From contig JAFGDP010000117.1 in NCBI GenBank assembly GCA_016932075.1, positions 1 through 34,558 of the forward strand: 34,558 bases of DNA, in the 5' to 3' direction. A program made the position numbers and the translations under genes. The stretch's first letter is position 1. The number at the start of each line of letters is the position of its first letter. Below the pieces are notes generated by a model. The model saw nothing but the letters and a program-made list of their open reading frames with translations. It was not told where the DNA came from and did no database searches. Positions 1 to 34,558 of this stretch are shown here, piece by piece. This DNA is from Chitinispirillaceae bacterium (lineage in GTDB: Bacteria > Fibrobacterota > Chitinivibrionia > Chitinivibrionales > Chitinispirillaceae).

Positions 1-155
1 ATCCGGTGCCGGGCCGAAAAAAACACTTGCGTTTTAAATGGGGAATATCTTAATTATGAAAAAGACCATTGGCCCGGGCTGCACGGAGAGGAAAAGGTAT
101 ACTATCTGATGAGCGTATTGAAAATCCGCTTAATCCTAAATTCAGATAAAAATTA

Positions 156-185
156 TTGCTCTATCTCAATAATTTATTATATTAT
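156..185 (+). promoter_or_regulatory. Candidate promoter of the envelope gene cluster
   Basis: A TTGCTC -35-like hexamer (156-161) is followed after 18 nt by TATTAT (180-185) in very AT-rich DNA about 55 nt before the first gene. Overlapping TATTAT and TATATT alternatives exist, so the exact -10 is uncertain. The rest of 1-240 shows no gene; its longest start-to-stop stretch I noticed (ATG at 56) is 17 codons. The gene at 241 lacks a Shine-Dalgarno motif; only an A-run precedes its ATG. Confidence 0.3.
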
Positions 186-240
186 CCCTCGTCGGTTGCA
201 TTTAACAAAGTTACTTACCATTTAAGCCCTTAAAAAAAAT

Positions 241-1743
241 ATGAACAAACGACAAACTACCATGGCTGGAATCTGTTGTGTGTGTGTCCTGCTTCTTGCT
301 GCTTTTTCCGCGAGTGCAGGAAGGACGATCGTCGTTCCCCGCGACTTTCCCACTATTCATGCAGCGCTTGGTGAAACCGATGCCGGCGATACCGTTTTTG
401 TCAGCAAGGGAAGGTACGCCGAGAACATCGCTTTGGTCGACAACGTTGCTCTTATAGGTGAAGATATGCTTACGACCATCATTGATGGCCGGCGTGTCGC
501 ACCCTGCGTGATCGGCGCCGATGGAGCGGTGGTCAGGGGTTTCACCATTATAAATGGCCAGACGGGCGTGCTCTGCAAGAACACCCGTCCCACCATTGAA
601 AGGAATTTTATTGTTGACAACAAAGGGGCGGGCATTCATGCCCTCATCGCACTGCCGGATATTAACAATAATGTCATCTATCGTAACGAATGGACCGGAA
701 TCTTTCTTGAATCAGCCCGAAGCACGAGGACGTCGATTGACCATAACGTGATTCTCGAAAACGGGTATTGCGGAATCTTCTGTGCGCACCGTACCGAAGT
801 CCTTGTCCGCAATAATATCCTCATAGCAAACAAACAGTATGGTATTTTCGTCGCCCCGGAATCACATAAGACGCGTATTATCCACAACAATATGTGGAGA
901 AACCGGCTTCCCTACAACGGCGATGCAGTCATGCAGCCGAACAATATGCAGAAGCCGCCCAATTTCATCTCCGCAGGACACCCTGAGTACAACTATTTCA
1001 TCAAGCCGGTATCCGCCTGCAAGGGCAAAGGGGAGAATGGCACCGACATCGGACTCATCTCGGAACAGATGGTTGTTGCGATGGCCACTGACGCCGATGG
1101 TGACGGAATCCCCGACGAAATGGACCAGTGTGCTGATGTGCCGGAAGACAAGGATAATTTCGAAGACCAGGACGGCTGCCCGGACTATGACAATGACAAG
1201 GACGGGATATACGATTCTCAGGATCAGTGTCCTGACCAGCCCGAAGACCGCGACGGTTTCCAGGATCTCGACGGCTGCCCGGACCCTGACAATGATAAAG
1301 ACGGTATTCCGGACGCATCCGACAATTGCCCGAACCAGCCCGAAACGTACAATAATTTCAAGGACAGTGACGGCTGCCCGGACGAAGAGCCTAAGGAGAT
1401 CAAACAGACACTAACCCTCCACGGGGTGAATTTCAAAACCGCCTCGGCCGAATTGCTGGAAGAGTCATACTTTGTCCTTGAGAAAGTATTCAACAGCCTT
1501 GAGGCGTTTCCGAACGTTAGGGTCGAAATAGCAGGTCACACCGATAGCGAGGGCGGCGACAGTTATAATTTGGCGCTCTCAAACGATCGCGCAACCTCGG
1601 TCATGAATTATTTGATAAGCCGTGGAATCAGTGCGGACCGCCTGCGGGCGAAAGGGTATGGCGAAACCCGACCGATAGCTTCCAATAATACGGCTGAAGG
1701 AAGGGCGAAAAATCGACGGGTGGAAGTGATCCCGATTAAATAA
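241..1743 (+). CDS. OmpA-family outer-membrane/peptidoglycan anchor with beta-helix and TSP3 repeats
   Basis: A 500-residue exported protein with three visible parts. Residues 1-26 are a signal peptide (hydrophobic core LLLAAFSASA, then GRTIVV). Residues about 30-270 look like a right-handed parallel beta-helix of the NosD/pectate-lyase type, with recurring 'NNxI..N..GI' turns. Residues about 282-385 hold thrombospondin type-3 calcium-binding repeats with DADGDGIPD, DNDKDGI and DGCPD motifs. Residues about 388-500 are an OmpA C-terminal domain, including HTDSEG, LSNDRA, GYGETRP and NRRVE; the Asp and Arg are those that bind diaminopimelate in the family. It should anchor an envelope structure to peptidoglycan while exposing a beta-helix that could bind carbohydrate. 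It lies 25 nt before the barrel-TPR gene and probably belongs to the same transcript. A beta-helix fused to TSP3-OmpA is an unusual architecture. The function of the beta-helix is not known. Confidence 0.9.
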   Translation: MNKRQTTMAGICCVCVLLLAAFSASAGRTIVVPRDFPTIHAALGETDAGDTVFVSKGRYAENIALVDNVALIGEDMLTTIIDGRRVAPCVIGADGAVVRGFTIINGQTGVLCKNTRPTIERNFIVDNKGAGIHALIALPDINNNVIYRNEWTGIFLESARSTRTSIDHNVILENGYCGIFCAHRTEVLVRNNILIANKQYGIFVAPESHKTRIIHNNMWRNRLPYNGDAVMQPNNMQKPPNFISAGHPEYNYFIKPVSACKGKGENGTDIGLISEQMVVAMATDADGDGIPDEMDQCADVPEDKDNFEDQDGCPDYDNDKDGIYDSQDQCPDQPEDRDGFQDLDGCPDPDNDKDGIPDASDNCPNQPETYNNFKDSDGCPDEEPKEIKQTLTLHGVNFKTASAELLEESYFVLEKVFNSLEAFPNVRVEIAGHTDSEGGDSYNLALSNDRATSVMNYLISRGISADRLRAKGYGETRPIASNNTAEGRAKNRRVEVIPIK

Positions 1744-1768
1744 TACTTCTTCGAAAAAAGGTTGGTGT

Positions 1769-4195
1769 ATGGCGACAACGATTTTGAAGGTTAAGCATTC
1801 GTCGGTGAAAGCATTTTGTATATGTATAGGGGTATGGGCAATGCTGCTTTCGGGGGCGCAGGACGTTTTTGCGGCGGGTGACGGTGGGTATGCCGCTCCC
1901 TATTTCCAGGCCGATTTTATCCAGACACTCTCCGAATGGCACTCGCCGCTCGTGAATCCGGCGCTGCTCTATCGTGTCAACCAGAAGCACTGGGATTTCG
2001 GCTGGTATCAATATGCGATCGCAGAAGAGGGGCTTGGGTATCAGCAGATGAGCCTTCTATGGCCCTATTACCGCAATCATACCTTCGGCGGAACATTACT
2101 ATGGAATTCCAGCGGAATCGACGGCGTTCGCATCGACGGGACGCCCACGGGTTTGCGTTACTATTTCATGGATTTCTGGTTTATCTTCCATTACAGCTGG
2201 AGAATCATTCCTGCGGTTTCGATTGGCGCCAATTTGAAATTGCGGTATGAAGACCAGTTCAATATCAAGGAGGGATTCAGCACGGTCCCGGGGATTGACA
2301 TCGGCGTTTACTGGAACCCGATCGACCATTATCGGTACGGCGATCTTGGCGTAAGCGTGAATGTGCAGGATATCGTACCCACCCAGATCAACTGGGGTGA
2401 TGAGGCGGCTACTCCGGATTTCGAAAACGAGATGGTGGTCAACCGTGCGCGTGTTGGCGTGCGTTATGCCGCGCTGAATGATAATCTGGTTTGGGACGGC
2501 GAGTTGGTGCTTGATAACGCGCTGAGGGACCTTATCGGGGCGATTTCCGATAGCTATATGAATATGGCCAAAGCACTTGATTCGCTGGGCAATCTTGACG
2601 GCGTATTTCCCATTACTCCCCGTTTCGGTTCGCACTTCAAGATCATGTTCATCTACCAGGTCTGGCTCAAGTGCGGGCTGGCAAACACCTATACCCCGTA
2701 CCTCGGCTTTAATTACAACCTGATTTACCTCCTGCCCGAAATGATCAACTATGTTAATCTCGATTTTCATATGGGTTACAACTTCCTCGACCGTGCCGGC
2801 ACGGTCCGCGATGACCGCGGATTTACCCTTATGACAAAGATCGGCACCGACTTCGGTCAGACGCGCGAACAGTTTCTCTCCAAGAAGCTGTATGACAAAC
2901 TTATTCTTGCGCCTATGGATGCCTACAACGAGGCCATGCGTCTGTATCTCGCAGGCAAATACTGGGAGGCGGGTTTTGCATTTGGGAAGGTCCTCTCGCT
3001 GTTTCCCAATTTTCATCTGAACGATAAAGCTACCTGGTATCTGGGCGATTCCTACACAAAACTTTATATGAATGATATCGCCCGCGAAGTGTTCAAGGAA
3101 GCGCTGGAGGAGTATACTACTTCCGAAATGCGTTCAAAATATATTTACGGTCTTGAGCGCCTTGATTACCGTGAAGGCAACTACGACGACGCGCTCAAGA
3201 ATCATGCGTTCATTATCAATCTTTATCCGGAAAGCGAAATCCGTGCCGATGCCGATTATCTGGCCGGCGAAATACAGTTTCTGCGAAAGAACTACAATGT
3301 CGCTGAACAGCTGTTTACCGGAATCAAGCCTGGTGATCCTTCGTATCTTTATGCCCAGTATACGCTCGCCATCATTAATGTTGAAAACAACAAAGAGCAA
3401 ACCGCAATCCAGTGTCTTACCAGTATTATTAAGGACAGTACCCAGGAGTCATCCGACCAGCTCCTGCAGGATGCTGCGAATCTCAAGCTGGGGCACGTGT
3501 ACTATGAAAGCGGAGACAAGCTCCGTCAGGCGGTGGAAGCGTACCAGCGCGTACCCGACGGGTCGCCATTCCAGGATGAAGCATTGCTTGCTACTGCGTG
3601 GTCCTGGATGAAGGTCAACCGTCCTGCGGAAGCGGTGCAGGCGGTAGAGCATCTTATTTTCAACCATCCGGAATCGCCGCTGGTGCCGGAAGCGTACCTC
3701 GTCAAAGGGTATGCGCTGATGCTGCTCAAGCGTAATGCCGAGGCGGTCAATACCCTTGAGCAGTGTTTGAATGCGTGCAAACAAGATTTCGTGACTGCCG
3801 AGGCGCTAGAAAAGCGGAAGGCCAAGTTCGAGGAATATGTAACGAAATTTTCGCCCACGTCGGGGAAGATTAAAAAGAATGCATTGCGAAAACCGACCAA
3901 TAAAACATTGGAGGAACGCCCGGAACTGGAGAAGGAGTTCCAGAAATACGCCAAGGAGTCTAAAGCCTTTTTCGTTTATACGCTGCTTGCCAAGTCGCAT
4001 AGCCGGTTCTTTATGCGCAAGGATGAAGTCGTGACCGATGCCGAATACGCGCTGGCAAAGGCAACGGCAATGATGAAAGCCAAAGACGTGATTTCAGGGC
4101 AGAAAAAGGCTGATGAGCAGGAGCAAAAAATCAAGGACGAAGAGGAAAAGCTCAAGCGAGAGCTGGAAGAGCTTGAAAAACAAGAACAGGAATAA
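1769..4195 (+). CDS. Outer-membrane beta-barrel fused to periplasmic TPR domain
   Basis: An 808-residue protein with a signal peptide (about residues 1-35, ending near DVFAA). Residues about 40-375 alternate aromatic and polar residues in short strands rich in Tyr, Trp and Gly, typical of an outer-membrane barrel of the PorV/FadL-like sort. Residues about 380-690 form tetratricopeptide repeats (for example AMRLYLAGKYWEAGFAFGKV and DALKNHAFIINLYPES). The last 35 residues are a highly charged Glu/Lys coiled coil. The ATG follows AAGG at good spacing. It sits between the OmpA gene and the giant TPR gene. A barrel joined to TPRs would place a protein-binding solenoid in the periplasm tied to the outer membrane, a plausible docking site for the 1238-residue TPR neighbour. 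The barrel assignment is by sequence texture, not by a recognised family signature. Confidence 0.8.
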   Translation: MATTILKVKHSSVKAFCICIGVWAMLLSGAQDVFAAGDGGYAAPYFQADFIQTLSEWHSPLVNPALLYRVNQKHWDFGWYQYAIAEEGLGYQQMSLLWPYYRNHTFGGTLLWNSSGIDGVRIDGTPTGLRYYFMDFWFIFHYSWRIIPAVSIGANLKLRYEDQFNIKEGFSTVPGIDIGVYWNPIDHYRYGDLGVSVNVQDIVPTQINWGDEAATPDFENEMVVNRARVGVRYAALNDNLVWDGELVLDNALRDLIGAISDSYMNMAKALDSLGNLDGVFPITPRFGSHFKIMFIYQVWLKCGLANTYTPYLGFNYNLIYLLPEMINYVNLDFHMGYNFLDRAGTVRDDRGFTLMTKIGTDFGQTREQFLSKKLYDKLILAPMDAYNEAMRLYLAGKYWEAGFAFGKVLSLFPNFHLNDKATWYLGDSYTKLYMNDIAREVFKEALEEYTTSEMRSKYIYGLERLDYREGNYDDALKNHAFIINLYPESEIRADADYLAGEIQFLRKNYNVAEQLFTGIKPGDPSYLYAQYTLAIINVENNKEQTAIQCLTSIIKDSTQESSDQLLQDAANLKLGHVYYESGDKLRQAVEAYQRVPDGSPFQDEALLATAWSWMKVNRPAEAVQAVEHLIFNHPESPLVPEAYLVKGYALMLLKRNAEAVNTLEQCLNACKQDFVTAEALEKRKAKFEEYVTKFSPTSGKIKKNALRKPTNKTLEERPELEKEFQKYAKESKAFFVYTLLAKSHSRFFMRKDEVVTDAEYALAKATAMMKAKDVISGQKKADEQEQKIKDEEEKLKRELEELEKQEQE

Positions 4196-4243
4196 CGCCA
4201 TATACCGTTCATGAAATAGTCTGCTACCAAGGAGAAGTGTTCA

Positions 4244-7200
4244 ATGCAGAAGATGAACCGCACATTAGTCATACTATTAACCGTTTTATTCGCGGCCGTA
4301 ACCGTAGCTCCGGTTACTACCTACGCGGCAAAAAGAGATGACGAGCGCAAAAGGAAAATCGAGCAGAAACTCAAGGAACTGGAGGAGAAAAAGCAGAAGT
4401 TGCGCGAAAGGGCGATTAAAGATGTGGAAAAGAACCGGATAAGCGGAAAAAGCCTTGACGAAGTCATTAACCGATGGGAAAAGCTGCTCGACAACTGCGA
4501 GTCGGGCAAAAAATCTCTCCGGTGCGCGGATGCGATGTATAATCTCGGCAGCCTGTATTATGAAAAATCGCGTGATGAGTTTATCAAAGCGCGTGAAGCT
4601 TACGAAAGGGCCATGGATGAGTATGAGAAAAATCCGAGCGGTCCGGAACCGGTAAATCCATTGCCGGATTATGCGAAATCACTTGCCATGTATGAGTCGC
4701 TGGCCCGTGATTACCCGGAGTTCAACAAAGTCAGCGAAGCGTATTATCAAATGGGTAATATTTATCTCCTTATGGGGGATATTGACGGCTGCAAGAAGGT
4801 GTTTACGAAAATCGTCGATGATTTTCCGCAGAGTCCGCGGGCCTCAATGGCGCATTTCAAGCTTTCCGATCTCTGTTATCTCGACCATAACACCACCTGC
4901 GCGATCAAGCACTTGGAAAAGGTGAAGGAAAAGGAGGTGGATCTCCAGACATGGGAAATGGTGCACTACCGTAAGGGCGAGGTGTATTACAACAGGGGTG
5001 ATTTCGATAAGGCAATTGATCTTTTCTTTACCTATATTGAACGGTGCGATAACGGCATGTACAAAAAGCGCGAATTCAGGGAGATGGCGCTTGAATTCAT
5101 GGCGATAAGTTTTTCGGACATGCCCAACGGCGCCGAAGAGGCCATACGGTATTTCAACCGTCACGGTCATAAACCGTATGAAGCGCAGGTAATGTATACG
5201 ATCGGGATGAAAAACCGGATTCACGGCCAGTGGGAAGATGCGATAAAGTCGCTCACCACGACCCTGAATAAATATCCCTACTATAAAGATGCTCCATTGG
5301 CGCGTCAGATGCTTATTGAATGCTTTGTAGTAAAGAAGGACTACGAAAAAGCCAACAAGGAGCGGGTGCGGCTGGTTGACGATTACGGTCCCGGCAGCAA
5401 GTGGTATTCAAAAAACCAGGGCGAGAAGGCGGTAATAGAGCAGTCACGCAACGAAATCAAGAAAGCGATCGGTTCAATCGCCATTTACTACCACGCTCTT
5501 GCGCAGAAAAAGAAGGACAAATCTCTTTTCGAGAAGGCGCTTAAGCGGTATCAGGAATTTTTCAAGGAGTTTCCTGATGATATGTGGCGGACGTATGAAT
5601 ATGAATACAATGTCGCGGAAATTTACAACGCCCTCGGCGATTGCGAAAAGGCGGCTGAATACTATGAGCGTGTTGCGGAAAAGGACATTTCCAAATTTCC
5701 TGAATACAAGGCCGAAATCGACACGCTCGGCATGGATCAGGATGAAGTTGAAAAATTGAGGAAAAAGTCTGATAAGGGACCGATCTTGATTTCTCAAGAG
5801 GATGCCGGATATAACGTCATCGTTGCGCTTGATGTCTGTCGCAAGAAATCAATCGCGCGAAAGGGTATTACCGAGGAAAAAGCGTACCTGCTTCCGGAGA
5901 CCCGTAAGCTTCTTGATTATGCAGAAAAATATCACACCCGGTTTCCGAAAAGCTCGAACGCCCCCGAGGTGCTGTATCTGGCCGGTAACATCCACTATTC
6001 CGCCAAACAGTATGACAATGCAATTCGTGTGTTCAAGCAGATATCCGAAAGCTACCCTTCAAGCAAAATGGCCGACAAGGGCCTGCGGATGCTTGCCAAC
6101 AGCTATTCGAGCATGGGCCAATTCGAGCAGGCCATGAGCATGTACCGGCTCCTGATCGAAAAGCAGAAACCTAATTCGCCTGAACAGATGGAAGTCATTG
6201 ATCTCGCCGCGGGTGCGATGTACAAGCGGGCAGAGTCAATCGAGAAAAAAGGCGATAAGCTCCTTGCGGCTGAGGCGTACCAGAAAATTTCCGAGCAGTT
6301 TCCCACGAGCAAGGTTGCTGACCGTGGATGGTTCCAGGCTGGTGTATGTTTTGAAAAAATGAAAAACTACGACAAGGCTGCGGAGCTTTTTGAGGGCCTG
6401 CCAAGTAAATTTCCGAAATCGACGCTTCGGGAAAAGGCGTTTCTTCGTGCCGCCGATAATTATAAAACCTTGAAAAATTACGAGCGGGCTGCTCAGGTGT
6501 ACCAGACCGGCGCGAATACGGTCACCCGCGCCGAGTTCGCCATTCCGAGCCTCTCTTCAGCTTCAGAATGTTTCCAGAAGCTGGAACAGTTCGAAATGGC
6601 CGGCAAGATGTTCGAAATAATCTATGAGCGGTACTCAAATGATCCTAAGACGCCGCAGGCGCTGTATAATGCCGGACTCATGTTTGAAAAAGGGAAGCTG
6701 TATTCGAATGCCATAAACGTCTATTTCACCTTGTCAAAACGGTTTCCGGAATCGGAATACGCGGCAGAGGCGTTCTTCTCTGTGGGGCTTTGTTATGAAA
6801 AAATGGGCCAGTACGGCGATATGGCCTCGGTATTTGCCGAATATGCCCAGAAGTTCTCTGCTGACCGATATAAGCAGGTGCAGGCGCGTGTTAAAGCGGG
6901 TAACGCCTACCTGAATATGGGTAATTTTAATGAGGCTGAAAAGAATTATCTCATGGCGGTGAGCGTCTATGAGAAATTCCATAAGAGCAGCGATATGGAT
7001 GTAGGAAACGTGGCTGAAGCGTATTATAAAATAGGGGAGATTTATTTCAAGAAATTCAGCCAGATAAAACTGGAAGCCAAAAACGTACGGCAGATGAGGG
7101 ATAAGGTAAAAGAAAAGACCAAGGTGCTTGAGGAGTCGGCTAAAAATTACGCAAAGGCAATAGAAATAGGAGTTGAGGAGTGGACCATTAAGGCGACCTA

Positions 7201-7960
7201 TATGATAGGTCAAGGTTTCGTCGATATGGCTGAGGCGGTGTCGAACCAGACCCTTTTTGGCAGTGCCGAACAGCGAATCGGTTCAAAAGTCAAAATTCTC
7301 TCGAGCCTCGACAAGTACTACCAGAAAGCGCAGGAATATTTTTATAAAAATATTGAATGGGCGCACAACCAGGATATCGGTGGCGAGTATGTTGATAAAT
7401 CCATTGACAAATTCATGGAGATGCTGTTCCGCAAGGGCGATATCATGGAGGAGGTCGGTCGTATCCTGAAAAACGCTCCTCTGCCCAAGGGATTATCCCC
7501 TGAAGAGCAAGAGGCGTATCGTCAGGTGCTCGAGGAGAAATGGCTTGAGGCTATTGATGCTGCGCTTCCACGCTATGAAGAAGCGGTGCGGGCCGCAAAG
7601 GATCTGGGAATCGCCCAAAACCAGTGGCTTGACCGGATCAAGGAACGGATCACGGAGATTAATCCCAATTCAGAGGTTTTGGCTTTTGAGATAAAGCAAT
7701 GGGAGCCGAAGCCGAAACCGGTTCAAGAACAAGCGGGCTCCGAGGATGCGGTCGGTTCTGGTGAGGAGAGGGATATATCCGCTTCGTATTCCGACCTTGA
7801 CCCTCAAACCGGACGGGAAATGCAAAGGATTCAAAATATTATGAATATGGAGATTCCGGCGTCGGATAAGATCAAGCAGCTCAATAGGATAGAAATGGAA
7901 GCGCGCCGGAATATCGAGCTTGAAGAAGGCAGAATACGGGAATTAAAAGAGAAATTGTAA
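4244..7960 (+). CDS. Giant periplasmic TPR scaffold protein
   Basis: A 1238-residue exported protein. Residues 1-29 are a signal peptide ending in TTYAA. A charged coiled coil (residues about 30-65, Lys/Glu-rich) follows, then a long array of tetratricopeptide repeats through residue about 930. Typical units include YYQMGNIYLLMGDIDGCKKVF, LYLAGNIHYSAKQYDNAIRV and AFFSVGLCYEKMGQYGDMA. The C-terminal third is helical and charged, ending in a coiled coil. A clear AAGGAG lies ahead of the ATG. TPR solenoids bind other proteins; length and export suggest a periplasm-spanning scaffold between the preceding barrel-TPR protein and the downstream ExbB/ExbD motor. This resembles in kind the TPR components of the Myxococcus Glt machine, but I cannot show orthology. 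No enzymatic motif is visible. Confidence 0.85.
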   Translation: MQKMNRTLVILLTVLFAAVTVAPVTTYAAKRDDERKRKIEQKLKELEEKKQKLRERAIKDVEKNRISGKSLDEVINRWEKLLDNCESGKKSLRCADAMYNLGSLYYEKSRDEFIKAREAYERAMDEYEKNPSGPEPVNPLPDYAKSLAMYESLARDYPEFNKVSEAYYQMGNIYLLMGDIDGCKKVFTKIVDDFPQSPRASMAHFKLSDLCYLDHNTTCAIKHLEKVKEKEVDLQTWEMVHYRKGEVYYNRGDFDKAIDLFFTYIERCDNGMYKKREFREMALEFMAISFSDMPNGAEEAIRYFNRHGHKPYEAQVMYTIGMKNRIHGQWEDAIKSLTTTLNKYPYYKDAPLARQMLIECFVVKKDYEKANKERVRLVDDYGPGSKWYSKNQGEKAVIEQSRNEIKKAIGSIAIYYHALAQKKKDKSLFEKALKRYQEFFKEFPDDMWRTYEYEYNVAEIYNALGDCEKAAEYYERVAEKDISKFPEYKAEIDTLGMDQDEVEKLRKKSDKGPILISQEDAGYNVIVALDVCRKKSIARKGITEEKAYLLPETRKLLDYAEKYHTRFPKSSNAPEVLYLAGNIHYSAKQYDNAIRVFKQISESYPSSKMADKGLRMLANSYSSMGQFEQAMSMYRLLIEKQKPNSPEQMEVIDLAAGAMYKRAESIEKKGDKLLAAEAYQKISEQFPTSKVADRGWFQAGVCFEKMKNYDKAAELFEGLPSKFPKSTLREKAFLRAADNYKTLKNYERAAQVYQTGANTVTRAEFAIPSLSSASECFQKLEQFEMAGKMFEIIYERYSNDPKTPQALYNAGLMFEKGKLYSNAINVYFTLSKRFPESEYAAEAFFSVGLCYEKMGQYGDMASVFAEYAQKFSADRYKQVQARVKAGNAYLNMGNFNEAEKNYLMAVSVYEKFHKSSDMDVGNVAEAYYKIGEIYFKKFSQIKLEAKNVRQMRDKVKEKTKVLEESAKNYAKAIEIGVEEWTIKATYMIGQGFVDMAEAVSNQTLFGSAEQRIGSKVKILSSLDKYYQKAQEYFYKNIEWAHNQDIGGEYVDKSIDKFMEMLFRKGDIMEEVGRILKNAPLPKGLSPEEQEAYRQVLEEKWLEAIDAALPRYEEAVRAAKDLGIAQNQWLDRIKERITEINPNSEVLAFEIKQWEPKPKPVQEQAGSEDAVGSGEERDISASYSDLDPQTGREMQRIQNIMNMEIPASDKIKQLNRIEMEARRNIELEEGRIRELKEKL

Positions 7961-8016
7961 AAAGAACCAAGACATTTCTTTCACAATATAGGGGAGGAAA
8001 GGAGTAGCCCTATGTA

Positions 8017-8103
8017 ATGGAAGAGAGACAAGAAAAAGCTTTTAGTTTGAAATTAACGGAAACTATATTTAGTTATTACATCAACCCTATATACATTTTG
8101 TGA
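8017..8103 (+). CDS. Possible 28-residue small protein or leader peptide before the ExbB-type gene
   Basis: An ATG at 8017 opens 28 codons with a charged N-terminus (MEERQEK) and a hydrophobic, aromatic C-terminus (IFSYYINPIYIL). The TGA at 8101-8103 touches the GAGGAGG ribosome site of the next gene, a geometry that allows translational coupling. A strong AAGGAG (7999-8004) lies 12 nt upstream. The same AAGGAG is better placed (7 nt) for an ATG at 8012 that is immediately followed by TAA, a start-stop minimal ORF. Either reading may be chance in AT-rich DNA; I see no family match. Confidence 0.25.
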   Translation: MEERQEKAFSLKLTETIFSYYINPIYIL

Positions 8104-8116
8104 GGAGGTTTTTATT

Positions 8117-8743
8117 ATGCAGATGTTCAATTTTCTTCTTCTCGGTTTTCAGTCCTCTGCATGGCTTATTATGTGGATCCTGCTGTTCGTTGCTTTTTTC
8201 GGTTTGGGTTTGTTTATTGAGCGGTTCTATTACCTGTTTCTCAAATGTGACTGGGGAACCAGTTCTTTCATGAGTACCATTTCAAAATATATAAAAGCCG
8301 GAGATTTTGAGCGTGCGTCCAAATATGCCAGCACCGTTAACACCCCTCTTGCCAAGGGTGTGCTCAGCGTTCTCATGAACAGGACCAAGGGGCCGAAGGC
8401 CATTAAGAAGTCCGTTGACGAGGTTTTTCTTTCTGAGGGTCCGCGTATCAAACGTAACGTTTTCCTCTTGAATACCTTTGCCAACCTCGCAACGCTGATC
8501 GGTCTGACCGGTACGATTTACGGCACGATGGAATGTTTTGACGCCATCGCCAATGCCCCGGCGGCACAGCGTGCACAGCAGCTTGCTGCAGGTATTTCGA
8601 TCACCATGTCAGCGACGCTGATGGGGCTTTTAGTCGCGGTACCGTGCATTCTTGCGCATGGGATTCTCAGCGGAAAGGCCGACAAGATTGTGGAAGATAT
8701 GGACGAGAAGACCACGAAGCTTATTAATGCCGTTGAGGACTGA
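8117..8743 (+). CDS. MotA/TolQ/ExbB-type proton channel subunit
   Basis: A 208-residue inner-membrane protein with the family's three-helix layout: TM1 about residues 14-36, a cytoplasmic stretch of about 80 residues (GDFERASKYA), TM2 about 116-136 (LIGLTGTIYGTMECFDAIA) and TM3 about 161-183 (TMSATLMGLLVAVPCILAH). The TLIGLTGTIYG and ATLMGLLVAVP segments are the hallmark pore-lining motifs with conserved Thr. In this family a pentamer surrounds an ExbD/TolR dimer and converts proton flow into mechanical work. Two ExbD-type genes follow directly, a TolQ-TolR-TolR-like order matching AglR-AglQ-AglS. Start supported by GAGGAGG. The cytoplasmic loop lacks the extra domains of MotA. Confidence 0.93.
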   Translation: MQMFNFLLLGFQSSAWLIMWILLFVAFFGLGLFIERFYYLFLKCDWGTSSFMSTISKYIKAGDFERASKYASTVNTPLAKGVLSVLMNRTKGPKAIKKSVDEVFLSEGPRIKRNVFLLNTFANLATLIGLTGTIYGTMECFDAIANAPAAQRAQQLAAGISITMSATLMGLLVAVPCILAHGILSGKADKIVEDMDEKTTKLINAVED

Positions 8744-8863
8744 ACATTTCCACAATTCATTGAATGAGAATTAGAGAGTTTGGGACATCTTTCAAGAGGA
8801 GTGGAGCATATAAAATAGTTGTAATGAAATGGAAAATTATAACGTTTTATTAGCGAGTGCTTC

Positions 8864-8892
8864 TTAACCTTTTAGAGGAAGTAACGTATACT
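8864..8892 (+). promoter_or_regulatory. Candidate internal promoter before first ExbD-type gene
   Basis: TTAACC (8864-8869) and TATACT (8887-8892) are separated by 17 nt. A start about 7 nt downstream would give a leader of only about 10 nt before the ATG at 8910, which has only a weak CAGGA as ribosome site. It lies in the 166-nt gap after the channel gene. Confidence 0.35.
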
Positions 8893-8909
8893 TCAACAGG
8901 ATTACTACT

Positions 8910-9725
8910 ATGGGACAAATGCCTCGTTCAAAAATGATAGATGATGAAGGTGGACATGATCTGGCCATTGATCTGAAGCCGTTCATTAATTACCTGGTGG
9001 TGCTTATCCCGGTGTTAATGCTTTCGGCAGAATTTGCCAAAATATCGATAATTAATCTCCATCTGCCGGAAGGACGGGGTTCCCAAACCGCAGATCAGAT
9101 ACGGCAGCGGCCGCTCGACACTGAGGAGGACAAGCTCCTCCTCACTATGATTATTACCGACTCGGTCGTGACCATCGGAGCAAAAAACGGATTCCTGCCC
9201 TCGTTGTTTTACAAAGAGTTCCATCATTATGTTTCTGCTGAAGACCGGAGGGTGGAGGTGACCGTTGAGTATGATCCAAAGAATCCGGAGAAACCGGTTA
9301 CCAATCCAAAGACCGGAAAACCCTTTAACCTGAGTGAGCGTTCAGACATTTATTTATATGTAGCTGATGAAAATTACCAGTTGCAGAAATGTCTCTATAC
9401 GAGCGATGCGCTCATGCTCACCGATGCCGATGGAAAGCCCGTTACATCGGTTCAGGTTGGGGACACCGTGTGGCTCGTCACGAATCCGCGGCGTCAGGTC
9501 ATCATATCTGATCCATCACTTTATTCCTTAAAGCCGCTCATGGCATATGATGAGATGAAAAACCGGCTTATGAAAATCAAAGACCGGTATCGGGATGCTC
9601 GTGATGCGGAAGATATTATCATCGCGGCGGAAAACCAGGTGGCATATGACAAAATAGTCCAACTCATGGATGTTGCCAGAACGGCAGATTTTCCGAATAT
9701 TTCAATCGCAAAACTCAGGGGTTAA
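8910..9725 (+). CDS. ExbD/TolR-like protein with an insertion and Asn at the proton-carrying site
   Basis: A 271-residue bitopic protein, about twice the usual ExbD length of roughly 140. Residues 18-46 match the ExbD transmembrane motif (IDLKPFINYLVVLIPVLM, aligned to IxVTPLVDVxLVLLxIFM), followed by NLHLPEG, the usual strand after the helix. At the position of the essential Asp there is Asn27 (codon AAT), so this subunit should not carry protons by the normal route. The family's periplasmic domain appears to resume near residues 232-271 (AYDKIVQLMDVARTADFPNISIAKLRG style). Residues about 95-205 look like an insertion with beta-rich character. An Asp21 sits just before the helix and could be a surrogate. 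The second ExbD gene starts 3 nt after its stop, so the two are surely co-expressed. Start chosen at the first ATG; ATG codons for Met4 and Met9 are alternatives. Confidence 0.85.
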   Translation: MGQMPRSKMIDDEGGHDLAIDLKPFINYLVVLIPVLMLSAEFAKISIINLHLPEGRGSQTADQIRQRPLDTEEDKLLLTMIITDSVVTIGAKNGFLPSLFYKEFHHYVSAEDRRVEVTVEYDPKNPEKPVTNPKTGKPFNLSERSDIYLYVADENYQLQKCLYTSDALMLTDADGKPVTSVQVGDTVWLVTNPRRQVIISDPSLYSLKPLMAYDEMKNRLMKIKDRYRDARDAEDIIIAAENQVAYDKIVQLMDVARTADFPNISIAKLRG

Positions 9726-9727
9726 CT

Positions 9728-10234
9728 ATGGCAATTCAGAGAGGCAGAAACAAGTTCGCTACGCCAAAGTCAACGGGGCTGATCATCACGTCTCTTATCG
9801 ACTTCTTTACGATCGTGGTGATCTACCTGATGAAAAGCTATTCTGCGGAAGGCAGCATAATGACGAACGCCGATAACCTGGTTCTTCCCAATTCGATTTC
9901 GACAACGAAACCGAAGGAGGTCCATGTTCAGGTTGCTGCAACCAGTGACATGATCCTTATTGACAACAATCCGGTTGTGCCTACCGAAGACGTGCGCAAG
10001 ATACCGCAGGATGCTCATAATCCAGTCATTCCTCAGCTTGAGCAGAAGCTGAAGATTGCTAAAAAACTGGAAGAAGACCAGGTCAAACTGGGCGCAGCGA
10101 ACATAATAGAAGGAACGGCGACTATCCAGATAGACAAAAATGTCGAATTCGACGTTCTATACAAAGTAATGCATACCTGTGCCAGCGTAGGATACATGAA
10201 GATGAATTTCGCAGTCATGGAAAGGGAAATGTAA
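9728..10234 (+). CDS. ExbD/TolR-like stator subunit with intact Asp
   Basis: A 168-residue single-pass protein. Residues 18-36 (LIITSLIDFFTIVVIYLM) match the ExbD motif, and Asp25 sits at the proton-carrying position. LVLPNS follows, as in ExbD/TolR (usually LPxA). The periplasmic part continues with VHVQVAATSDMILIDNNPV and ends with a strand-helix pattern (ATIQIDKNVEFDVLYKVMHTCASVGY) typical of the TolR fold. The gene begins 3 nt after the first ExbD gene and ends 2 nt before the TonB-like gene, so translation is likely coupled. With its Asn-bearing neighbour it may form a heterodimer in which only one subunit has the titratable residue. A homodimer of this subunit alone is the alternative. 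Confidence 0.9.
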   Translation: MAIQRGRNKFATPKSTGLIITSLIDFFTIVVIYLMKSYSAEGSIMTNADNLVLPNSISTTKPKEVHVQVAATSDMILIDNNPVVPTEDVRKIPQDAHNPVIPQLEQKLKIAKKLEEDQVKLGAANIIEGTATIQIDKNVEFDVLYKVMHTCASVGYMKMNFAVMEREM

Positions 10235-10236
10235 CA

Positions 10237-11565
10237 GTGAAATACAAAGTACTCATCAAAAAGTGTGACGACGCTGCAAAAGCAGTCCGTATCGCCGGTG
10301 AAATAGCGAGGTGGTCCGGAAGTGCTCTTGAGACGGTACTTACGACGCTTGTTACCAAACCGATCTGCGTGCGTCAGGAAGCCGATGAGCAGGAAGCCCG
10401 GAAAATCAAGGCCCAGTTTGAGGCGGTCGGGGCGGAGGTAGTGCTCGTCGAGTTGCCCGGACCGCAGAAAGCCGCTGCTGCCGTTCCTCCTGTCGCCGCC
10501 GCCGCAGTTGGTGCAGCGGTTGCCGGTGAAGGTGAAGAAGAAGAAGAGGTCGAAGGGCGTGTGTTAAGCGATTCGGAGTATGCAGAGGTCCTCAAGAAAC
10601 GCGGCGATATTTTTGTTATTGAAAAAGAGAAACGGCTGCGTTACATCGAAATGGTGACCATGCTGCTGGGAGTCCTGTTTGGATTTTGGATAAGTACGGT
10701 AGAAGTGGTAAAGGTCGCAACCGATTTTTATCAGAAGATGCCGGAAGAACGAATAGCAAAACTCATGGATTCAAAAGAGCTCCCGCAAACGCTGCAGCAG
10801 AACAAAGACCAGGAGAAGGAAAAAGAAGAAATAAAAGCAGAAAAGACCGAAGTTAAAAAATTGAAAAAGACCAGCAAGGGGGCAGGGGGAACAACCGGAG
10901 GTGGTGGTGATCCACGGGCGCGTGTGACGCGTCAGGGCGTTCTTGGTATTATTTCCGGCCAGGTAAAGGGAAAAACCGTTGCATCCGCCGATCTTTTCGG
11001 CAAGGGGGGGTTTGCAAGCGGGATTGACGCCATACTTTCGGGCGTCGGCGGACTCAAGGCCGGTGGAGGCGGCGGTGCGGGACGTAAAGGCGCTGCAGGC
11101 ATCGGCTATGGCGCGGGATATGGAAGTGGATTCGGCGGAAGCGGCGCCGGCGGTATCGACGATCTTATCGGCGGACTCATGGGCGGAGGAGAAGGCGGAG
11201 GACTCGAGCTCAAGAAACGGGGCACGCTCAAAATTTCCGCACCGGATTTCCTCAAGGGAGGATCGCTCACCGGCGGAAGAAGCAAGGCCAGCATTATGCG
11301 GGTAGTGATGCAGAACCTTGCTGCATTGCGGTATGCGTATAACAAACGTCTCCGTGAAAAACCGGGACTTAAAGGAAAAATAACCGTTAAATTTGCGATT
11401 GATGAATTTGGCAAGGTTATTTTTTGCCAGGTCATAGAATCCACCATGTCCGATCCACCGCTTGAGCAGACCGTCGCCAATAAAATAAAACGGTGGGTCT
11501 TTGAAAAAATAGACAAGCCTGGTGATGTGACTGAAGTTATTTATCCGTTCGTATTTTCGCAGTAA
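10237..11565 (+). CDS. TonB-like transperiplasmic protein with AgmX/PglI-type C-terminal domain
   Basis: A 442-residue protein starting with GTG two nt after the ExbD stop. Residues 1-75 form a small cytoplasmic alpha/beta domain; EARKIKAQFEAVGAEVVLVE resembles the C-terminal fold of ribosomal L7/L12. An Ala/Glu-rich linker leads to one transmembrane helix (about residues 138-157). A charged Lys/Glu coil (about 185-215) and a long Gly-rich flexible region (about 216-325) should cross the periplasm. Residues about 350-442 match the AgmX/PglI C-terminal domain, TonB-like, with NLAALRYAYNKRL, LKGKITVKFAID, GKVIFCQV and a final YPFVF. In Myxococcus, AgmX/GltJ has a cytoplasmic regulatory N-terminus, one helix and such a C-terminus and works with AglRQS. 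Here the N-terminus differs: no zinc-finger cysteines and no GYF domain were seen. It is likely the protein through which the ExbB/ExbD motor acts on the outer membrane. Confidence 0.85.
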   Translation: MKYKVLIKKCDDAAKAVRIAGEIARWSGSALETVLTTLVTKPICVRQEADEQEARKIKAQFEAVGAEVVLVELPGPQKAAAAVPPVAAAAVGAAVAGEGEEEEEVEGRVLSDSEYAEVLKKRGDIFVIEKEKRLRYIEMVTMLLGVLFGFWISTVEVVKVATDFYQKMPEERIAKLMDSKELPQTLQQNKDQEKEKEEIKAEKTEVKKLKKTSKGAGGTTGGGGDPRARVTRQGVLGIISGQVKGKTVASADLFGKGGFASGIDAILSGVGGLKAGGGGGAGRKGAAGIGYGAGYGSGFGGSGAGGIDDLIGGLMGGGEGGGLELKKRGTLKISAPDFLKGGSLTGGRSKASIMRVVMQNLAALRYAYNKRLREKPGLKGKITVKFAIDEFGKVIFCQVIESTMSDPPLEQTVANKIKRWVFEKIDKPGDVTEVIYPFVFSQ

Positions 11566-11583
11566 TAAGCCGGCAAAAACTCC

Positions 11584-11612
11584 TTGCATTTTTTGGAATG
11601 ATATGCTATTAT
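11584..11612 (+). promoter_or_regulatory. Promoter of the outer-membrane barrel gene
   Basis: TTGCAT (11584-11589) and TATTAT (11607-11612) are separated by exactly 17 nt. Transcription from about 11619 would give a leader of about 94 nt before the ATG at 11713. The same TTGCAT -35 is used before the pilus cluster at 26918. Confidence 0.6.
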
Positions 11613-11712
11613 ACGTGTTGTTACCATGCGTTCAAAAAAACGGAAATGACTTGACACTCAAGGGTGGCAGTAGCCAATCACCATTAGTGCACATAGGAGG
11701 AAGGATATTATT

Positions 11713-12942
11713 ATGAAGAAGGCGGCTGTAGGTCTTTTGGTGGCGGGGTTTGTCATGAGCAGTTTTGCGACCGATGCGCGGGTCATAACCATGGGCCGGC
11801 ATGATAATTTTTTCATGGACGAAGTAAGCATTTTCAAGAATCCCGCGAATATCAATATCTATCCGAATATGGTGTATGGTTCTTATGGTGAGTATCGGCC
11901 TTCTGCTGCGGATACCGGTCAGTTTTCCGGAATGAAAGCTAGTAACCAGGACCCGATGAATCCTTTCTTCGGATCAATTGTTTCCTATTCATTAAAGCAG
12001 ACGTCGGAAAACAGAAATCAGTATCCTATGTTTTCTTTCGGCGCGCTGTTTAACCGTCATGATGAAATGCTTGATTATATTACACCAGGGAATGAAAAAT
12101 ATGCCGGCAATCCGGCTGACATCATGACCCAACCCGCGGGAAAAATAGATCTTCTTGCAGGTTATGTGCTTGAAAACGGCGCAATGCTCGGTATCGGCGG
12201 GTATCTGGCTTTTCAGAGCGAGACGGACGGGGATGTCGTCGATTATGAAACGAGCGTATACAAGGGAAACGTTGGTATCAACTGGCCTGTTGCAAAATCG
12301 ACCAACCTTGAGGTGTCCATGGGCGGTGGTATCCTGCGTGCAAAAGGTGATGATGGCGCGAATAGTAACCTTAAAAAGATAATCGCAGACAACGACTATT
12401 TCGTGCGGGGCGATATCCGGCTTTTTTCAGCGCTTGACATGATCAATGGCGATCTTGTACCACATCTTGGAGTACAGCGGGTGACCTTGTTTGATAATGA
12501 GGTCACATATACCGATGTCGCCGGAGGTATCGGGGTGAACGTCAATATCGACAAAGGGTTCTTCTGGACCGGTGTTGAAGGGATCTACCGGGATTACATC
12601 TTTGCCAGCGATTCCGCCTGCACCGGCATTGGAGGAAGGATCAGTTTTGGAATAGAGCGGAGCATCTGGTGGGACTGGTTTGTTATCCGTGTCGGAGGGC
12701 AGAAAGTACTTCTTTACTCCACAAAGGACGCGGCAGGACAAAGCACGGGCAGATGGGAGGAGAACACTCCTGCTGACGCCTCGGATAATGATCTGGTGTC
12801 ACTGGGATTCGGATTGAACGTCGAGAACCGCCTGCGTATTGATTTTGTCGCGGCGGAAGATATCGCGTATACCTTCACCAATCTGTTCAGCAAACCCATG
12901 CATCATCTTTTCACGAGGGTCAGCGCGACATACAGCTTTTAA
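11713..12942 (+). CDS. Outer-membrane beta-barrel protein, PorV-like in style
   Basis: A 409-residue exported protein. Residues 1-19 are a signal peptide (KKAAVGLLVAGFVMSSFA, cleavage near FAT-DA). The mature N-terminus reads VITMGRHDNFFMDEVSIFKNPANINIYPNMVYGSYGEY, the 'asparagine-proline-alanine' start seen in PorV/UPF0164-like barrels. Alternating strands with Tyr, Gly and Asp run to the end, and the chain finishes in a strand ending with Phe (VSATYSF), the usual barrel-assembly signal. AGGAGGAAGG precedes the ATG. It follows the TonB-like gene but has its own promoter (11584-11612) and a terminator just after (12971-13009), so it can be made in greater amount than the motor. It is a plausible outer-membrane partner of the TonB-like protein; this is inference from position. 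Confidence 0.8.
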   Translation: MKKAAVGLLVAGFVMSSFATDARVITMGRHDNFFMDEVSIFKNPANINIYPNMVYGSYGEYRPSAADTGQFSGMKASNQDPMNPFFGSIVSYSLKQTSENRNQYPMFSFGALFNRHDEMLDYITPGNEKYAGNPADIMTQPAGKIDLLAGYVLENGAMLGIGGYLAFQSETDGDVVDYETSVYKGNVGINWPVAKSTNLEVSMGGGILRAKGDDGANSNLKKIIADNDYFVRGDIRLFSALDMINGDLVPHLGVQRVTLFDNEVTYTDVAGGIGVNVNIDKGFFWTGVEGIYRDYIFASDSACTGIGGRISFGIERSIWWDWFVIRVGGQKVLLYSTKDAAGQSTGRWEENTPADASDNDLVSLGFGLNVENRLRIDFVAAEDIAYTFTNLFSKPMHHLFTRVSATYSF

Positions 12943-12970
12943 GACAATTCGGCGCATGAGCACGAACACC

Positions 12971-13009
12971 AAACGGGTGGTATAGTTTTTATATATCATC
13001 CGTTTTTTT
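12971..13009 (+). terminator. Intrinsic terminator after the barrel gene
   Basis: A 14-bp stem (12971-12984 with 12992-13005, two G-U pairs) closes a 7-nt loop and runs into seven T residues (13003-13009). It begins 28 nt after the barrel stop codon and is the clearest terminator in the window. Confidence 0.88.
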
Positions 13010-13044
13010 ATTGGTCCACGACAATGCTTCGCGCGTCCGTATCG

Positions 13045-13073
13045 TTGAACATTCACATGCCAAATGGTAGGAT
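13045..13073 (+). promoter_or_regulatory. Candidate promoter of the TPR gene
   Basis: TTGAAC (13045-13050) and TAGGAT (13068-13073) are spaced by 17 nt, just downstream of the terminator. The start would lie near 13080, leaving a leader of about 95 nt. Confidence 0.45.
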
Positions 13074-13175
13074 GAATTATCGGTCTGTCTCGGGATAGGA
13101 GCGGCCATTTTTCCTGCAGACAGAGTATATTCATGTGCATATCTCGTAAAGCGTTTTAAAAGCCGGAGATCCACG

Positions 13176-14195
13176 TTGAAAAGAACCCTGCTGATGGTCG
13201 TATGCTGTTTTCCGGGGTGCTATGGAGCAGCATCTCCTCTTCCTCACGATATGCACGAATGGGCGGTTACCGCGATTGATTGCATATACAAAGAGAATTT
13301 CAGGGGAGCCGAGGATGAGGCGCGAAAGATCGTCAGAAGATATCCTGCACATCCTGCAGGCTATTTTTTCATGGCAGCAGCCATAGACTCCTGGATGGCG
13401 ACGTATCTTACTGATCGCCGCGAGAGTGAATTTTACCGGTTCTGCGAACTGGCCGTGGAAAAGGCTGAAAAAATCCTTGAGAAAGACGACGATGATGAAT
13501 GGGCGGTCTTTTTCATGGGAGGAGCGGAGGGGTATAAAGGGACCTATGAAGCGCGCTACGAACGGTGGATAACCGCATTCAGGTACGGATGGAAGGGTGT
13601 GTCTATTTTGATGAAGCTCCAGAAACACAACAGCACCCTGGCCGACATACAATACGGCATCGGCAGCTATGAATACTGGCGCAGCGCCCTGATGAAAAGC
13701 CTGCGCTGGTTGCCCGGTGTTGACGACAAGCGCGTCGCGGGCATACAGAAGATCAATGATGCACGCATGAACGGTATCTTTACCAAGGGGGCCGCATCGG
13801 TCGGGCTTATTGACATTTATCTCAATGAAAAAAAATATGACAGCGTACTCCGGATCGCCGATGCGGCGCTACAGCGCTATCCTCATTCGCGTATATTTCT
13901 GATCGGTAAAGCCCGTGCCCTTCTGGGGCTGGACAAACCGCAGGAGGCCGCCCCGATTTTTCGCTCCGTGCTGCACCGGATACAAAAGAATCCTGTGGAT
14001 GAACATGCAAACATAGCATTGTGCCATTTCTGGATTGCCAAGGCAGCCCTTGCCAGCGGCAATTATGATGAATGCATCACGGAATGCAATCTCATGAAAA
14101 ACTACAGGTTCAATGACGACACCAAGAAATTATTGGATAAATATTTTTCTGAAGTAAAGTTTATCAAAAAAAAGGCCCTTGAACAACGGAAATAA
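13176..14195 (+). CDS. Exported TPR-repeat protein of unknown role
   Basis: A 339-residue protein read from a TTG codon preceded by GGAGA at 7-8 nt. Residues 1-18 form a short signal sequence. It ends FPGCYGAAS, which could be cut by signal peptidase I near YGA; the FPGC is only a poor lipobox, so a lipoprotein is possible but unlikely. Helical repeats of TPR type follow (EARKIVRRYPAHPAGYFFMAAA, VLRIADAALQRYPHSRIFLIGKA). The middle (residues about 110-180, rich in Tyr and Trp) is not an obvious TPR. It has its own promoter and is separated from the preceding cluster by a terminator. I do not recognise the specific family. It may serve the envelope module but nothing in the sequence proves that. 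Confidence 0.8.
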   Translation: MKRTLLMVVCCFPGCYGAASPLPHDMHEWAVTAIDCIYKENFRGAEDEARKIVRRYPAHPAGYFFMAAAIDSWMATYLTDRRESEFYRFCELAVEKAEKILEKDDDDEWAVFFMGGAEGYKGTYEARYERWITAFRYGWKGVSILMKLQKHNSTLADIQYGIGSYEYWRSALMKSLRWLPGVDDKRVAGIQKINDARMNGIFTKGAASVGLIDIYLNEKKYDSVLRIADAALQRYPHSRIFLIGKARALLGLDKPQEAAPIFRSVLHRIQKNPVDEHANIALCHFWIAKAALASGNYDECITECNLMKNYRFNDDTKKLLDKYFSEVKFIKKKALEQRK

Positions 14196-14303
14196 ACAGA
14201 GGGGGGTGTCCTCTTCATTCAGGTTGAGGCGTCACTCCTGCAAACGCAATCGCGTGGCATGGTTGTTTCCAATGCCGCCTGCTTGTTCAACAGAGAGGGT
14301 CTC

Positions 14304-14333
14304 TTTACTCTGCATGGCCCGGGGATTTATTTT
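14304..14333 (+). promoter_or_regulatory. Candidate tRNA promoter
   Basis: TTTACT (14304-14309) and TATTTT (14328-14333) are 18 nt apart; a start near 14340 would precede the tRNA by about 8 nt. An inverted repeat GGCCC/GGGCC (14316-14320 and 14336-14340) overlaps this site. The remaining gene-free DNA from 14196 shows only small hairpins. Confidence 0.35.
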
Positions 14334-14347
14334 TGGGGCCTGATTAT

Positions 14348-14420
14348 GCCGGGATAGCTCAGTTGGTAGAGCAATTGATTCGTAATCAGTAGGTCGCCGG
14401 TTCGAGTCCGGCTCCCGGCT
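14348..14420 (+). tRNA. tRNA-Thr (anticodon CGT)
   Basis: The 73-nt sequence folds as a full cloverleaf. The acceptor stem GCCGGGA/TCCCGGC (14348-14354, 14413-14419) has seven pairs. The D arm contains AGTTGGTAGA. The anticodon stem ATTGA/TCAGT (one T-G pair) holds loop TTCGTAA, and the T arm GCCGG/CCGGC holds loop TTCGAGT. The discriminator base is T and CCA is not encoded. The last base overlaps the stop codon of the minus-strand deaminase gene. CGT reads ACG codons. Confidence 0.96.
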
Positions 14421-15010
14421 TATTCCGGATCGCTGTTATAAATCATGCCGCCACCTGCTTTGTAGCTCCTCAAAATCTCTATAGCTTCTGCGCGGCAGAT
14501 ATCGGTTATGGTCTCAATATTGCGTTCTGCCAGTACGCCGATCCAGTTATCTACCTTCGCACCCTCATTAAAGCCGATGTCGCGAGCGTCCTGATCCCTG
14601 CCGCCGCATACAAGCTTCCTGATTCCAGCCCATGGGATCGCACCAAGGCACATGGCACAGGGCGCGCTGCTTGTCACCAGTTCGGCGGGCGGCAGTCCGT
14701 TTGCGCCAAGGTTGTAGGACCCTGACACCTTCTGGGCGATCATGATGGCCACTATTTCAGCATGGAGCACTGAACATTGAAGGGAGGTGACAAGATTCAT
14801 GCCCGGCGCGATAAGCTCATGGGTCTCTGCATTAAAAATCGCCGCGCCGAAAGGACCGCCGGTGCCGGCCTTCATATTTTCCCGGGCAAGTCCCATGACA
14901 AAACGCATCCTGCCTTCAATTGTCTGTAAACTCGAAGGGTCGACAAGGGCGGTATAAGGTCCTGCCCACGCGGGCAGTTCTAGGCAGATTGCCGGATAGC
15001 GTTGTGTCAT
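14420..15010 (-). CDS. Zinc-dependent nucleoside/guanine deaminase family protein
   Basis: A 196-residue protein with the cytidine/deoxycytidylate deaminase-fold zinc motifs: HAE (in VLHAEIVAIM), with His as ligand and Glu as proton shuttle, and PCxxC (PCAMCLGAI). GGPFGAAIF precedes them as usual. The stretch DARDIGFNEG after the second motif recalls guanine deaminases of the GuaD type rather than TadA; cytosine or another nucleobase is also possible. The N-terminal 30 residues are an extension. It lies 9 nt after the nitroreductase on the same strand, so the two form an operon. Its TAA shares one base with the end of the convergent tRNA-Thr. The ribosome site is weak; the ATG was chosen because the fold begins soon after. 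Confidence 0.87.
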   Translation of the reverse strand: MTQRYPAICLELPAWAGPYTALVDPSSLQTIEGRMRFVMGLARENMKAGTGGPFGAAIFNAETHELIAPGMNLVTSLQCSVLHAEIVAIMIAQKVSGSYNLGANGLPPAELVTSSAPCAMCLGAIPWAGIRKLVCGGRDQDARDIGFNEGAKVDNWIGVLAERNIETITDICRAEAIEILRSYKAGGGMIYNSDPE

Positions 15011-15019
15011 TTCAAACCA

Positions 15020-15547
15020 TCAGACCATGCGGTAACGGTTCCAGTGTATGTTATTATACCGCAATTGTTTTGATAATACCGGTTTTTTCTTTTCTGCAGG
15101 ATAGCCGATGGCAATGATCGACTCCACGCGCAACGTATCCGGAAGCTCAAGCAGGGAGCGGATATACCGTTCTGATGAGGTGCCTTGGGCGGTCAGGCGG
15201 TTTCTGATCTGTATCCAGCAGGACCCGAGCCCGCATTCCAGAGCCGCGAGCTGCACCACTATCGAAGCGATGGAGCAGTCTTCGATCCAGACATCCGATT
15301 CGTGTTCATTGCCGCAGATGACGATGCCGAGCGGCGCTCCTGCCAGGAACTGCGAACCGTGTTTTTTACTCGTTGCAAGCTTTTTTAACAGGTGGCGGTC
15401 ATCAATAAAAACAAAATGCCACGGCCGGATGTACCGGGATGATGGCGAACGGAGCAGGGCCTCTTGCAGCCTTTTAAGGACCTTTTTGTCCACCGGTGTG
15501 CGTCGGTATTTGCGGATACTTCGCCGTTTTCTGAGAAGGGTTATCAT
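15020..15547 (-). CDS. Nitroreductase-family FMN oxidoreductase
   Basis: A 175-residue protein with nitroreductase hallmarks. RRSIRKYRRTPVDKKVL near the N-terminus is the FMN phosphate-binding segment, SSRYIRPWHFVFIDD the 'PWxF' motif, and GLGSCWIQI and ESIIAIGYPAEKKKP the C-terminal motifs. Such proteins are usually homodimers that reduce nitro-compounds, quinones or flavins with NAD(P)H; the natural substrate cannot be read here. AAAGGAGA lies at ideal distance before the ATG. It is the first gene of a two-gene minus-strand operon with the deaminase and is transcribed divergently from pyrR. Confidence 0.9.
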   Translation of the reverse strand: MITLLRKRRSIRKYRRTPVDKKVLKRLQEALLRSPSSRYIRPWHFVFIDDRHLLKKLATSKKHGSQFLAGAPLGIVICGNEHESDVWIEDCSIASIVVQLAALECGLGSCWIQIRNRLTAQGTSSERYIRSLLELPDTLRVESIIAIGYPAEKKKPVLSKQLRYNNIHWNRYRMV

Positions 15548-15600
15548 GGCGGTCTCCTTTTGCTATCGGTTCAAAGGAATAATTTACGTTGTGCGCAGAT

Positions 15601-15617
15601 AGTCAGGGCTCCTGACT
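15601..15617. promoter_or_regulatory. Perfect hairpin between divergent nitroreductase and pyrR genes
   Basis: AGTCAGG (15601-15607) and CCTGACT (15611-15617) form a 7-bp perfect inverted repeat around GCT. It lies 54 nt upstream of the nitroreductase ATG and 48 nt before the pyrR -35. An operator for either gene is possible. A looser AGCGG/CCGCT pair (15620-15624, 15649-15653) follows. Confidence 0.3.
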
Positions 15618-15664
15618 GAAGCGGTACCAGATGAAAACCGGGGTCCTGCCGCTCATTTTACATC

Positions 15665-15693
15665 TTGATCCGTACCCCATTTCATACTATTTT
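15665..15693 (+). promoter_or_regulatory. Promoter of pyrRBC placing the start at the pyrR ATG
   Basis: TTGATC (15665-15670) and TATTTT (15688-15693) are separated by 17 nt. Only 7 nt (GATTACC) lie between the -10 and the ATG at 15701, and no ribosome site precedes that ATG. Transcription would begin at or next to the start codon, giving a leaderless message. If so, PyrR attenuation through an upstream leader is impossible here. Confidence 0.5.
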
Positions 15694-15700
15694 GATTACC

Positions 15701-16249
15701 ATGAAGCAGGTACAGCTTATCATGGACAGCCAGGCGCTAGGCCGGGCCATTACACGGATAACGCACCAGATACTTGAGCGAAACAATGACCTTTCAAAGG
15801 TCGGTGTCGTAGGCCTGCAGACGCGCGGTGTTTATCTTGCGGAACGAATAAATACCACAATCAACGAAATGGAAAAAACCGACCTGGTCCCCGGCATATT
15901 GGATGTTTCATTTTATCGCGACGACTACCACCGGGCGCTCGCCGTTCCCAAGGTCAGGACAACGGACATCCCTTTTGATACTAATGACATCAACATAATA
16001 CTGGTAGATGACGTTTTGTTCACCGGCAGGACCGTGCGCGCCGCGCTTGATGCGCTCATGGATTTCGGAAGGCCCAAGACCATTCAGCTCGCGGTGATCG
16101 TGGACCGCGGCAACCGTGAGTTGCCGATACAGCCTGATTACACCGGGACGTCGCTCAAGACCCTGCCCTATCAGGAAGTCAGTCTCAAAGTCCTGGAGCA
16201 TGACGGTGAGGATTCGATCTGGCTCATGGAAAGGGACAAGGGCGGATAA
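15701..16249 (+). CDS. pyrR: PyrR, pyrimidine operon regulator / uracil phosphoribosyltransferase
   Basis: A 182-residue type I phosphoribosyltransferase. It begins KQVQLIMDSQALGRAITRITHQI as PyrR proteins do, has VVGLQTRGVYLAERI, and carries the PRPP-binding loop IILVDDVLFTGRTVRAAL. In many bacteria PyrR binds pyr mRNA and causes attenuation when UMP is abundant, and it also converts uracil plus PRPP to UMP. The ATG at 15701 gives the family's length; an in-frame TTG at 15665 would lie inside the -35 element and is rejected. pyrB starts 6 nt after the stop. Because the promoter abuts the ATG, no leader attenuator is available. Control of the pyr genes may act elsewhere, or the protein may mainly serve uracil salvage. 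Confidence 0.94.
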   Translation: MKQVQLIMDSQALGRAITRITHQILERNNDLSKVGVVGLQTRGVYLAERINTTINEMEKTDLVPGILDVSFYRDDYHRALAVPKVRTTDIPFDTNDINIILVDDVLFTGRTVRAALDALMDFGRPKTIQLAVIVDRGNRELPIQPDYTGTSLKTLPYQEVSLKVLEHDGEDSIWLMERDKGG

Positions 16250-16255
16250 AAGGAC

Positions 16256-17182
16256 ATGGCTCTTTCAATTCAGCATCTTCTCGGCCTGGACGGCGTGTCA
16301 CGCGATGACATTGCCAGCATCCTTGATACGGCTGATTCCTTCCATGAAGTGCTGGAACGGGAAATCCCGGTCGTGCCCACGCTTCGCGGAAAAACCGTGG
16401 TCAACCTGTTTTACGAAAACAGCACCAGGACCCGCATCTCGTTCGAACTTGCTGAAAAACGGCTTTCGGCAAGTCCGATCAGTTTCTCCTCGTCAACCAG
16501 TTCGGTTGAAAAAGGTGAAACGCTCCGCGACACCATCAAGAACATCGAGGCGATGAAAATCCACATGGTCGTGGTGCGGCACAACGCCGCCGGGGTTCCA
16601 TATTTCCTGACCCAGTGCACGAACGCCGTTATCGTCAACGCGGGTGACGGTTTGCACGAACACCCGACCCAGGCGCTCCTCGACATGATGACCATACGCC
16701 GCAACCTTGGCCGGCTCGAAGGGCTCAAGGTCGCAATCGTGGGCGACATTTTCCACAGCCGCGTGGCGCGATCGAATGCGTGGGGCATGAAGACCATGGG
16801 CGTGAACGTGATCCTGTGCGGACCGCCGACACTTCTTCCACAGCACCCGGAAAGTTTGGGCGTCCCGGTCACCGACGATCTGGACGAGGCGCTGGAGGGC
16901 GCCAATGTGGTCATGCTCCTGCGGTTGCAGCTTGAGCGCCAATCAAGCGGTACGTTCCCCTCCATACGGGAATATCGGGACCGGTACGGGCTGGACCTGG
17001 ACAAGCTTGCCCGGTTGCCGTCCGATGTGCTCATCATGCATCCCGGCCCCATTAACCGCGGCATCGAGCTGGCCTCAACGGTTGCCGACGGACCGCATGC
17101 GGTCATACTTGAGCAGGTGACCTGCGGGGTTGCGGTGCGCATGGCGGTTCTCTATCTGCTCGGAGGCGGGGAAAATGAATAA
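16256..17182 (+). CDS. pyrB: Aspartate carbamoyltransferase catalytic subunit
   Basis: A 308-residue enzyme joining carbamoyl phosphate and aspartate to make carbamoyl aspartate, the committed step of pyrimidine synthesis. The carbamoyl-phosphate motif STRTRISFE (residues about 56-64) is intact, as are DGLHEHPTQALLD (the HPTQ loop) and HPGPINRGIEL near the C-terminus. Length is normal for PyrB. AAAGGA precedes the ATG, which lies 6 nt after pyrR. Its end overlaps pyrC by 8 nt. No regulatory pyrI gene is visible, consistent with a trimeric or PyrC-associated enzyme as in many bacteria. Confidence 0.97.
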   Translation: MALSIQHLLGLDGVSRDDIASILDTADSFHEVLEREIPVVPTLRGKTVVNLFYENSTRTRISFELAEKRLSASPISFSSSTSSVEKGETLRDTIKNIEAMKIHMVVVRHNAAGVPYFLTQCTNAVIVNAGDGLHEHPTQALLDMMTIRRNLGRLEGLKVAIVGDIFHSRVARSNAWGMKTMGVNVILCGPPTLLPQHPESLGVPVTDDLDEALEGANVVMLLRLQLERQSSGTFPSIREYRDRYGLDLDKLARLPSDVLIMHPGPINRGIELASTVADGPHAVILEQVTCGVAVRMAVLYLLGGGENE

Positions 17183-18512
17183 ACGGCCCGACGGTTCTAC
17201 CATGTACCCTCCGGACGTCGATCAACCCCATGATCCGTTTGTCATAAAGAACGGCAGGGTCATCGATCCTGCCAATCGGATCGACGATACCCTTCATGTG
17301 GCGGTTGCCCAGGGAGCGATCAAGGCCGTTTCCAGGGAGATGCCGCCGGAGTTCAAGGGTGCGCGCGAGATCGATGCGCGCGGCAAATGGGTCGTTCCCG
17401 GGCTCATGGACATGCACGTGCACCTGCGCGAGCCGGGCAGGGAGGACAAGGAGACCATCGCGTCCGGGACCCAGGCCGCTGCGGCCGGAGGATTCACCGC
17501 AGTCGCCTGCATGCCCAATACCACGCCGGTCCTTGATGAAGAGTCAAAGATCCGGTATGTGATCCAGCGCGGTGAAGGGTGCGCGAGCAGGATCTTTCCC
17601 ATCGGCGCCATCACCTCGGGCATGGCCGGTGAAACGCTTGCCCCGATGGGCGAGATGATCAAGGCCGGCGCGCGGGCCTTCAGCGACGACGGTAGGCCGG
17701 TAGAGAAATCCAGCCTCATGCGCAACGCGCTCAATTACTCGAAATCGTTCGGGGTCCCGCTCATCTGCCACTGTGAAGATTGCGACCTGAGCGAAAAGGG
17801 GCACATGAACGAAGGGATCTACTCCACCCGGCTTGGGGTGCGCGGTATTCCAACTATTGCCGAGGAGATCGGCGTTGCGCGGGACCTGCTTCTGGCGGAG
17901 TATACCGGCGCCCGTATTCATATTGCCCATGTATCAACCGCAGGCTCGGTCAGGCTCGTCGCCGAGGCGAAAAAGCGCGGCGTTCGGGTCACGGCGGAGA
18001 CCTGCCCCCACTATATCACGCTCATCGACACCGATATCGGCAAGTACGACACCAACAAGAAGATGAACCCGCCCCTGCGCACCGGGGCAGACCGGACTGC
18101 GGTCATCCAGGGACTGTGCGACGGCACCATCGACGTGATCGCCAGCGACCACGCGCCGCACGTGGCAGAGGAAAAGGAGGTGGAGTTCGATGCCGCAGCG
18201 TTCGGCGTGATCGGGCTCGAAACGTCGCTCGGCGTTGTCCTTACCTATCTGGTGCAGCAAAACCTTCTCATGCCGGCCGACCTGGTCGAAAAGATGAGCA
18301 TCAACCCCAATAAAATCCTCGGACTGCCGGGCGGAACCCTTTCTCCAGGGGCGGCAGCCGATATAACGATCATCGATCCAAAGGCGGCATGGAAGGTTGA
18401 CCACACGAATTTCTTTTCCAAATCCCGCAATACGCCGTTTGAGGGATTCCAGCTCAAAGGCCGCGCCTCGTGCACCATTCTGGACGGCAGGGTGGTGTTC
18501 GAGAGGGTGTAA
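17175..18512 (+). CDS. pyrC: Dihydroorotase
   Basis: A 445-residue amidohydrolase that closes carbamoyl aspartate to dihydroorotate, next step after PyrB. Metal ligands are visible: HVHLREPG (the HxH motif), LICHCED, HIAHVST and the catalytic Asp in ASDHAPH. MPNTTPVLDE and GFTAVACMPN are typical of class I dihydroorotases. The ATG at 17175 is chosen over an upstream in-frame TTG at 17130 because GGAGG (17162-17166) precedes it. It overlaps the pyrB stop by 8 nt, a usual coupled arrangement. The residues added by the TTG would not resemble the family. A GGCCGC/GCGGCC hairpin follows the stop codon. Confidence 0.97.
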   Translation: MNKRPDGSTMYPPDVDQPHDPFVIKNGRVIDPANRIDDTLHVAVAQGAIKAVSREMPPEFKGAREIDARGKWVVPGLMDMHVHLREPGREDKETIASGTQAAAAGGFTAVACMPNTTPVLDEESKIRYVIQRGEGCASRIFPIGAITSGMAGETLAPMGEMIKAGARAFSDDGRPVEKSSLMRNALNYSKSFGVPLICHCEDCDLSEKGHMNEGIYSTRLGVRGIPTIAEEIGVARDLLLAEYTGARIHIAHVSTAGSVRLVAEAKKRGVRVTAETCPHYITLIDTDIGKYDTNKKMNPPLRTGADRTAVIQGLCDGTIDVIASDHAPHVAEEKEVEFDAAAFGVIGLETSLGVVLTYLVQQNLLMPADLVEKMSINPNKILGLPGGTLSPGAAADITIIDPKAAWKVDHTNFFSKSRNTPFEGFQLKGRASCTILDGRVVFERV

Positions 18513-18525
18513 GACGACTGCCCGT

Positions 18526-18548
18526 GGCCGCATGAGGCGGCCGTTTCT
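18526..18548. terminator. Weak terminator hairpin between convergent pyrC and ATPase genes
   Basis: GGCCGC (18526-18531) and GCGGCC (18537-18542) form a perfect 6-bp stem with loop ATGAG, followed on the + strand by GTTTCT. The T-run is poor, so efficiency is doubtful. It occupies nearly the whole 35-nt gap between the two stop codons. Confidence 0.45.
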
Positions 18549-19675
18549 CATGCCACAAACGTGAAATAATTGTCTTTGTCAATAAGTTCAAAGGAGGAGT
18601 TGGGATAGGTTTCTTTCCATACCCGGGGAGGACGAATGTTTTTTGTTCCCCATTTGAATTCATACCCGTAGAGTGATCCGTCACGTTCTTCGACAAGGTC
18701 CACTTCCTGCTTTTCCCAGGTGCGCCAGAAATAACTGTTGGCGTACATGGACGTATAACACCTTTTTTTCATGCGCTCCATGAAAAGAAAATTTTCCCAG
18801 AGCCTTCCCATATCGTCTCTGAGGTTGGACGGATTGAAGTTGGCAATTATGGCGTTGCGGATTCCGTTATCAAGAAAGTAATACTTGGATTTTTTTGTAA
18901 TCTCCTTGCGCAGGTTCCGGCTGAATCCCTGGACCGATTGGATGATAAACGCCTTTTCAAGAATATCGCAATACCGGGCAACCGTTTTCTGGTCGATGCC
19001 TAATTGCCGGCCAAGCTCCGAAAGCGACACTTCTGAACCGATCTGAAAAGCGATCAGACGCAGCAGCGCGACGAGCGTTTTTGAGTTGCGGACCTTGTCC
19101 AATTCGAGGACGTCCTTGAACAGGTACGATTGCGCGATTTCCTCGAGAATCCGGATTTTTTCCTTTTTATCCTGAGCAGTAACGACTTCCGGGTAACCGC
19201 CGAACAGTATCCATTCCTCCAGCCGGCTTTTTGCGTCGAACGGCGAGAACATGGAGGCAAGTTCCAACTGGGATACCGGGAACAGGGTAAGCGAAATTTT
19301 CCTTCCGGTAAGCGGTTCGCCTACCTGGCCGGCCAGATCGAATGACGATGATCCGGTTGCAATAATGCGTAATTCGGGAACGTGATCGACCAGGAGCTTT
19401 AATCCTTGCCCGATTCCTTTTATTTTCTGCGCTTCATCAATTGCCAGCAGTTCATAACCGCTTGCATATTCCCTGAGGATTTCAATACTCTGGCTTTCAA
19501 GAATATGACGGGTGGAGAGATTATCTCCGTTCTCCAAGCGGTACTGAAAAGGACATGATTTTAAATAGTCGGCCAGGAGGGTTGTTTTCCCTACCTGCCT
19601 GGCTCCATATAAAATCAAGACTTTATTAGGTTTTAACCAGGATTCCAGATTTTGATATGCACGGGTTATTTTCAT
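18548..19675 (-). CDS. DUF4143-type AAA ATPase with PD-(D/E)xK-like C-terminus
   Basis: A 375-residue protein of the common bacterial/archaeal ATPase family that pairs an AAA domain with DUF4143. Walker A is GARQVGKT (residues 24-31), Walker B ELLAIDE (about 75-81) and a sensor TGSS (about 107-110). LFGGYPEVV is the conserved family signature, followed by a winged-helix-like part (LGRQLGIDQKTVARYCDIL). The tail has VDLVEERDG then YEFKW, a D...ExK pattern like nuclease folds. Cellular roles are unknown; genes of this family are often in accessory patches. The ATG at 19675 is preferred over one at 19690 because the -10 element lies between them. No ribosome site precedes it. A perfect palindrome covers the promoter. 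A scrap of a second copy lies 94 nt upstream. Confidence 0.88.
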   Translation of the reverse strand: MKITRAYQNLESWLKPNKVLILYGARQVGKTTLLADYLKSCPFQYRLENGDNLSTRHILESQSIEILREYASGYELLAIDEAQKIKGIGQGLKLLVDHVPELRIIATGSSSFDLAGQVGEPLTGRKISLTLFPVSQLELASMFSPFDAKSRLEEWILFGGYPEVVTAQDKKEKIRILEEIAQSYLFKDVLELDKVRNSKTLVALLRLIAFQIGSEVSLSELGRQLGIDQKTVARYCDILEKAFIIQSVQGFSRNLRKEITKKSKYYFLDNGIRNAIIANFNPSNLRDDMGRLWENFLFMERMKKRCYTSMYANSYFWRTWEKQEVDLVEERDGSLYGYEFKWGTKNIRPPRVWKETYPNSSFELIDKDNYFTFVA

Positions 19676-19681
19676 ACGTGA

Positions 19682-19710
19682 ATAATACATTAATCCTCAA
19701 AAAAAGTCAA
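19682..19710 (-). promoter_or_regulatory. Near-consensus promoter giving a leaderless ATPase message
   Basis: On the minus strand TTGACT (19710-19705) and TATTAT (19687-19682) are exactly 17 nt apart. Six nt then separate the -10 from the ATG at 19675, so the message should begin at about the start codon. Confidence 0.65.
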
Positions 19711-19723
19711 TTTTGAGGATTAA
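19690..19723. promoter_or_regulatory. 13-bp perfect palindrome over the ATPase promoter, likely operator
   Basis: TTAATCCTCAAAA (19690-19702) and TTTTGAGGATTAA (19711-19723) are perfect inverted repeats with an 8-nt spacer. The spacer contains most of the -35 hexamer and one arm fills the -35 to -10 spacer. A dimeric repressor bound here would block RNA polymerase. The winged-helix part of the ATPase itself is one candidate binder (inference). Confidence 0.55.
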
Positions 19724-19768
19724 AATTCCCTGAAATTATATTATTTCATGCGTGGGAATTAAGGTTGA

Positions 19769-19822
19769 ACTTCCGGGTAACCGCCAAATAGTGTCCATTC
19801 CTCCAGCCGGCTTTTTGCGTCG
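19769..19822 (-). pseudogene. 54-nt remnant of a second DUF4143 ATPase gene
   Basis: This stretch matches 19185-19238 inside the intact ATPase gene at 51 of 54 positions and in the same orientation. On the minus strand it would encode DAKSRLEEWTLFGGYPEV, the family's signature region, with one changed residue (Ile to Thr). Nothing homologous was seen on either side, so it is a scrap left by deletion or a short duplication. Confidence 0.8.
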
Positions 19823-19864
19823 CGGGTGCTTTTATCGAGTGACAAAAAAATAAACCCGTGTGGC

Positions 19865-19911
19865 CTCGGTCTGCCTGCCTGCCAAAGCCTTGGCGCAGGT
19901 AGGTGACCGAG
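19865..19911. repeat. Imperfect palindromic repeat (CTCGGTC...GACCGAG)
   Basis: CTCGGTC (19865-19871) and GACCGAG (19905-19911) bracket CTGCCTGCC and GCAGGTAGG arms around an AAAGCCTTGG centre, so almost the whole 47 nt can fold into one hairpin. The core resembles short GC-rich palindromes I recall scattered between genes in several bacterial phyla. No second copy is visible in this window. Confidence 0.6.
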
Positions 19912-20186
19912 TTTCCTCAGCTTCTTTTACCAAATCTATTTTATAACAATTGACGGTATCAAACATACTATTATTCACAATCCCATGCCCTGCAAAACGC
20001 AAATAGGCCATGCCGGTCTTGCCCATCATATCATTGCCCGGAAATTTAATAATATGCTATTGTTCAAAGGCTATGCTGACCGGGCCTAGTATCTGGCGTG
20101 CTTAACATGACCGGTGTGTGGGGACACAAGCAGTCACCCTTCAATGCGGTTCCCTTTTTCCTGGAAATATTTTTCATTGTGACGGC

Positions 20187-20552
20187 TCAGATAAACCGGG
20201 CAACCGATATGTCGAACAAAGCGGCGAGTTTTTTTGCCATATCTTTGCTGATAGCCCTTCGATCGTGCTCCATGTCGCAAACGAACGCTTTTGAAGCGCC
20301 GATTTTATCGCCGAGTTTTTCCTGAGTCATATGGTGGTTTTCCCGATAAATACGGAGATAGGTTCCCGGCGTCATTCTTTTTTTAGTCTCTTTATAAAAA
20401 TCTGTTTCAAAGAGATCGACGAGAGTATCGTCCTTCTCGTTCTCAATGCGAAGCTTGTTGCCATACTCGGATCGTAGACACCGCATAAGGCGGGAGGGAA
20501 GCCGTCCTTGAATGCGGACGTTAATATGGGGCGTTTTCACGACTGCCAACAT
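20187..20552 (-). CDS. HTH antitoxin of a toxin-antitoxin pair (HigA-like)
   Basis: A 121-residue protein. Residues about 58-121 form an XRE/Cro-type helix-turn-helix (TPGTYLRIYRENHHMTQEKLGDKIGASKAFVCDMEHDRRAISKDMAKKLAALF). The N-terminal 55 residues (KTPHINVRIQG...LVDLFETDFYKE) should bind the toxin; KTPH and the FET-(D/E)-(F/W)-Y pattern fit antitoxins paired with RelE/HigB toxins. It lies downstream of the toxin gene and overlaps its end by 32 nt, so translation is coupled. The ATG at 20552 has GAGG at 6 nt; a GTG at 20540 would start nearer to KTPH and is an alternative. It is expected to repress its own operon by DNA binding. Confidence 0.85.
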   Translation of the reverse strand: MLAVVKTPHINVRIQGRLPSRLMRCLRSEYGNKLRIENEKDDTLVDLFETDFYKETKKRMTPGTYLRIYRENHHMTQEKLGDKIGASKAFVCDMEHDRRAISKDMAKKLAALFDISVARFI

Positions 20553-20802
20553 AATATACCTCGATGGTTATGGTTCCTTTTTCGTGCGTCCAGCATGCCA
20601 CGTAAGAGTATTTCAGATGACAATGGTATCGGCCGTCTCCCAATTTACTGTAGTTCTGCCAGCCGTGCGCCACCGGTCCGCGCTCCCGAAGTTGTTCCAC
20701 GAGAGCGACGAACCGCTCTTGGACATTTTTCGGAAGTTTGTAAAGGTTTTTATGTACCTTCTGTGAAACCCGGATATCATACGCGATGATTTTTTGCGTC
20801 AC
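20521..20802 (-). CDS. RelE/HigB-like toxin
   Basis: A 93-residue protein with the fold pattern of RelE-superfamily mRNA interferases. The helical part (SQKVHKNLYKLPKNVQERFVALVEQLRERGP) is followed by a beta sheet (SKLGDGRYHCHLKYSYVACWTHEKGTITIEVYYVGSRENAPY), ending in the YYVGSRENAPY-type tail common in this family. Such toxins cleave mRNA on ribosomes when the labile antitoxin is lost. The GTG at 20802 is chosen over one at 20869-20871. The longer start would place the TTGACA -35 and the -10 inside the gene and would add 23 residues unlike the family. The antitoxin follows, the HigBA order. No ribosome site precedes the GTG, consistent with a leaderless message. Confidence 0.82.
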   Translation of the reverse strand: MTQKIIAYDIRVSQKVHKNLYKLPKNVQERFVALVEQLRERGPVAHGWQNYSKLGDGRYHCHLKYSYVACWTHEKGTITIEVYYVGSRENAPY

Positions 20803-20808
20803 CTTATA

Positions 20809-20837
20809 AAAGTACCATATTTTAGGGAACCTGTCAA
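20809..20837 (-). promoter_or_regulatory. Toxin-antitoxin promoter abutting the toxin start
   Basis: Minus-strand TTGACA (20837-20832), a perfect consensus, and TACTTT (20814-20809) are 17 nt apart. Six nt separate the -10 from the toxin GTG at 20802, the same geometry as the ATPase promoter. Confidence 0.55.
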
Positions 20838-21341
20838 TACCTTGTATGGTTTTTATTTCAAGGACTACCACCCCCGATTTCTCGACGCGGCTACCGCAGT
20901 CAAAACCCGTGTAGCTCGGTATGTAACCGAGGTTCTTCTGATCATATGCCCCGTCCCCTGGCCCGCATAAGGCTTTTATCGTGTGCCGTGCACAGGCACG
21001 ATTTGCTTGTGAATGACAGTTTCACCCCGGCGTATGGGAAGCGGAATGCCGTGAAAGTAAATGGTGCAACAATCCTTACGATTACAGCGCGGGAACCAGG
21101 CTACAGGTCGAACCTATTATCCCCAGAACGCCCCCCCTTGCTTTCACCACTAATTTTAATAATAGGTTAGGTACTGTGTGAGGACCTGTACTCATTAATG
21201 AGTACAGGTGGCGAGCTACAGTACCTTATGCCGCGAAGCCATACAATAACTCATTTCCTGCTTCGCCGGCCTAGGCGGATTTCAGCGCCGGACCTTGAAT
21301 CGTTGTATCGTTTTTATTTATCAGGATCTTACGAGGTATCT
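20838..21341. other. Gene-free stretch rich in inverted repeats
   Basis: About 500 nt between the toxin promoter and the glycosidase start. It holds at least four inverted repeats: CTCGGT/ACCGAG (20915-20931), an imperfect ATCGTG...CACGAT hairpin (20978-21002), and the two described in the next entry. A frame open from 21198 into the glycosidase gene is not a credible start, because it lies inside a palindrome and ahead of the signal peptide. GAGG at 21333-21336 serves the true start. Confidence 0.6.
21111..21226. repeat. Two adjacent inverted-repeat structures, one a 26-bp perfect palindrome
   Basis: First, AACCTATTAT (21111-21120) pairs with ATAATAGGTT (21159-21168), 10 bp around 38 nt. 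Directly after it, AGGTACTGT (21169-21177) pairs with ACAGTACCT (21218-21226). Nested inside that pair is a perfect palindrome, 21184-21209, made of ACCTGTACTCAT, TA and its complement. The second structure is thus a 12-bp inner stem, a 6/8-nt internal loop and a 9-bp outer stem. There is no T-run, so it is not an ordinary terminator. It ends 115 nt before the glycosidase GTG. Confidence 0.85.
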
Positions 21342-24300
21342 GTGCATCGTTTTCTGCTGCTTTTTCCTTGCCTCTTTTTGATATCCTCTGCCGCGACAAC
21401 ACCGCTTGATTCGGTGTATATCAATTCCGGCAATCCCGCGTTTCCGTTTCCCCAGTTCCAGCCGTATACAAATCCCTCTGCGGTTTTAGGGAACCTGGCG
21501 ACCCATAACGGTGTCGGCGTGCCGCACGCTGAGATGGAGCAGACGATCAGGGATGCGTATCGCATCATGATGAACCGGGCCACCAAGCCGGGAGGCGGAG
21601 TAGGGGGGATCGACTATATCAAATACAGGTCAAATCCCCAGTGCTCCGAGGGCGATGGGTACGGTCTTTTGGGCGCTGCCGCAATGGCGGACAAAACCAC
21701 GTTCGACGGAATGTGGCTGTATATCCACGATTATACGCTGAATAAGGTCAGACGTTACAGGGACGGTCAGGAGTCGAGCCCCGGATATGCGTACAGCCAG
21801 CTTCCCGGATGGACCGGCGCGGGCGCCAATTCCGCGGCTGACGGGGATTTTGACATTGCGTTGGCTTTGCTGCAGGCATACAAACAGTGGGGCGAATTCA
21901 TGGGTATCAACGACGCCCTGGGAAATCCGATTTCGTACAAACAGGCGGCGATTGATTTCCTGACGGCATTGACCGATACTATAACCTATGCGGCCAATGG
22001 TGCTTTATTATCCGGAGATATCGGCATTGACGGGTATTTCAAAGGCGGTGATTCGTGGGCAGAGCTTTCAGGATGGGCCACGGCACAGAACACGGCAACG
22101 ATCGGTATAACGAAGCGGGTTGAACAACCGGGACCGACCGCACAATATTTTGATTATACCGCACCCGCCTACTTTCATGCATTCGCGGATTTCCTTGCTG
22201 AAGTAGACTCGGCAGCATACGCCTGGAATATTTTCCAGTTCCGCAGGGCCGAAGCATCGTCAGACTGGCTCATCGGGAAGCTCTACCAGGCAAATCCCCG
22301 TAACCTGCCTATTTGCGGAAATGTGACCCTGTCGGATACAACGCCGTCGTTCACCTTTACCGGGAATATGGGTGAAGATTTCCGTTTGGGATGGAGAACG
22401 ATTTTAAATCAGATGTGGCACGGTACTCCCGCCAGCTCATGGAACCCCTCCACCCATGTTGTCGTACAAAACCGGACGAATACCTATGTGCTGGATATGG
22501 CAAACCGATATGCCAAGTTTTTATGGGATTCGCGCCAGTCGCCATGGAATAAGACCTGCAATCCCAGCGTTGGCACCGATCCGTTTTCCCACTGGGGGCC
22601 GATGACGCTTGTCACCGATCTTTCCATGACCGGCACTGGTGGAGATTTTTATTATCTCAACTGGATTCCTTCTGTTGGAAGTCCTTCCGGGGTCGTTTCC
22701 GGGAATTTCAACCTTATGGCGGATCTCTATCGCTATCTTGAAATTGAATGGGACGTCGATACGCCGGGTGACGGTTACCTCACCAGTGTTCCTTACTATT
22801 ATCACGGCTGGTATCGGCTGCTTGGCCTGTTGGTGCTTTCCGGCAACTACCACGCGCCGGCTGCCCTCACGCCCACGGCCAACATGAAGGTCTATCTCGA
22901 TATCGATAAAACCTTCGCGTTCCAAAAGGACACGATCACCTACACCATTGATTACCGTAACTACGGTTCAGTGGATGCCGCAGGCGTTTCAATCGTCGAC
23001 ACCCTGCATCCTGATTTCGCCTTTGTCTCTGCGACCGGCGGCGGGGTATACAATGCCGCGGCTCATACCGTGACCTGGACTATCGGCACGGTGCCGGGAT
23101 TCAAGACCGCGACCGGCATCGCGCCAACCAAAGGCCAGCGCCAGCTGAAAGTTGTAGTCGCGAACGCCAACCAGAAGCAGTACCGGAACAAGGCGACCAT
23201 CTCCTGCGCAAACGGGACCGGCTGGACCTCGAACGAGTACCCGAACCGGATCACGTCGGTCATGGAGCGCAACTACCTCGACATAGCAAAACGGGCGCTT
23301 GTCCTTGAAAAGACGGCAAACCGCACGCGCATGAAACCCGGAGACACGGTCCAGTTCACCATTGCGTTCGAGAACACCTCTGAGGCTGGGTGGATCAACG
23401 GCGGCAGGCCGGGCGTGCATTTTTCGTTTTCACAGTCGGCGGATAATGCGGGAATTGCCACCATGAACACCATGCGCGCGCGTCTGTTTCACGACGCGCA
23501 GGAGGCGTATATCGATTACGGCAACTACCGGGTTTCTTATTTCCTCTATGACGATGCAATCAAAGGCCTGGCAAGCGCAGGCAGCAATCCCGGATGGGCA
23601 TTCCAGCGGACCATCACCGAAGGCATCATTGAAAAAGATTCGATCAGGCTCGTTCACGAGACGATCACGCCGGGGCAGGATTCGCTCGGCAAATGGAACC
23701 AGCGGGTCGTGGTGCAGTTTTCCAATCCATTGAATCAGAACCGGATTCAGAGTCTTGCGACCATTGATCGCCACCTGTCGGGATATCGCGGTATACGCGG
23801 ACGGATCCACAAGGGCGGCACCGAGCCGCTGCGGCTTGTCTGGTTCATCAACAGCAGCGCATGGAACAATGTGACCTGGAACGACGACTGGTCGTGGGAC
23901 CCAAGGGCTTCCCAGGATGATGCAGGTTTCTATTTTCCCGTCACCAATGACTGGACCGATCCGGACCGGCCTGACATCCCGGTCTTCACCTGGAACCCCA
24001 AGGCGTGTTCAACCGCGACCCACACCATCAACAACATACTTGTCGAAGAGTGGGACGGCTACACCTGGCGACGGGTGGCTGGCAACGGTCCTTTGCCCGG
24101 CCGCGACGCGAACAATGTGGTGATCCGCGATACGATTCCGCAGGGGCTCACCTTTATCGGGTTTTCAGGAGCGCCGCCGCTCGGGGTCGCGCCGGTCCAT
24201 AACAATCGGGTCATTACCTGGTCACGATCGCGGTTGCAGATCGGCGAGAAAGGCACGATTACCTTCAAAGCAACAGCCGACGGCTCATGTCCTACCGCAC

Positions 24301-26396
24301 CCGACCGCAGAGCAGTCAACCGGGCGTGGATCACAGCGGACAACGAGTCGCCGTTTTGCGACAGCGCGATCGTGGACATCTCGTGCGATACCGTGATCAG
24401 GCCGCCGGTGCCGCACCATCTGGATATCATCCTCGACACCACGGCCATTGACCTGTTTAATGACGCGCCGTTCCAGCGTATCACCATGGACGCGGGCACG
24501 CGTACCGCGAATGCCTGGGCCGTGATACGCGACAGCGTGGGCAACCTCCTCGATACCGTTATTGCCATGACCTGGACCAGCCGCGACGCGGCAGTCGTCA
24601 CGGTGGCAGGAGCGGGCTGGGAAGCTACGATCACCAAGGCCGGAGAAGGCTCCACGATCATCGTGGTCACCTCTGCCGGGCTCAGGCCGGACTCAATGGC
24701 GGTGACCGCGATCGCCACGCCGCCCTGGCCCGCGATCGTGTCCGCAATCATGCGCGACAACAACGCGGACATCATTCCCGATATGCTGGCCCTGGTACTG
24801 ACCGATACCTTCCATGTCAACCAGCGGCTCGATTCCATCGCCTTTTCCTACCGCGGCAACGCATACTCGATTCCTGCGGCCGGCGTGACCCTTTCCGGCG
24901 TGTCGCTCGGGGTGCCGTTTACGACATTGTCGGGAATCGACGCCGTTCCAACAGGCCAGGTCTCCCTTGTCATGACCATAGAGGGCCAGGAGCGGCGGGA
25001 GGCAAAGGCCTTCACTGACGGGGTGTGCCCGGCGCTGTGCGCGGCCGACGTGCTGGAAAACGACGGGACCGGCAATGACGTTCTGTATCTGGCCTTTACC
25101 GAGTCGATCGACCACAACATGCTTGTGGGAAGACAATTGCAGCTTCTCAAGATGCCTGGCAGGACGCCCATCGCGCTCGATATTGACCGGGTCATTACCA
25201 CGCCCAGCGACTCAATGGCAACGGTGGAAGTGTTGCCCGCGGCCCAGCGTCCGGCAGGGGGCGACAGCCTCAGGCTCGTTCCCGGCAGCGCGGGCGGCAT
25301 TATTGTCGATGAAGCCGGAAACAGACCGCACGATCTGAACAGGGCCGTTCCGCTCGGACTGCGGCCGGGTCCTTCGTCCATTACCAGCGCCTGGTACGCG
25401 GACGTTAATGCCGACGGTGTGCTCGACGCGGTCAATCTTTCGTTCAAGCGTGCCGTTGCCGCGACCGAGCTCAGTTCCGTCGTTATAACATGGGATTCCC
25501 GCTTTTTCACCTTTGCGCCGTCATCCCTTGTGCCGGCAGGCGCGACCTCATTCTCAATACCGATCCAAGGCACCGTGACCGGCCCCGCGGACATCGTGAC
25601 CGGCGGCGCAATGGAAATCACCGTGTCCTTTGCCCAGTTTCCCGATATCCTCAGGGCGGCGCCGGTCGCGGACAGCGCCGCCCCGGTCATTGATTCCGCA
25701 ACGCTTTACATTGGCGTCACGCCCGCCGCCGGAGCGACGAAAGCTCCTGATACGCTGTATATCAAGTTTTCAGAGCAGGTGCCGTCATCTCCGCAAGAGC
25801 CTTTTATTGCATGGTCACGGCAGAATAACGCGGAGTACCGGTTCAGCAGCACCATCGAGCGCAACAACGGCAGATATTACCGGTTCCTGGTCAATGCCAT
25901 ATCACCCCAGACCATCTCCCCGGGCAACGGCGACAGCATACGGCTCGAACCGCTTGCCCGCGTGAGCGATGCCGGAGCGAATGCGCAGCTCCATCAGCGC
26001 AACAGAAACGCCCCTCTCAGGATCGTGTGGCCGCTTTCCATCTGGACCATAACCATAAGCGCCAATCCGTTTATTCCCGGTGTCACGCCCATTCCTGCCC
26101 GGTACCGAAACGGCGCCGCGGCCTCTCTGCATGGCACCGCCATTCTTGCCTCCACCACCTCGCCCATAGACCGGTCACAGGTCCGGGCTGAAGTGACCAT
26201 ATACGACGCGCTCGGGAACACCGTGTTTTCACAAACCATTCCCATGGAGAACAACGCGTTCTGCTTTTCCTGGGACGGCGCCAGCAAAAACGGCAGAATG
26301 GTGGGAAGCGGCACCTACCTTGCCCGCTTCAGGGTGATCGACAACGGAAAACAGGTGCTGTCGCAGAAGATGCGGCTGGGGGTGAAACGGAAATAG
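21342..26396 (+). CDS. Secreted modular GH8 glycosidase with repeat domains and FlgD-like C-terminus
   Basis: A 1684-residue extracellular enzyme. The GTG at 21342 is preferred: GAGG lies 5 nt before it and it opens directly onto a signal peptide (MHRFLLLFPCLFLISSA). Residues about 55-500 are glycoside hydrolase family 8. SEGDGYGLL carries the proton-donor Glu (about residue 103), and AADGDFDIALALLQAYKQW closely matches the family signature with its conserved Asp residues. GH8 includes endoglucanases, chitosanases, lichenases and xylan-acting enzymes; the substrate is not decidable here. DUF11-like repeats follow (about 511-600 and 920-1010), then Ig-like and beta-rich modules (about 1023-1560) with DVNADGVLD-type motifs. 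The last about 115 residues (SANPFIPG... VTIYDALGNTVFS... GSGTYLARFRVID) form a FlgD-like domain ending in a basic tail. That fits a cell-surface or type IX-like sorting signal. No neighbouring gene is co-directional and close; it stands alone. Confidence 0.9.
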   Translation: MHRFLLLFPCLFLISSAATTPLDSVYINSGNPAFPFPQFQPYTNPSAVLGNLATHNGVGVPHAEMEQTIRDAYRIMMNRATKPGGGVGGIDYIKYRSNPQCSEGDGYGLLGAAAMADKTTFDGMWLYIHDYTLNKVRRYRDGQESSPGYAYSQLPGWTGAGANSAADGDFDIALALLQAYKQWGEFMGINDALGNPISYKQAAIDFLTALTDTITYAANGALLSGDIGIDGYFKGGDSWAELSGWATAQNTATIGITKRVEQPGPTAQYFDYTAPAYFHAFADFLAEVDSAAYAWNIFQFRRAEASSDWLIGKLYQANPRNLPICGNVTLSDTTPSFTFTGNMGEDFRLGWRTILNQMWHGTPASSWNPSTHVVVQNRTNTYVLDMANRYAKFLWDSRQSPWNKTCNPSVGTDPFSHWGPMTLVTDLSMTGTGGDFYYLNWIPSVGSPSGVVSGNFNLMADLYRYLEIEWDVDTPGDGYLTSVPYYYHGWYRLLGLLVLSGNYHAPAALTPTANMKVYLDIDKTFAFQKDTITYTIDYRNYGSVDAAGVSIVDTLHPDFAFVSATGGGVYNAAAHTVTWTIGTVPGFKTATGIAPTKGQRQLKVVVANANQKQYRNKATISCANGTGWTSNEYPNRITSVMERNYLDIAKRALVLEKTANRTRMKPGDTVQFTIAFENTSEAGWINGGRPGVHFSFSQSADNAGIATMNTMRARLFHDAQEAYIDYGNYRVSYFLYDDAIKGLASAGSNPGWAFQRTITEGIIEKDSIRLVHETITPGQDSLGKWNQRVVVQFSNPLNQNRIQSLATIDRHLSGYRGIRGRIHKGGTEPLRLVWFINSSAWNNVTWNDDWSWDPRASQDDAGFYFPVTNDWTDPDRPDIPVFTWNPKACSTATHTINNILVEEWDGYTWRRVAGNGPLPGRDANNVVIRDTIPQGLTFIGFSGAPPLGVAPVHNNRVITWSRSRLQIGEKGTITFKATADGSCPTAPDRRAVNRAWITADNESPFCDSAIVDISCDTVIRPPVPHHLDIILDTTAIDLFNDAPFQRITMDAGTRTANAWAVIRDSVGNLLDTVIAMTWTSRDAAVVTVAGAGWEATITKAGEGSTIIVVTSAGLRPDSMAVTAIATPPWPAIVSAIMRDNNADIIPDMLALVLTDTFHVNQRLDSIAFSYRGNAYSIPAAGVTLSGVSLGVPFTTLSGIDAVPTGQVSLVMTIEGQERREAKAFTDGVCPALCAADVLENDGTGNDVLYLAFTESIDHNMLVGRQLQLLKMPGRTPIALDIDRVITTPSDSMATVEVLPAAQRPAGGDSLRLVPGSAGGIIVDEAGNRPHDLNRAVPLGLRPGPSSITSAWYADVNADGVLDAVNLSFKRAVAATELSSVVITWDSRFFTFAPSSLVPAGATSFSIPIQGTVTGPADIVTGGAMEITVSFAQFPDILRAAPVADSAAPVIDSATLYIGVTPAAGATKAPDTLYIKFSEQVPSSPQEPFIAWSRQNNAEYRFSSTIERNNGRYYRFLVNAISPQTISPGNGDSIRLEPLARVSDAGANAQLHQRNRNAPLRIVWPLSIWTITISANPFIPGVTPIPARYRNGAAASLHGTAILASTTSPIDRSQVRAEVTIYDALGNTVFSQTIPMENNAFCFSWDGASKNGRMVGSGTYLARFRVIDNGKQVLSQKMRLGVKRK

Positions 26397-26558
26397 GTGC
26401 AGACGAGGCATTCCGGATTGCCGATTGAAAAGATACCACATCTTAAACATCCGGGCGTGTGTGGCCTGTGTCTGCCTTACCTTGATGATACTCCAATTAA
26501 TCCGGATTATTCATGCATTTTGCAGGTGAGCAGAAATAACACCAAGAAACAAAAGCAA

Positions 26559-26656
26559 TTTCACCGCGGAGGCGCAGAGTGCGCAGAGGAAAAAAGGGGA
26601 TGGTGATATTCAAAATAAAACATTTTCTCCGCGTCCTCCGCGTCTCTGCGGTGAAA
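26559..26656. repeat. Long interspersed inverted repeat (CACCGCGGAGGCGCAGAG type)
   Basis: Arms 26559-26590 and 26625-26656 (32 nt each) are complementary at 25 positions, with four further G-T pairs, around a 34-nt A-rich loop. Each arm itself contains a repeated GCGCAGAG or CCGCGTC unit. I recall very similar TTTCACCGC...GAGG palindromes between genes in many unrelated bacteria. It lies 162 nt after the glycosidase stop. Confidence 0.75.
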
Positions 26657-26917
26657 CTCATTAAAATTTATGAATAAAGCGGATTAAATTCATAACAGCA
26701 GAATGTCAGTGATGAATCATAGGGTACCCCTGCGGGTCTGCAAACATTCCCACCACTGGAAAAGGCCCAGAGGGCCGGCATGGGACTGTCGGGGCGATCG
26801 ACCCGGTCGCCCGGTTTTACCGGATTACCTGCGCCGTGACCCGGTCATCGCGTCCTTTTTATAATACTATTGTCATCCGTGGCCCGAGGCAAACCTTACT
26901 CGTTGACAGCAACCTTG
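26657..26917. other. Gene-free stretch with consecutive GC-rich hairpins
   Basis: No credible gene. Small perfect stems occur in a row: GGCCC/GGGCC with loop AGA near 26764-26776, GGGCGA/TCGCCC (26792-26797, 26807-26812), and CCGGT/ACCGG with loop TTT (26811-26823). A TATAAT at 26860-26865 has only a weak -35 (GTGACC, 26836-26841). I cannot match it to a known RNA family. The 162 nt before the repeat (26397-26558) show nothing. Confidence 0.4.
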
Positions 26918-26946
26918 TTGCATGATCCGAAAAAGTGCTGTATAAT
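26918..26946 (+). promoter_or_regulatory. Promoter of the pilus cluster
   Basis: TTGCAT (26918-26923) and a perfect TATAAT (26941-26946) are 17 nt apart. Transcription from about 26953 gives a leader of about 115 nt before pilC. A TTGACA at 26903 is too far from this -10 (32 nt). Confidence 0.7.
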
Positions 26947-26995
26947 GGGTAAATAGAAACAAAGTATGGAAATACAGAGAGTATGCTGGAGGTTG

Positions 26996-27026
26996 AGCCG
27001 CGGGACTCCTTTTTCTGCGGCTTTTT
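26996..27026 (+). terminator. Terminator-like hairpin in the pilC leader (possible attenuator)
   Basis: AGCCGCGGGA (26996-27005) pairs with TTCTGCGGCT (27013-27022), 10 pairs including two G-T, around a 7-nt loop, and runs into TTTTT (27022-27026). It sits between the promoter and the pilC start. Read-through or an alternative fold would be needed to express the cluster. GGAG at 26988-26991 could pair with CTCC at 27006-27009 in the loop. Confidence 0.5.
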
Positions 27027-27068
27027 GTCTATCGCCGGCAGCTTTCAAGGAAAGAAGCCAGACACGCT

Positions 27069-28310
27069 ATGGCCAGATTCACTTACAAAGCCCGGGACCA
27101 GGACGATCATGTCATTACCGGTACCATGGAAGCAGGCACGCCGGATGAGGTCGCCGATTTCCTGGAGCATAAAAACTACGATCTCCTTTCTCTATATGAA
27201 ATCAACTTTGACGGAACGAAAAAAGGGGAGACCTTTTTTGAAAAGTTCCGGCAAGGTCTTGATACGATGCGGAACCGGGTGCCGCTCAAGTCCGTGGTGT
27301 TTTTCACGCGGCAGCTCGCCACCATGCTCGAGGCTGGCGTGCCCATCTCCGAAGCGCTGACCGAGCTTGCCGAGGGCGAGAAGCCGGTTTTCAGGAAGAT
27401 AATACTGCAGATTGAAGAGGACGTGTCGGCGGGAAAGAGCTTCTCGGAAGCACTGGCCCGGCATCCGGGCGCGTTCAACAATATGTGCGTTTCCGTTGTC
27501 AAGTCGGGCGAAGCGTCCGGCGCGCTGATCAAGGTGCTTGACCAGATGGCCACCTACCTTGAAAACAGCGAGATCCTTCGCCAGAAAATAAAAGGGGCCA
27601 TGCGGTACCCGACGTTTATCGCCCTGTTCGTGCTGGTCCTGGTCATAGGCATCCTGTGGAAACTGGTCCCGGTATTCGCGTCGATGTACAAGAGTTTTGA
27701 CGTCGAGCTGCCCGGGCCCACCAGGGTGCTGGTTTATTGCTCGAACATCGTGCAGAGCTATTTCCTTCTTGTCATACTCGGGATCGTGCTGGTGGTGGTT
27801 CTGTTAAAGGCGGCCCTGACCAATCCCTCGTTCCAGCTGTTTATTCACCGGTACATCCTCAAAATTCCCGTTTACGGCATTATTATTCAGAAAAACATCT
27901 GGGCCCGTTTCTGCCGCACGCTCGCGCTGCTCATGGGGAGCGGGACCCCGATTCTGCAGGCGGTTGAGATCACCTCGGGCGTGGTGGGCAACCGGCTTTT
28001 TTCACTGCACCTCGAAGAGGTATACGATAAACTCCGCAACGGCGAGCCCTTGAGCAAATCGCTGCGGGAGACCGGCCTTTTTCCCCGGCTCGTGACCCAG
28101 CTCACCGCGACCGGTGAAAAGTCGGGCCAGATCGACGAGCTGCTGGTCAAGGCGGCCGAATTTTATGAACGGGAGATACGGATAACCGTGGATTCCATCG
28201 CAAGCATTATCGAGCCGACGCTTATTATAATCATAGGAAGCATTGTCGGCGGCATTCTGATTGCCCTGTACCTGCCGGTCTTTAAGATAGGGGAGTTGAT
28301 ACAAGGATGA
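27069..28310 (+). CDS. pilC: PilC/GspF-family inner-membrane platform protein
   Basis: A 413-residue polytopic membrane protein. The N-terminus ARFTYKARDQDDHVITGTMEA is the typical PilC/GspF opening. Two GspF domains are evident: residues about 75-198 (FFTRQLATMLEAGVPISEAL ... GEASGALIKVLDQMATYL, then TM) and about 278-400 (FCRTLALLMGSGTPILQAVEI ... TGEKSGQIDELLVKAAEFYE, then TM). The protein forms the platform that links the assembly ATPase to the growing pilus. It leads the cluster; the pilin gene follows after about 40 nt. The ribosome site is weak (AGGAAAG about 15 nt upstream). No PilB-type extension ATPase is adjacent. PilT in the same cluster favours type IV pilus over type II secretion. 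Confidence 0.95.
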   Translation: MARFTYKARDQDDHVITGTMEAGTPDEVADFLEHKNYDLLSLYEINFDGTKKGETFFEKFRQGLDTMRNRVPLKSVVFFTRQLATMLEAGVPISEALTELAEGEKPVFRKIILQIEEDVSAGKSFSEALARHPGAFNNMCVSVVKSGEASGALIKVLDQMATYLENSEILRQKIKGAMRYPTFIALFVLVLVIGILWKLVPVFASMYKSFDVELPGPTRVLVYCSNIVQSYFLLVILGIVLVVVLLKAALTNPSFQLFIHRYILKIPVYGIIIQKNIWARFCRTLALLMGSGTPILQAVEITSGVVGNRLFSLHLEEVYDKLRNGEPLSKSLRETGLFPRLVTQLTATGEKSGQIDELLVKAAEFYEREIRITVDSIASIIEPTLIIIIGSIVGGILIALYLPVFKIGELIQG

Positions 28311-28353
28311 GCGTGCTGGGGGTACTATTTCCATTTTCAAACGAGAGTTGAAT

Positions 28354-28689
28354 ATGAATGCAAAAAAGAGTCATGCATATGAGAATCGGGGATTCACCTT
28401 TATTGAGGTTGTCGTTGTGGCGGCGATCGTGGCGGTCCTCGCGGCGGTTGCCATTCCCATTTACATCGGGTACCAGAACGATGCGCGCCAGCGGGCGGTT
28501 GACGAACTCGCGCAGAGCGCCGCGGCCGCGGCGGACGGGTTTTACCGCAAAACAGGCCTGGCGCCGGACTCGCTGGATCTGAACCTTTTTTACGATCAGA
28601 GCAAATTTACGGTTTCGGTCAATTCGACGTCCGTCACCGTTACGATGATTGGATACGCGACCAACACGAAGACCATTACGTATAAATAG
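28354..28689 (+). CDS. Type IV pilin-like major subunit candidate
   Basis: A 111-residue prepilin. The leader (NAKKSHAYENRG) is followed by the prepilin peptidase site G-FTFIE, with Glu at mature position 5, and a hydrophobic helix (VVVVAAIVAVLAAVAIPIYI). The mature protein is only about 96 residues, with a short C-terminal sheet (SKFTVSVNSTSVTVTMIGYATN) and no Cys pair, so it is smaller than most PilA proteins. Position after pilC suggests the major pilin or a GspG-like major pseudopilin. The ATG at 28354 with GAGAG upstream is chosen; a TTG two codons earlier is possible. A minor pilin follows 7 nt after its stop. Confidence 0.88.
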   Translation: MNAKKSHAYENRGFTFIEVVVVAAIVAVLAAVAIPIYIGYQNDARQRAVDELAQSAAAAADGFYRKTGLAPDSLDLNLFYDQSKFTVSVNSTSVTVTMIGYATNTKTITYK

Positions 28690-28696
28690 CATTACT

Positions 28697-29176
28697 ATGG
28701 CCCGAACACCCAAAAACCTCCGCACCCGTTCATGCATGAACGGGTTCACGCTTGCGGAACTCATCGTTGCAGCGGCGATCGCCTCGCTGGCCATTCTTAT
28801 TCTCGTAGCGGTGCTGCGTAAAGGAACCGAGATCTCGGATACCACCAAGCACCGCCAGCGGGCAAGGGCGATCATCGATTCCTGTTTTGAAAGCCCGACG
28901 TATCAGTACGATCGGGTTAGCTATATCAATATGCCGGTGTTTCACTCGGCGACTGTGGTCATAGATCCCCGCTCGTCCGGTGCCGGTGATGACCTTACCG
29001 GTACCCTGACAATAACGGTGACCGCCGGCGTCAATACAACGCCGCAGAGCCCGACCGGAGAGGCGAAGCGAGACAATGTCGCGTTTAAACGTATAGTGAT
29101 GACGGTAGCCTGGTCCGAACCGCAGGGTCCACAAAGCGTTACTATCGAAAAAACCGTAACAAGTCTGGATCTTTAA
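28697..29176 (+). CDS. Minor pilin (PilV/GspI-like)
   Basis: A 159-residue prepilin. After a basic leader (ARTPKNLRTRSCMN) comes the cleavage site G-FTLAE with Glu5, then the helix LIVAAAIASLAILILVAVL. The rest (residues about 45-159) is beta-rich and ends VTIEKTVTSLDL. GFTLAE and overall size fit minor pilins of the PilV or GspI kind. The ATG at 28697 avoids the overlap with the preceding gene that the upstream frame would create; an internal ATG at 28736 would give a leader of only two residues before the cleavage site. The next prepilin starts 3 nt after the stop, so the minor pilins are expressed together and probably form a priming tip complex. Confidence 0.85.
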   Translation: MARTPKNLRTRSCMNGFTLAELIVAAAIASLAILILVAVLRKGTEISDTTKHRQRARAIIDSCFESPTYQYDRVSYINMPVFHSATVVIDPRSSGAGDDLTGTLTITVTAGVNTTPQSPTGEAKRDNVAFKRIVMTVAWSEPQGPQSVTIEKTVTSLDL

Positions 29177-29179
29177 CGT

Positions 29180-29719
29180 ATGCGTCAATCAAACGGATTC
29201 ACCCTTGTTGAATCGCTGGTAGTCGGAATTATCGGCTCGATCATTGCCGGTCTCTTTATCGCGTTCATGTACGTGCACAACGAAGCGGTGAACAGGGGCG
29301 TTGCACAAAGCATACTGATGAACCAGTCGGAGACGGTGTCGAACCGTATCGCCGCCGCGGTGCGGAAAGGACACCTGGTCGTTCCTTATAATGAACTGCC
29401 GAATGTAACTCCTCCGCCGTTAACCGTTTTGGATACAGCGATCATTGAAGTCAAAGACAATAACAATACAACATTCGCTCTGTTTTATCTGGGTCCCATA
29501 ACCGACTGGCTTTATGAATCTATCTCCCACTCAATTTATCCTCCTGATATAAAAGTCTTCAAAACCGGCAAAGACACCGTCACAACGACCACGGGTTCCT
29601 CATTCACCATTTCAGCGGACCGAAAGCGGGTAACGCTCAATCTTGGTTTCAGGATACAGTATCGCGGCAAAACCTATACGCTTCCCCCAAAAAAGGACAC
29701 CTACGTATGCAGAAACTGA
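29180..29719 (+). CDS. Minor pilin (PilW/GspJ-like)
   Basis: A 179-residue prepilin with a very short leader (MRQSNG) and the cleavage motif G-FTLVE, Glu5 present, followed by a helix (LVVGIIGSIIAGLFIAFMYVH). The globular part contains two Cys-free beta regions and ends in RGKTYTLPPKKDTYVCRN. GFTLVES and length fit PilW or GspJ-type minor pilins. It is flanked by another minor pilin (3 nt upstream) and by the PilX-like gene, which overlaps its 3' end by 13 nt, arguing for translational coupling. Confidence 0.85.
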   Translation: MRQSNGFTLVESLVVGIIGSIIAGLFIAFMYVHNEAVNRGVAQSILMNQSETVSNRIAAAVRKGHLVVPYNELPNVTPPPLTVLDTAIIEVKDNNNTTFALFYLGPITDWLYESISHSIYPPDIKVFKTGKDTVTTTTGSSFTISADRKRVTLNLGFRIQYRGKTYTLPPKKDTYVCRN

Positions 29720-31164
29720 CTAACAATCGCATGGGCACAGACTGCAATCACGTTGTTTTCCACTCCCTCCTGCGCTCCGAACGGGGCTCTGCCCTCGTGG
29801 GCGCGGTTGCGTTTTCCATCATCCTTTTCATCGCAAGTCTCGGCTATCTGCAGGTCGTTGCCAGCAGCAGCAACAGCGAGACGACCGGGTTCTGGGACGA
29901 TAAGGCTTTTGCGGCAGCAGAGTCGGGGCTGCTCATGGGGATGAAGTGGCTTTCGCAGCAAAAGCGGGCCAACGATAAACAAAATCCATTCTCGCTGATC
30001 ATCCCCAATCCAAGGGCGGTCTACTCCGAAACCTTCGGCAATATTCCGGTTTCAGTCTCCATAGAGTACTCCAACGACACGGCAGTAATAACATCCATTG
30101 CAACGACGGGGGAGCTGACCTATAACAAACAGATAGTCCGGGCAGTTATTGCCGAACCGATACCGTCAGGATCGTATGGTGTTTATCTGGATAATGCATG
30201 GGAACTTGGCGGTAACACCAACGGCATTCGTAAAATGACATGGGATGGTCCCGCGCATTTTAATACGGCCCTCCAGCTCGGCAATCCGGGAGGCGGTAAT
30301 GAAGCCCAATTTCTTGATAAAGTGACTCTTTTTAACATTAATCCGGTAACCAATAACCCGGTTTACATTCCAACGAATGACTCTGCGGGACATTTTGGGA
30401 ATGATTATCGCTGGGGCGTGGATGGAGGTTCGGGCAATTGGGACGATGAGTTCCAGAAAACATACGATCCGAATGCGGACAAAATTGTCACGACACTCGA
30501 CGCCAATGGCAGCGTGCCTCTCACACTGAATGACGCAGACAACAGCCTGACATTCGGCGTCAATGCCGGGACTCCTTTTTATACATATATTTCAAGCACC
30601 ACCGGAAACCCTGTCACCGAAACCTATGATCCGAACAGCGATTTAAAACTTCATATCGTGGATAAAGAGGTTTCAGTTTCAGGCATAGTAAAAGGCAAGG
30701 TTACCGTCTATACCGATCCGGGAAAAAATATATACATCAATAACGACCTGACATATCACGACTTTTCAACTGCCTCATTCTCAAACACGGATCTCGCGAC
30801 CAATCACGGTTATGGGATGAGCAGCGCGAATGTGCTAGGCCTTTATTCAGGAGCGGATTTTATCGTTTCGGAAGGAACGCACAATATCACTGCTCTATTA
30901 TTCGCGGTTAATCAAGATATTAATACACTTGTTTTTCAAGAGGACCAGCAGAATAAAACCCAATTCAATCTTTTTGGCACACTCGCGGTGAAAGGTTTCT
31001 GGGACTCAAAGCAAGGCAATGACCAGGCGGATTTCAATCAACTCTGGGACCGTCGCGGCATTTCCGCGCCCGGACTGGAATTTGAGAAAGTAGACGATAA
31101 CAATGATTTGGTTTTTAACCTGTTGCCCGGCACCTGGACCGAATCGAATTATAAACCGAATTAG
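29707..31164 (+). CDS. PilX-like tip protein with long beta domain
   Basis: A 485-residue protein. Residues about 24-53 (ERGSALVGAVAFSIILFIASLGYLQVVASS) match the PilX N-terminal region, in which G-SALV replaces the usual pilin motif, followed by AFAAAESGLLMGMKWL as in PilX and GspK proteins. The remaining about 400 residues are beta-rich. The part from about residue 320 (EVSVSGIVKGKVTVYTDPG, DLTYHDFSTASF, LGLYSGADFIVSEGTHNITALLFA) resembles the repetitive sheet domains seen in large PilX-like proteins. Such large minor pilins may sit at the pilus tip and bind surfaces. It overlaps the preceding minor pilin gene by 13 nt and lies 44 nt before pilM. Confidence 0.8.
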   Translation: MQKLTNNRMGTDCNHVVFHSLLRSERGSALVGAVAFSIILFIASLGYLQVVASSSNSETTGFWDDKAFAAAESGLLMGMKWLSQQKRANDKQNPFSLIIPNPRAVYSETFGNIPVSVSIEYSNDTAVITSIATTGELTYNKQIVRAVIAEPIPSGSYGVYLDNAWELGGNTNGIRKMTWDGPAHFNTALQLGNPGGGNEAQFLDKVTLFNINPVTNNPVYIPTNDSAGHFGNDYRWGVDGGSGNWDDEFQKTYDPNADKIVTTLDANGSVPLTLNDADNSLTFGVNAGTPFYTYISSTTGNPVTETYDPNSDLKLHIVDKEVSVSGIVKGKVTVYTDPGKNIYINNDLTYHDFSTASFSNTDLATNHGYGMSSANVLGLYSGADFIVSEGTHNITALLFAVNQDINTLVFQEDQQNKTQFNLFGTLAVKGFWDSKQGNDQADFNQLWDRRGISAPGLEFEKVDDNNDLVFNLLPGTWTESNYKPN

Positions 31165-31208
31165 TTCCTGGCGCGAAGACAATATCAAACTGCAATAAGG
31201 GGTTTTGC

Positions 31209-32168
31209 ATGGCCAAGAAAACGTTTTCATCCGTCGGCATCGAGTATGACCGGTGCGGCATCAGGTCTGCCAGGATAGCCACCACCAGGAACGGAAATAA
31301 AACAACCGTTGCTGTTGATAACCTGCAGGAGCTGATCGGCGACTTTTCAAAGGACGAGCTCCTGGTCGAAGGCCTGAAGAACATTGCGCGAAAGACGAGC
31401 ATACGTCCATCGGATTATGTCGTCACCTGCGCTTCGGGCAGGCAGGTGTTCATGGGCCAGATGCGGTCTAAAAAGCTGTCGCACGCGGAAATGAAAAAAA
31501 CGCTGAGGACCGAGATACGGAAGAACATATCGTTTGACACGTCCGGGTCGATCCTTGACTATCAGATCATGGACCATGCGGGCCCCAAAGGGGCGCAGGA
31601 GCCGCCGGTCGCGGTGACCGCGGTGGCAAAGTCCCTTATTGACTACCAGATGCGCATTCTGAGCAAGGCCGGGATCGAGCCGAGCATCATTGACGTGTTG
31701 CCGGCCGTGATCGCCAATTCGTTCTGGATCGGCCGCCAGGACGAGGAGACGGCAAAAGCGCACGTGATGCTCCATTTTTCGCCGGACACCTGCACCCTGG
31801 TCATTGACGGACAGGAGGTGTCCTTTTACACGCGCAGCATCTACTTTTCCGCCGAAGACATCTACGGGGTGTCCGCGAAAGAGATCCCTGAGAACGAGAA
31901 AATGAAGCAGCTCGAAATGCTGGGAGAGGAGATACGGCGTTCGCTATCGTATTATACGACGAATTACGGTGGGGTCGAATACGGGCTGCTCTATCCGATG
32001 GGCAGCTATATACGGAACGAAGACCTGCGCGCTTTTTTCCGCCAGAAGCTTGATCTGGCCTTTGATGAAAGCACGCTGTTTAAAAGAATGAGCAGCAAAA
32101 GCGAGGGTGAGCCGGGTACGTATGATATTGCCGTTGCCCTGGCCATGCGCGGAGGCGAGGTCCGGTAG
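31209..32168 (+). CDS. pilM: PilM-like actin-fold ATPase of pilus assembly
   Basis: A 319-residue cytoplasmic protein. The N-terminal VGIEYDRCGIRSARI is the first phosphate-binding strand pair of the FtsA/PilM fold. RPSDYVVTCASGRQVFMGQMRSKKLSHAEMKKTLRTEIRKNISFDTS and DYQIMD are the PilM-typical 1C region, and IEPSIIDVLPAVIANSF the interdomain part. PilM binds the N-terminus of PilN and links the cytoplasmic ATPases to the PilNOP complex. AAGGGG lies before the ATG. pilN follows after 81 nt containing an AAGGAG. It is somewhat shorter than many PilM proteins (about 350). Confidence 0.9.
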   Translation: MAKKTFSSVGIEYDRCGIRSARIATTRNGNKTTVAVDNLQELIGDFSKDELLVEGLKNIARKTSIRPSDYVVTCASGRQVFMGQMRSKKLSHAEMKKTLRTEIRKNISFDTSGSILDYQIMDHAGPKGAQEPPVAVTAVAKSLIDYQMRILSKAGIEPSIIDVLPAVIANSFWIGRQDEETAKAHVMLHFSPDTCTLVIDGQEVSFYTRSIYFSAEDIYGVSAKEIPENEKMKQLEMLGEEIRRSLSYYTTNYGGVEYGLLYPMGSYIRNEDLRAFFRQKLDLAFDESTLFKRMSSKSEGEPGTYDIAVALAMRGGEVR

Positions 32169-32249
32169 CCCTGGAAATGCCGGACAAAAAATGCCAGTGC
32201 GTGATTGTTATTTATAGTTGGTAAACCGTATGCATCAGCAAGGAGTGAT

Positions 32250-32819
32250 ATGAAATTCAAACTGAACCTGATCCGCGAGTTGCTGGCGGAGCAAAGGGCA
32301 AGGGAGGCCGTGAGGAGGAAAGTCGCGGCCCTGGTCGCGGTGTGCTACAGCCTGCTCGGGATAATCCTTGTCTACGGCATATTCCAGACGTTCATGATGC
32401 GGTCCATGGTCATTGATGAGCGGACAAGGCTGGCAGTGGTCACGGAGGAGTACCAGCACTACAAGGCCACCGAGATGATCGTGAGCAAGGCCGATGTGGA
32501 GCTTCTGGACCGGTTGCAGAGGAGCAGGATCTTCTGGACCAAGAAGCTCCTGGCAATGGCGAATTACCTGCCGGGAAACTACTGGATTACCGAGTTCGGA
32601 TACGACCGGACCGCCTTTGGCGTGGACGGGTATGGCTATATTTCCGAAAAACAGGAGCAGCTTATAACGCTGCACGACTACCTTGACGGGCTTCGCAAGG
32701 AGCCGACGTTCAACGACGTGTTCCCGTCCATATACCTGAATTCGACCATTCGCAAGGATGACAAGCAGAACCGCAGGCGCGTCAGTTTCAGCTATTCCTG
32801 CATTGGAGGTACGCCATGA
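32250..32819 (+). CDS. pilN: PilN-like alignment protein
   Basis: A 189-residue single-pass membrane protein. The short cytoplasmic N-terminus MKFKLNLIRELLAEQR recalls the PilN consensus (FNLLPWREER...) that docks into PilM. One helix (about residues 28-46, VAVCYSLLGIILVYGIFQTF) is followed by a coiled-coil segment and an alpha/beta periplasmic domain (LLAMANYLPGNYWITEFGY). The ATG at 32250 is fixed by AAGGAG at 5 nt. The frame also opens 45 nt earlier, without a ribosome site. Its TGA overlaps the pilO ATG by 4 nt. Assignment rests on order and architecture more than on sequence identity. Confidence 0.85.
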   Translation: MKFKLNLIRELLAEQRAREAVRRKVAALVAVCYSLLGIILVYGIFQTFMMRSMVIDERTRLAVVTEEYQHYKATEMIVSKADVELLDRLQRSRIFWTKKLLAMANYLPGNYWITEFGYDRTAFGVDGYGYISEKQEQLITLHDYLDGLRKEPTFNDVFPSIYLNSTIRKDDKQNRRRVSFSYSCIGGTP

Positions 32820-33391
32820 AAAAGGGCACCCTGCTTTTCCTCGTCACCGCCGCGATCCTTGTCGCGGGCGTGCTGGTGGACCAGCTCTACATCAAGAAGC
32901 TGAAGGCGGAGTTTCTCACGCTGGAAAAGGAGCGCATCGAGACCACCAACAAGCTTGCCACGGCCAAGATCGTGCATGAAAATCTTAATCACGTGCGCGA
33001 TCTGGTGTTTGAAAACATGGAGTTTCCCGACAGCAAGGACACCGTGGACCACGAGGCGCGCATTTTTGATTTTGTCACGACCTGCATCAACGACCTGAAG
33101 CTGAAGCTGCTGTCGGTCAAACCGCTGCGGCCGCACACCCAGGAGCTGGTCACCACGATCGGGTACGATATCGAGATGGAGGGGGATTTTTTCAAGTTCG
33201 GCGAGCTCTGCTCCAAGTTCGAAAACAGCAGGCGCATCGTTTCCCTGGATTCCTATTCGGTAAGGCTGAGCACGGAGGATGAGAAATCGCTGGGCGGGCC
33301 GCGCAACAAGGAGATCACGGTAAAAATGAGGATCAATACCTACCGTGTCCGGAAGAACATGTCGCCGGACCAGCAAAGGACGCAATCATGA
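32816..33391 (+). CDS. pilO: PilO-like alignment protein
   Basis: A 191-residue protein with an N-terminal membrane helix (residues 5-22, LLFLVTAAILVAGVLVDQLY) and a coiled coil (KKLKAEFLTLEKERIETTNKLATAK). A ferredoxin-like periplasmic domain follows, containing TTIGYDIEMEGDFFKFGELCSKFENSRRIVSLDSYSVRLS, the typical PilO 'F..F..L...R.V.v..f' stretch. PilO pairs with PilN in the inner-membrane alignment complex. ATGA overlaps link it to both neighbours (4 nt each), so the three genes pilN, pilO and the next are tightly coupled. Confidence 0.87.
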   Translation: MKKGTLLFLVTAAILVAGVLVDQLYIKKLKAEFLTLEKERIETTNKLATAKIVHENLNHVRDLVFENMEFPDSKDTVDHEARIFDFVTTCINDLKLKLLSVKPLRPHTQELVTTIGYDIEMEGDFFKFGELCSKFENSRRIVSLDSYSVRLSTEDEKSLGGPRNKEITVKMRINTYRVRKNMSPDQQRTQS

Positions 33392-33924
33392 AGCACTATG
33401 CCGTCTACCTGTATGCAAGCATTCTGGCGCTGATCATATCCTGCGTGTTCGGGTTCGGCATCACGTCGCGCCACGGGGACTTCACCCGTACCGTGGAAAA
33501 GGCGCTGAGCACCTCGGTGGGGTATGACCAGGCGTTTATCCGGATGGTTGACCGGCTGGAACGGGAGCTCGCACAACGGGCGAGCTTCGGTTACGAAGGC
33601 GGCAAGGACCCCATGACCGGCATGGTGCGGCAGGTCGTGGTTCAAAAGCCGCCAGAACAGGGACCGATAAAAAAGAAGGACAGTACCGCGGCCGATACGG
33701 TGCCGGTCGATCCGTTCCGGCTTACGGCCATCATTTATGACAACGACGACAAGACCTTTACCGCCGTTATCATGGAGAAGGAACGGACCTTTTCGGTCAG
33801 CGTCGGAGACAAGGTCGGAAAGCGCGTGATCAAGGGGATCACCATGGACGGTCTTATCATGGAAGAAGATTCGCTGGTGTTCCGTTACGGCGTCACCGGT
33901 ACAAAATCCATCACGAAGAAATAA
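33388..33924 (+). CDS. PilP/GspC-like inner-membrane protein
   Basis: A 178-residue protein with an N-terminal membrane anchor (about residues 5-25, AVYLYASILALIISCVFGFGI). A linker of about 80 residues leads to a homology-region domain (DPFRLTAIIYDNDDKTFTAVIMEKERTFSVSVGDKVGKRVIKGITMDGLIMEEDSLVFRYG). That domain matches the small beta barrel of PilP and GspC, which binds the secretin N-domain. It lacks a lipobox, so the anchor is GspC-like rather than the PilP lipoprotein. It overlaps pilO by 4 nt and precedes pilT by 10 nt. A secretin gene (pilQ) would be expected nearby but is not in the window. Confidence 0.8.
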   Translation: MKHYAVYLYASILALIISCVFGFGITSRHGDFTRTVEKALSTSVGYDQAFIRMVDRLERELAQRASFGYEGGKDPMTGMVRQVVVQKPPEQGPIKKKDSTAADTVPVDPFRLTAIIYDNDDKTFTAVIMEKERTFSVSVGDKVGKRVIKGITMDGLIMEEDSLVFRYGVTGTKSITKK

Positions 33925-33934
33925 GGGCGATCCT

Positions 33935-34558
33935 ATGACCGAAGAATACACCATCCGTGAATTGCTGGCGATCATGATTGAGAAGGATGCGACTGATCTG
34001 CACATAAGCGCGGGCATTCCGCCGCGGATCAGGGTCAGCAAGGAGCTCGTAACCCTTGATTTTCCTCCCATCACGCCGGCCAAGTCCAGGGAGCTGTGCT
34101 ACCACGTCATGAACGAGCAGCAGCAGGAGCGGTTTGAACGGAAAAAAGACATTGATTTTTCATTCGGCATCGCGGGGTTGTCCCGTTTCCGCGTCAACGT
34201 GTTCACGCAGCGCGGCACGTTTTCAGGCGCGTTCCGGCGCATTCCCTATCAGGTCATGAGTTTTGAAGAGCTCGGCCTGCCCGAGGTGGTCAGGGAGCTG
34301 TCGGACAAGCCCCTGGGGATCACCCTGGTGACCGGACCGACCGGGTGTGGCAAATCGACCACGCTCGCGGCCATGATCGACCGTATCAACGGGTCGCGCA
34401 GGGCGCACATCGTCACCATCGAAGACCCCATCGAATACATCCACCACCACAAGCGGTGCACGGTCAACCAGCGCGAGATCGGTTCCGATACCGATTCGTT
34501 TTCAGACGCGCTGAAAAGCATCCTGCGGCAGGACCCGGATGTGGTGCTGCTTGGCGAG
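33935..34558 (+). CDS. pilT: PilT-like retraction ATPase, 3' end missing
   Basis: The frame stays open for 208 codons to the window edge, about 60 percent of a usual PilT (about 350). N-terminal TIRELLAIMIEKDATDLHISAGIPPRIRV is the PilT/PilU opening. The PAS-like domain is followed by Walker A GPTGCGKST (residues about 134-142, with Cys where Ser is usual), the Asp box TIEDPIEYIH (about 160-169), and the start of Walker B (DPDVVLLGE, cut exactly at the end). It powers pilus retraction and twitching. AAGGGCG precedes the ATG. The presence of PilT identifies the cluster as type IV pilus rather than type II secretion, although a GspE/PilB-type relative cannot be excluded without the C-terminus. 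Confidence 0.92.
   Translation, partial: MTEEYTIRELLAIMIEKDATDLHISAGIPPRIRVSKELVTLDFPPITPAKSRELCYHVMNEQQQERFERKKDIDFSFGIAGLSRFRVNVFTQRGTFSGAFRRIPYQVMSFEELGLPEVVRELSDKPLGITLVTGPTGCGKSTTLAAMIDRINGSRRAHIVTIEDPIEYIHHHKRCTVNQREIGSDTDSFSDALKSILRQDPDVVLLGE

Follow-up and report, generated by a model that had tools for sequence, protein, structure and literature searches.

The eight genes at positions 241..12942 of the analysed window (34,558 nucleotides of contig JAFGDP010000117.1 from a Chitinispirillaceae bacterium of the Fibrobacterota) appear to encode the Fibrobacterota form of a proton-driven envelope machine akin to the Agl-Glt core, which we infer to serve surface attachment to polysaccharide. 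We put the probability of this reading at roughly 60%. As far as sequence can establish them, gene content, conserved order and residue states are firm, and the L7/L12-type and TonB-type domains are established by model and fold match; the support from Fibrobacter succinogenes (cellulose induction, complex membership) comes from the accessible parts of published papers and concerns an apparent counterpart. All eight genes lie on the + strand, and open reading frames and family matches confirm the content, placement and common direction given in a preliminary description of this DNA.

The clustering goes beyond chance. Among 28 loci, chosen because class I genes had already been seen in them, whichever of the genes are present have the same strand and order in every case (28/28, tblastn order table), which rules out an operon unique to this genome. 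The complete set of eight occurs in 14 of the 28 loci, a sample in which L002/L029 and L003/L025 resemble halves of single clusters divided between contigs. In two loci (L004 and L070) the OmpA and 808-aa genes are absent upstream of the giant TPR gene, where there is no contig edge, and in these genomes the 808-aa model is matched only over residues 276-801 or so; these two parts may therefore be dispensable. The core genes thus placed form one same-strand cluster, a predicted operon, outside the Myxococcales. A terminator had been proposed to close it, and a hairpin with a 14-pair stem and a T-run does follow the last gene (12971..13005, + strand, consensus match only). It is the longest of 18 such sites in the region, a number no higher than chance would give (15.6 +/- 3.8 expected). 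After the operon comes a 339-aa TPR protein identified by family match (13176..14195, + strand), for which a downstream match was also found in 9 of the 28 class I loci.

The channel gene (8117..8743, + strand), in an AglR-like position, encodes the ExbB/TolQ-type protein that had been described, with a MotA/TolQ/ExbB match of 7.8e-23 (PF01618). The protein retains the two threonines equivalent to T148 and T181 of E. coli ExbB and lacks E176. Earlier it had been asked whether the channel would group with ordinary TolQR or ExbBD; in a tree of Fibrobacterota and E. coli sequences it belongs to a clade separate from E. coli TolQ and ExbB and from the single-ExbD systems of the phylum, where TolQ-like channels with a single ExbD are present elsewhere. 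The cut-offs of the tolQ (60.1 bits against 221), tolR (32.3 against 127.3) and exbB (38.9 against 206.2) models were all missed. Together with the separate clade in these Fibrobacterota/E. coli trees, the missed cut-offs rule out an ordinary TolQR or ExbBD system. Among PDB sequences up to E 1, the channel matched TolQ, ExbB and one designed protein and no AglR, and no relative turned up when viral_contigs was scanned.

Two ExbD-type proteins had also been reported, and both have PF02472 matches (4e-11 and 1.7e-10). Judged from alignment, they are an active and a silent partner, a pairing that is new here. ExbD2 (168 aa, 9728..10234, + strand) has the aspartate Asp25 (codon 9800..9802, + strand) and would be the active member, whereas ExbD1 (271 aa, 8910..9725, + strand), which has an insertion of about 110 residues in its periplasmic part, has Asn27 (codon 8988..8990, + strand) in place of the proton carrier, aligned with Asp25 of E. 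coli ExbD. The carrier position in the ExbD1 set is Asn in 118, Cys in 2, Ser in 1 and Asp in none (n=121). Within class I, ExbD1 is non-Asp in 24/24 and ExbD2 is Asp in 24/24, and the class I loci of the genomes that we take to be Fibrobacter-like have Gly instead of Asn at the silent position (6/6); these class I figures exclude the loci L023, L035 and L039, which are identical to others, and 13 overlapping loci. Some loci are missed by the ExbD counts because crude gene calling skipped genes under antisense ORFs. The same split is seen in all four classes of two-ExbD cluster in the phylum, and the silent ExbDs (n=44) group as a single clade (support 98-100, midpoint root) in a tree of Fibrobacterota and E. 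coli sequences from which 2 of 98 were excluded for excess gaps. In class III the silent ExbD is fused to a channel subunit; a free channel gene adjoins the fusion in two of four loci, and the other two begin at a contig edge. A pentamer of 4+1 composition that holds a single silent ExbD would require such a fusion together with a free channel gene.

The proton-carrying aspartate is lost in one ExbD, and the motor would therefore be naturally lopsided. We tentatively propose, at slightly less than even odds, that Agl-core-type motors with two ExbDs are obligate active/silent heterodimers, with five channel subunits around one carrier and one non-carrier ExbD, and that they drive polysaccharide-holding surface machinery in Fibrobacterota. 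If this were true, such a motor would use half the protons per turn and take a step twice as large as in the two-carrier 5:2 model, and the members of an AglQ/AglS-type pair could not replace each other. The accessible part of a review (PMC9389320) calls it unknown whether AglQ and AglS each pair with themselves or with one another, and says that both have the conserved Asp, unlike the window pair. A natural pair with one non-carrier makes the dimer question and the two-carrier 5:2 model directly testable.

The GltG-like transducer (442 aa, 10237..11565, + strand) consists of a cytosolic N-terminal domain, one TM helix, a Gly-rich linker and a C-terminal domain of the AgmX/PglI (myxo_SS_tail)/TonB-CTD type (11281..11559, + strand). 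A TonB-like protein with a cytoplasmic domain and an AgmX/PglI C-terminus had been predicted here, and the tail indeed scores 81.6 bits (NF033768, cut-off 40); the cut-off is also exceeded in 117 of 120 Fibrobacterota genomes, and the first-ranked fold match of this end is the TonB-CTD of H. pylori (E 0.002). The likeness to GltJ/AgmX that had been named gives way to GltG/PglI, the best gliding-family model (NF033760), at 102 bits against a cut-off of 650, versus 21.6 bits against 450 for GltJ/AgmX. The full-length GltG cut-off was reached by none of 150 relatives of genome G001, and no Pfam match to the FHA domain of GltG was obtained in the eight proteins. According to the model (pLDDT about 91, element order b-a-a-b-a-b), the cytosolic domain (residues 1-73, 10237..10455, + strand) folds like the C-terminal domain of ribosomal L7/L12, with fold matches to 2zjq_5 (TMt 0.82) and 1ctf (0.81) at E of about 0.004. 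Neither this domain nor the lost Asp of ExbD1 was mentioned in the preliminary description. Present on the Chitinispirillia side, the L7/L12-like domain was not seen by eye in Fibrobacter-like loci.

The remaining four proteins would link the motor to the cell wall and the outer membrane. The first (500 aa, 241..1743, + strand), the counterpart by position of FSU_2396, has a signal-peptide-like N-terminus (by eye), a right-handed beta-helix (PF13229, 8.9e-16), TSP3 repeats (PF02412) and a C-terminal peptidoglycan-binding OmpA domain (PF00691, 1.6e-23), in agreement with the OmpA anchor seen earlier. The second (808 aa, 1769..4195, + strand), corresponding by order and size to FSU_2397, had been called a barrel-TPR fusion. 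Its TPR solenoid, which starts near residue 375, stands on strong matches and was the better modelled half (AlphaFold, five sequences; pLDDT mostly 70-89). The half before it, with a signal-peptide-like start, is strand-rich; residues 1-374 were drawn mostly as strands at a pLDDT of about 20-38, which leaves this half unproven and a probable, putative outer-membrane barrel. The 50 Foldseek matches listed were TPR or other helical-repeat proteins, and a search for a profile link between the barrel half and the PopA-type protein found none. The 808-aa model matched 112 of 120 Fibrobacterota genomes at E <= 1e-10, often over the TPR half only. The giant TPR protein (1238 aa, 4244..7960, + strand) is as had been described, with strong TPR matches, a predicted secreted protein of GltD-like architecture that corresponds by order and size to FSU_2398. 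None of the eight proteins matched GltC or GltE models at E 0.1, in a library whose content of such models was unchecked. The last gene (11713..12942, + strand) had been read as a barrel. Its 409-aa product holds up as a secreted outer-membrane protein and is probably a barrel, with family support limited to a partial PopA-type match (NF053618, 34.5 bits against a cut-off of 150, residues 1-62). Near their start both outer-membrane proteins have an 'NPA' motif, which we take to be tied to FadL/PorV barrels.

We suggest that the channel pentamer encloses a heterodimer of the two ExbDs, in which protons would pass via the lone Asp of ExbD2 and ExbD1 would be a permanently silent partner. The movement would be transmitted to the transducer, its L7/L12-like domain in the cytosol and its TonB-like end in the periplasm, and the force would then travel along the TPR proteins as far as the outer-membrane proteins; the OmpA/beta-helix protein would be the cell-wall anchor. 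The likely task would be to act on the surface machinery by which the cell holds on to insoluble polysaccharide, which would be cellulose in Fibrobacter and probably chitin or cellulose in the bacterium studied here. The bacterial group from which the window comes is known for breaking down cellulose and chitin.

In the rumen, Fibrobacter is one of the major degraders of fibre. FSU_2396-2404 is the apparent counterpart of the cluster in F. succinogenes: the order of FSU_2397-2403 is identical and the masses are close to those of the class I clusters of eight genomes, a link made by gene order and size, the OmpA protein being incomplete in the loci compared. The pI of the giant TPR protein is 6.5-8.4 in class I clusters versus 8.5 in F. 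succinogenes. According to the accessible parts of three papers (PMC6851124, PMC4619616, PMC8092306), cellulose induces FSU_2396-2404 and its expression in the rumen is high, with FSU_2396-2403 up 1.2-1.73 fold on cellulose (PMC6851124) and eight of the genes highly expressed in sheep rumen (PMC8092306); in what we have of one proteome paper, the channel FSU_2400 was also found on glucose (4, 4 and 2 in three conditions). In these same parts the cluster is interpreted as an uptake or vesicle system, with no Agl-type reading.

Uptake would mean that the channel, the ExbDs and the TonB-like protein energise oligosaccharide import through the outer-membrane proteins, as was proposed for FSU_2400-2403 (PMC6851124, in part). 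The induction by cellulose, the TonB-CTD fold of the transducer end and the outer-membrane proteins in the operon agree with such import, yet we consider it unlikely: the ExbB and TolQ cut-offs were missed, the SxxxH of TonB is absent from the first 160 residues of 20/20 class I transducers, and Pfam matched no TonB-dependent receptor family in the eight proteins. Moreover, we know of no Ton system with two unequal ExbDs or giant TPR proteins. Somewhat less likely still is a Tol-Pal-like machine that pulls or releases the outer membrane and sheds enzyme-laden vesicles. The OmpA anchor would suit it, as would the complex of FSU_2396 and FSU_2397 in outer-membrane vesicles and the role in vesicle formation suggested for the eight-gene cluster (PMC8092306, in part); against it, the phylum has its separate TolQ-like single-ExbD channels, and the cluster combines a missed TolQ cut-off with the lack of a TolB match among the Pfam results for its eight proteins. 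A true gliding motor moving cells along fibres, as in Myxococcus, is the least probable, for although a two-ExbD motor, a GltG-like tail, TPR proteins and the placing of a Fibrobacteres member among the core complexes by Luciano et al. would fit it, the cut-off of the model for GltJ, one of the Group A genes (GltA, B, F, H, I, J and K) of the Myxococcus gliding machine, was missed, the core alone was held unlikely to power motility (PMC3169522, in part) and, as of the 2011 genome paper, F. succinogenes had not been shown to be motile.

The attachment machine that we favour can be set beside several known systems. With ExbBD-TonB and TolQR-TolA it has in common the channel family, the ExbD family and the TonB-CTD fold, and it differs by two ExbDs, one of them silent, and no SxxxH. 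A search of plasmids yielded a single gammaproteobacterial cluster with two ExbDs, and three other plasmid matches inspected had one ExbD. That cluster, on pMBL96 of Vibrio alginolyticus (NZ_CP013488.1), combines a channel and an outer-membrane beta-barrel with two ExbD-type proteins, one of which has a VLIP motif and, by eye, Ser in place of the proton carrier, and the other Asp; no AgmX/PglI tail was found in it, and Ig-like-domain proteins and a transglutaminase-like peptidase lie nearby. In the Agl-Nfs spore-coat machine of Myxococcus, AglRQS acts on a surface polysaccharide (PMC3858216, in part); a polysaccharide export gene is absent from the window operon, and class II relatives adjoin Wza/Wzc-type export genes. 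The AglRQS-GltCDEG core, in which Luciano et al. placed a Fibrobacteres member in 2011 (PMC3169522, in part), shares with the window one TolQ-like and two tandem TolR-like proteins, a GltG-type tail, a single putative operon and, by architecture, a giant secreted TPR protein. The window differs in having an L7/L12-like domain instead of FHA, a silent ExbD and a transducer below the GltG model cut-off, and its operon adds the beta-helix OmpA protein and the PopA-type outer-membrane protein. The preliminary reading of an Agl-Glt-like, self-contained and energised cluster thus survives comparison with the Fibrobacterota and E. coli reference set, except that the cluster is not undescribed: a Fibrobacteres core complex has been published, and induction by cellulose is on record for the apparent counterpart in F. 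succinogenes. Our analysis joins two literatures, that of the Agl-Glt core complex and that of FSU_2396-2404, the cellulose-induced eight-gene cluster whose order is common with the window.

Gene calls and domain matches bore out the eight-gene envelope cluster of the preliminary description, eight co-directional genes at positions 241-12942 of the forward strand (window of 34,558 bases, 52% G+C). The first encodes an OmpA anchor that contains a beta-helix domain; the next two encode TPR proteins, one of 808 aa whose C-terminal part is a TPR solenoid and one of 1238 aa. They are followed by genes for a MotA/TolQ/ExbB channel (8117-8743), two ExbD-type proteins (ExbD1, 8910-9725; ExbD2, 9728-10234), a TonB-like protein ending in an AgmX/PglI tail (hereafter the transducer, 10237-11565) and a PopA-type protein. 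For the TPR fusion proposed earlier, the TPR half stood and the barrel half is unproven. The window belongs to a Fibrobacterota genome: the 1238-aa giant TPR protein shares 79% identity with one encoded in a Chitinispirillaceae metagenome assembly. A terminator-like hairpin lies 3' of the cluster, the count of such sites in the region being not above chance, and a ninth gene, for a 339-aa TPR protein, follows it. Further downstream are a pyrimidine-type operon (15665-18512; consecutive phosphoribosyltransferase, aspartate/ornithine carbamoyltransferase and dihydroorotase-like genes), a 1732-aa protein (21198-26396) that partially matches glycoside hydrolase family 8, contains DUF11 repeats and ends in a FlgD/CHU_C-like region that Pfam assigns, below cut-off, to a type IX secretion signal domain, and type II secretion/type IV pilus-like genes (27069-32168; a T2SSF protein, three proteins with N-terminal methylation motifs and a PilM-like protein).

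In ExbD and TolR, the proton is carried by a membrane-helix Asp. The window's ExbD1 carries Asn27 instead, and a comparison with the best 120 of 495 homologues gave 118 N, 2 C, 1 S and no D for the 121 sequences at this position. We then counted by class, after duplicate removal. In clusters of the window's type (class I), the ExbD1 position is N in 17, G in 6 and S in 1 (n=24), Gly occurring in loci taken as Fibrobacter-like, and ExbD2 has D in 24/24. The same pattern of one silent and one active protein was found in class II (N in 14/14, D in 14/14), in class III, where the silent ExbD is fused to a channel subunit (N in 4/4, D in 3/3), and in a further two-ExbD set (N in 3/3, D in 2/2). Single-ExbD systems of four genomes have D in 8/8, as do E. 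coli TolR and ExbD. In a midpoint-rooted tree of 96 of 98 sequences (two left out for gaps), the 44 silent ExbDs form one clade (support 98-100), which suggests one old ExbD duplication maintained ever since as a pair. Relative to class II ExbDs, the periplasmic part of the window's ExbD1 is also longer, by an insertion of about 110 residues.

Because class I and class II clusters have a single channel gene, both ExbDs must share or compete for a pentamer. We infer an active/silent ExbD heterodimer. In class III (L026, L030, L034 and L040: ExbB-ExbD fusion, separate active ExbD, TonB-like protein), a free ExbB gene adjoins the fusion in two of the four loci, L034 and L040, those not cut by a contig edge; such a fusion with a free channel gene would suit a ratio of five channel subunits to a single silent ExbD. 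In L030, the sole locus checked by profile, a secA-like gene lies downstream. Outside the phylum, a two-ExbD cluster on Vibrio alginolyticus plasmid pMBL96 (NZ_CP013488.1) has, read by eye, Ser in one ExbD-type protein and Asp in the other, and shares a VLIP motif with the systems of the phylum; Ig-like-domain proteins, an outer-membrane barrel and a transglutaminase-like cysteine peptidase are encoded nearby.

Strand and order are kept among the genes present in all 28 compared loci, which were chosen for carrying class I genes. The full set of eight occurs in 14, and 10 of the 14 incomplete loci run into a contig or stretch edge; L002/L029 and L003/L025 each resemble two halves of a single cluster. 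The two upstream genes, for the OmpA anchor and the 808-aa protein, are missing from L004 and L070, and more from L038 and L072; L038 is a partial copy matching the transducer and ExbD1 only, and L072 one matching the transducer and both ExbDs without a channel. Across 120 sampled genomes of the phylum, the AgmX/PglI tail scores above cut-off in 117, and a model of the 808-aa protein finds matches in 112 (E <= 1e-10), many over the TPR half only. One genome (G001) combines classes I, II and III and the further set. A 69-sequence tree that set Fibrobacterota channels against three E. coli references puts the class I channels in a clade of their own (support 100), grouped with class II and the further set (support 92). 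It separates them from E. coli TolQ/ExbB and from the phylum's single-ExbD channels, and a second tree likewise sets them apart from E. coli TolQ/ExbB; with E. coli as the only, thin outside reference and no Myxococcus sequences, this placement means distinct from ordinary TolQ/ExbB as represented here, rather than sister of AglR. All 21 class I channels keep Thr at the positions of T148 and T181 of E. coli ExbB, and none has the E176 equivalent (0/21).

Residues 1-73 of the 442-aa transducer are modelled by AlphaFold with high confidence as b-a-a-b-a-b, within a whole model that is poor (mean pLDDT 62). Foldseek pairs this domain with the C-terminal domain of L7/L12 (TMt 0.81-0.82, E about 0.004) and the other end with TonB C-terminal domains, no match reaching E 0.001; the Pfam L7/L12 match is below cut-off (16.4 bits vs 25.9). 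Chitinispirillia-side class I proteins have the domain, which, by eye, the Fibrobacter-like ones lack. The TonB-like SxxxH occurs within the first 160 residues of 0/20 class I and 13/13 class II transducers. Given that translation GTPases are binding partners of the L7/L12 domain, it is a fair guess, and should be taken as such, that the transducer may have a cytosolic regulatory partner.

By order and size rather than by named sequence, we identify FSU_2396-2403 of Fibrobacter succinogenes as the probable counterpart. The published masses are 55.97 kDa for FSU_2396 (OmpA), 83.84 and 146.67 for 2397 and 2398 (TPR), 23.06 for 2400 (ExbB), 32.44/18.24 for 2401/2402 (ExbD) and 32.45 for 2403 (TonB) (PMC4619616). 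Class I loci of eight genomes, in some of which genes were missed or cut, show the same order and close masses; in L079 the counterparts of FSU_2397, 2398 and 2400-2403 measure 84.2, 142.6, 22.2, 32.3, 18.3 and 32.7 kDa. The 808-aa counterpart ranges up to 88.8 kDa, and the giant TPR protein has a pI of 6.5-8.4 vs 8.5 in F. succinogenes. The OmpA gene size is no test, because the gene is truncated in L079 and L091 and extends to the stretch edge in L078. Cellulose raises FSU_2396-2403 (2399 not listed) 1.2 to 1.73 fold (PMC6851124); the channel FSU_2400 was seen on glucose too, and the TonB and both ExbDs are listed with cellulose only (PMC4619616). Of four readings, we favour powering of surface attachment to insoluble polysaccharide (probability about 0.6). 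TonB-type uptake comes second and is unlikely; uptake of cellodextrins is what PMC6851124 proposes for these F. succinogenes genes. Vesicle formation is somewhat less likely still. Gliding is the least probable, the Agl-Glt core complex alone being held unlikely to drive motility (PMC3169522).

The conserved Asp is found in both AglQ and AglS according to a review of 5:2 motors, which describes their homo- or heterodimer state as unknown (PMC9389320); a second review describes the AglQ proton site as essential, and a 2025 paper reports other motor partners in heterologous pairs, with Asp in both (PMC12204202). The passages seen in an open-licence library do not mention any ExbD pair in which one partner is without its carrier. 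Class II, a second AglRQS-like system with two large TPR proteins (L037:276-17479; also L059-L065 and L067), has polysaccharide export genes as neighbours in L037 and in 8/9 loci of one set, lying directly upstream of Wza/EpsE- and Wzc-type genes and glycosyltransferases; in L058 it stands without adjoining export genes. This neighbourhood recalls the Agl-Nfs spore-coat machine. Luciano et al. (2011) described a core complex in which AglRQS joins GltC, D, E and G, whose genes lie in one region outside Deltaproteobacteria and which includes one Fibrobacteres member (PMC3169522); the accessible text of PMC4704652, PMC4814513 and PMC3079729 makes no mention of such a machine. The Agl-Glt-like reading of the preliminary description holds in part: the cluster appears to work like the core machine and is a candidate rather than an established member, since one defining feature of the core complex, an FHA-bearing GltG matching the full model, was looked for and not found in the window.
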